DNA of 64,000 nucleotides from Ariolimax columbianus. Lineage: Eukaryota; Mollusca; Gastropoda; Stylommatophora; Arionidae. The notes beneath the pieces were generated by a model. That model was not told where the DNA came from. It was given only the letters and a program-made list of their open reading frames with translations, and ran no database searches. Below, piece by piece: positions 1 through 64,000 of the stretch. The position numbers were made by a program, and so were the translations under genes. Positions within the stretch are counted from its first letter, which is position 1; each line of letters starts with the position of its first letter. The stretch spans positions 40,992,246-41,056,245 of the forward strand of contig JAVGWX010000006.1 of the NCBI GenBank assembly GCA_036924085.1. Direction: 5' to 3'.

Positions 1-212
1 TCCATTCTTCTTCTTCTTCTTCTTCTTCTTCGTACGCATTCAGACAGTAACCATTATTTTTTCGAAAAAAGCGGCGGTCATCCTGAGGCTGTCGACACTG
101 CCATAGAGCTTCTCTTGTGGTTCCACTGGTGATGGCCACATCTGCTCTCTCTGATCCTCGTATGTCGGGCAGTTCTGCAGCAGATGCTCAGCGGTCATTT
201 TCTCGGACCTTT
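1..212 (-). mobile_element. RNase-H LINE, 3' end fragment
   Basis: On the minus strand this reads as the C-terminal tail of the RNase-H-bearing non-LTR element seen best at 44625-46796, with the same HLLQNCPTYEDQ and DSLRMTAAFF peptides. The element's 3' end lies at the left, where its tail is a (TTC)n run in plus orientation, i.e. (GAA)n in sense. Homology stops near 212, so the copy is strongly 5'-truncated; the window edge cuts its outer flank. Confidence 0.85.
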
Positions 213-365
213 CCATTCATTTTCTGATGTTGTCTTCCCATCTCGTTATCTGATTGGACAAGCTTGGTAGAGATGGGTAAACAAAGATCTTCAAACACAG
301 AATGGGACATTGCAGACTCAAGGCTCACTTCCATAGAATGACTAGAAGCTTGGGATTAGTGGATT

Positions 366-890
366 AAAGAAGAAGAAGAAGAAGAAGAAGAAGAAGAAGA
401 AGAAGAAGAAGAAGAAGAAGAAGAAGAAGAAGACGAAGACGAAGAAGAAGACGAAGAAGATAAAGAATTTGAAGAAAAATAATGGGAAGAAGAAAAATGA
501 GAAGAACAAGAAGAACAAGAAGACGATGAGGAAGAAGAAGAAGAGGAGAACAAGGACAAAAACAAGAACAAGAAGAAGAACAACAACAAGAAGAAGAACA
601 ACAAGAAGAAGAAGAAGGAAAAGAAGAAGTAGAGGAAAAATTAAGAAGAACAAGAACAAGAAGAACAAGAACACGAAGAACAAGAATCAGAAGAAGAACA
701 AGAAGAACAAAGACAAGAAGATGATCAAGAACAAGAAGAACAACAACAACAACAAGAACAACAACAAAAACAAGTAGAACACGAACAATAAGAACACGAA
801 CAAAAAGAACAAGAAGAACAAGAACAAGAAGAAGAAGAAGATCAAGAACAAGAACAAGAATATCAAGATGAAGAAGAAGAAAGTGACACT
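366..890. repeat. (GAA)n-derived purine-rich low-complexity tract
   Basis: About 520 bp of almost pure purine on the plus strand: GAA at the left, decaying into GAAGAACAA mixtures. Long reading frames on both strands (poly Lys/Arg one way, poly Phe/Leu or Ser the other) are products of the composition. It lies close to the (GAA)-tailed LINE end at 1-212, so a retrotransposon tail may have seeded it (inference). Confidence 0.9.
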
Positions 891-1082
891 AAAATCGACG
901 AATGAGCTATAGACAGACTACAAGAGTCTCAAACGAAATGTTCTGTTTGAATATTTGTATCGAGAGTGTATGTGTCAAGCGAGCTACAAGAACTACCAGC
1001 TTCCATATCATTCCTCATATATTAATAGATATTGAGCGCCTTAACGCTCATATGCTGTGCGCTGATTTCCTTACTGCTTTAG

Positions 1083-1425
1083 CCTTGGCTTGGCTTCGTT
1101 CGTTCTCAATCTCCCGTTACCAAACCCTGAAAGGGCTTAAGTAGCAGAATGTAGTCCAGAGAACGGAATGCGTTGTGTTGTAGTTTACAGCTTGAATGCG
1201 ATATGTTCACCTTTCGGTCCAACACATCCGACTTCAGCAAGCATTTTTTGAGTACTGGGTTAGCATTCCCTCTTCGATCCCTTCCCCTTAGCCACTCTGC
1301 CCTGCTGCAGCCAGTTATCCAGGATCACCGGGTGGAGGTGTAGAAGGGTCTTAGCAGCTCTGGTTCGCTGGCCCTGACGCTATCAATCAGCTATGGGTCG
1401 CTGACCACTGCAGGTCATGCGCTGC
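1083..1425 (-). mobile_element. SINE-like element S1, complete, with 15 bp TSD
   Basis: A 343 bp insertion bounded by perfect direct repeats TCCTTACTGCTTTAG at 1068-1082 and 1426-1440. The same sequence recurs at 17490-17850, 24745-24970, 29198-29395, 35815-36115 and 40630-40920. Several other copies end in (GAA)n beside the GAGAACGAACGAAG end, which sets the 3' end on the left here; this copy ends in AAGCC repeats instead. No coding capacity and no clear pol III B box, so S1 is called SINE-like only. Confidence 0.8.
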
Positions 1426-1464
1426 TCCTTACTGCTTTAGATAACATAAATTAAAACCGTTCAG

Positions 1465-1749
1465 GGGATTCCGTGGCGAAGTGGTTAAGCGTCAGCCTCG
1501 TGATCAGGTGGTGTGGGTTCGACTCGGGACTACGCTGTCTTTTTCACGGGTACTTGATGCGGAGTCTCCTGCATCTCGTAGTGGCCGCCTAGTCGTCTTG
1601 TCCTTGACTTGCCACTGGGGTCGGGCGACTCGAGACGACAGAGTGAGGATAAAAAGTAGCGCAGTTAATCCTTACTAAAAATAACGCTAGTAAAATTAAT
1701 TATGCCATCATCGTCTACGATGGACGGTGGCCTTTGTCTTTGCCTTTGC
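1465..1749 (+). mobile_element. tRNA-derived SINE S2 with 16 bp TSD
   Basis: Flanked by identical AATTAAAACCGTTCAG copies at 1449-1464 and 1750-1765. The 5' end looks like a tRNA: A-box TGGCGAAGTGGTTAAGC and B-box GGGTTCGACTC about 32 nt later. The 3' end is a short CTTTG-rich tail. It is not a functional tRNA, since there is no matching acceptor stem and the body runs on for over 200 bp. Confidence 0.85.
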
Positions 1750-1765
1750 AATTAAAACCGTTCAG

Positions 1766-2584
1766 CTCCCCAAGAAGCACAGGTCTAACACCAATACCTG
1801 TCAAGTCCTCCTGTTCAGTGCCATCCTTTCTAGTTCTGTCTATCTCTAATTCAGATTCCTTGCGCCTTCTCTGCATCAATCCTTAGATTCTTGACACAGG
1901 ACATTCTGTATTGGATGATTGAGTGATATTTTCTTTGTTATTTGACCTGTCTGTAGTTGTTAACTTTTTGTGTTTTAAAACATCTACATGGTGAGGTAGC
2001 CATCCCCATGTGCAACCTTTCTTAGTCGTCTATAACAACATGCTGGCAGGTTTTTGTGTTACTATTCTTTGTTCCCTACTCGCATGGAACATAAATAAAT
2101 ATATAAATACCATATAAATGTAATAATAAAAAGAAATATGGCGACGATGAAGGTGATGTTGATAATGTTGATAATGGTAATGATGGTATAGTTGTCGTTG
2201 ATGATGATTATGATGATGGTTGTGGTTACGACAACAATATGATAACAAGATTAAGAATCAAAGTGTGTTATTTATTCATATATTTTATTGCGCAAATTAT
2301 GTTTCTTGTGTCAGTTCAAGGAGAATGTTTACCTCATCCAAAGAGTTGCAAAGCTGCAGAGAAAACAAAAAGTGAAATGTGCACAATACGTTAGCAGTGG
2401 ATCAAAGTATATGTACGAAGTACAGAAGTGAGATTGGCACAGTTATCTAGCTAGCAATGGATATAAGGAAAGGAACGATGGACGAGAGTGACGTGAGCAG
2501 CTAGTTAGCAATGAATATTAGTTGTCCACCGCAAGCGATGGTGGCCACATCAACAGACGGTTTTGTATTGATGATGTAACTTGC
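1766..2584. other. No gene recognised
   Basis: AT-rich unique-looking sequence with a short GATGAT/GTTGAT low-complexity patch near 2140-2230 that creates a His-rich shadow frame. No splice-bounded coding or repeat family was recognised. Confidence 0.5.
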
Positions 2585-2589
2585 GCTGT

Positions 2590-3702
2590 AGTTAGCTCCC
2601 ACTTCTACAAATGACCACTAGAAATATGGCTCCCACTTCAACAGATCACCACTAGAAATATGGCTCCCATTTCTGCAAATGATCACTAGAAATATGCCCC
2701 CCCCCCCACCTCTACAAATGACCACTAGAAATATGCCCCCCCCCCCAACGTCTACAAATGACCCCTAGAAATATGCCCCTCCCCACCTCTACAAATGACC
2801 CCTAGAAATATGCCCCTCCCCACCTCTACAAATGACCCCTAGAAATATGCCCACCCCCCCCCCCCCACCTCTACAAATGACCCCTAGAAATATGCCATCC
2901 CCCCCCCCCACCTTTACAAATGACCACTAGAAATATGACTCCCACTTTTGCAAATGACCACTAGAAATATGGCTCCCACTTTAGCAAATGACCACTAGAA
3001 ATATGGCTCCCACTTTTGCAAATGACCACTAGAAATATGGCTCCCACTTTTGCAAATGACCACTAGAAATATAGCTCCCACCTCTACAAATGACGACCAG
3101 AAATATGGCTCCCACCTCTACAATTGACCACTAGAAATATGGCTCCCACCTCTACAATTGACCACTAGAAATATGGCTCCCACCTCTAAAAATGACCCCT
3201 AGAAATATAGCTCCCACCTCTACAGATGATCACTAAAAATATGGCTTCGATCTCTACAGATGACCCCTAGAAATATAGCTCCCACCTCTACAGATGACCC
3301 CTAGAAATATGGCTCCCCCCTCTACAGATGACCCCTAGAAATATGGCTCCCACCTCTACATATGACATCTAGAAATATGGCTCCGATCTCTACAGATGAC
3401 CCCTAGAAATATGGCTCCCACCTCTACAGATGACCCCTAGAAATATGGCTCCCACCTCTACAGATGAACCCTAGAAATATGGCTCCGATCTCTACAGATG
3501 ACCCCTAGAAATATGGCTCCCACCTCTACAGATCACCCCTAGAAATATGGCTCCCACCTCTACAGATGACCCCTAGAAATATGGCTCCACCTCTACAGAT
3601 GACCCCTAGAAATATGGCTCCACCTCTACAGATGACCCCTAGAAATATGGCTCCGATCTCTACAGATGATCCCTAGAAATATGGCTCCGATCTCTACAGA
3701 TG
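2590..3702. repeat. 33-34 bp minisatellite, about 33 copies
   Basis: Tandem copies built on the core CCCCTAGAAATATGGCTCCC plus a CTCTACAGATGA-like spacer. Variants are regionally clustered: C-homopolymer expansions at 2695-2910, ACCACTAG versions at 2920-3180, ACCCCTAG versions from 3190. The right edge abuts an RNase-H LINE fragment. Confidence 0.95.
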
Positions 3703-3915
3703 TTAGACTTTTCGTATGTATCACTAGAATCTGGTTGTGGTAACCTTGCACCTTCTTTTGCCAGTCTGTCTGCCTTCTCGTTGCATTGAATGTTACAGTG
3801 GGATGGAACCAACTGTACACTACTCTTTTGTGTGTGGACTTCTGGCATAGTTGACAGAGTACTGCTCTTAAGTCCTTAAGTTCTGTATTTTTCTGGCTTT
3901 TTAGTGCTGCAGAAG
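3703..3915 (-). mobile_element. RNase-H LINE fragment (RNase H domain)
   Basis: On the minus strand this encodes the end of the RNase H domain, with recognisable VHTQKSSVQLVPSHCNIQ and EKADRLAKEGARLPQP peptides. The D of EKADRLAK is the last acidic residue of the RNase H set. The reading frame is interrupted and both ends are truncated. Confidence 0.8.
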
Positions 3916-4039
3916 TTAAATAAATTAAGAACGTTAAGCACAACACTAGCAAACAAACAGAAATAAAAATCTTGGGATCGTACGTCTTCTCTGTGGTAAC
4001 CTACGAATGCAAAGAATGAACCATCAAACGAGCACTTAA

Positions 4040-4175
4040 TAGGTGGTCGGAAACGAAGTGTTAGAGACTTCAGTATACCTGGCCAGAGTTTGTGGTAGGC
4101 AGATGGATAGTTCCCTTCCTCGTTGGCTTTTCTTTCTTAAACTGTGGGTCAGATACCCGTTTACATTGGGTCGAA
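4040..4175 (-). mobile_element. SINE S4 fragment
   Basis: Shares about 60 bp (TAGTTCCCTTCCTCG...GTCAGATACCC) with 46905-47065, where a tRNA-like B box sits at the other end. No TSD found. Confidence 0.5.
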
Positions 4176-4689
4176 GGAAGCTTGATGAGGGCTCTATCAA
4201 TACATTAATCAGGTGGGGGGCCGAAGATACAGCCCTGTCTTGCAGTCAGCGACTCATAGCTGACTTGCATTAGGGTCAATGACATTACTGGAAACAGTAT
4301 AGTTTGACTAAGAGAATATGGACCACAGTGGGAAGGTAAATCGGTACCAAAAAAGCCACCTAAAGCGGGATGTGTCGGAACCAAAGATGTAGATATTACT
4401 ATCTCATTGTGAACTACAAGACAATGACGCAACGTTCTTTTACGGACAAACGACTAAGAAGAAGAAGAAACAGAAGAAGAAGAAAAACAAAAAAGGAGCA
4501 GAAAAAGAAGAAGTAGAATAAGAACAAGAAGACTAATCAGAGAAGCACTAAAGAAGAACGTTAAATTCTTCGGGCCTAAATGCTACATGAAAATTATCAG
4601 AATACTCTGACACGGAAAAAGAAAAATACAGACGCCCTACACGAGCGAGATATAAAACAAACTGGCTTGTAAATAGCATTACATCTAGA

Positions 4690-4870
4690 AAACTAATACC
4701 TTGAGCACATCAAACGCCACAACGGTGTAGAAAAAACCACGCGGAAGACAAAAGAGAAGATTGACACATGACGTCACGGATTATCTGAGGAAGACAATGA
4801 CGAAGGCAGCATAACTGTCCACCGTCCAAAGATCGAGAGTTTTACCAATCTGCCGTGATGAGGGCGATGT
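4690..4870 (+). mobile_element. Decayed LINE 3' fragment
   Basis: The stretch around GAGGGCGATGTTCTGCGAAG also occurs near 21990-22020 and 36660-36685, after a basic RGRQKRR-like peptide typical of LINE C-termini. Frames are broken. Clade not assignable. Confidence 0.45.
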
Positions 4871-4871
4871 T

Positions 4872-4960
4872 CTGCGAAGGATATAACTTAACTTAACGTC
4901 ATTATACTGGTTTAGAAGACTATGTAAAGCATTTATGCAACTAGTTTTTGTCTTGTCTTT
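4872..4960 (-). mobile_element. CR1-like LINE, 3' UTR fragment
   Basis: Begins with TTAACTTAACGTCATTATAC and reads TGGTTTAGAAGAC, the reverse complement of the conserved 3' end of the CR1-like family (best copy 26712-29190). Confidence 0.8.
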
Positions 4961-5104
4961 TCCGTAACCGCAAGAGGTCTTAGGGACATCACTCAGCGTG
5001 TAAGTGATGTGTCTTGGCATCTTGCTAACCGGACATAAAGGGTCCAATCTCCACCGCGTGATGTGTTTTAGTCCAGTGCTGTCCATAACTATATTTAACA
5101 GCCA

Positions 5105-5449
5105 ACCAAAAATTAATACTGTTTTGAAATAGGGCGTAGGGCGCCAATCTCGTGAGGTTCAGCCCTGTGCACTAAACTGTAAAAATACGAAACATGTTAA
5201 TCGAAATACTACTACATATAGCCGATGACCATTGCCAGGATTAATGGAGGGGAAAAAACACACAAAAAGAACGAATTAATTGAACATGTTTTCGTAGGCA
5301 CAGGTGTAAGTCGTCGACTATATAGTGAGAATTGCCATTCAACTCAGTGGCCTGGCAGAATCCATTATGGTTTAAAACACGAAATAATTATTACACCCGC
5401 AGACTGTTAGGCGTTTCTTTACTGCTACATAAAAAAAACTCAAAGTCTA
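5105..5449. other. No gene recognised
   Basis: AT-rich sequence with short frames only. Its right end runs into a LINE C-terminal fragment. Confidence 0.4.
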
Positions 5450-6130
5450 CCGTGCAACCATCATTCCAATCCTACTATACGCTTGCGAAAGCTGGACTGT
5501 ATACTCTGGACATGCAAGGAGGTTAAACCACTTCCACACAGGTTGCCTGAGGCGAATATTCCACATCCGATGGCAAGATCGTGTCACTGACATCGAGGTT
5601 CTCTCGAGGGCTAACATGCCCAGCATACATGCACTGCTAGAAAAAGCACGACTAGGATGGGCCGGACACCTCGTCCGTATGTCAGACGAGCGGCTCCCAA
5701 AGAAGCTTCTCTACGGCGAGCTGAGAGAGGGATGGCGCGAGAGAGGGCGCCCAAAGAAACGTTTTAAAGACGGTCTGAAGGACTCACTAAAAAGTTGCCA
5801 GATAGACATCGACAACTGGGAATATCTTGCGAAAAACAGATCTGACTGGAGAAGCGCAGTCAAATCGGGTGTAGCTGCTGGTGAAGATGACCGTGTTGTG
5901 AAAGCCCAGAACAGACGCGAGACGCAGAAATCCCGAGCAGCGGGAACACCATCCCCTTCTACAAACCTCGTGTGCCCGATATGTAGCAGATGTTTTCGTG
6001 CTCGCATTGGCCTGTTCAGCCACATGCGCACCCACACCCAACAGGGAAATCTGTGACAAGGATGATGTCGGCGGTCCTCATCGACAACGATGGACAGCTA
6101 TTACTGCTACATCATGATGATTTAAAGTTT
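5450..6130 (+). mobile_element. LINE with C-terminal C2H2-like finger, 3' part
   Basis: Encodes the region after the RT of a non-LTR element: LLYACESWTV, then a continuous frame from 5616 to 6056 with WAGHLVRMSDERLPKK, RGRPKKRFKD and SLKSCQIDI, ending in a zinc-finger-like CPICSRCF...FSHMRTH motif. The upstream part is in another frame, so the copy is dead. Relatives lie at 31055-32240 and 43205-43560. The RT itself is missing. The clade is probably RTE/endonuclease-type, but this is uncertain. Confidence 0.8.
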
Positions 6131-6795
6131 ATTCAGCCTGTCCGAGTCCTCTCAATTTGGTACGGTCTTCTCATTACAGTTAGTATAAAGATATGCGTGT
6201 CTTTACCTTTCACAGTAACTACAGCCTTATGTGTCGTCTCAATGAAAGCATATGTGCTAATCAAGTCCGTCGGTGGGGACCCCATTCTTTCCACCCTGGT
6301 TACACAGAACGTTTGTCCGTGACAACGATCACAATTTACACTGGAGTTACATACATAACTTGCAGCATAAATGGAAGTTAAGTAATGAACATAACGGAAT
6401 TCGGACCTCCGGATGACGGAAGCGTCTTGCCAACAAGAGAAAGATGAGCTAATGTAATAGACCAGCCAGTCACCCCAGAAAAGGTGTCTCTGAATGTCCG
6501 CATCTTGAGCTACCTCTAGTCGTCTTGATTGTATGTCTTGCGACTGGTTCCCGGTAACTCAGGACGAGAGAGTGAGATTGATGTCTAGTGCAGCTTCTTT
6601 CTAACTATAATCCAATTCATTGCAAATTACATCTTCAGGACTAGGACAGTCTGATAATGTCGCCATCTTCGCTTGCGACAGACAACTTACTTACAAACCG
6701 TAAATGCTTGAGTCGCAGGTAGACAAACAATTTACTGTGTAAGTTTTTAAAAAAATGGTTACTAGTCACGTGATGTTTCCCAGTAGAGTACTTAC
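6131..6795. other. No gene recognised (intron or 3' flank of the WAP-like gene)
   Basis: The start continues the 3' UTR of the preceding LINE (CATCGACAACGATGGAC). The rest is unique-looking. No terminal exon for the minus-strand WAP-like gene was found here. Confidence 0.4.
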
Positions 6796-6942
6796 CAATA
6801 CTTTTCTGGCAGGTATGACCGCATCCATTTGACCTGCATTCATATCCTTCAGGACAGGCAGGCAGCTCTAAATCTGGCCACCGACCGCTGTCACATTCTT
6901 CCACGCAGGCACCTCGGTGCACACGATTGTCTGCCTTCCTCG
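6796..6942 (-). CDS. WAP-like secreted protein, exon 4 (third cysteine module)
   Basis: A 147 nt phase 1-1 exon. The acceptor (TATTTCAAG) precedes CG, which completes a GCG Ala codon; the donor is G/GTAAGT at 6795-6790. It encodes 49 residues with six cysteines in the order CVEEC, ACPEGYEC, NGCGHTC. The NGCGHTC ending is a hallmark of WAP four-disulfide-core domains, but the family usually has eight Cys, so this is a reduced module. DLELPACPEGYECRSNGCG is shared word for word with exon 2, showing exon duplication. The donor means the gene continues to lower coordinates; no following exon was identified in the window. Confidence 0.75.
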
Positions 6943-7094
6943 CTTGAAATACGATTGAGAAATTATTATACATCCTGACTATCCACATTACTTTCAATAA
7001 TTCATCAAAATAGCGTTTAGCTAGTTTAAATTATTATTTTCGCTTAATATAAAACCCACTAAACAATATATGAAGATACAGAAATTTCAAAATT

Positions 7095-7560
7095 CACACC
7101 AAAATTAGAATAGTCAACGCAAGTGTCAAGTCGGTGTTGCTGTATGGAGCAGAAGCATGGAGAATGATCAAGGCCAAACAACAAAGATTCCAGTTCTTCG
7201 CTAATAGAGGCCTACGAAGGATAATGGGCATACAGTGGCAGGACATGGTGAGAAATGATGACTTATGGGAAAGGAGCCAACAACAGCATTTGAAATAACA
7301 ATTTAGAGAATAAAAAGGGGGACTGGATAGGACATACGCTGCTGAAAGCACAGTCTAACGTAGCCAGACAGGCTCTTATATGGAAACCTCAAGGGAAAAG
7401 AGAGAGAGGTAGACCCAAAAACACGCGGAGAAGAGAATGTGAGAAGGATCTAAATTAAATAATGAGACCTGGAGAGAAGCAGAAAGAGCAGCCCAGGACC
7501 CTGCAACCTGGCGAGATGTTGTCGATGGACTATGCACCGAGAGGAGCGACTGGCATTGAT
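7095..7560 (+). mobile_element. LINE (family D) C-terminal fragment
   Basis: Reads SVLLYGAEAWRM, NRGLRRIMGIQWQDMVRNDDLWER, then with stops and frameshifts ETWREAERAAQDPATWRDVVDGL. These are C-terminal peptides of endonuclease-type LINEs. It ends in an ATTG/ATTC-rich tail at 7555-7600. A second copy is at 8215-8605. Confidence 0.75.
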
Positions 7561-7769
7561 TGATTCATTCATTCATTCATTGATTCATTGATTGAATAAT
7601 TTGAAGCATATAGAAAATTACAATATACCCCTTGGTTGATTGTACCATGTTCAGATTATTTAATTCTAATGGCTTCAATTTTGAAACACTCAAGAGTGCT
7701 TTTTTCAACTAAGAAAAAGTTGATAAATGCACCATTTATACCTACATTGTGTTACCAATGTCAATCTTT

Positions 7770-8165
7770 GTCATTACTAAAAACACATACGAGTAAGATC
7801 CAGAACTGTGAAAAGCGATGTGTGAGGAGGACAGTCGGAAAGACAATCCATGACGGAATCCGCAACACCACGCTGAGGCAGATATTGAGAATAAAAACCC
7901 AATAAGTAACTACAATGACGCCTAAAAAATCAAGGTGTTTGGTCATTTAGTCAGAATGTATTTTGACCAGCCATCAGCGAGAGCATATCATATGCAGGTC
8001 TCCGGTTCACGAACAAGTGGCAGACCTAGACGTCGATGAATCGAGTGTGTCTCTAACACTCTCAGGAAGTTACACCTAACGATAGCACAAGACTCCCATT
8101 TGGCGCTTACAAGAAATCTACGCTCCCCAGCCTCTCTGTCTTGCCATATACCAAGAACAGTACGA
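7770..8165 (+). mobile_element. Decayed LINE C-terminal fragment
   Basis: Peptides such as GHLVRMYFDQPSARAY and GRPRRR in shifted frames match the usual order after the RT domain of non-LTR elements. Both ends are diffuse. Confidence 0.5.
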
Positions 8166-8214
8166 CAAAAGAAAACAGAAGTTAAGTCAGTACTCCTGTA
8201 AATAACGGAAACTT

Positions 8215-8605
8215 AGATAACGATAGGCAATACGTAGAAAACTCAAGTCTTTCTTCAATAAATGTCTAAAGGGAATAATGGAAATACACTGGTAGGTCAT
8301 AGTGAGGAATGAAGACCTGGAGGAAAGAGATCGACAACAACCAATGGAGCAACAGATCAAATGTACGAAATCGGGTTGGATAAGACACAAGCTACGGAAT
8401 GCACATCAAATGTAGCCACAGAGGCCATGACATGGTATCCACAAGGAAAGAGGAAGAGAGACCAGGAAACACCTGTAGAAGAGACTGAAAATGAACTTCG
8501 GTCTCATGGCCTTCAGATGGAAAGAGGCAGAAAGGGCAGCTGAAATCCGAACTTGGAGGAGTGTTGTCAATGACCTCGGCCCCGAAAGAAGTGGCAAGCA
8601 TTAAT
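8215..8605 (+). mobile_element. LINE family D, second fragment
   Basis: Collinear with 7200-7560 (GGGAATAATGGAAATACACTGG versus GGATAATGGGCATACAGTGG; AAAGAGGCAGAAAGGGCAGC), with many stops. Same strand as the first fragment, about 1.1 kb away. Confidence 0.65.
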
Positions 8606-9030
8606 GTTAATAATTACTTGCGTGCGCATTTACTGTAATAGTTTCTGTTGCAGCTCGCATTAGGACGTAGATACCCCAAGCAATGAAAATCCTCTGCGGA
8701 AGTGCCTGTTATGGAACGTCATTTACATCAAACGAGGATCAGTCAATAACTAGGTCACAAACTGATATGGGATAGCTGAAATATATAATTAGCATTTTCT
8801 AAAAATGTCATTATGTGACAGCAATATCCAGCATTTTGATTACTGTAGATAACAGACGCTAGGTCATGCATGCATATACGTGCTCACTGAGTGTACAATC
8901 AAAGAACAAGTTTCGTGGCTTCTTTATTTGAAAAGAATGGCGGTGTGAACGGAAACAGGTCACCCCCATCTCATAAACAAACTGAGGTCAAGTTCAGCGA
9001 AGTATATATCACTCCAGCCCTTCCAGTAGT
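8606..9030. other. No gene recognised
   Basis: Unique-looking AT-rich sequence between a LINE fragment and a CR1-like 3' end. Nothing recognised. Confidence 0.4.
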
Positions 9031-9330
9031 CTCTTAACTTGACGTCTTTATACTGGTTTAGAAGACTCTGCAGAGTCTGTACACAGCCAGTTTCATTTAC
9101 ATTATCTTGCTCTAAAAGCTATGCGCATCCAATTTATTATTATATGCATTAACTGTCCATACCTCCACTACCTCCCGTGGCAATGTATTCCAAGCATTCA
9201 CCACTCTCTGACTAATAAAATATTTCCTAATATCAAATATGGAACTGATCTCTGTACTGGAACTTCTATTATCTTTTATATCGTAGAACAAGAAACATAT
9301 CGTTTTCGTTCACAACAAAATTGTAAAATT
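9031..9330 (-). mobile_element. CR1-like LINE, 3' end
   Basis: Minus-strand 3' UTR and last coding part of the CR1-like family. It carries the perfect 16 bp palindrome AGACTCTGCAGAGTCT at 9063-9078, next to TGGTTTAGA and a TTAACTT-type tail. Upstream (rightward) it matches the terminal coding sequence ending in the GAHRF-like region. Confidence 0.85.
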
Positions 9331-9756
9331 AGGTTTTTCGGTGCAAACTTTGTATTTCTTCTAAGAAACATCTGTGTGTTTTTGTGTGTGTTTTCTTTTT
9401 TTTTCTTTTTTTTTTGAGAGAGAGAGGTGGGGGGGGGGGGTTAAGTGGCTTTGGGGGTGGGGGCTACAGGAGTGTATTTTTTATCTTGGTGCTTCTTTGG
9501 TGAGAAGGTGTATTGACGTTTTTTTATTATTTTTCTATAGTTATTTGTGCTAGTCAGCATATATTGCGGACTTTAATCTTTGAAAATGATCATTGTTCAT
9601 GTCGATGTTCCCTCCACCTGCGTCTTCAATGTTAAATTTTTAACTCGATGAACTCGTGTTTCTGTTCGAATGCGATTAGTCCTTGCTGATCTCGATGCCA
9701 ATGCAAGAATATATTTTTTAAGCTAATTTTTTTGTTAAAAGCTTTTAACTTAATTA
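9331..9756. other. Low-complexity T/G tracts, no gene
   Basis: T-rich then G-rich homopolymer runs at 9385-9470 followed by unique AT-rich sequence. No coding potential recognised. Confidence 0.5.
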
Positions 9757-9815
9757 AGCTTCATTATACTGGTTTAGAAGTTCATAAAGAATTTTATACA
9801 ACCAGTTTAAATTGA
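9757..9815 (-). mobile_element. CR1-like LINE 3' UTR scrap
   Basis: TTCATTATACTGGTTTAGAAG and ACCAGTTT match the reverse complement of the CR1-like 3' UTR. It abuts a plus-strand CR1-like copy at once, forming a tail-to-head junction. Confidence 0.7.
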
Positions 9816-10127
9816 GAACGTTACTATTTGGCTCAAGTGACCATCAGATCATCCGATGAGATCTTATTACAAGGAAGGAAGTAAACATAAGTACACGAAC
9901 ATACAAATACTGTAAGACAGATGTCAAGAAGATGAAAGAAACAGCGAGCAACATAAAATGGAAATATATTGTCGGTGGAGCAGATATTGAAGAAGAGTGG
10001 GAGAGTTTCATAACAGTTCTACAGAATCTAAAAGATGAATGTGTTCCATGTAGGGAGGTAAACCCCAAGTGTAAAAAGTTGATAACTTGATCTGTAGTTA
10101 AATGAAGACGGGATGCAATGAAGCATC

Positions 10128-10139
10128 GAATATATATAT

Positions 10140-10202
<63 letters not shown>
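10128..10202. repeat. (AT)n microsatellite
   Basis: About 75 bp of near-perfect TA dinucleotide inside the decayed CR1-like copy. It yields an artefactual Ile/Tyr repeat frame on the minus strand. Confidence 0.97.
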
Positions 10203-10204
<2 letters not shown>

Positions 10205-10468
10205 GGCAAGTAAATCAAAAGAAACATATTGAAAATATTTGAACAAGCAAAACATAGCTCAGAAAATGAATAGAGCAGCAACAGTATTTCGAAAAAAAAC
10301 TTGCTCATAGGATTTAAATTGAAAGTACAAGCTTATTTGCTGATGTTATAAATAAATAAAGAACGAAAGACAAAGTAGGCCCTCTCATAGATAGCACCGG
10401 AAAAATAGTAAGTGAAAATAGGGATGCAGCTAATCTACTCAATCAATACTTTGACACATCCTACACAA

Positions 10469-12117
10469 GACATTCGTGAGCGCTGGACAGAGTACTGTTC
10501 GGAACTATATAAGCATGAAGGTCGAGGTGACCCAAGAAATGCAATGTCTCATGAAATGAGTCTGATAGAGGAAAATCAAACGATAACAAGGGAAGAAGTA
10601 TATGAAGCCGTGAAAATGCTGAAGAGAGGGAAGGCTGTAGGTGTGGATAAAATCCCAGCAGAGCTCCTACAAGTGGGAGGTGAGGCAACAATTGATACCC
10701 TGACATACATCTGCAATAGAATTTGGCAGACAGGAGAGTGGCCCACCAGCTGGACAAAATCAGTAATTATACAACTGCCTAAATCAGGAAACCTAAATAT
10801 GTGACAGAACTATCGAACAATCAGTCTGATAAGTCATCCAAGTAAAGTTCTCTTGAGAATAATGCTTAACAGACTGAAACCACAGGCAGAGAATATCATT
10901 GTCGAAGAACAAGCGGGCTTTCGAGCGGGGTGGAGTACCATCGAGCAGATATTTAATCTTCGGCTAATGAATGAGAAGTACTCAGAGTATCAACAACAAC
11001 TCTACCATGCCTTCATTGACTTTAGAAAGGCGTTTGACAGAGTGTGACATGTGGCGCTATGGTCAACAATGAGGCATTATAAGTTCAACAGTGATATTGT
11101 GAGGGTAAACCTTTATGAGCAGGCGACAAGCGCAGTTTCGGTAGAGGGAACGCTAGGTGATTGGTTCCGTACGACGGTGGGTGTGAGACAGGGATGTATA
11201 CTCTTCCCAACACTTTTCAATATATTCTTGGAGAGAATAATGGAGACGACCTTAAACGGACATGTTGGCACGGTTAAAATAGGTGACAGGCTTATCACAA
11301 ACTTCCGATTTGCTGATGATATTGATGTATTGGCAGGCACAGAAACGGAACTCCAGGAGTTGATTGGTAGATTGGATAGAGCGGCCCTGAGTTTTGGTAT
11401 GGAAATAAATGCAGATAAAACAAAGCTTATGACCAATAACATAACAAGGTTTAAATCTATAATTGAGGCAAATGGGCAGGAACTTGAGGTGGTAAAACGT
11501 TTCAAATATCTGGGATCGTTGATCAGCGAAGAGGAATCGAAGCCAGGGGTAATTGCAAGAATAGCACAAACAACAGCGGCGCTGACTAGGCTGAAACCTA
11601 TACGGCAAGACAAGCGGCTCGCCCTCGGCATAAAAGTTAGACTAATGCGCGCTTTGGTGCTATCAATATTTATGTATGCCTGCGAGACCTGGACCATTAC
11701 AGATATCCAGGGCAGAACACATGCAATGGAAATGAGGTGCTATAGGAAAATCCTAAATGTTACATATAAAGATCGTGTCACGAACGTAGTAATACGTCAG
11801 AGAGTTGAAGACGCTATTGGTCCTTTTGAAGATCTGTTCACAGCTATCAAAAGACGAAAGATGACCTGGTGCGGGCACATCGCGAGGTCCAACGGTATTA
11901 TCAACTCGATACTCTTTGGTTCCGTACCGGGACAGAATGGGCGAGGACGTCCAAGGAAGAGATGGGTGGACAACATCACTGAGTGGTCAGGCCTTCGTCC
12001 CGGTGAGATACGTCAGGTGGCGACAGACAGAGAGGGATGGCGTAGGATTTTGGGAGTGCCTTCGTGTGTGCCCCAACGACCTGATGGGTTACGGGATGAA
12101 CTGAACTGAACTGAACC
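10469..12117 (+). pseudogene. RTE-like LINE reverse transcriptase, nested, two nonsense codons
   Basis: One reading frame from about 10412 to 12109, broken only by in-frame TGA at 10802 and 11045. In order: thumb-side KRGKAVGVDKIPAELL, NYRTISL, EQAGFRAG, catalytic FIDFRKAFDRV (motif A), VRQGCILFPTLFNIFLE (B), RFADDIDVL (FADD box C), KTKLMTNN, FKYLGSLIS, YACETWTI and the C-terminal CYRKIL/RRKMTWCGHIAR region. The endonuclease is missing (5' truncation). The tail is CTGAA repeats. It sits inside the CR1-like copy, which resumes at about 12118. Few lesions suggest recent insertion. The clade call is by resemblance only. Confidence 0.85.
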
Positions 12118-13280
12118 CAAAAATAGACTGCTCCAAGATCCCAGAGCCCACGTATATTTTTTAAAGATACGGGAATACAGTGGGATTAAGATAAATCTGT
12201 ATTATGGAGGAAATTGTTTTTTTTTATTAAGAGGTTGAAAGTGGATAAATGTCCAGGTCAAGATGGTTTTCATCCTAAATTGCTGTTTGAAATAAGAGAC
12301 CGCCTAGCAATAACATTGACAATATGATGTTCTCAAACCCTAGCGAAATGGATTGTTCCGTGGGATTGGAAAGTTGCAGGAATGATCCCCTTATTAAAAA
12401 ATGTAAACAAATTAACCCCAGCAAATTATAGACCAGTGAGTATAACGAGCACAGTCGGTAATATGTTAGAGGCAATTATCAAAGAAAACATTGCAATGCA
12501 ATTAGACAAGCTTAATCTAATCAGAAATAGTCAGGATGGATGTACTAAAGGGAGGTCATACTTAACAAATCTATTGGAATTCATAGATGATGTTACTAAA
12601 ATAATAGATGGAAAAAAGGGGGGTGGGTGTTGGGGTGAAAAAGGGGGGGGGGGGCAGTGAATGTTATTTATCTAGATTTTGCTAAGGCCTTTGATAGAGT
12701 ACCTCATTAAAGATTTTTTAGAAAGTTAAAATCACATGGAATAAGTGGGGAAGTTGCCAAATGGATTGAAAATTGGTTAGCCGGAAGAAGGCAGATAGTT
12801 GGCATAAAAAATTACACTGAGTGGTGTGAAGTAAAAAGTGGAGTGCCATATGGCTCGGTTTTGGAATCAATTTTGATTTTGATATATATAAATTATTTGG
12901 ACAATGATATTGGATCCATAACAAAACTATGCAGCAGTGTTTCATCTAAAGCAAAGGTGGATATATTGAGGTTGGATTTAGATCAAATTCGAGAATGGAC
13001 TGAGAGCTGGCAAATAGAGTTAAATGTAGATAAATGTAGTCATCCACGTGGGTAGATCAAATTTATAACATGATTACAGAATGGGAGTCAACATTACTAG
13101 AAAGATAGAAAGGGAAAGAGACCTAGGGGTTATAATAGATCATACAGGTAAGGTGAGCAAGTCCAGTCAGCAGTTTAAAGGGCAAATGCAATGTAAAGTA
13201 TGATTTTTTTGTTAATATTGAACATAAGAGCACGGAAGTGATTGTCAAACTGTATAAAGCATTAGTTAGACCTAAATTGG

Positions 13281-13536
13281 GGGACGGCGTGGCCTAGTGG
13301 TTAAGTGGCACGGCTCACAACCAAAAGGTGCTGGGTTCGATCCCCATCACAGCACCGGCCGTTACCCCGGGGAAGCGAACCCTTAGAAAATACAGGAGGA
13401 AGCAGACCCTTACATAAAATGCATGCTGAAGTTGGATGCACTGGGCCGACAGACGCAAAATAAAAACACAGTGCAACGCACATCGCCTTTGGGATTTGAA
13501 AAATAAGGCGAACGCCAAAAAAAAAAAAAAAAAAAA
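13281..13536 (+). mobile_element. tRNA-derived SINE S3 with poly-A and TSD
   Basis: A-box TGGCCTAGTGGTTAAG and B-box GGTTCGATCCC near the 5' end, a body ending in a 20 nt poly-A run, and duplications AGACCTAAATTGG (13268-13280) and AGACCTACATTGG (13537-13549). Inserted in the CR1-like copy. Other copies are at 29505-29754 and 43975-44230. Confidence 0.92.
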
Positions 13537-14069
13537 AGACCTACATTGGAGTATTGTGTACAGATGTGGAGTCCTTATCCTAGCAGAGATATAAACATTT
13601 TGGAAAGGATACAAAAAAGAACGACAAAGCTGATAGTTGGATTCTAGAATTACAGTTATGAGGAAAGACTCTGAAAAACCGGCCTACATTGTCTAAAAAA
13701 CTAAATAATTCGAAGTGACTTGATACAGGTTTATAAGACAATTAACAGAAAGGATAGATTAGACTATAACAAGTAGGTTTTTTTTCAATATGCAAACAAA
13801 TTACAAGAACAGGAGGCAAAATTACAAATTATATAAAGATAAGTCTAGATTGGATATTAGGAAATATATTTTTAGTCAGTGAATGGTGAATATTTGGAAT
13901 GTATTCCCAAAGGAAGTAGTGGAGGCAGTGACAATAATATTCAAGAATAGATTGGATGCGCATAGTTTTTAGAGCAAGGAAAACTAAACGAAACTGATTG
14001 TATAGCAAATCTGCAGTCTTCCAAATCAGTAGAAAGACGTTGAGTTAAAAGTTAAGTTTATTACACTCC

Positions 14070-16420
14070 ACCTTCACTAAAAAAATAATTGTGAGCATAT
14101 TATCTATTTTTAAATGCATTAACTGACCTTGCCTTCATTACATCCTGTGTCAGTGTATTTCAAGGATCCACGACTCCAAAAAAAAAAATTAATTTTGTTT
14201 ATATTCTTCTTCTTCGTAAGCTGTCAAACGTCAACCTGTATTTGTTCGCAGAAAGCAGCGGTCATCCTGAGGCTGTCGACACTGCCATAGAGCTTGTCTA
14301 GTGTTGCCACTGGTGATGGCCACATGTGCTTTCTCTGGTCCTCGTATGTCGGGCAGTTTTGCAGCAGATGTTCAGCGGCCATTTTCCCGGTACCACAAGT
14401 GTATTCGTCAGTGCCACCTATCTTCAGTTTATTGAATAGGTGGTACCTCAGTCTGTTGTGGCCTGTGCGGAGTCTGAAGACCACGACCTGCTGTCTTCTG
14501 TTCAACTGGTAATAGGCATCATTTTTGTGTAGCCAGTATGTTCTGTTTCCCATTTGGCCATGTATCTGGCCCTAATAAGCCTTTTGGACTCTTTGTAGGC
14601 CACACTAAAATCTGGTTGTGGTAGTCTTGCACCTTCTTTTGCCAGTTTGTCTGCCTTCTCGTTGCCTTGGATGTTACAGTGGGATGGAACCCACTATACC
14701 ACTACTCTTTTTAGTGCGGACTGCTGGCATAGTTGACAGAGAACTGCTATTAAATCATAAAGTTCAGTATTTTTCTGGCTTTTTAGTGTTGTCAATATGG
14801 CCAGGGTATCTGTAAACAGGACTTTCTGGCTTTCATTGCTTTCGCCTATGAGCATTGCTTCTACTGCAGACTTCAGTGCCTCTGCCTCCGCTCTGAAATT
14901 GCTTGAGAATTTTCCAGTTGCCACTGACAGTGTTATTTTTCTACCATTTGGTAGGCTCATGAATACCCCTGCCCCTCCGTTCTGTGTTGTGTTTGTTACA
15001 GAACCGTCAGTGTTTGCTTGGGTCCAGTCCATGCTTCGGTAGTTTCTGTTATGTACCTCAGGGTTATGTCTCTTCTTTCATTTCAGTCTGGCTGTTTTTG
15101 TTTCCAATACCTGATATATTTTCTACCATATCCGGAATGATATGCTTCCTCCAGGTAGGTTTGCGTACAGTAGGGGTGGGCTTTTGTATTGTTACGGTGT
15201 TCATAGGGTCTTCGCTCATTTTTGCTTTGGCTATTTCTGCAAAGTTTCTCCGCTTTAGTTTCCCATTTCCAAATCTATTTAGTCTCTGATGTATTGGATG
15301 GTCTGTCAGTCTTCTGAGTTTCTCTGCTTGCTGCTAGGCTCTGCAGTCTCTTCTGTCGGTCATGGATTGCAGATTTGTAATCTTTTCAAGTTCTACAATT
15401 GACGTTGACTTCATGCCTCCTGTTATTACTCTCATGGCTTGGTTTTGAAGTTTGCTAATTTTATCAAAGTTCGCCTTTGCTGCTGTTGTCCATGCCGCAA
15501 TGCCATTCTCGAGAACTGGTCTCACTCTTCCAGTGTACAGTTTCTTTAGTATTCTGTCGTCTGCTCCCCAGCTTGTGGCAGCAAGTTTCCTCATGTTTGC
15601 CATTCTTTCTCTGGCTCTCATTCGGTTTCTCTCGATCTGACTTTTCCATGTCATGCGCCGATCAAATGTGACTCCCAGGTAGTTTGGGTTTTCGTTTGGC
15701 CGCAGATAGACTTATTTTAGTTTTCTGGGGTTTATTTGAAAGCGAGAATATCGTACATGTTGTTTTTTCCAAATTTATTTTGACCAGCCATGAGTTCGCC
15801 CACTCCTCCAACGATGTTAGTGCCTGCTGCGTCCGATTGTTTGCTATCGTGAGATTTTATTCAGAGGTCCACATAGCCAGATCGTCTGCAAACATGGAGC
15901 TGTGGACTCTTCTTGGTATATTCTCTGTGATGTTGTTTATATACACCGGTTCTTTATATTCAATCTGGACATTTCTGTAAAGATTTGGAGTTGTGCCCTC
16001 TTGTTCTTGCAGATGATCGCACTTTGAAAAACCTGGTATGGTCAAATTTATACTTCCCATTGATTCATTTATAAAACTGTATTGGCACTTCGAATTATGT
16101 TCTGTACTAGACACTGAATACCAGTTTGTCTGAGTCTTTTTTTAAAACTATAATTCTGGAATCCCACGATAATTTGTGTAGCTCTTCTTTGCATTCTTTC
16201 TAGCATCTCTATATCCACTCTATGATATGGACTTCACACCTGAACACAGTACTCCAATTTAGTTCTCACCAATGATTTAGATAGTTTGACTTCTTTGCTC
16301 TATTGCGTAATGTTTCTCTTAATCATACCCAGCATGCATTAGCCTTATCACTGCCACCTGGGCCTGTTCCTGCACCTTATCTGTAAGATCTATTATGAAT
16401 CCAGGTTCCATCAAAATTTG
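14070..16420 (-). mobile_element. CR1-like LINE (minus), split by an RNase-H LINE
   Basis: The 3' part lies at 14070-14198 (GCATTAACTGACCTTGCC) and resumes at 15953-16420 (AATCTGGACATTTCTG, CACCTGAACACAGTACTCCA), exactly collinear with the reverse of 28600-29110 once the insertion is removed. Frames are destroyed. Confidence 0.85.
14207..15952 (-). mobile_element. RNase-H LINE, 5'-truncated, nested
   Basis: Duplication TTTATATTC at 14198-14206 and 15953-15961. The minus strand codes, in several frames, for the RT end (ENIPRRVHSSMFADDLAMW), the WKSQIERNRMRARERMANMR and VRPVLENGIAAW linker, the RNase H domain (ANTDGSVTNT, FRAEAEAL, FTDTLAI) and the cysteine-containing TCGTGKMAAEHLLQNCPTY tail. 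The (TTC)n tail lies at the left end. Confidence 0.9.
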
Positions 16421-16564
16421 ATAGATTAACAGATCGCACTAGTAGAGACAATTTCCACATTGTCATGTCTCTAGCTTGTTGGGAATCTACGCAAACGGAC
16501 AACGTTTATAGAAGCGTGTCATTTAACGGGCCTTAAACACTACGTTCCATCTATCATTAACGCT

Positions 16565-16965
16565 ATGTCATTGGGGTTGTTTTCAAATTGATGGCGTTAA
16601 CTGGTGGATTTATAGAGATAAGAAATATAAGCTGCTTACCCAAGCATTCACTGCTCAGATTTGTTTTTATTTGATCCCCGATATATTTTCTCGAATTTAA
16701 ACCTTTCCAGCTCGATTTAAAGTATAGGTCTTCAACAAATACGCACTGTCCTGCTACTTTATTCCCATTGTTGGGGTAGTCGAAGTGTTTTAGACAGAAG
16801 ATTACAGGCCACTTTGCCACTGCTGTCGACACGTCGTGTGTTGACTATGTTTGTTTATTTCACCCCGAACAGAAAAAAACCATATATGCCTTACCGGGGA
16901 TCGATCCACTGCCGTCCTTTTCACCATGCATCTAAACCATTCGGCCACGCTCTCTTTACAATTCC
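16565..16965 (-). mobile_element. tRNA-derived SINE S6
   Basis: On the minus strand the head near 16965 reads GCGTGGCCGAATGGTTTAGA (A box) and GGATCGATCCCC (B box). The body to 16565 shares segments with 20640-20890 (TTTATAGGGATGAGAAAT, GATCCCCGAT). It lies in intron 3 of the WAP-like gene. No TSD established. Confidence 0.6.
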
Positions 16966-17126
16966 GCACTAAATCATTTAATTTTGACTTTCCGTTTCTA
17001 TTGAAGTTTTTGTAGCTTAAAGTTTCAACAGGATGTGGTAGCCAACTCAAGCAGGTTACAGTGTTACTAATCTTTGCTACCATTTCGGGACCCTGTTATA
17101 CTCCTGTTGTGTATCGTATTACTCAC

Positions 17127-17246
17127 CAATAATGTGTTGGCAGGTATGGCCGCATCCATTTGACCTGCACTCATATCCTTCTGGGCAACCGTTGTCACAT
17201 GCTTCCACACAGGAACCTCGACGTACGTGCTCGTCTTGCTTCAGCG
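17127..17246 (-). CDS. WAP-like secreted protein, exon 3 (second cysteine module)
   Basis: A 120 nt phase 1-1 exon. Acceptor TTTTTCTAG; the first bases CG complete a GCG Ala codon; donor G/GTGAGT at 17126-17121. Its 40 residues include RGSCVEACDN, GCPEGYEC and RSNGCGHTCQ: six cysteines with the same spacing as exons 2 and 4, but without the eight-residue DLELPA stretch before ACPEG. Splice sites, phase and codon phase all agree with neighbouring exons of the same gene. Confidence 0.78.
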
Positions 17247-17489
17247 CTAGAAAAACATTGAGACAATTTAGTTCATTCTGATTAACATTATTTATGTTAA
17301 TAATCCATTAGTCCGTAATACTAGTTTACTCTTCAGGTTACCAGCAAGCACTACACCTGGTCATTTGAAAGAGTGTATTAAATCACTTTCGTGGGCTTGT
17401 GTATTGTCAGTTTATGTAGCAACTCAATGTGCATTGTGAGATTGCTGAGACTTCGTACAGTGAAGTCACTGACACTCATTTTTCTGTTT

Positions 17490-17850
17490 CTTCTTCGTTT
17501 TCAAACTCTCGATACCAAATCCTGAATATAGCGTTGCAAGTAGCAGGTTGTTCGTAGAACGGAATGCGTTGTGTCGTAGTTTACAGCTCAATTGCGATAT
17601 GTGCACCTTTCGGTGCGACACATCCGGCTTCAGGAGGCATTTTCGGTATCAGGTTAGCCTTCCCTCTTCGATCCCTTCTCCTTAGCCAGTCTGCTCTGCT
17701 GCAGCCTGTTTTCAAGGATCACCCGGGGGAGGTGTAGAAGTTTCTTATCAGACCTGGTTCGCTCGTCCTGACGCTAGCAGTTAGCTTTGAGTCTCTGAAT
17801 TCAGCTACCCAATGCTGACTGCTGCAGCTCATGCACTGCTCGGCGCCCTG
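17490..17850 (-). mobile_element. SINE-like S1 copy
   Basis: Same sequence as 1083-1425, including TGCGTTGTGTCGTAGTTTAC and the CTGCTGCAGCC region. Its 3' end (left) carries TTTCTTCTTCG, the complement of a (GAA)n tail. It lies in intron 2 of the WAP-like gene. Confidence 0.85.
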
Positions 17851-18969
17851 ATCATGCCTCTAACACTCCATCCTTATCACAGTGTCTGCTGTAAGGACTT
17901 GTTCTTTGTATGATTGTATCTTTGATGTTTACACCATCAGACCATGGTGAACTCCGCCACTGTCTGAACTCCATCATTTGGTCTGTACAATTTTGAGTCA
18001 AGTGTTGAATAGTGTAGTTGGTGTTCTTTTCTCTTAAGAGCCGACGTCACTGCAGACCGGGCAGACCCATAGATAATCAGTCCCTTGCAGCATATGGCGA
18101 AGAGTGTAGATACTGATTATTCCTGTAGCACGCTGGTTGTACACACTTCTACTCCGTCCACTCTTGCACCACCCCCACCCCACCCCCAATCTCCCCCCCA
18201 CCCTTCTGGATCTACGTATAATTTCAAATACCTCCAACCTGTGCCTTACTGATTCATCGACTATAGAGTCTTCATCCAAATAGGTGGTCGTTGATCAACT
18301 TCAAAATTTCACCTCTATCAATTGTCAATGTCCGCATTGCAGGTGGCCCTTAGACCAGGAGGTCAGATTCGTCATTTTCCAAATCCCAGTATGGCAAGCA
18401 TTGTAGATCCACACGCGTTCCCGAAGGTTCGAGACCTGTATATCCACCATCCACGCATGCCACATACATCCCCTCTACACCTTCCGAAACAAAGATTGAG
18501 AGTCAGAAATGATTTCGGTCATCACTAAAAATAGCTAGAGCATCTGCTTTATTTGCAGGAGCCAGGCCCATAAAACATCCTCATCAGTTTGTCGGGTTAG
18601 TTCGAGATAACTTCAGGGCTTTTCCTTCTTACCACACACTTGTTTACACACTTCATTTGACTCTGTCCAACAATCAAACTCTTGCACAACTTGCACACGC
18701 GCCTTCAGGGTGAGGCCCCTCCATTGCACTTTGGTTGGGCTGACTTCTGAGAGCGCACAAACCTAGCATAGGTACATACAGACGCACACATACATCCAAG
18801 CACTGGTTTATGCATCTTAATATCGCCCAATTGACTACGGTCTGGGTTGGGATAGGCGCGCCTCCGCCAGTAGAAACTAGTGAGGCAAACACGTAATATG
18901 AAAAAATAATAATATTTGCTTAGTTCATAGTTGGGAAGCAGACGATTCAAGCTTCTACAAGCGTTTACT
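17851..18969. other. No gene recognised; possible old LINE remnants
   Basis: A stretch of 18034-18540 has moderate GC and partial frames on both strands, but no RT, endonuclease or other motif could be named. The rest is unique-looking intron sequence. Confidence 0.4.
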
Positions 18970-20615
18970 GCCGCGTGAATCTAGGTTAATTGATCAAGGA
19001 CCGAATGAAGTTAGGTTAATTGGCCAAGGGCCATATGAAGTTAGGTTAATTGACTAAGGGCCACATGAAGTTAGGTTAATTGATCAAGAACCACATGAAG
19101 TTATGTTAATTGATTAAGGGCCGCATGAAGTTAGGTTAATTGATCAAGGACCGAATGAAGTTAAGTTAATTGGCCAAGGGCCATATGAAGTTAGGTTAAT
19201 TGACTAAGGGCCACATTAAGTTAGGTTAATTTATAAAGGACCACATGAAGTTATGTTAATTGATCAAGGACCACATGAATCTCGGTTATTTGATCAAGGG
19301 TCGCAAGAAGTTAAGTTAATTGATCAAGGGCCGCATGGAGTTAAGTTAATTGATCAAGAGCCGCATGAAGTTAAGTTAATTGATCAATCGCCGCATGAAG
19401 TTAAGTTAATTGATCAAGAGCCGCATCAAGTTAAGTTACCTGATCAAAGGCCACATGAAGATAGGTTAATTGATCAAGAGCCGCATGAAGTTAGGTTAAT
19501 TGATCAAGGGCCGCATCGTTAAGTTAATTGATCAAGGGCTGCATGAAGTTAGGTTAATGGGAATAAGGGTTGCAAGAAATTATGTTAGTTTAAAAAAGGA
19601 CACATGAAGTCAGAGTAATGGGAAAAAAGTATGTGTTAATGAAAAAGGTCTGCATGAAGGCACACTAATATAACAAGGGCCGCATGGTATTTGAATAACG
19701 AGTCAAGGGCCGCATGAAGTTATTTTATTAGGAAAAGAGCACCATGAAGTTCTATTAACAAGAAATGAGTCGCATGCAGTTATGTTAGTAGGGCAAGGGT
19801 CGTATTGAGTTATGTTAGTTGGGCAAAGGTCGCATGAAGTTATATTAGTAGGGCAAGAGTCGCATGTAGTTATGTTAGTAAGGAAAGGGCCGCATGAAGT
19901 TATGTTAGTAATAAAAGGGCCGCATGAAGTTATGTTAGTAATTAAAGAGCCGCATGAAGTTATGTTAGTAAACAAAGGGCCGCATTAAGTTATGTTAGGA
20001 TGACAAGGTCACATGAAGTTATGTCAATAAGACAAGGGCCGCATGACGTTTTATTAGTATGACAGGGTCGCATGAAGTTATTTTAGTGGGACAAGAGCCG
20101 CATGAAGTTATGTTAGTACGGAAAAGGCCGCATGAAGTTATGTTAGTATGACAAGATCGCATGAAGTTATGTTAGTAGGACAAGGTGGCATGAAGTTATG
20201 TTAGTATGACAAGATCGCATGAAGTTATGTTAGTAGGACAAGGTGGCATGAAGTTGTGTTAGTAGAACAAGGGTCGCATGAAGTTATGTTAGTAGGACAA
20301 GGTCACACGAAGTTATTTTAGTAGGACAATGATTGCATGAAGTTCGGTTATAAACGAAGAACCACACAAAGTGTAGTGAATGAACCATGTGTTGCATGAA
20401 GTCAAATTAATAAAGCAACAGACGCAATGAAGTCAAGTTAACGGAACATGGGCCACATGAATAATGATAATAGAGCAAGGGCGACATTAAGTCAAGATGA
20501 TGGAGCAATGGCCCCATAACGTCATGTTAATAGAACAAGTGCCGAAAGTAGTCATTTTAAATTTAGCAAAGGCCGTATGAAGTCATGTTAATGGAACAAG
20601 GGTCACAGGAAGTCT
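18970..20615. repeat. 30 bp satellite, about 55 copies, two variant blocks
   Basis: Left block (about 18970-19560) is built on TTAATTGATCAAGGGCCGCA plus TGAAGTTAGG, period exactly 30. The right block (19560-20610) keeps GCCGCATGAAGTTATGTTAG but replaces the middle with short variable GGACAAGG, with period 28-30. The 30 bp period is divisible by three, so open frames such as 19253-19522 arise with a ten-residue repeat (DQGPHEVKLI). No start context or splice evidence supports coding. Lies in intron 2 of the WAP-like gene. Confidence 0.95.
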
Positions 20616-20633
20616 AACGACGGGCTTTGATTG

Positions 20634-20890
20634 ATTGATTGATTGATTAGTTGAATTTACTAAGAACATCGTTTGTAAAGCTCATCCCTACTATAGAGAC
20701 GATCAAATGAGAAAATGTGCGTGTCTTGGCATGAAAGAAATGTGGTATATAACTGTCATTAGGGCGCCTTATTCTTTTGAGTGGGTACGCCGCTGGTTTT
20801 ATAGGGATGAGAAATGTATTTTGCTTATCCATACAGTCACTGAATAGTGTGCGATCTATGTTTCATCCCCGATGCATCTCGTTTTAGTTT
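20634..20890 (-). mobile_element. SINE S6-related body with (TTGA)n end
   Basis: GATTGATTGATTGATT at the left, then sequence shared with 16565-16820. It may be the 3' half of the SINE whose tRNA-like head is near 21250. Confidence 0.5.
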
Positions 20891-20979
20891 TAGTCGAAAA
20901 ATCAACGCCATTTCACACGGTTAAACCCATAGTGCTCTCTGAATATTTGAAGAATCTCAGCACAATGCACGAGCCCGTA

Positions 20980-21262
20980 ACACCGGCGAGGATCCCGTAA
21001 TAGATTGGGTAAACTTTTACATCATTTTGAATTTTGCCCGGGCAGCGGCCGTTAAACCTACCCTTTTAGATTCCCGACTGCCAAAGGATCTTTAACGTGC
21101 GCCACCATGCAACGGGCGTCTGATCTCTACTACCCAGAGATCTGGGAAAATACCAAAAAGTCCACGTGAAAGAAATTCCGGTCTCTGTCGTGATTTGAAC
21201 CCTCGCTCTCCAACACCCTAGACCGACGTCTTACCTCGATACCCCTCAGTCCCCTATCTTGT
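20980..21262 (-). mobile_element. tRNA-derived SINE S5
   Basis: On the minus strand: A-box-like GGTATCGAGGTAAGACG, B box GGGTTCAAATC, then a body (CACGTGGA, CCAGATCTCTGGGTAG, GTGGCGCACGTTAAA) also present at 25770-26020 on the plus strand. Confidence 0.7.
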
Positions 21263-21269
21263 TACTCAC

Positions 21270-21422
21270 CAATAATCTTTCGACATGTATATCCACATCC
21301 GTTTGACCTGCATTCATATCCTTCTGGACAGGCAGGAAGCTCCAGATCTGACGACCCAACGATGTTACATGTTACCACACAGGCACCTCTACGCACAGGC
21401 GCGCCATGGCTTGGGACCTTCG
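21270..21422 (-). CDS. WAP-like secreted protein, exon 2 (first cysteine module)
   Basis: A 153 nt phase 1-1 exon; acceptor GGTTATTCAAG, donor G/GTGAGT at 21269-21264. Joined to exon 1, its first two bases make an Ala codon, so the mature N-terminus is predicted near AKVPSHGAPVRRGAC, with signal cleavage after ...STNA. Six cysteines follow the same plan: CVVTC, ACPEGYEC, NGCGYTC. It has an intact frame and shares DLELPACPEGYECRSNGCG with exon 4. WAP modules often act as protease inhibitors or antimicrobials; that role is family knowledge, not shown here. Confidence 0.8.
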
Positions 21423-21839
21423 CTTGAATAACCATTAACAATATTTAGTTCGCTGCTCTTCAACCTGGGCGCTACTGCCCAGTAGTAGGCGGTTTTAGCT
21501 TTCATGTGGGCGGTAGTAGAATAATGTAGTAGAAACATGTATTAAAAATCTAGTATTATTATTAGGGCAATGCAGAGACTATACAACCTAAGGAAACTAT
21601 CGCAGAATACCAGCAGACCAACAAAGGTAAAAAGTGTGAGAACCTGTGTTGTTTTCCGTGACAGCTTACCCGTGAGAAATATGGACAGTAATCAAAACAC
21701 AAACGATGAGAATCGAGGAGTCGAATCAAAAGATTCTCAGAATATCATAGACCAAAAGAAAGAAAAATGCAGACATTCGACTAGTAGAGACGAGGCAAAG
21801 AGAAGAATTAGTTCATAGATTCAAAAGACACAAAGGTAT

Positions 21840-22060
21840 TGAGAGAACGGTAATGAAAGGTATGGTGCGAGTAAGAGAGGCAGAGGCAGACCAAGAAGAT
21901 GATGGCACCAAGATGTTAAGGGGTGCTTGGATATGACTCCTCGGCAGGCTGGATATTTGGCAAGAAACCGAGTTTCTTTCAGACGGGCTGTGATGGGAGC
22001 GATGTTCTGCAAACGACATGTCACGTGAAGATGATGGTGATGTATTTAAAACATCCAAAA
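21840..22060 (+). mobile_element. LINE C-terminal fragment
   Basis: AGAGGCAGAGGCAGACCAAG codes for the RGRGRPRR motif that precedes LINE C-termini, followed by CLDMTPRQAGYLARNR in one frame. The end (GATGTTCTGC) is shared with 4840-4865. Confidence 0.55.
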
Positions 22061-22229
22061 TATACAAACTCGGTGGACGATTGCAAAATATTCTTCAATC
22101 TAGATTTAATTGGACGTAATGAAAATGTACCATCGCGAAAGTTATACAAGTGGGCGCCAAGTATGAAATGGTTGACGAGTCTTGATTTGGACTTAGCTCA
22201 TCATCACAATTAACATAACTTCAAAACTG

Positions 22230-22570
22230 TGCGCCCCGATGCCCTGAGTTGTTCCGGCGCTCTGTGTCAAGGTAAATAGTAAATCTATCCTCCACATGGG
22301 GAGGAAGACTAAGGTCTGGTCAGGAAAAATATACTGATCTGACATGTTAGTCAGGGTCAGGCAAAACACATTGGTCAAGTCCCTCACTTCGACTTCCTAG
22401 TAGCCCTCCCTGAAAACGGGCTGTTTTCATGGTAGCCTGGCTAACGGGGTAAGGGATCAATGTGAGGACCCCGGTTCACCTTCATAAGCCCACTCGAGAT
22501 GTGAAGAAAACTACTGCAATCCACCTCTTAACGTCCTTTTCCGGACGCACGAAAGAGTAACCTTCTCATT
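22230..22570 (-). mobile_element. Interspersed repeat family F
   Basis: Shares AAAAGGACGTTAAG, GTTAGCCAGGCT and GACCCTGACTAACATGT segments with 35390-35640 and 52690-52960 (both plus). No coding content. Possibly a SINE; no pol III boxes were convincing. Confidence 0.55.
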
Positions 22571-22814
22571 GAACAATTTCCTTCACGTAGAAAAATAACA
22601 CAAACTGACGGTATAAAACACAAATCAATGTTGAGAGTGATCCTGTCACAGAATCCTGTCCTGAAACTGACATATCTATCTTTGTTTCCCGAACACGCTA
22701 TTATAGTTGTACTGGTAGTTGATACATGCAAATTAAGTTATTTAGTCAGCCTAGGAATGTGACGTTACAAAGGGATTTCTCCGTGAGTCAGGTGCCCTGT
22801 ATCTTTAGTAGGAT

Positions 22815-22950
22815 GTGGTCAATTGACGCAATCAATAAAAAATTGGATGCGCGAAGATATTTTTGGATAAAGTGGATGTAAAAGAAACTGATTGTATGCA
22901 GACTCTGCAGAGTCATCTAAACCAGTATAAAGACGTTAAGTTAAGTTTAC
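22815..22950 (+). mobile_element. CR1-like LINE 3' UTR fragment
   Basis: Reads TTGGATGCGCGAAG, GACTCTGCAGAGTCA, ACCAGTATAAAGACG and a TTAAGTTAAG tail, as in the CR1-like 3' end. Confidence 0.85.
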
Positions 22951-23330
22951 TCCATGCACGAGATACATTGAGAGACGGTAAAATTTAAATAGTGTGGATG
23001 TATATGACAAGAATGACAGAGACAAGAATATGACCAACGCCACACTGAAAGCGTGTCATGGTGGCATATGTTTCCTACACCGTAACAGTGAAACTTACGC
23101 ATGACTGTGCCATTACAATGTGCGCATAAGTTAACATCGTTCCAGCAAAGGCCATCCAAACATGAAATTGACTCACACGACACACAGCTGTGCTACAAAA
23201 CAAGATATGTTCATAGCATGATAAATTTGACAAACGATAGACGCATGGGTGTATTAATGAGGTTATGTTTTTGTAGTAGTATGTTGTGGGTTATTATTGT
23301 ATTCTGTTGCTGTCCTACTGCTCTTGTCTC
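22951..23330. other. No gene recognised
   Basis: Unique-looking intron 1 sequence of the WAP-like gene; only short, unsupported frames. Confidence 0.4.
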
Positions 23331-23343
23331 AGGGAGTATATAT

Positions 23344-24095
23344 CTTCTTCTTCGTACGCTGTCAGACGTCAACTTGAATCTGTTCGAAGAAAGCAGCTGT
23401 CATCCTGAGGCTGTCGACACTGCCATAGAGATTGTCTAGTGTTGCCACTGGTGATGGCCACATTTGCTTTTTCTGGTCCTCGTATGTCGGGCAATTTTGC
23501 AACAGATGTTCAGTGGTCATTTTCCCTGTGCCACAGGTGCATTCATCAGTGTCACCTATCTTCAATGTATTGAATAGATGGTACCTCAGTCTGTTGTGGC
23601 CTTTGAGGAGTCTGAAGACCACGACCTGCTCTCTTCTGTTCAGCTGGTAGTAGGCATCCTTTTTGTGTAGCCAGTATGTTCTGTTTCCCATTTGGCCATG
23701 TATCTGGCCCTAATAAACCTTTTGGACTCTTTGTAGGTCACACTAGAATCTGGTTGTGGTAGTCTTGCAACTTCTTTTGCCATTCTGTCTGCCTCCTCAT
23801 TGCCTTGGATGTTACAGTGGGATGGAACTCACTGTACCACTACTCTTTTTGGTGCGGACTGCTGGCATAGTTGACAGAGTGCTGCTGTTAAATCATGAAG
23901 TTCAGTATTTTTCTGGCTTTTTAGTGATGTAACCACGGCCAGGGCATCTGTGAACAGGACTATCTGGCTTTCATTGCTTTCGCCTGTGAGCATTGCTTCT
24001 ACTGCAGACTTCAGTGCCTCTGCCTCCGCTCTGAAATTGCTTGAGAATTTTCCAGTGTTATTTTTCTACCATTTGGGAGGTTCAGGAATACCCCT
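23344..24095 (-). mobile_element. RNase-H LINE, 5'-truncated, with 13 bp TSD
   Basis: Perfect AGGGAGTATATAT duplications at 23331-23343 and 24096-24108. The minus strand codes for the RNase H end and the CTCGTGKMTTEHLLQNC-type tail. The (TTC)n tail abuts the left duplication. The right flank is CR1-like sequence. Confidence 0.93.
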
Positions 24096-24440
24096 AGGGA
24101 GTATATATAACAGGCAAGACTTCGAGGTGACTTAATACAATTTTATAAATTAATCAATGGAAAGAACAGAATGAACTATACCAAGTTTTTTTTAAAATTA
24201 CAACCGGCTACATGAACATGAGGGCACATCTTCAAATTATATAAAGACGGGTCCAGATTAGATGTTAGGAAATATTTTTGTACCACAGGATGTGGTAGAT
24301 GCAGGGTCAGTAAACGCATTAAAAAAAGACTGAATGCCCACAGTTAGTTTAAGTATCGGGGAAGTGGAATAAACTGATGTATACAGACTCTGTAGAGCCT
24401 CCTAAACTAGGAAAATGAAGCTGAGGTAAGTTAAGGAAGT
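24096..24440 (+). mobile_element. CR1-like LINE 3' end
   Basis: Matches 28840-29185: CGAGGTGACTTAATACA, AGATGTTAGGAAATATTTT, CAGACTCTGTAGAGCC. The RNase-H LINE interrupts it on the left. Confidence 0.85.
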
Positions 24441-24744
24441 TCGCGTAAACTTCTGGTATGCTTTAGGTGGGAACTTTAACCTGCGCTGGCACGCTGAGCT
24501 TTTGTAGTGTTTGTTTATCCTCTCTATCCATCACCGATCTCATGTTCGTGGCCATGAAACCTTCTTGTAGTATACCCAAACTACTTTATTGTATTTGCTT
24601 CGTTACATAATTATTTACCGATGTAGACCTCACAATTTTTATCAACGTACTGCTGCGAATTGTTTCCCCTGTTGTCTTCTTTTCTGTTGTATTTCACAGG
24701 TCTTGATCTTACTATGAATGTGCCCATCGAATGGAGCCCAAGTT

Positions 24745-24970
24745 TGGCTTGGCTTGGTTTCGTTCGTTCTCAATCTCTCGCTACCAAACCCTCAAGGGGC
24801 TTAAGTAGTAGAATGTAGTCCAGAGAACGGAATGCGTTGTGTCGTAGTTTATAGCTGGACTGTGATATTTGTACCTTTTGGTCCAACACATCCGACTTCA
24901 GCAACCATTTTTTTAGTACCGGGTTAGCATTCCCTCTTCTATCCCTTCTCCTTAGTCAGTCTGCTATGTT
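24745..24970 (-). mobile_element. SINE-like S1 copy, truncated
   Basis: GGCTTGGTTTCGTTCGTTC through AGCATTCCCTCTT match the 3' two-thirds of S1. It runs straight into a CR1-like fragment at 24970. Confidence 0.85.
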
Positions 24971-25155
24971 GCCTTTAGTGGTGAATGGCTGGAATGCATT
25001 CCCACGGGGAATAGTGAAGGCAGTGTTAATTAATGCATTCAAGAATAGATTGGATATGCATAGTTTTTAGATCAATTAAGTAAATGAAACTGGTTGTATA
25101 CAGACTCTGCAAAGTCTTCTAAACCAGAATAAAGAAGTTAAGTTAAGTTAAGTTG
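24971..25155 (+). mobile_element. CR1-like LINE 3' end
   Basis: GTGAATGGCTGGAATGCATT, GACTCTGCAAAGTCTTCTAA and a TTAAG-repeat tail at 25138-25155. It ends only 28 bp from the splice donor of exon 1 of the minus-strand WAP-like gene. Confidence 0.88.
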
Positions 25156-25182
25156 TTTAAGAAATAAGAAGGAACGTGTTAC

Positions 25183-25228
25183 CATTAGTCGAAACTACGA
25201 AAACAGCAACAATAAGTATTGTCCACAT
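25183..25228 (-). CDS. WAP-like secreted protein, exon 1 (signal peptide)
   Basis: ATG at 25228 (minus) opens MWTILIVAVFVVSTN, a short hydrophobic signal peptide, then a single G before the donor GTAACA, giving phase 1. The next exon at 21422 begins with CG in matching phase, so the junction codon is GCG (Ala), a good signal-cleavage residue. A TATA box and CCAAT box lie about 90 and 115 bp upstream. The frame is short, so the call rests on the agreement of promoter, signal peptide, donor and phase. Confidence 0.72.
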
Positions 25229-25310
25229 TATGTCAGGTCTACAGCTGGCACGGTTTCCACAGTACGTTCACAGACAAGATTTGTTATTGTAGAAGGATGT
25301 CATGTAACAG

Positions 25311-25346
25311 CCTTTTATAAGATAAACACAGCGACATTTTGATTGG
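25311..25346 (-). promoter_or_regulatory. TATA and CCAAT promoter of the WAP-like gene
   Basis: On the minus strand, CCAAT occupies 25346-25342 and TATAAAAGG 25319-25311, in that order toward the ATG at 25228. Expected initiation about 30 bp past the TATA box would be near 25285-25290, leaving a 5' UTR of roughly 60 nt without another ATG in between. Confidence 0.65.
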
Positions 25347-25769
25347 CTCCTTTTCACACAATACAGTAAAGCTCGGAATATTAAGAAGCCAATAATGGCT
25401 GTGTTTTGTTACACTTTAATGTAACTAGATAGTATCTTCAATTTTTGACGTCAGATGTTCTTTTTCTGCAGCAATTCTGGTTGTTTGCAAAGTGAAAATG
25501 CGGGAAACCCTTTATTAAAACACATTCAACAAATGATTAATAATTTTTGTTTCGTATACGTGTGATAAATTTTGTTTTTGCATTGGATTCCTTAATGGTT
25601 CCTCGAGGCATCTATGTAGTGTGAAAGAACCTAGAAAAGGAAAAACTCAGAATAAAGCACAGAACGTCAGACAACTTGATTAGTCTATAAATTGTATGTA
25701 CGGATTCGTGAACAAGAACACATATGTGCTTAGAAAAGGTTTTCCTGTCACAGGGATTTAAATCATATG
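25347..25769. other. Upstream region of the WAP-like gene, nothing else recognised
   Basis: AT-rich unique-looking sequence upstream of the promoter. No coding exon recognised. Confidence 0.4.
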
Positions 25770-26020
25770 CGATCATTAAACATGCAAAATAATCGGATGC
25801 TGGAGGACGCGGATTCAAATCCCGGTGGAGAGACCGGGTTTTTTTTTCACGTGGATCATCCGGTAAATATTTCCCCTGATCTCTGAGTAGTGAGATCGTA
25901 CACACGTGTGCAGTGGCGCGCACGTTAAAAATATCTTAGCAGTTGGAAATCGAATGAGTAGGCATAACAGCCGCTCCTCGGGCAAGATTCAGGTTAAAAA
26001 TCAATTCAAATTATTCTAGG
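25770..26020 (+). mobile_element. tRNA-derived SINE S5
   Basis: B box GGATTCAAATCCCGG, then CACGTGGATCATCC, CTGATCTCTGAGTAG and GTGGCGCGCACGTTAAA, collinear with the minus-strand copy at 20980-21262. Confidence 0.7.
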
Positions 26021-26204
26021 GATTCTCGCCCCATAGGGAGTATGTCGCAAGAAAGCGGACTGTATGGCCACAACAACAGGTCTTGGTTATATTGTTGGCG
26101 GAGCGGCTTAGATGGCGCATGACAGGCTGCGAGTCTACCTTGCTCTAATTTACAATTCCACCTCCCCCAGTCTTAAAAAAAAGCAATCGTATAGTCCAGT
26201 GGCT

Positions 26205-26600
26205 AACAGAAGCTAGGATTGATCTGGCAAGTCCCCAGTGGATTTTGGCCTGCCAAAAAATATGAAACAAAGAAGGTCACACCTCCCCACGACGTCTCAC
26301 GACATAAGTCGACTAAAGACAGACAGACAGACAGATAGAGTGATAGATAAATAGGTATGTATGTATGTATGTAGGTAGGTAGGTAGGTAGGTAGGTAGGT
26401 AGGTAGGTAGGTAGGTAGGTAGGTAGGTAGGTAGGTAGTCAAGACGACTGGAGGTAGTTCAGGATGCCAGCACACTCTTTCATTCTTTGAGACCAGGGGT
26501 CGCTTAAAATGTGCTTCGATCTCCTACCTCTTCCGCTCATCGGTTTGAGAGGCGAGTGCCTAACCTCTAGACACTTCACCCCCTATTTACCCTTATTTTG
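26205..26600 (-). mobile_element. tRNA-like SINE S7 ending in (TACC)n
   Basis: On the minus strand a tRNA-like head (GTGTCTAGAGGTTAGGC, GGAGATCGAAGC) at about 26585-26510 leads into CAGTCGTCTTGAC and a (TACC)n run at 26354-26440. Beyond it lie TCTG repeats. TSD not found. Confidence 0.55.
26354..26440. repeat. (TAGG)n / (TATG)n microsatellite
   Basis: About 20 tandem GGTA units preceded by TATG units. The minus-strand Leu-Pro-Thr-Tyr frame is an artefact. Confidence 0.97.
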
Positions 26601-26654
26601 AGTAGCCCATAAACCAGACAGGTTTACAAGAGATCAAACGGGACTTCGGAGTGA

Positions 26655-26712
26655 GATGCTAAGCAATGCATGAGCTGCAGTGGTCAGCCACTCATAGCTG
26701 ACTGCTAGCGTC
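26655..26712 (+). mobile_element. SINE-like S1 head fragment
   Basis: ATGAGCTGCAGTGGTCAGC...GACTGCTAGCGTCAG matches the 5' end of S1 (complement of 1360-1425). It joins the truncated start of the CR1-like element directly. Confidence 0.7.
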
Positions 26713-29190
26713 AGATGAGGAGCTGATTAGTAGCATAGCAAAGGCAAGTAAAGGGAAATTATTATTAATGGGAGATTTCAACTATCCAGAAATAAAATGG
26801 GATATGGCAGAAGCACTTGTAGAGTCAAAACCTTTTATTACGTGCATAACTGACAATTTTTTAATTCAACATGTAGAAGCAGCCACCAGAGGCAAAAACA
26901 TACTCGACCTAGTTTTTACGACAGAGGAAAATATGATTGAAAACGTTACCGTTGGGGAACTGTTTGGCTCAAGTGACCATCAAATCATCCGTTGGGATCT
27001 TATTGCAGGGAAAGAAGTAAACATAAACACGCGAACATACGACTACTCTAAGGCAGATGTTAAGAGGATGAAAGAGGCAGCGAACCACATAATCTGGAAA
27101 GATATTATTGTAGGAACAGATGTTGAACAGGAGTGGGAAAGTTTTAAAACAGTTCTAGAAACGCTAAAAGAGGAATGTGTTCCATGTAGGGAGGTAAACC
27201 CCAAGCGTAAAAAGTGGATAACTAGATTTGTAGTGAAATGTAGAAGAGCAAAAAATAAAGCATGGCAAAATATATAGAGGCAGGTAAATCAAAAGAAACA
27301 TATGTAAAATATTTGGACAAGCAGAACATATCTCAGAAAGCGAATAAAACAGCAAAAATAGACTTCGAAAAAAAACTTGCTCAGAGGATCAAGACTGACA
27401 GTAAAAGCTTCTTTTCTTATGTTAGAAATAAACAAAGAACGAAAGACAAAGTAGGCCCTCTCATAGACAGTACAGGAAAAATAATAAGTGAGAATAGGGA
27501 GGCTGCTAATCTGCTCAATCAGTACTTTGGCACAGTCTTCACAAAGGAGGACTGCTCCGAGATCCCAGAGCCTATAGATATTTTTCAAAGAGACATGGAT
27601 ACAGCGGGATTAAGATCAATCTGTATTACAGAGGAAATGGTTTTTAAAAAATTGGAGGGGTTGAAAGTGAATAAATGTCCAGGTCAAGATGGTATTCACC
27701 CAAAATTGCTGTATGAAATTAGAAACCAATTAGCAAAACCATTGGCTATATTATGTTCTCAATCACTTACAAAAGGGATTGTTCCACGGGATTGGAAAGA
27801 TGCAGGAGTGATCCCCTTATTCAAAAAAGGCAAAAAATCAGATACGGCAAATTATAGACCGGTGAGTTTAACGAGCATAGTCTGTAAATTGTTAGAGTCA
27901 ATAATCAAAGAAAACATTGTAATGCATTTAGAAAAATTTAATCTAATTAGAAATAGTCAGCATGGGTTTACTAGAGGGAGATCATGCTTAACAAATCTAT
28001 TAGAATTCATGGAGGAGGTTACTAAAATCATAGATAAAGGGGAGCCAGTGGATGTTATTTATCTAGACTTTGCAAAGGCCTTTGATAGAGTACCTCATCA
28101 AAGATTATTTCGAAAGTTAAAATCACATGGAATAGGTGGCGAAGTTGCCAAATGGATTGAAAATTGGTTAACGGGAAGAAGGCAGAGGGTGGGCATAAAT
28201 AAGGAGTACTCTGAGTGGAGTAAAGTGAAAAGTGGTGTGCCACAGGGCTCGGTTTTGGGACCAATTTTATTCTTGATATATATAAATGATTTGGACATTG
28301 ATATGAGATCCATGATTGCAAAATTTGCTGATGACACAAAACTATGCAGTAGTGTCTCATCTAAAGCGGAAGTGGATATATTGATGTCGGATTTAGATAA
28401 AATTCGAGAATGGTCTGTAAGCTGGCAAATGGAGTTTAATGTAGATAAATGTACAGTCATCCACATGGGTAGATCCAATATGGAACATAATTACAGAATG
28501 GGAGAAAACAATATTAGAAAGATAGATAAGGAAAGCGACCTAGGGGTTATAATAGATCATACAGGAAAGGTGAGTGAGCAAGTTAAGGTAGCAGTGAAAA
28601 AGGCAAATGCAATGTTAGGTATGATAAAAAGAAATATTAAACATAGGAGCAAGGAAGTGATCGTCAAACTGTATAAAGCTTTAGTTAGACCTAGATTGGA
28701 GTACTGTGTACAGGTGTGGAGTCCTTATCAAAGAGGGGACATAAACATGCTAGAAAGAATACAAAAAAGAGCGACAAAGATGATAGTGGGATTCCAGAAT
28801 TACAGTTATGAGGAACGACTCAGAAAAACCGGCCTACAGTGTCTCGAAGAGAGAAGAATTCGTGGTGACTTAATACAGGTTTATAAGATGATCAGAGGAA
28901 TCGATAAATTAGACTATAACAAGTTTTTTAAAATACAGCCACCTACAATAACACGAGGGCATAGCTACAAGCTGATTAAAGAGAGGTCCAGGTTAGATAT
29001 TAGGAAATATTTTTTTAGTCAGAGAGTGGTGTCTGCTTGGAATGCATTGCGAGGCGAGGTAGTGGAGGCAGGGACAGTTAATGCATTTAAGAATAAACTG
29101 GGTGCGCATAGATTTTAGAGCAAGGTGATGTAAATGTAACTGGTTGTATACAGACTCTGCAGGGTCTTCTAAACCAGTATAAAGACGTTA
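26713..29190 (+). mobile_element. CR1-like LINE, best copy, one frameshift
   Basis: Codes from within the endonuclease (LLMGDFNYPEIKW, GSSDHQIIRWD) to the end of the RT protein. Frame 26768-27277 shifts near 27270 into 27262-29118, consistent with one base lost from an A-run. RT motifs: KCPGQDGIHP, ANYRPVSLTS, QHGFTRGRSC, VIYLDFAKAFDRVPH (A), SGVPQGSVLGPILFLIYIND (B), AKFADDTKL (C), LGVIIDH, LEYCVQVWSP. The stop at 29118 is followed by a UTR with GACTCTGCAGGGTCTTC and a TTAAGTTAAG tail. The N-terminal endonuclease is missing (5' truncation). It is the reference for the other copies. Confidence 0.92.
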
Positions 29191-29197
29191 AGTTAAG

Positions 29198-29395
29198 TCA
29201 GGTCCAGCGAACCAGGGCTGTCAAGATCTTTCTACATCTCCACACGGTGATCCTGGATAACGGGCTGCAGCAGGACATACTGGCTAAGTAGAAAGGATTG
29301 ACGTGGGAAGGCTAACATTGCTAAGCCCTTTTCAAGTCTTGTTAGCGGGAAATTGAGAACGAAGAGGAATAAGAAGAAGAAGACGAAGAACAGCG
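29198..29395 (+). mobile_element. SINE-like S1 copy with (GAA)n tail
   Basis: AGCGAACCAGGGCTG through GGGAAATTGAGAACGAAGAG then GAAGAAGAAG. It sits directly after the TTAAG tail of the CR1-like element. Confidence 0.85.
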
Positions 29396-29504
29396 GGTTG
29401 AGCACTCCACCTGCTATGTATGCAGACTGAGACTCTGCTATCAACCGTGGTCATGGTGGTCATCTCGTCAAACATTGGTTGCCTAGGCAGATTATTGATT
29501 TGAT

Positions 29505-29754
29505 TTTTTTTTCTTTTGTTTGTTTACCTAATTTCATTATTCCCAAAGGATGTGTGCGTTGCACTGTGGTTTTTATTTTGCGTCTGTAGGCCCAGTGCAT
29601 CCGACTTCAGCATCCATATTATGTAAGGGTCTGCTTTCTCCTGCATTTTCTAACGGTTTGCTTTCCCGGGGTAACGGCCGGTGCTGTGATTGGGATCGAA
29701 CCCAGCACCCAAGTTGTGAGCCGTGTCACCAAACCCCTAGACCACTCCGTCCCC
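29505..29754 (-). mobile_element. tRNA-derived SINE S3 with 12 bp TSD
   Basis: Perfect TATTGATTTGAT at 29493-29504 and 29755-29766. The minus strand starts GGGGACGGAGTGGTCTAGGG and has B box GGGTTCGATCCC; the T-rich left end is the poly-A tail. Second copy of the 13281-13536 family. Confidence 0.92.
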
Positions 29755-29989
29755 TATTGATTTGATAATCACTGGGAGCCACAGAGATGGGATTTGGCAG
29801 ACAAATGTAGTTTCCGTTGTACAGATTAGACGACTAATGAGTACATAACCAGGTGGAGGCTTATTTGCAATGATAACTTAAGATGCCGAGTGTAGCCTAA
29901 TATGTTTTACTTTCAATAAATGCAGCATTCTGACGACTATTTTCGATTTACGCTATATGTGGCTATATCTTATCCAAGTCAGGGGAAGA

Positions 29990-30210
29990 AGTTGTATGAT
30001 AGAAAGAAGAAGGAGGAGGAGGAGAAGAAGAAGAAGAAGAATAAAAAGAAAAAGAAGAAGGAGAAAACGAAGAAAAAGTACGATGAGAAAGAAAAGAAGG
30101 ATGAGAAGGCTCAGGAGGAGAAGGATCAGGAGAAGAAGAAGTAAAACAAAAGAGGCTGACGAGGTGGAGGAGAATGAGGATTTGAAAAAGAAAAAGAAGA
30201 ATCGAAGTTA
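29990..30210. repeat. Purine-rich GAA/GGA low-complexity tract
   Basis: AAGAAGAAGGAGGAGG-type sequence giving Lys/Glu and Arg shadow frames. No adjacent element end was identified with certainty. Confidence 0.9.
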
Positions 30211-30604
30211 TTCCGCAAACTAATTTGGGTCAAATATCAAGTCACATTTACATTCAAAAGAAACACTATTAATGTTTTCACCCTTGACCTTGGTTATTGT
30301 CGTAGTGTCGCTACAATAATTGAAATGTTACCTCATTTATAATCTACGAGGCAAGAAGACCTCCGACGCTTTATAATTAGAGGTCGAATTATTTTCCAGA
30401 TTGTACAATTATAGCTCAGATACGCTATTGATTAAACGACACTGAAGAAAATACGATAATAAAGAGTATGGTATTTGGAAAATGAGCCAGAGACATACCG
30501 AGGAGAAGATATTCACAAAACATCAAGGATGTTATAACGATGACTGTGACATGGGCTGGAGAATTGGCATAAGTTCGAGTCTTGCAAGGTAAAGAAAACG
30601 ACGT
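30211..30604. other. No gene recognised
   Basis: Unique-looking AT-rich sequence without motif or repeat. Confidence 0.4.
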
Positions 30605-31062
30605 TCTGTGTTCACGTTTGGAGTCCTTATCAGAGGGGATATAACCATGCTAGCTAGAAGAGTTACCAAACTGATCGTGGGATTCCAGAATTATAGTTGT
30701 GAGAAAGACTAAGAAAAACTGGTCTACCATGTCTAGAACAGAGAAGCATTCGAGGTGATTTAATACAAGTTAGTAATCAATGTGAATGATAAATTAGACT
30801 ATAACAAGTTTTTCAAAGTACAACCTGCTACAAGAGCAACAGGGCACAGCTTCAAATTGTTTAAATACAGGTCCAGATTGGATATTAGAAACTATTTTTT
30901 TTAGACAGAGAGTGGTGAATGTTTGGAGTGCATTGTCACAGGCTGTGATGAACTCAGGATCAGTTAATGCATTATCAAATATATTGGATGCTCACATATA
31001 TATTTAGTATCGGTGGAGTGGAATAAACTGGTGGTATACAGATTCTGTAAGGATTTCAACAA
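30605..31062 (+). mobile_element. CR1-like LINE 3' end
   Basis: GGAGTCCTTATCAGAGGGGA to GGTATACAGATTCTGTAAGG, collinear with 28720-29165 but with several frame lesions. Joined at once to a C2H2-tailed LINE fragment. Confidence 0.85.
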
Positions 31063-32240
31063 CGATGTGAAACAGGGATGTGTACTTACTCCGACACTGT
31101 TCTGTATGATATTTTCAGCTATGTTGACGGACACCTTCAAGAATACAAATTATGGCATACCCATAAAGTACCGCATGGATGGTGGTCTATTCAATCTCCA
31201 CAGACTGAAGGAAGACCAAGATTATGAACGACATGATATACGAACTCTTGTTTGCGAATGGATGTGCTCTGAAAAATAGCTCAGAACGGACAATGCAGTA
31301 GGTTATGAACCGGTTCTCTGCTGCTTGTGAAAATTTTGCCTTGACAACAAGCACAAAGAGAACTGAGGTCATGTATCAACCGGCACCAGGCACATCGTAT
31401 AAACAGCCAGTAGTTACAGTGAAGGGGCAGAAATTACAAGCTGTTGAAAAATGTGTCTACCTCGGTAGTACGCCGTCGAGATCAGTGACTATTGCTGATG
31501 AACTGACTAAGAATATCAAAGGCCAGCTCAGATTTTAGTAAAATGCGCTCAACAGTACGGGAACGTCGAGGAATGACTAAGCTGAAGCAGTGAAGGTCTA
31601 CCTTGCCGCCATTGTTCCCACCCTGCTCTATGCGTGTGAGAGCTGGGCCGTCTACACTGGTGACGCCAAGAGGCTGAATCATTTTCACATGAACTGTCTG
31701 AGATGAATATACGCTAGTAGGACCATATCACAGATGCTGCAGTGCTGTCCAGAGCCATCATGCAAAGTATCCATGCACTTCTGCAAAAATCCCAACTGAG
31801 ATGGGCTGGCAACCTTGACCGAATGTCAAACGAAAGGCTTCCAAAGAGGCTACCTGTATAGTGAAGGAGAACGATCACAGGGACGTAATACAAAGCGTTT
31901 CAAGGACAGTCTGAAAGAGTCCCTTAAGTGCTGCCAAATAGACATTAACACCTGGGAGAACCTGGATCACAATCCCTCAACATGGAAGAGCACGGTCACG
32001 GACGACATTGAACTCAACGAGGGTCTCCGAATCCAGGCAGCTCGTGATAGACGTGCAATCAGGAAGTCAAGAGCAGAGAAGTTTCAGAGACAACTGTTGA
32101 TTATGTTTGCCAGTCGTGCCATAGACTATTCCATGTTCGAATTGGCTGGATCAGTCACGAACGCGCACACATACTCAAGGCTGCATTATGACATATGATG
32201 ATGTTGGTGGTACTTATCGACAACGATGAACTAATTATTA
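31063..32240 (+). mobile_element. LINE with C2H2-like tail, decayed
   Basis: DVKQGCVLTPTLFCMIFSAM (RT motif B), FALTTSTKRTEVMYQPAPG, VYLGST, LLYACESWAV, LRWAGNLDRM, RYKAFQGQ-like linker, SLKCCQIDINTWENL. These occur in at least four frames. The RT active-site box is absent. The 3' end TTATCGACAACGATGAA matches the 5450-6130 copy. Confidence 0.8.
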
Positions 32241-32261
32241 TTAGGGTCTTCTAAACTAGTT

Positions 32262-32330
32262 TGGCTTGGCTTCGTTCGTTCTCAATCTCCCGCTACCAAA
32301 CCCTGAATGGGCCCAAGTAGCAGAAGTACG
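32262..32330 (-). mobile_element. SINE-like S1 3' fragment
   Basis: TTTGGCTTGGCTTCGTTCGT through CCAAGTAGCAG only. The rest of S1 is missing. Confidence 0.75.
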
Positions 32331-32625
32331 TTAATTCACCCATTCTGAAATTGTATGCCATTCAATGACCACACGGGTTTCCGTACAAAAATAATTATAA
32401 GTGTCTTGCTATCAGTTTGCAGTTTTGTTGTTTTTTGTGGGCCCAAGGATTTTTTGTGGGCCCTAAAAATGACCGTGATGCTGGTTTGTGGGTTTTGTGG
32501 GCCCTGAAAATGGCCGTGAGAGGAACAGATTACCAAGGATCGCTGAAGCTATGCACATATCAGGACATACACATGTTCGTTCGTAGCTGCACAATTTAAA
32601 GAGGAGTCCAAAATTATGTGATGTC
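32331..32625. other. Possible 3' flank of the Merlin element
   Basis: Contains three spaced TTTGTGGGCCC words at 32430-32510. No terminal inverted repeat pair could be fixed by eye. Confidence 0.35.
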
Positions 32626-33263
32626 CTACAGAATATTGTCGAACGGGTCTAACTGACGGACTTTATTCCGATGTCGCCACAGAAACTCACACATGTAGGA
32701 ATCTATCATGTCCCTGTGTGTTCCGTTTTGACGTTTGTTGCGCTCTTTGGCAGCATTCCAAAACCTCTCTATCCGTTCTGTGTTTGCTCCAGTGATAGGG
32801 TCGACAAAATGTGCAGAATGATTCACTGTTTCGAGACTTAAACCAGGCACATTCTGAATGGTACTGTGTGCACGCCATTGATCAGACACAACTGTCGTAC
32901 CAGGACGAATGTTGGCTACGATAATAGGCATTAGTGTTGCAGCTGAGCGGTCCGGCACTGGAACCATCAAACACTCACTTGTTTAACGACAAATGCCACC
33001 GAATACCCACTGCTGTGGAAATATACGTTATTTTTCCTACGTGTGAAAACACTTTCATCAATCTCAACCGTCGTATTTGGACCGCCAATTACAACGGGAT
33101 TAGCAATTAATGAATTTGCACAAACCTCACGGAGGTTACTGTTCCATTTTATGGCAGCATTATTGGCAATTCCCAGCTCTGATTTACAGAAAGCAATGCT
33201 AGTCATCTCTTTACTCCAATAGTAAATGGGAAAAAACAACATGTACGATATTCTCGCTTTCAA
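32626..33263 (-). pseudogene. Merlin-type (IS1016/ISXO2-like) DDE transposase
   Basis: Two overlapping minus-strand frames, 33263-32967 and 32970-32626. The first has TVEIDESVFTRRK (first catalytic Asp). The second has GTTVVSDQWRAH (second Asp) and TERIERFWNAAKERNKRQNG (catalytic Glu region) and ends with EFLWRHR. This order is diagnostic of the ISXO2-like domain of Merlin transposons. A frame change near 33020 and a stop just after it break the gene. The N-terminus is short compared with complete transposases. The right end abuts an RNase-H LINE. Confidence 0.85.
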
Positions 33264-34797
33264 ACAAACCCTAGAACACCAGAATAAGTCTTAACGGCAA
33301 ATATCTGCGGCCAAACGACAATCCAAATTACCTGGGAGTTACATTTGATCGGCGCATGACATAGAAAAGTCAGATCGAGAGAAACCGAATTAGAGCCAGA
33401 CAAAAAAATGGCAATCATGAGGAAACGTGCTGCCACAAGCTGGGGAGCAGACGAAAGTATACTAAAGAAACTGTACACTGGAAGAGTGAGACCAGTTCTC
33501 GAGTATGGCATTGCGGCATGAACAACAGCAGCAAAGGCGAACTTTGATAAAATTAGCAAAATCCAAAACCAAACCATGAGAGTTATAACATGAGGCATGA
33601 AGTCAACGCCAATTGTAGAACTTGAAAAGATTAAAAATCGACCGACAAAAGAGACTGCAGAGCCCAGCAGCAAGCAGAGAAACTCAGAAGACTGACAGAC
33701 CAAAATGTATCATAGACTAAATAGATTTGGAAATGGGAAACTAAAGCGGAGAAACTTTGCAGAAATAGCCAAAGCAAAGATGAGCGAAGACCCTATGAAC
33801 ACATTAACACCAAAGCCCATCCCTACTGTTCGCAAAATTACCTGGAAGCAGCATATCATTCCGGAGGTGGTAGAAAATATACCAGGTATTGGAAACAAGA
33901 ACAGCCAGACTGAAAAAAAAGAAGAAACATAATCCTGAGGTACATAACGAAAAACTACCCAAGCAGGGACTGGACCCATGCATACACCGACGGCTCTGAA
34001 ACAAACACAACACAGAACGGAGGGGCAGGGGTATTCCTGAGCCTACCAAATGGTAGAAAAATAACACTGTCAGTTGCAACTGGAAAATACTCAAGCAATT
34101 TGAGAGCGGAGGCAAGAGGCACTGAGGGCTGCAGCAGAAGCGATGCTGATAGGCAAAAGAAATGAAAGCCAGATAGTCCTATTTACAGATGTCCTGGCCG
34201 TAGTCACAGCACTAAAAGGCCAGAAAATACTGAACTTAATGATTTAAGAGCAGTACTCTGTCAACTATGCCAGCAGTCCGCACCAAAAAGAGTAGTGGTG
34301 CAGTGGGTTCCATCCCACTGTAACATCCAAAGCAACGAGGAGGCAGACAGACTGGCAAAAGAAGGTGCAAGACTACCACAACCAGATTCTAGTGTGACCT
34401 ACGAAGAGTCCAAAAGGCTTATTAGGGCCAGTTACGCGGCCAAAATGGGAAACAGATCATACTGGCTACACAAAAAATGATGCGTATTACCAGTTGAACA
34501 GAAGAGAGCAGGTCGTGGTCTTCAGACTCCGCACAGGACACAATAGACTGAGGTACCACCTTTCCAATAAACTAAAGATAGGTGGCACTGACGAATGCAC
34601 TTGTGGTACCGGGAAAATGACCGCTGAATATCTGCTGCAAAACTGCCCGACATACGAGGGCCAGACAAAGGACATGTGGTCATCACCAGTGGCATCACTA
34701 GACAAGCTCTATGGCAGTGTCGACAGCCTCAGGATGACCGCTTCTTTTTTCGAAATAAAAAAAAAGGTTGACGTTTGACAGTGTACGAAAAATAAGA
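33238..34797 (+). mobile_element. RNase-H LINE, decayed copy
   Basis: Begins inside the RT (CCAAACGACAATCC, WKSQIER-like region) and runs through VRPVLEYGIA, an altered YTDGS region, VVQWVPSHCNIQ, EEADRLAKEGARLPQP and the CTCGTGKMTAEYLLQNC tail, ending at a damaged GACAGTGTACGAAAAATAAG. Many stops and frameshifts. Confidence 0.9.
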
Positions 34798-35389
34798 ATA
34801 GTAAATGAAGATAATAATCCCCATATAGGACAGACGTGTGCCCTCTAACCATGTGCCAGAACGAACAGAAAGTTCCTACTAACATGTGCGACATTTCTTA
34901 CAATCTTGGCGAACTGTGAGAGACAAAGTCATAACATGATTTTTAGCACACAGTCGGACGGTGTGTAAAATTCATCTTTCCTGCAAAAACTGCACACAAT
35001 TTATTTTCTTGCGTTTCATGTGTGACAACTGCAAGAAATCCATCTTCCACGTACGGTGTTAGATCTGAGAATGACATGGACATAGGTTTACCGCTCAAAT
35101 TGAAGACGCGCGAATTGAAAAGTATGTTGCTTCGTGTGGCTACATTCTACTAAATTTGACCTATTATAATCCGTGGGTGAATTAACGCACAAGCACCCAA
35201 ATGCATAAAGGATTCCTTGAAAGGTGAATAAGGTTGTTGTTGTTTTTGCGGTTGTTGATGTTGTTTCTGCTGTTGTTGTTGTTGTTGTTGTTGAATATCT
35301 ACAAAGAGTAAGATTACATTTATGTGTGTCCTAAAAAAAGCAGTTTATGAAACTAATTTTCAAATCCTGATCGTGTTGAAGCTAGACCA
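34798..35389. other. No gene; (GTT)n patch
   Basis: Unique-looking sequence apart from a GTT-repeat patch at 35235-35293. Confidence 0.45.
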
Positions 35390-35640
35390 GGGTCCTCCAT
35401 GTGGGTGTGCTATGCTTGGCTTTATCTACATGTCGTTCCCTACTGCGGGATCACGTCTTTCCCTCACTTCGTTAGCCAATCTGCCATAAAAACAGCCGGT
35501 TTCTAGGGAGACCTACGTGGAATTGAGGGGGATATCTTGGCCAGTATATTTTACTTGACCCTGACTAACATGTTCGATCAATATGTTTTGACACGTAAGT
35601 CTCCTCTTCCCCAACTGGATTATATAAATCCAGGTATAAT
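35390..35640 (+). mobile_element. Interspersed repeat family F
   Basis: Contains TCGTTAGCCAATCTGCC, GACCCTGACTAACATGT and GGGAGACCTACG segments shared with 22230-22570 (complement) and partly with 52690-52960. Confidence 0.55.
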
Positions 35641-35814
35641 GTTGGACATATGCTCCGTCAATTCGTGCGACTGGTTTAATAATATAATAAATGTTCTATC
35701 GCATCTCATTTTAGTAAACAGGAACTCTTCTGTTCCGAAGAAATAGAGCAGATCCAGAAGTACCGAGTCAACGCGTCCATTTTCTGAGTCACTTAAGACT
35801 TCTTCTTCTTCGTC

Positions 35815-36115
35815 GTTCGTTCTCAAACTCCCGCTACCAGGCCATGAACGTTCTCAATCTCCCGCTACGTAGTCCTGAACGTTCTCAAACTCCCGCTACC
35901 AAGCCCTGTACGTTTTCAAATTCCCGTTACCAAGCCATGTACGTTCTCAAACTCCCGCTACCAAGCCCTGAACATTCTTAAACTCCCGCTACTAAGTCCT
36001 GAATAGGGCTTTGCAAGTAGCAGGATGTAGTCCGGAGAACGTATTGCGTTGTACCACTAGTTTACAGTTTGACTGTGATATTTGCACCTTTCGGTTCGAC
36101 ACATCCGTCTTCAGC
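35815..36115 (-). mobile_element. SINE-like S1 with internal 31-32 bp tandem expansion
   Basis: The 3' end of S1 (CGTTCTCAAACTCCCGCTAC plus AAGCCCTGAA) is repeated six times at about 35815-36000, preceded by CTTCTTCTTCTTCG, the complement of a (GAA)n tail. The rest of the element follows once to the right. Confidence 0.85.
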
Positions 36116-36414
36116 AGTACTTAATTAAGACCTATTTGACCTCCTTACATTGTGAAAAAATACAAAATGAAAACAAAATAATTATTTGTATCGGGCATTG
36201 TTGCTACTGGTTTTATATCTCAGACGCTTAAGCGAAAATTATTATTATTTTTATTATTATTATTATGAAGGACATCCTTAACGTGTCGTGTTTCCCGGAT
36301 GTCACTGGAGTGCAGCCTCATCTGACACTTTTTATCAAAGCAGAACTTCTCAAACTCAATGCCGTAACGACTCTGAAGGTCGCCTAAATATTATTTGGGG
36401 GTAGCGGTAACATT
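36116..36414. other. No gene; (ATT)n patch
   Basis: ATT repeats at 36238-36267 in AT-rich sequence. Nothing else recognised. Confidence 0.45.
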
Positions 36415-36560
36415 TGGGGAGGCTGCGTGGCCCAGGGGTAAAACGTCATTTTCACGATCCCAACGTACCTTGTTCGAATCACCCGTATCGAGTAATATAT
36501 TATCAAGATGTCCGTGGTTTGACAGACATGGGTTACTTTTCTCGGTGCGATCGCTCCTCT
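36415..36560 (+). mobile_element. tRNA-like SINE fragment S8
   Basis: GCGTGGCCCAGGGGTAAAAC resembles an A box and TTGTTCGAATC a B box 36 nt later. Single copy here, no TSD, so tentative. Confidence 0.4.
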
Positions 36561-36788
36561 ACGTACTGAAAATAATGGACACCTTGAAAATAGTGGCTAC
36601 CTACCGTACTGCACACTTACCAAGAAACGTATATAAGCCTAACAGGTCGTCGGTTGTAAGAAACGATATTCTGCGAAGGACATGTTACTTACTTACGGAC
36701 ACATTTTAAGAAAAAAGTTTCATAAATAATTAGGTAACTAATCTTATCCTTCATTTTCAAAAGCCGTGGCAACATTGATTGTCGTGAC

Positions 36789-37632
36789 TTTTGGCCACAT
36801 TGTTACCTCAGCACTTCTGCGAACGACGTTTTGGCCACATTGTTACCTCAGCACTTCTGCGAACGACCTTTTGGCCACATTGTTACCTCAGCACTTCTGC
36901 GAACGACGTTTTGGCCACATTGTTACCTCAGCACTTCTGCGAACGACCTTTTGGCCACATTGTTACCTCAGCACTTCTGCGAACGACGTTTTGGCCACAT
37001 TGTTACCTCAGCACTTCTGCGAACGACGTTTTGGCCACATTGTTATCTCAGCACTTCTGCGAACGACGTTTTGGCCACATTGTTACCTCAGCACTTCTGC
37101 GAACGACCTTTTGGCCACATTGTTACCTCAGCACTTCTGCGAACGACGTTTTGGCCACATTGTTACCTCAGCACTTCTGCGAACGACCTTTTGGCCACAT
37201 TGTTACCTCAGCACTTCTGCGAACGACCTTTTGGCCACATTGTTACCTCAGCACTTCTGCGAACGACGTTTTGGCCACATTGTTACCTCAGCACTTCTGC
37301 GAACGACGTCTTGGCCACATTGTTACCTCAGCACTTCTGCGAACGACCTTTTGGCCACATTGTTACCTCAGCACTTCTGCGAACGACGTTTTGGCCACAT
37401 TGTTACCTCAGCACTTCTGCGAACGACCTTTTGGCCACATTGTTACCTCAGCACTTCTGCGAACGACCTTTTGGCCACATTGTTACCTCAGCACTTCTGC
37501 GAACGACGTTTTGGCCACATTGTTACCTCAGCACTTCTGCGAACGACGTCTTGGCCACATTGTTACCTCAGCACTTCTGCGAACGACGTTTTGGCCACAT
37601 TGTTACCTCAGCACTTCTGCGAACGACGTTTT
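36789..37632. repeat. 40 bp minisatellite, 21 copies, with 240 bp higher-order period
   Basis: Unit built on TTTTGGCCACATTGTTACCT plus CAGCACTTCTGCGAACGACG or ...GACC. Copies are almost identical; the last bases alternate GTT, CTT and GTC. The six-unit pattern C,G,C,C,G,GTC occurs twice in succession (units ending at 37101-37310 and 37341-37550). With a period of 40, three units repeat every 40 codons, and all three plus-strand frames stay open; these frames are artefacts. Confidence 0.97.
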
Positions 37633-37834
37633 AGAACTGTTGTAAAATGAACCTCTCTCGTCCAGCTTAAACAATGACGCTCGTGCAATAGCTCCTGTTT
37701 TCACGATTTAGGGCGCGCATGACCCGTGCAAGTTGGAACAGAGCTAAGGGGTCAGTGTGAAAGATGCGCCACTTCCGTGAACGTCAGTTTCTTCATGTGC
37801 AAAGCACCGCGTCAACTAGTTACTAGCTAAATAT

Positions 37835-39380
37835 AACGTAACGTCTTTATACTGGTTTAGAAAACTCTGCAGTCAGTATATAATAAATTTATTTTACATT
37901 TCCTTGATCTAAAAACTATGCGCATCCAATCTATTATTGAATGCATTAATTGACCCTGCCTCCACGATTTTCTGTGCAAATGCATTATAAGCATTCATTA
38001 CTCTCTGACTAAAAAATATTTCCTATTATTTAATGTTTATCTTTTTTAAATTAATTTGTTCTTGTATTTTGAAAAAACGTGTTATAGTCTAATTTATCAT
38101 TTACGTTGATTATCATAAACCTGTATTAACTTCGAATTTTTTGGTCTTTTCTATACACTGTTGGCTGGTTTTTCTTTTCCCCCATAACTGTAATTCTGAA
38201 ATCCCAACATCAGTTTCGTCGCTCTTTTTGTATCCAGCATGTTTATATCTCATCTTCGATAAGGACCCCACACCTGTATACAGTACTCAATCTAAGTCTA
38301 ACTAATGCTTTATACAGTTTCTTCTTCTTCTTCGTACGCAGTCAGACAGTAACCATTATTTTTTCGAAAAAAGCGGCGGTCATCCTGAGGCTGTCGCCAC
38401 TGCCATAGAGCTTGTCTTGCAGTTCCACTGGTGATGGCCACATCTGCTCTCTCTGATCCTCGTATGTCGGGCAGTTCTGCAGCAGATGTTCAGCGGTCAT
38501 TTTACCAGTACCGCACAGGCATTCGTCGGTACCACCTATCTTCAATTTGTTGAATAGGTGGTACCTCAGTCTATTGTGGCCAGTGCGAAGTCTGAAGACA
38601 ACGACCTGCTCTCTTCGGTTCAACTGGTAATAGGCATCGTTTTTGGTGTAACCAGTATGTTCGGTTTCCCATTTGGTCATGTATCTGGCTTTGATAAGCC
38701 GTTTTGACTCTTCGTACGTCATACTAGTATCTGTTTGTGGTAGTCTTGCACCTACTTTTGCCAGTCTGTCTGCCTCCTCTTTGCCTTGGATGTTGCAGTG
38801 TGATGGGACCCACTGTACCACTACCCTTTTTGGTGCGGACTGCTGGCACAGTTTGCAGAGTGCTGCTCTTAAGTCATTAAGCTCATTGTTTTTCTGGCTT
38901 TTTAGCGCTGTGACTACGGCGAGAGCATCTGTAAGCACTTTATACAGTTTGATAATCCCTTCCTTGCTCTTATGATAAATATTTATTTTTATCATATCTA
39001 AGATTGCATTTGCCTTTTCCACTGTTACCTGGACTTGCTCACTTACATTGCCTGTATGATCTATTATAGCCCGCTAGGTCCCTTTGCTTTTCTAATATTG
39101 TTCTCGCCCATTCTGTAATTATGTTCCATATTGTATCTACCCATGATGGCTGTACATTTATCTATATTAAACTCCATTTGCCAGCTCTCAACCATTCTCG
39201 AATTGTATCTAAATCCGACCTCGATATATCCACTTCTGCTTTAGATGAGACACTACTGCATAGTTTTGGGTCATCAGCGAATTTTGCAATCATGGATTCC
39301 ATGTCAATGTCCAAATCGTTTAAATATTTCAATAACAAAATTGGTCTAAAAACCGAGCCTTCTCGCACTCCACACGAGGT
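37835..39380 (-). mobile_element. CR1-like LINE (minus), split by an RNase-H LINE
   Basis: From AACGTAACGTCTTTATACTG (3' end) through TGCGCATCCAATCTATT to 38320, resuming at 38938 with TTTATACAGTTTGATAATCC and ending near CCGAGCCTTCTCGCACTCCA. This equals the reverse of about 28235-29180. Its coding frames are broken. Confidence 0.9.
38321..38937 (-). mobile_element. RNase-H LINE, 5'-truncated, with 13 bp TSD
   Basis: Perfect CTTTATACAGTTT at 38308-38320 and 38938-38950. The minus-strand frame is intact from the right boundary to the stop near 38342 (TDALAVVTALKSQ, VVQWVPSHCNIQGKEEADRL, CLCGTGKMTAEHLLQNC). It ends in (TTC)n on the plus strand. The 617 bp copy is recent, judging from its intact frame. 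Confidence 0.95.
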
Positions 39381-40102
39381 CTTAGAAAATCTTGCGAAAA
39401 CGCAAAGGATCGAGGACAAGAAAGGCTGAGGAAAACACAGACAAAATAATATTTGAAATGGCATGATAGATTGATTGGGAAAACGGAGATAATTGGAATT
39501 CCTGAATTGCTCAAAGTATAAATATTAGCGGAGCGAATTGCACCACTGCTCAACATGACTCGTAATGATGATGAGACAACCTGGCCATGCCCTGGCACAT
39601 TTAAAAATTATTATGTGCTGAACGTCACTACCGCCCAACGCCATTTTTGTTAGAACGAGGCAGAAATCAGTAAATTCTATATATCACAACTTCTTTGAAC
39701 AAACAATGAGTGGTTTTGCCCATTTACATTAATCGACATTTGTCGATATTGTGTCAAACTAACCATTTCAATTGTTTTAAAGTGAGCTCTAAATAAGTTA
39801 TTTTAATTGCAAAATTAATCCACAATGAAGGTCGTATTTTTAGAATTTATCTCATCATGCAGGTCTGGCCGCCATGATGATTAATGTTCACAAACGAAAC
39901 GGTACATTTTATTACTAGAACATTATTGACGATGTCTGCTAGCGGAATTTTCGATTAATTGATAGTTGCTTCCATAAAGTTTGTTTGTAACTAATAAACA
40001 TATTGTTTAGACTACGTTAAATTAGTGTATTGTACGGTTTGTACGCTGTTTCACTTTCAGAAAATTTGAAAAATTATATTTTTTTCGATTGTTTTTTTTC
40101 AG
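39381..40102. promoter_or_regulatory. 5' flank and presumed first intron of LENG8
   Basis: AT-rich, repeat-free by eye. A 3' splice site (GTTTTTTTTCAG at 40091-40102) shows that a noncoding first exon lies upstream, probably within this stretch. No TATA box or CpG-rich core could be assigned with confidence. Confidence 0.4.
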
Positions 40103-40149
40103 TGAGCCAGTAGGGGCTTAGGTACGCAATAGTTTACATAATAGCAACG

Positions 40150-40562
40150 ATGACAGCAGTAGACATTAAACCGGAATGGATGAATGCATTGAAAGCTCTA
40201 GAAGATCAGCATAAGCCAAGTGAATTTTCTGGTAGACCAGAATGGAACAATGCTATCAAGGCATTAGAACAAATAAAGTCCACAAATTCACCAGGCAAGA
40301 AAGGAAAAAAGAACAAGAAGGGGAAAGAAGAACAGAAAGATGATAGCAAAAACTCTCCGGAGGAGGCAAAAACTGTTCTTGCCGAGTTAGTATCAACTAA
40401 TCAACCTCATCTTCCAGACATTTCTTGTCCTCCGGCTCCTCCACCTCCACCACAGTTTGACCAAAGTCCACGTCCACCTCAGGCTCCTTATCCAGGATTT
40501 GGCTATCCACCTCCTGGAATGGGATATAACCCCCAAAATATGTACCAGCAGTATGGTTTTCC
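40150..40562 (+). CDS. LENG8: LENG8 homologue, exon with start codon
   Basis: ATG at 40150 follows a 47 nt UTR segment after the acceptor at 40102; donor CC/GTAAGT at 40563, phase 2. It encodes two PEW-type motifs (KPEWMNALKALED, RPEWNNAIKALEQ), a lysine-rich GKKGKKNKKGK stretch, then a Pro/Gly/Tyr-rich region with PPPPPQ. Vertebrate LENG8 likewise begins with a PEW(E/N)KARQAL motif and a Pro/Gln/Tyr-rich disordered half. LENG8 is the animal relative of yeast Thp3, a SAC3/PCI-family protein linked to nuclear mRNA processing. Identification rests on this exon plus exons 4 to 7. Confidence 0.85.
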
Positions 40563-40629
40563 GTAAGTAAATGTTTTATATTCGTCAACTTCTATTGCCC
40601 TTTTAAGTTAAATAAGTAAACGTATTAGG

Positions 40630-40920
40630 ATAATGACACTGTGTGGGATCAAGATGCTGATCAGTGCCTGACCAACCCAATCTACACCTCCATGTGATGA
40701 GCCTGGATAAAAGGCTGCAACAGGGCAGACTGGCTAAAGAAAAGGGGTCGAAGAGGGAAGGCTCACACAAAAATGTCTGCTGGACCAAAAAATACAAATA
40801 TCGCATTCAAGATGTAAACTAACACAGCACATTCCGTTGTATGGACAACATCCTGCTACTTGCAAAGCCCTTTTCAGGGCTTGGTAGTGGGGGAGATTGA
40901 GAACGAACGAAGAAGAAGGT
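40630..40920 (+). mobile_element. SINE-like S1 copy with GAAGAAG end
   Basis: GTGCCTGACCAACCC through GGGAGATTGAGAACGAACGAAGAAGAAGG. The tail marks the 3' end. Lies in LENG8 intron 1 of the coding region. Confidence 0.88.
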
Positions 40921-41378
40921 ATTACTATGTTAACTATGTAGTATGTGGGCCAACAGTTTTGGTTCAGAATAGTAATACATCCTTAAAATACCAGACTACA
41001 ATGGAAAATATTTGTGCAAAAATCAAAAATGCGTATGGCAAGAGTAATTTAGATTCTTAAAAATATGCCAATTACAGTTTCTGTTTATTCAATTTTGCTG
41101 CTATTAAGTATTAGGTTTATACATTTTAAGAAATTACTTTTAAAATTTTGGAAGAAGACAGCTAGAATGGCTAGATCTTTATGTACGGTTTGTATTACAT
41201 CAAGTCTATAATTCATGTTTTATTATCTATGCTTTTTTTTCTTCTGAAAGACGGGCATATTATGCGTAAAAGATATTACTTTGGCCCTTATGGTACAAAG
41301 TCTGAGAGAGTGGTTATTTATCATTTTATGGAATTTTGAAGCTGATATTTATACTTTTACTTCCTTTTTCAATTGCAG

Positions 41379-41436
41379 GTTTGGTTATGGTGGTTATATT
41401 GGTGGTGGACCATATGGAGTGCCTCCACCACCATGG
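41379..41436 (+). CDS. LENG8: LENG8 homologue, coding exon 2
   Basis: Acceptor TTTTTCAATTGCAG, donor TGG/GTGAGA; 58 nt joins phase 2 to phase 0. Encodes FGYGGYIGGGPYGVPPPPW, continuing the Gly/Pro/Tyr-rich disordered region. Confidence 0.8.
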
Positions 41437-41794
41437 GTGAGACTTATATATTGTTGAATGTTATTAAATGACTTCCGTGAATTGTAAAGTATGTAGTGGT
41501 ATTCAAAGAGTTATTAGAATTAAATTTGTTGTAGTCTTATCCCGTTTCATTGCAGCATTATTTTACACTGGGTTTCTCTTCCGTCTTTGATCCCTATTCT
41601 CATACTCGGGCTGCACAGGTGCAGTGCTTTTCCATGGTCACCACTTGGAGGCAGAACGGAGTCTTGGTCACCTCTTGATGCAAGCAGCCAACTATGATTC
41701 ATTCACTCATTGTTACTTTCAGCTTATTCACTGTTGTGCTATGTCTTTGACCCCATGTATTCTTCACACTTGTAGTAAAGCATGAGTACATTAA

Positions 41795-42400
41795 CCTATA
41801 TCACGCTACATGTTTTTGGCGAAAGTGTTCGCAACTTCATATTTCGCTATCGCAGTTGACTTTCCAATTTTTTAACTTTTCTGTTTGTTGGTCAATAAAT
41901 ATAATTTTCTTGTGTGTAAAGACACAATTGAATATAGAACTTGTTGGTGTTAATGTATTTGTTGTGTGTTTGTTAGTTTCTGAGATACAAAAAGATCAAG
42001 GTGAAAATTTATTGAAAAATGGACTCAACCGCTAGGCCGAGTCGCTCCGGAAGAAATCCATGGAAACCACAACAACGTATCGATACTGTGTTTATAATAT
42101 CGACACAACTGTTAGTTTCCAATTCAAACTAGTTATTGCATCTAAACAAACAAAATAAACACATCTCGATAAAGATCTTTCCCAACAACCTACTTCACCT
42201 TTCGCAAATAGTCGGCCTGCCCCAATCGGTGTAATAAGAATAAAAATCTTTCAAAATCCATTTGTAATCTAACATACAATACTTTAACTGGCAAAAAAAC
42301 CTGTTTAGATGGATGTGACGTATTCAGCATTTTTTAAAAATGGGTAGAGGCCTCAGTAATTTTTTGTTCTTTTCCGATTTTGTAGGCAGTGTGTGTCAAA
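41795..42400. mobile_element. piggyBac-like MITE, older copy
   Basis: Shares long blocks (TCAATAAATATAATTTTCTT, GGAAACCACAACAACGTATC) with the bounded element at 55052-55720. The left end TTAA (41791-41794) then CCTATATCACGCTACAT parallels CCTTAGGCACGCTACAT there. The right end is eroded and is placed only approximately. Confidence 0.7.
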
Positions 42401-42541
42401 ATAATGTTGACAGCAGTGTGCCAATTTCTGACTTTAGTCGTTAAAAAAAGAATTACGCGCAGAGTTTTAGAATAACTAAAACAGACTAAATATGTCATTA
42501 TAAAAATTAGTGTTTATAAGCAGTTTTTGTCTTCTCCATAG

Positions 42542-42824
42542 ATGAACTCATATGGTCCGGGTCCTGGAAACTATGGTGGTGGTCCCAGAGGACCGCAAGG
42601 CCCAATGGGACCTCATCATGGTCCTTTCGGTAGCCCAGGAATGGGCCCACCAATTGACCATTCAGGTTTCCGGGGGCCATCATCTCAGAGATTCCCATTT
42701 GGTGATGGTCCCCGGGGTCCACCTCCAAATATGGATATGGAGCGTGCACAAGACAGCCCACCAGAGAGTGGAGCATCAGACTTTCCACGTCCGAGTTCTC
42801 ACTTCAACAACAGAAACAATAAAC
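42542..42824 (+). CDS. LENG8: LENG8 homologue, coding exon 3
   Basis: Acceptor TTGTCTTCTCCATAG, donor AAAC/GTAAGT; 283 nt, phase 0 to 1. Encodes a Gly/Pro-rich low-complexity segment (YGPGPGNYGGGPRGPQGP...) ending SSHFNNRNNK. Residue composition fits the disordered N-terminal half of LENG8; no folded domain. Confidence 0.8.
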
Positions 42825-43204
42825 GTAAGTACTATTGTCATTGAGTACCTCGGTCTGAGAATAAAGCAACTTGTATTGTCTGAGGTATCTCCACTGCCTT
42901 GTGGAAATCTCGGGAGAGGATAGGGCTACGTGAGTAAATCCAGACAGAAAATCCGGAGTGGTAGCACCTAAGGTGAATGTTTTCAAAATTGTCAACTCAT
43001 TCTGGCCGCTCCTGCACCTGAGCTGGTGCTAAATTGTCATGCGTTGCATTCCTTTGGATTACACCAGTGAGAGAGAGGGGGATCTTGCAGTTTGGGCAGC
43101 CCAGAATCTCCATATTCAGCATCCTGGAGAGGCTACAGTATCCTCGCTCTTGAGTGAGGACACAACACGGATACTGCATTGAAGATTAGATGCTGCCAAA
43201 GGAT

Positions 43205-43560
43205 TACATCTACGGACAACTAGCCGCTGGAGTTAAAAGAATTGGCCGTCCCACACTGCGACTCAAGAACCTATGCAAGAGGGACATAAAGTCATGACAT
43301 CCCATCAGAGGACTGAGAAGAAATTGCTCAGGATCAAGCTGTTTGGAGGGGGCATAGTGGCTGCAGAGAAAAGAGAAAGACTGAAGAGATCAAAGAACAC
43401 CCCGGCGATTCAGCATTGTTGTGTGATCTGTGGCAGAGACTGTCACTCACAGATCAGCCTTTACAGCCATAGAAGACAAAATACAGATGACATAGATGGT
43501 CAAAACTCATAGGGCACCACACAATTGGTCAACAGAGACTGAGACGCCTATGATGATATA
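43205..43560 (+). mobile_element. LINE fragment with C2H2-like tail
   Basis: RLPKDYIYGQLAAGVKRIGR then, after lesions, CVICGRDCHSQISLYSH, matching the finger-tailed LINE ends at 5450 and 31063. Upstream 42860-43200 is possibly more of the same, in pieces. In LENG8 intron 3. Confidence 0.7.
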
Positions 43561-43974
43561 AAACTAACGCAAAACTCAAACTCATATACTATGGATGTTT
43601 TTTGTGGCTATATTTAAATTTTGCAACAACGTGGTACAACCTTGTTTTCAGATAAGTATATTTTTCTGCTAGTATGCAAGCCTGTCTGCAACTGGCAATG
43701 CAGTAAATCTAAATTATCATATAATCTTATCTGTTTAACAATCCTGACATTGATTGGAAGTAAATGCATTAGATGTGGAATTACTCAATGACTTCTTTTG
43801 GGATGGCCAGTGCCCTTTTTAATGCTTTTCCTTTCAACAACTTTTTTATTGGCTATCAGATGACACGCAGACTAATAGTAACTATATGAAGTTTTTCAGG
43901 ATAGACAATGTTTTATAAGTTGTAATCTTGAAAATAAGTTAGGTAATTCCATTTTTACTATCTTTAGCCAGGGG

Positions 43975-44230
43975 GAAGACGTGGGCTAGTGCTAGTGGTT
44001 AAGTGACACGGCTCACAAGCTGAAGGTGCTGGGTTAGATCCACATCACAGATCTGATCTGGTTGTTTCTCAGAGGAAGCAAACCCTTTGGAAATACAGAG
44101 GAGGCAGACCGTTACATAAAATGCATGCTGAAGTCAGATGCACTGGCTGACAGACGCAAACAAAAAAACAACGTAGTGCAAGGCACATCGCCTTGGGGAA
44201 TAGAGAAATCAGGGGGGAAAAAACATCTCT
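43975..44230 (+). mobile_element. tRNA-derived SINE S3, diverged
   Basis: GCTAGTGGTTAAGTGACACG, GGTGCTGGGTTAGATCC (damaged B box), ACATAAAATGCATGCTGAAG, ending GGGGGGAAAAAA. Collinear with 13281-13536 but older. In LENG8 intron 3. Confidence 0.8.
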
Positions 44231-44624
44231 AGTTCCTGATGAAGACTGGTGTAGGTTATTGTTTTGAACTTTCTGTATATTTCATCTTGTCTCCATCTGA
44301 AGCATAGAAAAACCACTGCAACTGGCCCCATTACAAGAAGTCTGTATCAAGGAAATGCAAACCACTCTGCATTTGTGATTTCTGTAGCAGTTTATTTTAC
44401 ATAGTGAGGTTGCTAGCCTCATGCAGCCACCATGTAACTGACATCTAATTTTTTTTTTTTTAAATTTGATGTTCAGTGTTACTGCAGCTTCTTAATCCTG
44501 ATAGCGGGGAAAAGCATCGCATTGCACAGTGAGGAGGACCATGGTCCGCCTTCACAAGTGCACCCCAAGATGTAAGAAGAGCCACAATATAACACACCAC
44601 CAAAGAAGCTTCAAAAGTTAAATG

Positions 44625-46796
44625 AAATGGATACAGGCCCATAAGCCTACTGAGCTGTGTCGGCAAGCTGATGGAACGGATAATAAACACCAGACTGATG
44701 TGGCATCTGGAAGAAAAACGAATACTAATTCCACAGCAAGCCGGCTTTAGACAGCACAGATCCACTGAGGACCAGGTCATCCTCATAGCCCAGGAGATAG
44801 AAGATGCCTACCAGGCACAGAAACACACAGTAGCTGTTTGGGTGGATCTGGAAAAGGCATTTGACAAAGTCTGGAAGGATGGACTTAGAGTCAAGCTAAG
44901 AAGAAGTGATGTCTGTGGGAAGATGTACAAGTGGATCAACCACTACCTCAAACAAAGAACAAGGGCAGATGAGCAAAAAGGTGACACTCGAGCAGGGAGT
45001 ACCCCAAGGAGGAGCATTGTCACCCACACTCTTCCTGGTATATATAAACGATATTACAGAGAATATACCAAGAAGAGTCCATAGCTCAATGTTTGCAGAC
45101 GATCTGGCTATGTGGACCTCTGAAAAGAATCTCACCATAGCAAGAAATCGGATGCAGACGGCCCTAACATCGCTGGAAGAGTGGGCGAACTCATGGCTGG
45201 TCAAAATAAACGAGGAGAAAACCACGTGCACAATATTCTCGCTCTCATTAAAACCCCAAAGTACCAAATTAAGTCTGAATGGCAAAATCCTGCAGCCAAA
45301 CGACAACCCAACCTATCTGGGAGTCACATTTGATCGGCGCATGACATGGAAAAGTCAGATTGAGAGAAACCGAATGAAAGCCAGAGAAAGAATGGCGATC
45401 ATGAGGAAACTTGCTGGCACAAGCTGGGGAGCAGACGAAGGCATACTAAAGAAACTGTACACTGGAAGAGTGAGACCAGTTCTCGAGTATGGCATCGCGG
45501 CATGGACAACCGCAGCGAAGGCGAACTTCGATAAAGTTAACAAACTTCAAAACCAAGCCATGAGAATTATAACAGGTGGCATGAAGTCAACGCCAATTGT
45601 AGAACTCGAAAAGATTACAAAATTGCAATCCATGACCGATAGAAGAGACTGCAGAGCCCAGCTGCAGTCAGAGAAACTCAGAAGACTGACGGACCATCCA
45701 ATGTACCAGAGACTAAACAATTTGGGAAATGGGAAACTAAAGCGGAGAAACTTTGCAGAAATAGCCAAAGCAAAGATGCACGAAGATCCCATAAACGCAC
45801 TAACAACACCAAAACCCATCACTACTGTACGAAAACCTACTTGGAGGCAGGATATATTTCCAGAGGTGGTAGAAAATATACCAGGTATTGCAAACAAAAA
45901 CTGCCAGAGTGAAAAAGAAAGGAGAGACACTACCCTAAGCTTCATAACGAAAAGCTACCCAAGCATGGACTGGACCCATGCATACACCGACGGTTCTGTA
46001 ACAAACACTACACAGAACGGAGGGGCAGGAGCATTCCTGAACCTACCAAATGGCAGAAAAATAACACTGTCATTCGCTACTGGTAAGTACACAAGCAATT
46101 TCAGAGCAGAGGCACTGAGGGCGGCAGTGGAAGAAATGGTAACACACAGTGAAAATGAGAGCCATATAGTCCTGCTGACAGATGCGCTCGAAGTAGTCAC
46201 AGCGCTAAAAAGCCAGAAAAACACTGAGCTTAATGACTTAAGAGCAGCACTCTGCAAACTGTGCCAGCAGTCCGCACCAAAAAGGGTAGTGGTACAGTGG
46301 GTTCCGTCACACTGCAACATCCAAGGCAACGAGGAGGCAGACAGACTGGCAAAAGAAGGTGCAAGGCTACCACAGACAGATACCAGTATGACGTACGAAG
46401 AGTCAAAACGGCTTATCAAAGCCAGATACATGACCAAATGGGAAACCGAACATACTGGTTACACCAAAAACGATGCCTATTACCAGTTGAACCGAAGAGA
46501 GCAGGTCGTTGTCTTCAGACTTCGCACTGGCCACAACAGACTGAGGTACCACCTATTCAACAAATTGAAGATAGGGTGTACCGACGAATGCCCGTGCGGT
46601 ACTGGTAAAATGACCACTGAACATCTGCTGCAGAACTGCCCGACATACGAGGATCAGAGAGAGCAGATGTGGCCATTGCCAGTGGAACTGCAAGACAAGC
46701 TCTATGGTAGTGGCGAGAGTCTCAGGATGACCGCCGCTTTTTTCGAGAAAATAATGGTTACTGTCTGACTGTGTACGCAGAAGAAGAAGAAGAAAT
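44625..46796 (+). mobile_element. RNase-H LINE, best copy, one frameshift
   Basis: Codes from RT motif YRPISLLSCVGKLM to a stop at 46768. RT: AVWVDLEKAFDKVW (A), GVPQGGALSPTLFLVYIND (B), SSMFADDLAMW (C, FADD). Frame 44671-45084 shifts near 44970 into 44906-46768. RNase H: HAYTDGSV (Asp), FRAEALR (Glu), LLTDALE (Asp), NEEADRLAK (Asp), so all four acidic residues are present. The tail is CPCGTGKMTTEHLLQNCP. It ends ACTGTGTACGCAGAAGAAG. Endonuclease and ORF1 are missing. RNase H after RT is typical of I, Loa and related clades; which one is not settled. It lies in LENG8 intron 3, sense orientation. Confidence 0.93.
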
Positions 46797-46904
46797 TAAC
46801 TAAGTACGAGTGTATCACACAACTTTAACATTTTTTCACAAAATCCCATAGCAGAAACTGCTGTTGGTAATTAATTGAGGCTTTGTTTGTAGCAAGCCAA
46901 AGTT

Positions 46905-47065
46905 TGTGTGGGGTGGCTAGTTCCCTTCCTCGCTGCCTTTTTTTCCTAACTGTATGTCAGATACCCATTAACAAATGAACCTCTTGTACAGCTGGGTCAA
47001 GTGTGCCGGTAGTGGGAGTTGAACCCAGTATCTTTGACTTGAAAAGTAAGTGCTCTACTTCGACA
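46905..47065 (-). mobile_element. tRNA-derived SINE S4
   Basis: On the minus strand the head holds GGGTTCAACTCCC (B box) near 47025 and an A-box-like region before it; the body CTGACATACAGTTAGG...GGGAACTAGCC is shared with 4040-4175. In LENG8 intron 3. Confidence 0.6.
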
Positions 47066-47201
47066 CTAATCAGTCACTCGACACAACTACAACCTTTTTT
47101 TTTTTATATAGTCCTAAAATGATTGGTGAATTTTAATAAGATGGCCATATGAAGTAAATATTTCAAAATTGGAATGTAAATTAATGTTATCTATTTGTCA
47201 G

Positions 47202-47415
47202 AATCTCCTGGAGCAGGTGGCATCAGATTCCAGCTGCCAAAGCGCAGAAATCTAAACAGTAGCAGTAATGTTGTTGACAATCCTCTGAGATCATCTCCTA
47301 AATTTATGCGTCCATGTGCTCCACTCCACTCGATGCAGAATTTATCTGACAGCATGGCAGAAACTAAAAATAGTTCAGTTAATGACAGTAGAAAAGACTC
47401 GCATTCTGGAAATGG
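47202..47415 (+). CDS. LENG8: LENG8 homologue, coding exon 4
   Basis: Acceptor CTATTTGTCAG, donor GG/GTAAG; 214 nt, phase 1 to 2. It opens SPGAGGIRFQLPKRR, which matches the conserved short GGLKF-x-I-x-KR box of vertebrate LENG8, then a Ser/Asn-rich linker (NSSVNDSRKDSHSGN). This is the first clearly diagnostic segment. Confidence 0.88.
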
Positions 47416-48084
47416 GTAAGTTCTAAGCAGTTGTATTTTGCTTTGCTGGAGCTTGTTTTGCCGTTATCTGGTTGTTTTTATGAATACTTAACCCCTTTTA
47501 GTCCTGGAAAATTTTGCTGATTTGTGTATTTCGTCCGGATTAGTTGATCTAAACATAAGATACACAATTGTCTATAACTGGAAGTATTCAAAATAAAGAT
47601 TATATATCAGCATGAAGCATTAAATAGCATTAATACGGAGGTGAAAATTTGTTTAAAATAAATTTTTTTCCTTTTCTCCTCCCTGTGTATATTTCTACAT
47701 TAATCCGTCAATTTCATGACCACATACCTTTCTTCTGTGTCCCAGTCAAAGTTTGAATCCAACCTGTGTTGAATATTCAAGAGTAATCCAGATGGGTCTC
47801 CCTTGAGCTTTATACCTTTGAAATGGCAAAATGAGCTTGCATGTCTCAATGATCTCAGGTACTAAGTGAAAGCTTCCTGGAGGGTTACCTAAGCTGGATA
47901 GGTCATGGGGGAGGGAATAGACTAGAGTATAATAGTGTAGGTTTGGGTGACCACCCAAATATATGCAAACTAAGGTGGTTATGTAAATATTGACAGCAAA
48001 GCTAAAATAAACAGCCTTTGGAAACTAAGAAGATGCAGTGGAGTGAAAGCAGCATAGATGCTCACAGCTGACTGCCCTTCTAAA

Positions 48085-48480
48085 TACCAAGATGATAACC
48101 AATATAGCAACGTGGAATGTTCAAATAGTGTACTTTGCAGCACAAATAGCTAAAGGTATGAGAAATTACAATCTGGCAGTGCTAGGACTGTGAAACAAGA
48201 TGAACAAAATCAGGAAAGATGAGACTTGACAACTGGGCAATTGATTATAGAAATGAGGACGCGGCTGATGCCGAACACACAGAGGGAGTGGGACTGACAC
48301 TTTCTAGAGAGGCACAAAAGGTGTTCATAAATTTGTAGGCTATTACTAATAGAATCGTAAGAACAATCTTTAGAACTAAGAACAAAAACATCAACATCAT
48401 TCAGTGCTATGTCCAAACAACGAAGCTGAATATAATAGGCAAGAGTTTTACACCAGCTGGCGGAGGTCCTTGACACGCAT
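48085..48480 (+). mobile_element. LINE endonuclease N-terminal fragment
   Basis: NIATWNVQIVYFAAQIAKGM and LAVLGL resemble the start of LINE apurinic endonucleases (ATWNVRT...LGLSE); later HTEGVGLTLSREAQ. Broken. In LENG8 intron 4. Confidence 0.65.
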
Positions 48481-49124
48481 TCAAAGAAAGATCTTTTAAC
48501 CTTTACAGCACCTCTGTTGCCGCTAAGTGACTGACACAAATTTAAGTTTTGCAGCAAAAGTCACGTCAATGTGCCGGACGCATAGACACTTGTTTATCAT
48601 GTATACACATCAATGCTATAGAAACGGCTGAATATATGGGTATTTGAATTTAAAATAGACGCCTTCAATCATCTCGGATTTCAACCGGGAAAATGACCTT
48701 TTTTATGCTACAGTGAATTTTTTAACAATTTATTCTCTTTGTCACTCAGATTTGAAGATTATCCCATTACTGAGGGTGGTGAAGTTACATCGTTGCAATA
48801 GATTTTTCTTAGATATGTTTAGTTTGTTTATATAGATGTAATAAATACGTTTGTAGTGGAAAATAACAAATGTAAAATTTGTAAAAGAACACTACCCATC
48901 CCATGTGGCAATTACCTGAAATGTTTAGTCTAAATGTTCATGCTGTTTTTTCAACATTTTCACCTTCATCTTCTTGTATCTCGGAAACTGAGAATGTAAT
49001 AAAGCAATTCAAATCGTTAGGCAAATGTCCCAGAAATTACAATTTAAGCACATGACAATGGACACAAAAATAACTCCAAACAACATGATATATATTCCTA
49101 AACACATTGTAGAAACATTGTAAC

Positions 49125-49340
49125 AACAATGCTTGGAGTGGCAAGAGGATCGAATAAGAAACAAAGATATTAGGAAACAAATAGGCTCAGCACCACTGCT
49201 AGACATCATCAAGAGACAGCAAACCAAATGGTTTGGCCATGTGACACGACTAACACCAGATAGTATTCCTCAGAAAGTGATGCTATACAGATACAATAGA
49301 TAGAGCCAAGGGCTGGTTATGCAAAAGATGGATAGCAGAA
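49125..49340 (+). mobile_element. LINE C-terminal fragment
   Basis: EWQEDRIRNKDI-like sequence in shifted frames and TKWFGHVTRLTPDSIPQKV, the post-RT region. Possibly the other end of the 48085 element with the RT deleted. Confidence 0.6.
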
Positions 49341-49454
49341 ATAACAGAAGCAGTGAGTCTCCCCGTGTACGAAAAACATAATATGGTTTGAACAAGAAAC
49401 TTGACCTGATGCTGAAAGGCACAAACAGGAGAAAAGTGAAAAGAAAGAATAAAA

Positions 49455-49530
49455 TGTCTCTGTTCGTTCTCAACCTCACGCAACCAAGCCCTGAACAGAG
49501 CTTTGCAAGTAGCAGGATGTAGTCAGGTAG
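49455..49530 (-). mobile_element. SINE-like S1 3' fragment
   Basis: GTTCGTTCTCAACCTCACGC to GCAAGTAGCAGGATGTAGTC only. In LENG8 intron 4. Confidence 0.75.
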
Positions 49531-49608
49531 TAAATCAACAAATGAATTAATGGTATTGTTTTTGTTTTCTGTTTTTTAAATATTATTCTGTTTATTCATT
49601 TTTTCTAG

Positions 49609-49647
49609 GTCTGCTGATGCTGCAGGAGAATGGCCACCAACTCTAAA
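49609..49647 (+). CDS. LENG8: LENG8 homologue, coding exon 5 (microexon)
   Basis: A 39 nt exon: acceptor TTTTTTCTAG, donor AAA/GTAAGT, phase 2 to 2. Encodes SADAAGEWPPTLK. EWPPTLK-DYVQRAF joins across into exon 6 and aligns with DWPQDMKEYVERCF of vertebrate LENG8. Confidence 0.88.
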
Positions 49648-49689
49648 GTAAGTTAAATTATGGTATCATTTTTGTATATTCATCCAAGC

Positions 49690-50620
49690 TTTTATGGAAA
49701 GCCCCCCAGGGAATAGGCACCACCCACCCAGTTGAACCTGATCAAGGAGCTACACAAGGACACCAGTGCCAGAATTCAATTGTGTGGCACTCTCTCTGAT
49801 AGATTCCCTATGACTTCAGGTGTCAAACAGGGATGTGTTCTTGCCCCCGACCTTTTCTGCAGAGCAGTCGACTGGCTTCTTGAGGTCACATTGCGGAGGG
49901 CACCAACAAATTCATCTATCTGGGTAGCATATCATCCGATTGATGCAGTGGTCCCGATATGTCAAGGCGGATTGGACTAGCTGCATCCGCTATGCACGAC
50001 CTCCAACATGTGTGGAGCAATGGCATGATCTCCCCTGGGACAAAATTCTGCACCTTCCAGTCCTGCGTGGTCCCATTCATGCTTTATGGCTCCGAAACCT
50101 GGACATTGGTGAAACATGACATCTAGAGACTGGAAGCCTTTCATATGCGCAACCAGCGGCATGTCCTGGGCATCCAATGGGATGACTACATCAGCAACGT
50201 GGAGGTCTCTGCTAAATCAGGCCTCCACCCAATCTCAGAAACATTTGACTGATGCTGAGTTTCTTTATTTGGTCATGTTGTACAGCTGGACCAGGAAACC
50301 TCTGCCCAGAAGATACTACACAAGTAGTTCCTCGGTGTCAAAAGTCTTACCCCAACCGGCTGGAGGCGCAGAAGAGGCTGTCCCCGAACATAATGGCTCC
50401 GGCAAGTAGCATCCTCCTCCTCCGCCCTGGACGAGGCCTGGAACCACGCCACAGCTGTTGGTCATGGATATGGCTGGCTGACGCAACGGGTCTGTCACCT
50501 AAGCGAACATTATTATTAAGTGGTATTCGAGAACATAAAAGAACCACTACGGCCTTACAGACATGTTGTACAAGGAGACTAAAGAGGACCGTGCATGAAT
50601 CTAACGATGACATGTTCAAT
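49690..50620 (+). mobile_element. Decayed LINE, RT and C-terminal parts
   Basis: LIKELHKDTSARIQLCGTLS and SGVKQGCVLAPDLFCRAVDW (RT motif B) are followed after a deletion by FMLYGSETW-, WDDYISNVEV- and LFGHVVQLDQE-type peptides in changing frames. In LENG8 intron 5. Confidence 0.75.
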
Positions 50621-51827
50621 GAATTGAAATAGTGTACATAAGTGCTTTGAAATATGCTTACATGTGTCGTGCTATACTTCATTTTGGAAGCAGCAAGAAG
50701 ACATTTATTGATTGCAAACATTTCTAGCCAATTTTTATTCTACTATTGGCATTTCTGTAATGTTACCAGTCTGCAATTAAAAAATATTATTTAATTCTCT
50801 GTCAAATGTATGCCACACATGGCATTGTTCTATTTAATATTTATATTAATAGTTAATGAGTAAGAATTTCTGTTCCTTAGGAAAAGGAATAGGCACTTCT
50901 TGTGTTGGGGAAAACTATGTTATCCTCTTCCTCATTTACCCTCAGACATTCACATCAATGGATCTAATATAGCTATTGCTAAATACGTCCTTATTGGGCA
51001 AGTGTTACGTACTTTGAAACGTGGGGTTCATTGCATTCTTGTGTAGTGTGTATTTGTTTGTGGCTGCTTCCTTATCCCATCTACAAGGCAGCATTCGTTT
51101 GATGTTAGAGAGGTCTTTCCTAGCAAATTGATCTTATTGGACTAATATTGAAATGTGTGGTCTCATTCGATTGTGGAGACGAAGTATGATAATCTAGGTC
51201 TTTTCTGGGCAGTTGATAGTATCTGTCATCTGCGTTGTGTTTGGGGTGCTCTTCTTACCACTTTACATTGTTTTGCCCTTTTATTATGGCTTTTGCTTTG
51301 TCATAGTCGATCAGGTATTCTTCCTGTATCAGTTTCACTCCCTCTTTGGCCAGACTCAACTTCCTCATTTCCCTCGATTTTGCAATATGCACTGAATCAC
51401 TGCTTTGATGATGGATACATTACTTGACGTTACAGAAGACCAGATGACTGAAGAGAACGGGTAACACCACCCCAGAAAAAATCAGACCTATTACAGTGAA
51501 GTCTCTCACACTTGATCTCAAACAGCAGTGTCTGCTACGGGCATATATTTGCTTTTTTATAAAAGCCACATGATCCTTCTACACATTTTAAAATAGTGTT
51601 GTGGAAGCCACTCATAGTTACTTTCTTATTTAATAACCTTTTGTCATATGGGTTTTCAAGAACAGAAGAACATCCCAATAACTTTACGAAGTTTACGGAA
51701 ATACAATTTGTGAAAATATTTACATGTAATAGCCAACTACAATATTTTAATTTGTGTTTATTCTTACTCTCCTATCACAAATTGTGGTTTAGTATGACTG
51801 CATTTTCTTTATCTGGTTTATTTCCAG
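50621..51827. other. LENG8 intron 5, no further gene recognised
   Basis: AT-rich unique-looking sequence. Hydrophobic frames at 51155-51427 have no supporting context. The polypyrimidine tract and TTTCCAG acceptor of exon 6 close it. Confidence 0.5.
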
Positions 51828-51974
51828 GGACTATGTTCAAAGAGCATTTGCTGCAGTAGTGAATGAGAATCAAAAAGATCAGGTTGAAAGGGTACTAAAA
51901 GATAAACTGACTAAAATCTTCAACACGCCAGGGGGTGCAAACTCAATCAAATGGGAAACAGAACCATTGCCAAC
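51828..51974 (+). CDS. LENG8: LENG8 homologue, coding exon 6
   Basis: Acceptor ATCTGGTTTATTTCCAG, donor AAC/GTAAGT; 147 nt, phase 2 to 2. Encodes DYVQRAFAAVVNENQKDQVE...LTKIFNTPGGANSIKWETEPLP. This aligns along its length with the helical YVERCF...DRTEKLLKEVLQ...IDWSREPLP segment of vertebrate LENG8 and is the strongest evidence for the assignment. Confidence 0.92.
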
Positions 51975-52238
51975 GTAAGTGTGGCTAATAAGTTAGCATG
52001 AGATTAGATGTTTAAAATGAAAATAATTATTGTTACATAACAAGTGAAGAATAGGCCATTGAAAGATAAAGCAACCTACAAACAATACTTTCTGCTATTT
52101 AAGTTGAAATGTGTTAAAATATATGCTAAAACCAGTCACTGCATTATTCCAAGTGCTGGTGTACGTTAGGAGGTTTTGCTGCAGGTCCTTCCTGATTTGA
52201 AGTAGAATTTTATCATGGCTACGTATTCTTTTTTACAG

Positions 52239-52529
52239 TGAGGAAATTAACCTTGGAAGTGGTGATGCACAAAACAGTTCTCCAGCAGCATTCGGTTGTG
52301 GGGGGCGTAATATGAGATTTCAGCAGCGAGGCCGAGGAGCCAATCTTGGCATTAGACCACTGGGAACCCCGCAAAGACCTTTATACTCTAGGGACAGAGT
52401 TCCAACTTACAGAAGGTCAAGGAGCAGATCCTTTTCAAGTTCTTCTCGCTCCTGGTCTAGATCCAGATCTAGGTCCAGGTCACGTTCCAGTTCACCAGAT
52501 AAGCGGAGAAGAAGATTTCATCGTGCCAG
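52239..52529 (+). CDS. LENG8: LENG8 homologue, coding exon 7 (RS-rich)
   Basis: Acceptor TATTCTTTTTTACAG, donor GCCAG/GTGACT; 291 nt, phase 2 to 2. Encodes an Arg/Gly-rich part (FQQRGRGANLGIRPLG) followed by an arginine-serine block (SRSRSRSRSSSPDKRRRRFH). Vertebrate LENG8 has a similar SRSRSSSRSPTRHFRR block before its SAC3/GANP-PCI domain. That domain is not in this window, so the gene continues past 64000. Confidence 0.88.
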
Positions 52530-52689
52530 GTGACTTATTTTGATTACTTAATCCTTGGTTCATTAAATCTATAGCATGATTATTCCAACATTGATATATG
52601 ACTGAGACTGGGAACATTCTTATAACATTTTGATTTGCTGAAAACATAATGGGGTTGTTGTTGCTCAATGCCCACAATGTGTAAGTTTA

Positions 52690-52960
52690 CTTTTTCATGC
52701 GCCATGAAAAGGACGTTAAGTGGAGGGTTGTAGCAGCTTTCCGCACATCCCGAGCAAGCTGATGAAGATATGCCGCAGTCGTTCAGGCGGTTGTGCTATA
52801 CTTAGCTTCATCTGTGTTGTGTTTACTACTACAGTGATCACATCGATCCACATCTCGTCAGCCAGGCTGCCTTGAATACAAGCTGTTTCCAGGGAACGCT
52901 ACATAGAAGAGAGATTGTGGTCTTGGTCAGTGTGTTTTTCCAGACTGGACTTGACCCAAC
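52690..52960 (+). mobile_element. Interspersed repeat family F
   Basis: GAAAAGGACGTTAAGTGGAG, GTCAGCCAGGCTGCC and GTTTCCAGGGA words collinear with 22230-22570 (complement). At the start of LENG8 intron 7. Confidence 0.55.
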
Positions 52961-53532
52961 ATAATGGGGTTTAAAAGCTCTTAAGTGTCTAATTAAATCC
53001 ATGACTAAAATATTGTACCAAACTTCATTCAAAGATATTATAGGTACTTCATTGTTATGGAAATGCAGTTATACCAGGCCGTATAGATGAACACGAAAAG
53101 GTTTGCTCTGGGGGTCCTGCAGTAATATGCATCCACTGATCATTGAGATGAATTGAGTAGAGCCCTTGTTCAAATGTGGTATCACTGGACAAATAAGACG
53201 AGCTAGTTCAGCAGCTTTTGTCTACCTGCAGTGAGATACAAGTTCGTCTGCCAGTATTCTAGTACTTATTAATCCACCTGGTTTCGCTTATAAACAGTGT
53301 GGCAAGGGATGATCTACACCTGTTGATTTTTTTATACCTGTCTTCTCGAAAAATATCTGCATTGACCTTAACTACAGCTGCACAACACTGCCATGTACTC
53401 TTTGACCTATACATCTCCATTTAGTCTCCTGAGTCTACATTTCTATATGTTATCTTCATTGCCACAGAACAGCATTTCTGAACAATCATCTTATTTGAAA
53501 TTAACACATCTGAAATTGTTAACATTAACAAA
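52961..53532. other. LENG8 intron 7, unique part before the snoRNA array
   Basis: No coding exon, repeat or structured RNA recognised. Homology to the 1,724 bp unit begins only near 53533. Confidence 0.45.
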
Positions 53533-53698
53533 AGCATCCTTGTGTACTGCTGGCCTTAAATTATGTCATTCCACAGAAGGGATGGATGCTACAGTAACAA
53601 TGTGATTCCTTAAATAAATGTCTAGTTTTTTATTGTTGAGATTCTAGCCTACTACTTTCTTTTCTGGAGATTCTAGCCAATAGGAAGCCATAGCATTA
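53533..53698 (+). ncRNA. H/ACA snoRNA-like, degenerate type-1 founder copy
   Basis: Keeps AGCATCC/GGATGCT and the H box ACAGTA (53591-53596), but has lost two bases from the hairpin I upper stem, carries a roughly 31 nt duplication in hairpin II (GATTCTAGCC twice), and has GCA instead of ACA at 53693. Probably not processed. Confidence 0.6.
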
Positions 53699-54045
53699 TA
53701 TCCTCCTGTGATTATCTCTTATTTTGTACTATTTGTCCTTCGGTGTCTTCTGAACATAAAATTAATAAGAGCTATAGAAAATGTTTGGTATGGTAGAGAA
53801 AATAGCCTGTAAATCAGTCTACAAATGATCACTATATCAATCAACATTGTGAATTTTCTAGACTGAAGTATTATCACACATTGAAACAAGTTCTTTTACT
53901 CCTAAATACATGGGCATTATACATAAATTAATTCAAAGGGCAGATTATCAATTATTATAATGTTCCTAGTCCAGTTCACATTTCAGATAGGTGGAGGCAC
54001 TAATGTGATCGCTGTAGGCAGCCTTTTATTAAATTACTTTGACAG

Positions 54046-54180
54046 AGCATCCTTGTGTACTGCTGGCCTTAAAATATAGGTCATTCCAGAGAAGGGACGG
54101 ATGCTACAGTAATACTGTGGTTCCTTAAATAAATTCTTGGTCTCTTCTGTGATGCTAGCTTATAGGAAGCCATAACATTT
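54046..54180 (+). ncRNA. H/ACA snoRNA candidate, type 2, founder unit
   Basis: 135 nt with all elements of the type-2 form (see 56442): AGCATCC/GGATGCT stem, ACAGTA H box, hairpin II closed by TGTGG/CCATA, ACA at 54175-54177. It lies in the older, diverged unit, yet its core is virtually identical to the homogenised copies. Confidence 0.72.
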
Positions 54181-54647
54181 CCTCTATTTTTTTATTCTTC
54201 GTGTCCATTTGTGTCTTATTGACAAAAAAATGAATAAGAACTATAGAAAATGGTTGGTATGGTAGTGACAGACTACAACTGTTGATGATAGATAGCCAAA
54301 AAACAAGGTCTTCAAGTAATGGCTATATCAACATTCTGATTTCACCACACATTGAAACACTTAAAACATATTCTTGTATTCCTAAATACATGGGTATTAG
54401 ACCACAATTAACTCAGTGAAGACCACTATACTCTGGACAGAATATCAAAGGGTAGATTATAAAGCTTTATGGTGTTTGTTATCGAGGTAGCATTTCAGAC
54501 AGTTGTATGCAAAGATTTTATTGCTGCACACGACTTAACATGTCCTCAATTATTATCAATGAGTTTCCATTTAAAGATGAGCTTTCCACTTTGATCAAAT
54601 ATCATAATGTTCAGTAATGCTTGCCTTCTATTATATTACTTTGTCAG

Positions 54648-54783
54648 AGCATCCTTGTGTACTGCAGGCCTTAAATTATAGGTCATTCCAGAGAAGGGAT
54701 GGATGCTAGAGTAATTCTGTGGCCTCCCTAAATACATAGTTGTTCTCAAATGTGAGGCTGACTTTTAGGGAGCCATAACATTT
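54648..54783 (+). ncRNA. H/ACA snoRNA candidate, type 3, founder unit
   Basis: 136 nt; H box AGAGTA, hairpin II with CTCCCT/AGGGAG stem, ACA at 54778-54780. Same form as 57045-57180. Confidence 0.72.
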
Positions 54784-54825
54784 GCCCATCTTGTTCTGTC
54801 CTTCTGTTTTGTTTTCTGCCTCCAG

Positions 54826-54892
54826 ACTGTTTTATTGTTTGTTGCTTGAAGACCATAAGTGAAAATAATTGTATTTTGAAATGGTTGTCAGA
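54826..54892 (+). other. Candidate noncoding exon after a type-3 snoRNA
   Basis: Acceptor TTTTGTTTTCTGCCTCCAG ends at 54825, donor GTCAGA/GTAAGT starts at 54893. Contains stops in the frame that would continue from LENG8. First of five equivalent copies. Confidence 0.4.
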
Positions 54893-55051
54893 GTAAGTTT
54901 TAAAAAATACAGACATTGACTAAATAGCATGTATAACAGTAGTGATGGTCATCTCAAGAAACCTTAATTCTCCAGGCCAAGGAGTCATAGTGCTTGGAAC
55001 AGATCCATTGCATTCCATTACATGAGTATTAGACCTCTAGGAAGCCATTAA

Positions 55052-55720
55052 CCTTAGGCACGCTACATAATTTTTGAAAAAAATTTGACCTAATTAATTT
55101 TCTTAATTAGTCGCTGTGGTAGTCGTCTTTCAAAATTTGTAACTTTTATGTTTGTTTGTCAATAAATATGATTTTCTGGCGTGTAGATACACAATAGCAT
55201 AACGAACATGTGGGTGTTATTGTTTTTGTTGTATGTTTGTTAGTTTTTGAGATTTAAAAAGATGAAGTTGAAAATGTATGAAAATCTCGGGAAAAATTTG
55301 GACTCGACCACTAGGCCTAGTCGCTTCGATAGAAAACCATGGAAACCACAACAACGTATCGATACTGTGTTTACAATATCGCCACAACTGTTAGTTTCAA
55401 TTCAAACGTAGTTCTTTCATTTAAACGAACAAAATAAACAGATCTACGCGATAAAAATCTTTTTCAACAACCTACTTCCCCTTTCGCAAAAAGTCGGCTT
55501 GCTCCAAACGGCGTATACAAAATTAAAACTGTTTAAAAACCATTTGTAATCGCACATACGATACTTTAACCGGCAAAATATCGTGTATATATGGAGGACG
55601 TACTCAGCAGTAAAAAATGGCTGTCAGAAGTGACTCCGTTCAAAAAAAAAAAATTTTTTACGCACACCGTTTTTGCAGGCCGAGCTGGTTAGAAGGGATC
55701 GGACAAGGGCGTGCTTAAGG
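55052..55720. mobile_element. piggyBac-like MITE, complete, TTAA TSD
   Basis: Bounded by TTAA at 55048-55051 and 55721-55724. Terminal inverted repeats CCTTAGGCACG (55052-55062) and CCTTAAGCACG on the other strand (55720-55710), 10 of 11 matching. 669 bp, no coding frame. Removing it and one TTAA restores exactly the GCCATTAAAGAACAC junction found in every later unit. TTAA targeting and CC-starting ends are piggyBac traits. Confidence 0.92.
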
Positions 55721-55838
55721 TTAAAGAACACTATACTCTAGCAACAGAATTCAATGTTACTGGAGGTCTAGGAGTGAATCATTTGTCAAGTTTCTCTCCC
55801 CCATTTCATTGTAGACTTTTATTCTATTACATCAACAG

Positions 55839-55973
55839 AGCATCCTTGTGTACTGCTGGCCTTAAATTGTAGGTCATTCCAGAGAAGGGATGGATGCTAC
55901 AGTAATTCTGTGGTTCCTTAAATAAATGTCTAGTTTCTGTTGTGATTCTAGCCTATAGGAAGCCATAACATTG
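55839..55973 (+). ncRNA. H/ACA snoRNA candidate, type 1, unit 1
   Basis: 135 nt. Hairpin I: lower stem AGCATCC (55839-55845) with GGATGCT (55892-55898); upper stem CTG/CAG plus TGGCCT (55857-55862)/AGGTCA (55871-55876); pocket strands TTGTGTA and AGAAGGGAT, leaving 16 nt from upper stem to the H box ACAGTA (55899-55904, ANANNA). Hairpin II: TGTGGTTCCT (55909-55918) with AGGAAGCCATA (55957-55967) around one bulged G; upper CTAG/CTAG; 16 nt to ACA (55968-55970), then three bases. H/ACA RNAs guide pseudouridylation by dyskerin RNPs; the target is unknown. Intronic, sense to LENG8, as usual for animal snoRNAs. Confidence 0.75.
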
Positions 55974-56441
55974 TTTCCTTCTGTGGTTTACTCTTATTTG
56001 GTACTTTCTGTCATTTGTTGTCTTCTGAATGTAAAATGAATAAGAGCTATAGAAAATGGTTGGTATGGTAGAGACAAACAGAACAACTTCAGACAATAGC
56101 CCGTAAATCAGTCTACAAATGATCACTATATCAATCAAACATTCTGAATTTTCCATACTGAAGTATCATCACACATTGAGACACTGTTAAAACACGTTCT
56201 TTTACTCCTAGATACATGTGCATTAGACAGAAATGAATTCAAAGGGCAGAGTATTATCAAGTATTATAATGTTCGTAGTCCAGTTCACATTTCAGATGGG
56301 TGGAGGCACTGATGTGATCGTTGTAGGCAGCTTAACTTGTACTCAATAATTTAAAATAAACCTTTGATTCAAGATGAGCTTACCCTTTTCATTAGATATT
56401 GATTGTAAAGTAATGCTTGCTTTTTATTAAATCACTTTGAC

Positions 56442-56576
56442 AGCATCCTTGTGTACTGCTGGCCTTAAAATATAGGTCATTCCAGAGAAGGGACGGATGC
56501 TACAGTAATACTGTGGTTCCTTAAATAAATTCTTGGTCTCTTCTGTGATGCTAGCTTATAGGAAGCCATAACATTT
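56442..56576 (+). ncRNA. H/ACA snoRNA candidate, type 2, unit 1
   Basis: 135 nt. As type 1, but with a changed hairpin I loop (TTAAAATAT) and GGGAC in the right pocket strand; H box ACAGTA at 56502-56507. Hairpin II keeps the TGTGGTTCCT/AGGAAGCCATA stem, with a different upper stem (TTGG/CTAG, allowing wobble). ACA at 56571-56573. Pocket and box positions are unchanged from type 1. Confidence 0.75.
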
Positions 56577-57044
56577 CCTCTATTTTTTAATTCTTCGTGT
56601 CCATTTGTGTCTAATTGACAAAAAAATGAATAAGAACTATAGAAAATGGTTGGTATGGTAGTGACAGACTACAACTGTTGACGATAGATAGCCTATAAAA
56701 CAAGGTCTTCAAATAACGGCTATATCAACATTCTGATTTCACCACACATTGAAACACTTAAAACATTTTCTTGTATTCCTAAATACATGGGTATTAGACC
56801 ACAATTAACTCAGTGAAGACCACTATACTCTGGACAGAATATCAAAGGGTAGATTATAAAGCTTTATGGTGTTTGTTATCGAGGTAGCATTTCAGACAGT
56901 TGTATGCAAAGATTTTATTGCTGCAGACGACTTAACATGTCCTCAATTATTATCAATGAGTTTCCATTTAAAGATGAGCTTTCCACTTTGATCAAATATC
57001 ATAATGTTCAGTAATGCTTGCCTTCTATTATATTACTTTGTCAG

Positions 57045-57180
57045 AGCATCCTTGTGTACTGCAGGCCTTAAATTATAGGTCATTCCAGAGAAGGGATGGA
57101 TGCTAGAGTAATTCTGTGGCCTCCCTAAATACATAGTTGTTCTCAAATGTGAGGCTGACTTTTAGGGAGCCATAACATTT
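57045..57180 (+). ncRNA. H/ACA snoRNA candidate, type 3, unit 1
   Basis: 136 nt. Hairpin I stem and pocket as in type 1. The H box is AGAGTA (57105-57110), still ANANNA. Hairpin II: TGTGG/CCATA and CTCCCT (57121-57126)/AGGGAG (57164-57169), where a U-A pair of types 1-2 has become C-G; a long upper stem AGTTGTTCTCA/TGAGGCTGACT leaves 14 nt to ACA (57175-57177). A TGAG at 57150-57153 resembles a CAB box, but here it is predicted to be paired, so a Cajal-body role is only a possibility. Confidence 0.75.
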
Positions 57181-57222
57181 GCCCATCTTGTTCTGTTCTT
57201 CTGTTTTGTTTTCTGCCTCCAG

Positions 57223-57288
57223 ACTGTTTTATTGTTTGTTGCCGAAGACCATAAGTGAAAATAATTGTATTTTGAAATGGTTGTCAGA
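57223..57288 (+). other. Candidate noncoding exon, unit 1
   Basis: 66 nt between TTTTCTGCCTCCAG and GTCAGA/GTAAGTAT, 41 nt after the type-3 snoRNA. A stop (TGA) occurs in one LENG8-continuing frame. Could be a cassette, poison or host-transcript exon. Confidence 0.42.
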
Positions 57289-57562
57289 GTAAGTATTTAA
57301 AAAATACAGACATTGGCTAAATAGCATGTATAACAGTAGTGATGGTCATCTCAAGAAACCTTAATTCTGCAGGCCAAGGAGTCATAGTGCTTGGAACAGA
57401 TCCATTGCATTCCATTACATGAGTATTAGACCTCTAGGAAGCCATTAAAGAACACTATACTCTAGCAACAGAATTCAATGTTACTGGAGGTCTAGGAGTG
57501 AATCATTTGTCAAGTTTCTCTCCCCTATTTCATTGTAGACTGTTATTCTATTACATCAACAG

Positions 57563-57697
57563 AGCATCCTTGTGTACTGCTGGCCTTAAATTGTAGGTCA
57601 TTCCAGAGAAGGGATGGATGCTACAGTAATTCTGTGGTTCCTTAAATAAATGTCTAGTTTCTGTTGTGATTCTAGCCTATAGGAAGCCATAACATTG
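57563..57697 (+). ncRNA. H/ACA snoRNA candidate, type 1, unit 2
   Basis: Core identical to 55839-55973, exactly 1,724 bp later. Confidence 0.75.
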
Positions 57698-58165
57698 TTT
57701 CCTTCTGTGGTTTACTCTTATTTGGTACTTTCTGTCATTTGTTGTCTTCTGAATATAAAATGAATAAGAGCTATAGAAAATGGTTGGTATGGTAGAGACA
57801 AACAGAACAACTTCAGACAATAGCCCGTAAATCAGTCTACAAATGATCACTATATCAATCAAACATTCTGAATTTTCCATACTGAAGTATCATCACACAT
57901 TGAGACACTGTTAAAACACGTTCTTTTACTCCTAGATACATGTGCATTAGACAGAAATGAATTCAAAGGGCAGAGTATTATCAAGTATTATAATGTTCGT
58001 AGTCCAGTTCACATTTCAGATGGGTGGAGGCACTGATGTGATCGTTGTAGGCAGCTTAACTTGTACTCAATAATTTAAAATAAACCTTTGATTCAAGATG
58101 AGCTTACCCTTTTCATTAGATATTGATTGTAAAGTAATGCTTGCTTTTTATTAAATCACTTTGAC

Positions 58166-58300
58166 AGCATCCTTGTGTACTGCTGGCCTTAAAATATAGG
58201 TCATTCCAGAGAAGGGACGGATGCTACAGTAATACTGTGGTTCCTTAAATAAATTCTTGGTCTCTTCTGTGATGCTAGCTTATAGGAAGCCATAACATTT
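58166..58300 (+). ncRNA. H/ACA snoRNA candidate, type 2, unit 2
   Basis: Core identical to 56442-56576. Confidence 0.75.
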
Positions 58301-58768
58301 CCTCTATTTTTTAATTCTTCGTGTCCATTTGTGTCTAATTGACAAAAAAATGAATAAGAACTATAGAAAATGGTTGGTATGGTAGTGACAGACTACAACT
58401 GTTGACGATAGATAGCCTATAAAACAAGGTCTTCAAATAACGGCTATATCAACATTCTGATTTCACCACACATTGAAACACTTAAAACATTTTCTTGTAT
58501 TCCTAAATACATGGGTATTAGACCACAATTAACTCAGTGAAGACCACTATACTCTGGACAGAATATCAAAGGGTAGATTATAAAGCTTTATGGTGTTTGT
58601 TATCGAGGTAGCATTTCAGACAGTTGTATGCAAAGATTTTATTGCTGCAGACGACTTAACATGTCCTCAATTATTATCAATGAGTTTCCATTTAAAGATG
58701 AGCTTTCCACTTTGATCAAATATCATAATGTTCAGTAATGCTTGCCTTCTATTATATTACTTTGTCAG

Positions 58769-58904
58769 AGCATCCTTGTGTACTGCAGGCCTTAAATTAT
58801 AGGTCATTCCAGAGAAGGGATGGATGCTAGAGTAATTCTGTGGCCTCCCTAAATACATAGTTGTTCTCAAATGTGAGGCTGACTTTTAGGGAGCCATAAC
58901 ATTT
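58769..58904 (+). ncRNA. H/ACA snoRNA candidate, type 3, unit 2
   Basis: Core identical to 57045-57180, including the AGAGTA H box. Confidence 0.75.
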
Positions 58905-58946
58905 GCCCATCTTGTTCTGTCCTTCTGTTTTGTTTTCTGCCTCCAG

Positions 58947-59012
58947 ACTGTTTTATTGTTTGTTGCCGAAGACCATAAGTGAAAATAATTGTATTTTGAA
59001 ATGGTTGTCAGA
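58947..59012 (+). other. Candidate noncoding exon, unit 2
   Basis: Same acceptor and donor as 57223-57288. Confidence 0.42.
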
Positions 59013-59286
59013 GTAAGTATTTAAAAAATACAGACATTGGCTAAATAGCATGTATAACAGTAGTGATGGTCATCTCAAGAAACCTTAATTCTGCAGGCCA
59101 AGGAGTCATAGTGCTTGGAACAGATCCATTGCATTCCATTACATGAGTATTAGACCTCTAGGAAGCCATTAAAGAACACTATACTCTAGCAACAGAATTC
59201 AATGTTACTGGAGGTCTAGGAGTGAATCATTTGTCAAGTTTCTCTCCCCTATTTCATTGTAGACTGTTATTCTATTACATCAACAG

Positions 59287-59421
59287 AGCATCCTTGTGTA
59301 CTGCTGGCCTTAAATTGTAGGTCATTCCAGAGAAGGGATGGATGCTACAGTAATTCTGTGGTTCCTTAAATAAATGTCTAGTTTCTGTTGTGATTCTAGC
59401 CTATAGGAAGCCATAACATTG
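59287..59421 (+). ncRNA. H/ACA snoRNA candidate, type 1, unit 3
   Basis: Core identical to 55839-55973. Confidence 0.75.
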
Positions 59422-59889
59422 TTTCCTTCTGTGGTTTACTCTTATTTGGTACTTTCTGTCATTTGTTGTCTTCTGAATATAAAATGAATAAGAGCTATAG
59501 AAAATGGTTGGTATGGTAGAGACAAACAGAACAACTTCAGACAATAGCCCGTAAATCAGTCTACAAATGATCACTATATCAATCAAACATTCTGAATTTT
59601 CCATACTGAAGTATCATCACACATTGAGACACTGTTAAAACACGTTCTTTTACTCCTAGATACATGTGCATTAGACAGAAATGAATTCAAAGGGCAGAGT
59701 ATTATCAAGTATTATAATGTTCGTAGTCCAGTTCACATTTCAGATGGGTGGAGGCACTGATGTGATCGTTGTAGGCAGCTTAACTTGTACTCAATTATTT
59801 AAAATAAACCTTTGATTCAAGATGAGCTTACCCTTTTCATTAGATATTGATTGTAAAGTAATGCTTGCTTTTTATTAAATCACTTTGAC

Positions 59890-60024
59890 AGCATCCTTGT
59901 GTACTGCTGGCCTTAAAATATAGGTCATTCCAGAGAAGGGACGGATGCTACAGTAATACTGTGGTTCCTTAAATAAATTCTTGGTCTCTTCTGTGATGCT
60001 AGCTTATAGGAAGCCATAACATTT
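59890..60024 (+). ncRNA. H/ACA snoRNA candidate, type 2, unit 3
   Basis: Core identical to 56442-56576; the flanking T-run after the ACA is changed (TTTTTTTATT). Confidence 0.75.
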
Positions 60025-60492
60025 CCTCTATTTTTTTATTCTTCGTGTCCATTTGTGTCTAATTGACAAAAAAATGAATAAGAACTATAGAAAATGGTTG
60101 GTATGGTAGTGACAGACTACAACTGTTGACGATAGATAGCCTATAAAACAAGGTCTTCAAATAATGGCTATATCAACATTCTGATTTCACCACACATTGA
60201 AACACTTAAAACATTTTCTTGTATTCCTAAATACATGGGTATTAGACCACAATTAACTCAGTGAAGACCACTATACTCTGGACAGAATATCAAAGGGTAT
60301 ATTATAAAGCTTTATGGTGTTTGTTATCGAGGTAGCATTTCAGACAGTTGTATGCAAAGATTTTATTGCTGCAGACGACTTAACATGTCCTCAATTATTA
60401 TCAATGAGTTTCCATTTAAAGATGAGCTTTCCACTTTGATCAAATATCATAATGTTCAGTAATGCTTGCCTTCTATTATATTACTTTGTCAG

Positions 60493-60628
60493 AGCATCCT
60501 TGTGTACTGCAGGCCTTAAATTATAGGTCATTCCAGAGAAGGGATGGATGCTAGAGTAATTCTGTGGCCTCCCTAAATACATAGTTGTTCTCAAATGTGA
60601 GGCTGACTTTTAGGGAGCCATAACATTT
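60493..60628 (+). ncRNA. H/ACA snoRNA candidate, type 3, unit 3
   Basis: Core identical to 57045-57180. Confidence 0.75.
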
Positions 60629-60670
60629 GCCCATCTTGTTCTGTCCTTCTGTTTTGTTTTCTGCCTCCAG

Positions 60671-60736
60671 ACTGTTTTATTGTTTGTTGCCGAAGACCAT
60701 AAGTGAAAATAATTGTATTTTGAAATGGTTGTCAGA
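60671..60736 (+). other. Candidate noncoding exon, unit 3
   Basis: Same acceptor and donor as 57223-57288. Confidence 0.42.
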
Positions 60737-61010
60737 GTAAGTATTTAAAAAATACAGACATTGGCTAAATAGCATGTATAACAGTAGTGATGGTCATCTC
60801 AAGAAACCTTAATTCTGCAGGCCAAGGAGTCATAGTGCTTGGAACAGATCCATTGCATTCCATTACATGAGTATTAGACCTCTAGGAAGCCATTAAAGAA
60901 CACTATACTCTAGCAACAGAATTCAATGTTACTGGAGGTCTAGGAGTGAATCATTTGTCAAGTTTCTCTCCCCTATTTCATTGTAGACTGTTATTCTATT
61001 ACATCAACAG

Positions 61011-61145
61011 AGCATCCTTGTGTACTGCTGGCCTTAAATTGTAGGTCATTCCAGAGAAGGGATGGATGCTACAGTAATTCTGTGGTTCCTTAAATAAATG
61101 TCTAGTTTCTGTTGTGATTCTAGCCTATAGGAAGCCATAACATTG
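61011..61145 (+). ncRNA. H/ACA snoRNA candidate, type 1, unit 4
   Basis: Core identical to 55839-55973. Confidence 0.75.
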
Positions 61146-61613
61146 TTTCCTTCTGTGGTTTACTCTTATTTGGTACTTTCTGTCATTTGTTGTCTTCTGA
61201 ATATAAAATGAATAAGAGCTATAGAAAATGGTTGGTATGGTAGAGACAAACAGAACAACTTCAGACAATAGCCCGTAAATCAGTCTACAAATGATCACTA
61301 TATCAATCAAACATTCTGAATTTTCCATACTGAAGTATCATCACACATTGAGACACTGTTAAAACACGTTCTTTTACTCCTAGATACATGTGCATTAGAC
61401 AGAAATGAATTCAAAGGGCAGAGTATTATCAAGTATTATAATGTTCGTAGTCCAGTTCACATTTCAGATGGGTGGAGGCACTGATGTGATCGTTGTAGGC
61501 AGCTTAACTTGTACTCAATTATTTAAAATAAACCTTTGATTCAAGATGAGCTTACCCTTTTCATTAGATATTGATTGTAAAGTAATGCTTGCTTTTTATT
61601 AAATCACTTTGAC

Positions 61614-61748
61614 AGCATCCTTGTGTACTGCTGGCCTTAAAATATAGGTCATTCCAGAGAAGGGACGGATGCTACAGTAATACTGTGGTTCCTTAAATAA
61701 ATTCTTGGTCTCTTCTGTGATGCTAGCTTATAGGAAGCCATAACATTT
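61614..61748 (+). ncRNA. H/ACA snoRNA candidate, type 2, unit 4
   Basis: Core identical to 56442-56576. Confidence 0.75.
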
Positions 61749-62216
61749 CCTCTATTTTTTTATTCTTCGTGTCCATTTGTGTCTAATTGACAAAAAAATG
61801 AATAAGAACTATAGAAAATGGTTGGTATGGTAGTGACAGACTACAACTGTTGACGATAGATAGCCTATAAAACAAGGTCTTCAAATAATGGCTATATCAA
61901 CATTCTGATTTCACCACACATTGAAACACTTAAAACATTTTCTTGTATTCCTAAATACATGGGTATTAGACCACAATTAACTCAGTGAAGACCACTATAC
62001 TCTGGACAGAATATCAAAGGGTATATTATAAAGCTTTATGGTGTTTGTTATCGAGGTAGCATTTCAGACAGTTGTATGCAAAGATTTTATTGCTGCAGAC
62101 GACTTAACATGTCCTCAATTATTATCAATGAGTTTCCATTTAAAGATGAGCTTTCCACTTTGATCAAATATCATAATGTTCAGTAATGCTTGCCTTCTAT
62201 TATATTACTTTGTCAG

Positions 62217-62352
62217 AGCATCCTTGTGTACTGCAGGCCTTAAATTATAGGTCATTCCAGAGAAGGGATGGATGCTAGAGTAATTCTGTGGCCTCCCTAA
62301 ATACATAGTTGTTCTCAAATGTGAGGCTGACTTTTAGGGAGCCATAACATTT
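62217..62352 (+). ncRNA. H/ACA snoRNA candidate, type 3, unit 4
   Basis: Core identical to 57045-57180. Confidence 0.75.
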
Positions 62353-62394
62353 GCCCATCTTGTTCTGTCCTTCTGTTTTGTTTTCTGCCTCCAG

Positions 62395-62460
62395 ACTGTT
62401 TTATTGTTTGTTGCCGAAGACCATAAGTGAAAATAATTGTATTTTGAAATGGTTGTCAGA
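62395..62460 (+). other. Candidate noncoding exon, unit 4
   Basis: Same acceptor and donor as 57223-57288. Confidence 0.42.
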
Positions 62461-62734
62461 GTAAGTATTTAAAAAATACAGACATTGGCTAAATAGCATG
62501 TATAACAGTAGTGATGGTCATCTCAAGAAACCTTAATTCTGCAGGCCAAGGAGTCATAGTGCTTGGAACAGATCCATTGCATTCCATTACATGAGTATTA
62601 GACCTCTAGGAAGCCATTAAAGAACACTATACTCTAGCAACAGAATTCAATGTTACTGGAGGTCTAGGAGTGAATCATTTGTCAAGTTTCTCTCCCCTAT
62701 TTCATTGTAGACTGTTATTCTATTACATCAACAG

Positions 62735-62869
62735 AGCATCCTTGTGTACTGCTGGCCTTAAATTGTAGGTCATTCCAGAGAAGGGATGGATGCTACAGTA
62801 ATTCTGTGGTTCCTTAAATAAATGTCTAGTTTCTGTTGTGATTCTAGCCTATAGGAAGCCATAACATTG
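62735..62869 (+). ncRNA. H/ACA snoRNA candidate, type 1, unit 5
   Basis: Core identical to 55839-55973. Confidence 0.75.
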
Positions 62870-63337
62870 TTTCCTTCTGTGGTTTACTCTTATTTGGTAC
62901 TTTCTGTCATTTGTTGTCTTCTGAATATAAAATGAATAAGAGCTATAGAAAATGGTTGGTATGGTAGAGACAAACAGAACAACTTCAGACAATAGCCCGT
63001 AAATCAGTCTACAAATGATCACTATATCAATCAAACATTCTGAATTTTCCATACTGAAGTATCATCACACATTGAGACACTGTTAAAACACGTTCTTTTA
63101 CTCCTAGATACATGTGCATTAGACAGAAATGAATTCAAAGGGCAGAGTATTATCAAGTATTATAATGTTCGTAGTCCAGTTCACATTTCAGATGGGTGGA
63201 GGCACTGATGTGATCGTTGTAGGCAGCTTAACTTGTACTCAATTATTTAAAATAAACCTTTGATTCAAGATGAGCTTACCCTTTTCATTAGATATTGATT
63301 GTAAAGTAATGCTTGCTTTTTATTAAATCACTTTGAC

Positions 63338-63472
63338 AGCATCCTTGTGTACTGCTGGCCTTAAAATATAGGTCATTCCAGAGAAGGGACGGATGCTACA
63401 GTAATACTGTGGTTCCTTAAATAAATTCTTGGTCTCTTCTGTGATGCTAGCTTATAGGAAGCCATAACATTT
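63338..63472 (+). ncRNA. H/ACA snoRNA candidate, type 2, unit 5
   Basis: Core identical to 56442-56576. Confidence 0.75.
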
Positions 63473-63940
63473 CCTCTATTTTTTTATTCTTCGTGTCCAT
63501 TTGTGTCTAATTGACAAAAAAATGAATAAGAACTATAGAAAATGGTTGGTATGGTAGTGACAGACTACAACTGTTGACGATAGATAGCCTATAAAACAAG
63601 GTCTTCAAATAATGGCTATATCAACATTCTGATTTCACCACACATTGAAACACTTAAAACATTTTCTTGTATTCCTAAATACATGGGTATTAGACCACAA
63701 TTAACTCAGTGAAGACCACTATACTCTGGACAGAATATCAAAGGGTATATTATAAAGCTTTATGGTGTTTGTTATCGAGGTAGCATTTCAGACAGTTGTA
63801 TGCAAAGATTTTATTGCTGCAGACGACTTAACATGTCCTCAATTATTATCAATGAGTTTCCATTTAAAGATGAGCTTTCCACTTTGATCAAATATCATAA
63901 TGTTCAGTAATGCTTGCCTTCTATTATATTACTTTGTCAG

Positions 63941-64000
63941 AGCATCCTTGTGTACTGCAGGCCTTAAATTATAGGTCATTCCAGAGAAGGGATGGATGCT
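63941..64000 (+). ncRNA. H/ACA snoRNA candidate, type 3, unit 5, cut by the window
   Basis: Only hairpin I is present; the window ends exactly after GGATGCT. The H box and hairpin II lie outside. Confidence 0.7.

Follow-up and report, generated by a model that had tools for sequence, protein, structure and literature searches.

An intron in the window (the whole 64,000-nt stretch of DNA that was analysed) carries 18 copies of a short core that are probably a real array of box H/ACA snoRNAs. In our preferred reading, which we hold at a probability of roughly 80%, these are tandem H/ACA guides whose 5' pocket would serve the equivalent of human 18S U1692, and which were amplified by unequal exchange within the host intron, raising the dose of the guide. 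The anatomy of the copies, their order, the pattern of conservation and the complementarity to the target are directly established; the assignment of this target to the 5' pocket is new here and is predicted from sequence.

The host intron and its repeated copies

The host gene was followed through five exons, which join in frame, and into the intron that contains the array:

40150..40562, + strand, host exon with the start codon and a LENG8-like N terminus (exon reading; similar to P0001)
41379..41436, + strand, host exon of 58 nt that restores the phase (found with the help of P0001; acceptor TTGCAG/GTTTGG)
42542..42824, + strand, host exon (exon reading)
47202..47415, + strand, host exon (GAGGIRFQLPKR; exon reading)
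52239..52529, + strand, RS-rich host exon adjoining the array intron upstream (exon reading)
52530..64000, + strand, host intron, opening with the donor CAG/GTGACT at its 5' splice site, with its 3' end beyond the window

The sequence-only reading had placed the array in a LENG8 intron; five in-frame exons lead up to the intron, and the LENG8 label itself is not established. The PEW motif gave a weak motif match to a part of human LENG8 (E = 0.023), the host protein had no match in the PDB up to E = 1, and Pfam returned no match for the frames of four of the five exons. The SAC3 domain is not within the window, and would lie outside it if the host is LENG8. By sequence, the host gene resembles LENG8, an identity that is not proven.

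Searching with an 18-nt anchor (three substitutions allowed) located 18 copies on the + strand, starting between 53533 and 63941, and none on the - strand. A covariance model built from the three sequence types A, B and C returned the same 18 places and none further up to E = 10 (this model, whose 3' hairpin was one column off, served for locating copies only; pair counts come from the corrected structure). An 11-nt piece (TTGTGTACTGC) occurs 18 times, as compared with 0.03 expected from shuffling. Both searches gave the count reported earlier, with 16 intact copies, one broken (53533) and one cut at the end of the 64-kb window as assembled; the number of intact copies is at least 16, the array may run on past position 64000, and copies so alike are open to miscounting during assembly. 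Counted to ACA+2, a copy is 134 nt long in types A and B and 135 nt in type C; counted to ACA+3 it is 135 or 136 nt, in agreement with the block length of 135-136 nt first noted. Except where stated otherwise, the features listed here were found by the anchor search and the covariance model:

53533..53698, + strand, copy X1, A-like, broken (insert within the 3' hairpin, ACA replaced by GCA)
54046..54180, + strand, copy B1
54648..54783, + strand, copy C1 (also single-core Rfam scan: full-length H/ACA family rows that fall short of the cut-off)
55839..55973, + strand, copy A2 (also single-core Rfam scan)
56442..56576, + strand, copy B2 (also single-core Rfam scan)
57045..57180, + strand, copy C2
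57563..57697, + strand, copy A3, the reference layout (anchor search, folding, conservation comparison)
58166..58300, + strand, copy B3
58769..58904, + strand, copy C3
59287..59421, + strand, copy A4
59890..60024, + strand, copy B4
60493..60628, + strand, copy C4
61011..61145, + strand, copy A5
61614..61748, + strand, copy B5
62217..62352, + strand, copy C5
62735..62869, + strand, copy A6
63338..63472, + strand, copy B6
63941..64000, + strand, copy C6, 5' hairpin only, cut at its 60th base by the window end
55839..62734, + strand, four complete A-B-C units of 1724 bp each (pairwise unit comparison)

The types follow one another in the order A-B-C at spacings of 603, 603 and 518, which sum to a higher-order unit of 1724. 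Starting at 55839, four units are complete, and they are identical at 1718-1724 of 1724 positions in all six pairwise comparisons (at least 99.6%). Copy X1 is a probable pseudogene at the left edge of the array.

Structure and conservation of the core

Every intact copy shows the order hairpin, ANANNA, hairpin, ACA, with both boxes at constant places (16/16). Box H is ACAGTA in A, B and X1 or AGAGTA in C (17/17 copies reaching it), and an ACA box was found in 16 of the 17 copies long enough to hold one, the exception being X1; the placing of this box three bases ahead of the mature 3' end is a predicted one. In copy A3, the 5' stem pairs 57563-57569 with 57616-57622, the guide lies at 57570-57576 (left) and 57609-57613 (right, AAGGG), and the boxes occupy 57623-57628 (box H, ACAGTA) and 57692-57694 (ACA). 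The distance from upper stem to box was earlier put at 14-16 nt; the 5' pocket lies 14 nt from box H.

Across the three types, 96.9% of base-pair cells pair in the named H/ACA fold, as compared with at most 43.8% in a slid structure. Unconstrained folding gave hairpin-hinge-hairpin-tail for type A. The best free fold of type B is not H/ACA (-39.4 versus -33.3 kcal/mol with the boxes kept open), and type C has both domains, its 5' domain favouring a branched fold in which the pocket is missing (-19.0 versus -16.1). Fold z-scores for A, B and C were modest for the whole core (-1.65, -2.83 and -3.27) and stood at -1.96, -0.48 and -4.08 for the 3' hairpin. On covariation, the three intact sequence types contain one pair changed on both sides, and 326 of 500 shuffles were equally good.

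Rfam gave no H/ACA family at cut-off in the whole window, nor up to E = 10 in 53400-56700. When single cores were scanned, the top row for each type was an H/ACA family aligned end to end (SNORA66, E = 0.35 for A; SNORA66, E = 1.7 for B; SNORA58, E = 0.025 for C), all three below cut-off and with unrelated chance families in the same scans. Moderate z-scores and an empty Rfam result at cut-off are what a chance tandem repeat with hairpin-forming sequence, and no snoRNA, might produce; we regard this as highly improbable, given that the boxes, the spacing, the selective conservation and the fit to a known 18S pseudouridine site occur all together. With the hairpins and the pocket-to-box distance, and with a core far better conserved than its flanks, they uphold the box H/ACA reading made earlier.

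When the types are compared (A-B, A-C and B-C), 3, 2 and 3 of the 60 positions in the 5' hairpin are different, as against 132/428, 181/367 and 160/348 aligned sites (31-49%) in the flanks (p = 4e-6, 2e-13 and 5e-11, Fisher). The 3' hairpin, with 9, 19 and 14 differences in 62, was also below the flank (p = 0.007, 0.009 and 0.0007), and the guide bases UUGUGUA and AAGGG are unchanged in 18/18 copies. The core was kept while the flanks diverged between types, and selection on the core therefore predates the recent amplification. Identity within a type is uninformative on selection, because the 1,724-bp units are nearly identical including their flanks; the earlier statement that the blocks were kept while the flanks diverged holds when types A, B and C are compared with one another, and does not hold for these units. 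The likeness of whole units, together with an edge copy (53533) that is already broken, is also consistent with a satellite-like tandem repeat that once held one working H/ACA snoRNA, most copies being unexpressed passengers homogenised by recent duplication. We consider this conceivable but doubtful: the much better preservation of the core than of the flanks between types, and guide bases intact throughout, argue that each type was constrained before the last amplification.

Each copy might instead be a gene with its own promoter, or micro-exons might split the array into many introns; the host intron would then not be the unit of release. Two features would fit this. In the 40 nt that precede each core the types partly agree, at 19, 22 and 31 positions in the three comparisons. 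All five complete C monomers contain a 3' splice-site-like sequence, whose score of 12.7 is the best in 52500-64000, and a GTAAGT donor (6.5) 66-67 nt after it; on this scale, which used consensus frequencies, three host acceptors scored 4.2-11.1 and four host donors 4.6-9.3. However, the scoring is not specific, because the C cores themselves score high (acceptor-like 9.7, donor-like 7.8), and the acceptor/donor pair is found only in C monomers, so that we judge such a release unlikely. RNase III-like hairpins between copies were considered and rejected, as five flank folds gave no consistent signal (z = -0.32, -2.03, -1.65, 0.17 and 0.07). Introns with two snoRNAs yield sno-lncRNAs, including the H/ACA RNA SLERT, according to the portion of the source cited (PMC11028025). 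By analogy, an intron trimmed only at its outer ends could become a many-unit H/ACA sno-lncRNA with at least 16 particles in a row, concentrating dyskerin and partly releasing single units, an outcome that we find improbable.

Predicted target of the guide pockets

The 5' pocket (left UUGUGUA, right AAGGG) is complementary to 18S CCCUU-U-G-UACACA, with the target uridine 14 nt from box H. We take this uridine to be human 18S U1692 (numbered on an 18S of 1869 nt); with 6+5 pairs and a score of 26.0 it ranks first among the 18S sites for this pocket, the runner-up scoring 14.0, and the target stretch is also present in an independent eukaryotic 18S end (L001). Two bases (AG) between the upper stem and AAGGG remain unpaired with the target, and an adjacent register, at U1691, would reach 27.0 with the upper stem opened. 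Equally good matches were obtained by 201 of 20,000 shuffled guides at any 18S uridine, and by 11 of 20,000 at a listed pseudouridine. When the two-part window was slid along the 1,724-bp unit, 20 of 1644 windows scored at least 26, only nine of them from the three cores, and one window outside the cores reached 32.0, at U770. Judged by this complementarity, the array RNA looks like a guide for a single uridine of the small ribosomal subunit, located in its decoding region.

The best 18S sites of the 3' pocket were U1177 for type A (14.5), U556 and then U866 for type B (19.5 and 16.5), and U1347 for type C (12.5). No site common to A, B and C was found in 18S, nor, when the two top-scoring sites of each type were compared, in the 28S 3' piece L006 (the 28S coverage of the scan), the 18S end L001, or U1, U2, U4, U5 and U6. 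A second guide in this pocket was rejected, its best sites being type-specific; a type A match of 24.5 at L006 1835 was discounted, as it lies outside the best two sites of B and C and presumably in spacer. Weak type-specific guiding is conceivable, because U1177, U866 and U1347 are on the pseudouridine list used. The 3' pocket varies by type, and its role is probably structural.

In the preferred reading of an amplified guide array, the host pre-mRNA would be transcribed with the array intron included, and each copy would fold as hairpin-H-hairpin-ACA and bind dyskerin, NHP2, NOP10 and GAR1. The 5' pocket would hold the 18S stretch while dyskerin makes the pseudouridine at the U1692 equivalent, with the 3' hairpin as mainly the structural half. 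Unequal exchange may first have multiplied monomers of 500-600 bp, from which the three types arose by divergence, and more recently amplified the 1,724-bp trimer; more copies would mean a higher dose of one guide. Expression, protein binding, modification, the dose effect and the mode of duplication are what we infer in this scheme.

Comparison with known snoRNA arrangements

Many near-identical snoRNA copies at one locus are also found in SNORD115/SNORD116 and at 14q32. Those are box C/D snoRNAs, a single copy lying in each of the repeated introns of a non-coding host, whereas the array consists of H/ACA RNAs and, over the part that the window covers, stays within a single intron. Drosophila H/ACA isoform clusters (Huang and colleagues, 2005) reportedly hold several isoforms of one guide per host gene, and are said to comprise few copies each; we know of no A-B-C higher-order repeat in them. 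Measured from the 3' end of 18S, Drosophila U1820 stands at much the same distance as human U1692 and may be its equivalent. It is guided by snoH1 from an intron of mfl/Nop60B, an intronic H/ACA guide like those of the array (PMC1821038, in the part cited here); as described there, snoH1 is single-copy and its cluster has one ncRNA per intron, whereas the array has many copies in one.

Human 18S pseudouridine 1692, the site predicted for the array, is guided by SNORA70 (U70), a link also made in the excerpt cited of PMC9610020. No SNORA70 row appeared in Rfam for the whole window at cut-off, or for 53400-56700 and one core per type up to E = 10. Human H/ACA copies, of which SNORA70 forms the largest family with 39 members, are ascribed mainly to retrotransposition in the passages cited of PMC8178906, whereas the array copies are tandem within one intron. 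Vertebrate cis-duplicated snoRNA paralogs arose by tandem duplication within one gene (PMC2653536) and some snoRNAs share an intron (PMC11028025); as far as these excerpts go, the copies lie in different introns or two per intron, and are not array-sized.

Among the literature matches listed (titles and abstract starts), none described a comparably large H/ACA array within a single intron. Animal snoRNAs occur mostly one per intron, in the excerpt cited of PMC11028025, and the array is unusual because such guides are usually so placed. The RNA itself looks like one of a known kind, a box H/ACA guide, in an unusual tandem arrangement. The array would offer a natural test of how many snoRNAs can be cut from one animal intron, and of whether a higher guide dose alters the occupancy of one decoding-region pseudouridine; in human, the guides of the U1692-type site also make up the largest H/ACA family, as the cited passages have it (PMC8178906).

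Layout of the array and its host gene

An anchor search of the window located an element of 135-136 nt that recurs 18 times, always on the + strand, between position 53533 and the window end. The 11-nt TTGTGTACTGC was present 18 times (versus 0.03 by shuffling), and a covariance model built from the three sequence types of the element (A, B and C) returned the same 18 places and none besides up to E = 10; in this model the 3' hairpin was offset by one column, which is irrelevant to finding copies. Sixteen copies are intact, the final one is truncated by the window end, and the left-edge copy is altered:

53533, + strand: left-edge copy, with an insert in the 3' hairpin and ACA changed to GCA

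The count agrees with that of the sequence-only reading, 18 copies with 16 intact. The types recur as A-B-C at spacings of 603, 603 and 518, forming a 1,724-bp unit, and the four complete units from 55839 are identical at 1718-1724 of 1724 positions in all six pairwise comparisons. A tandem intronic H/ACA array with at least 16 intact copies is unusual; a literature search, part of which was blind to the spelling "H/ACA", returned no matching array among the matches listed.

The exons upstream of the array are:

40150-40562, + strand: host exon
41379-41436, + strand: host exon
42542-42824, + strand: host exon
47202-47415, + strand: host exon
52239-52529, + strand: host exon

Joined, these five exons read open with no stop. 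Without the second exon, the protein matched a single metagenome protein, with 69% identity across 33% of its length; no other match appeared among 7980 candidates scored, and the result supports that the host gene is real. Its PEW motif aligned at E = 0.023 to a human LENG8 sequence, and the order of this motif, a GGIRF-type motif and a stretch rich in RS is that of LENG8. On these motifs the earlier assignment to LENG8 is plausible, not proven. The earlier placement of the array in one intron agrees with what the visible part shows, the array lying downstream of the donor at 52530 and the next exon beyond the window.

The C1 monomer (core plus flank) carries a 669-bp insertion (55052-55720) with inverted ends CCTTAGGCACGC / CCTTAAGCACGC and TTAA at both sides, resembling a non-autonomous element of piggyBac type. 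It is absent from the remaining four complete C monomers, and a second, partial match lies in the host gene (41844-42329; 82% identity over 503 bp). Long open frames at 27259-29118 and 44900-46768 encode LINE-like reverse transcriptase domains, the latter also an RNase H domain. Minisatellite arrays at 36789-37632, 18970-20291 and 2596-3702 have units of about 40, 30 and 34 bp, with all three + frames open in the 40-bp array.

Anatomy, conservation and possible release of the RNA

Type A begins with the stem AGCAUCC and the pocket UUGUGUA, followed by an upper stem (CUG-C-UGGCCU paired with AGGUCA-UUC-CAG), the right side AGAAGGGAU, the stem GGAUGCU and box H, ACAGUA. The second hairpin is closed by UGUGGUUCCU with AGGAAGCCAUA, and ACA comes next. 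Under the corrected structure, base-pair cells were standard in 96.9% across the three types, as compared with at most 43.8% for slid partners; both sides changed at one pair only, three types being too few for a covariation test. Fold energies are modest, with free type B favouring a different fold and the type C 5' domain a branched one.

Out of 60 sites in the 5' hairpin, 3, 2 and 3 differ between types (A-B, A-C and B-C, respectively), compared with 9, 19 and 14 out of 62 in the 3' hairpin. Aligned flanks differ at 132/428, 181/367 and 160/348 sites after removal of 40, 101 and 120 gapped positions, so many that the C flanks are possibly homologous only in part. The types are old duplicates, and the better preservation of core than flanks between them suggests a functional RNA. 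The earlier argument from conserved blocks in diverged flanks stands between types; within one type, identity is recent copying and proves nothing. In A and B monomers, a block 195-245 nt past the copy start (57758-57808, and likewise after other A and B copies) is 44/50 identical between A3 and B3, far above the remaining flank.

Animal introns are reported to carry mostly one snoRNA each, and shared introns exist (PMC11028025, PMC1821038). Many copies per intron need intervening cuts or micro-exons, or yield a snoRNA-ended long RNA. All five complete C monomers contain an acceptor-like and a donor-like sequence 66-67 nt apart, possibly delimiting a micro-exon, but splice-site scoring also fires within C cores:

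57223-57288, with counterparts in the remaining complete C monomers: candidate micro-exon of 66-67 nt, acceptor-like sequence to GTAAGT donor-like sequence

Flank folds gave inconsistent hairpin signals between copies.

Predicted 18S target and relation to known families

The pocket was taken from the fold first and 18S rRNA scanned afterwards, using a human sequence of the expected length (1869 nt). The best site for the pocket was U1692, where its two sides contribute 6 and 5 pairs (score 26.0; runner-up, 14.0). Box H and the target uridine are 14 nt apart. Shuffled guides reached this score anywhere on 18S in 55/5,000 and 201/20,000 trials; in 11 of the 20,000 the site was a listed human pseudouridine. 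When a two-part window was slid along the 1,724-bp unit, 20/1644 windows reached the score, and the fit is therefore not unique by itself; the three cores supplied 9 of the 20, among them a register at U1691 (27.0), and one window outside the cores scored 32.0, at U770. What adds weight to the U1692 fit is that it falls within the folded pocket and that the site is known to be modified. For SNORA70 the reported position is U1692 (PMC9610020), which is also listed among recurrently modified positions (PMC10227372). Drosophila snoH1 is described as modifying 18S U1820 (PMC1821038), probably the same residue.

The target scans covered the human 18S, the 18S end on database contig L001 (where the U1692 stretch also occurs), a single 3' piece of 28S and five snRNAs. 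L001, an IMG/VR contig that is RNA phage-like by eye, runs into a eukaryotic 18S 3' end (3790-4543) and is probably a chimeric assembly. Contigs L003-L008, assigned to bacterial MAGs, contain an exact eukaryotic 28S motif, and L003, L004, L005 and L007 additionally match the human 18S; this rRNA is probably contamination.

Rfam over the window gave no family at its cut-off. Scans of single cores, one per type, ranked an H/ACA family first, end to end, at values far below cut-off (SNORA66 for type A, E = 0.35, and type B, E = 1.7; for type C, SNORA58 at E = 0.025 followed by SNORA66 at E = 0.11), and also returned unrelated chance families. SNORA70 was absent from the single-core listings of all three types. 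Whereas the array RNA shows no membership of the SNORA70 family by sequence as tested, it is by its anatomy an H/ACA guide, and is predicted to work in the same way as SNORA70.
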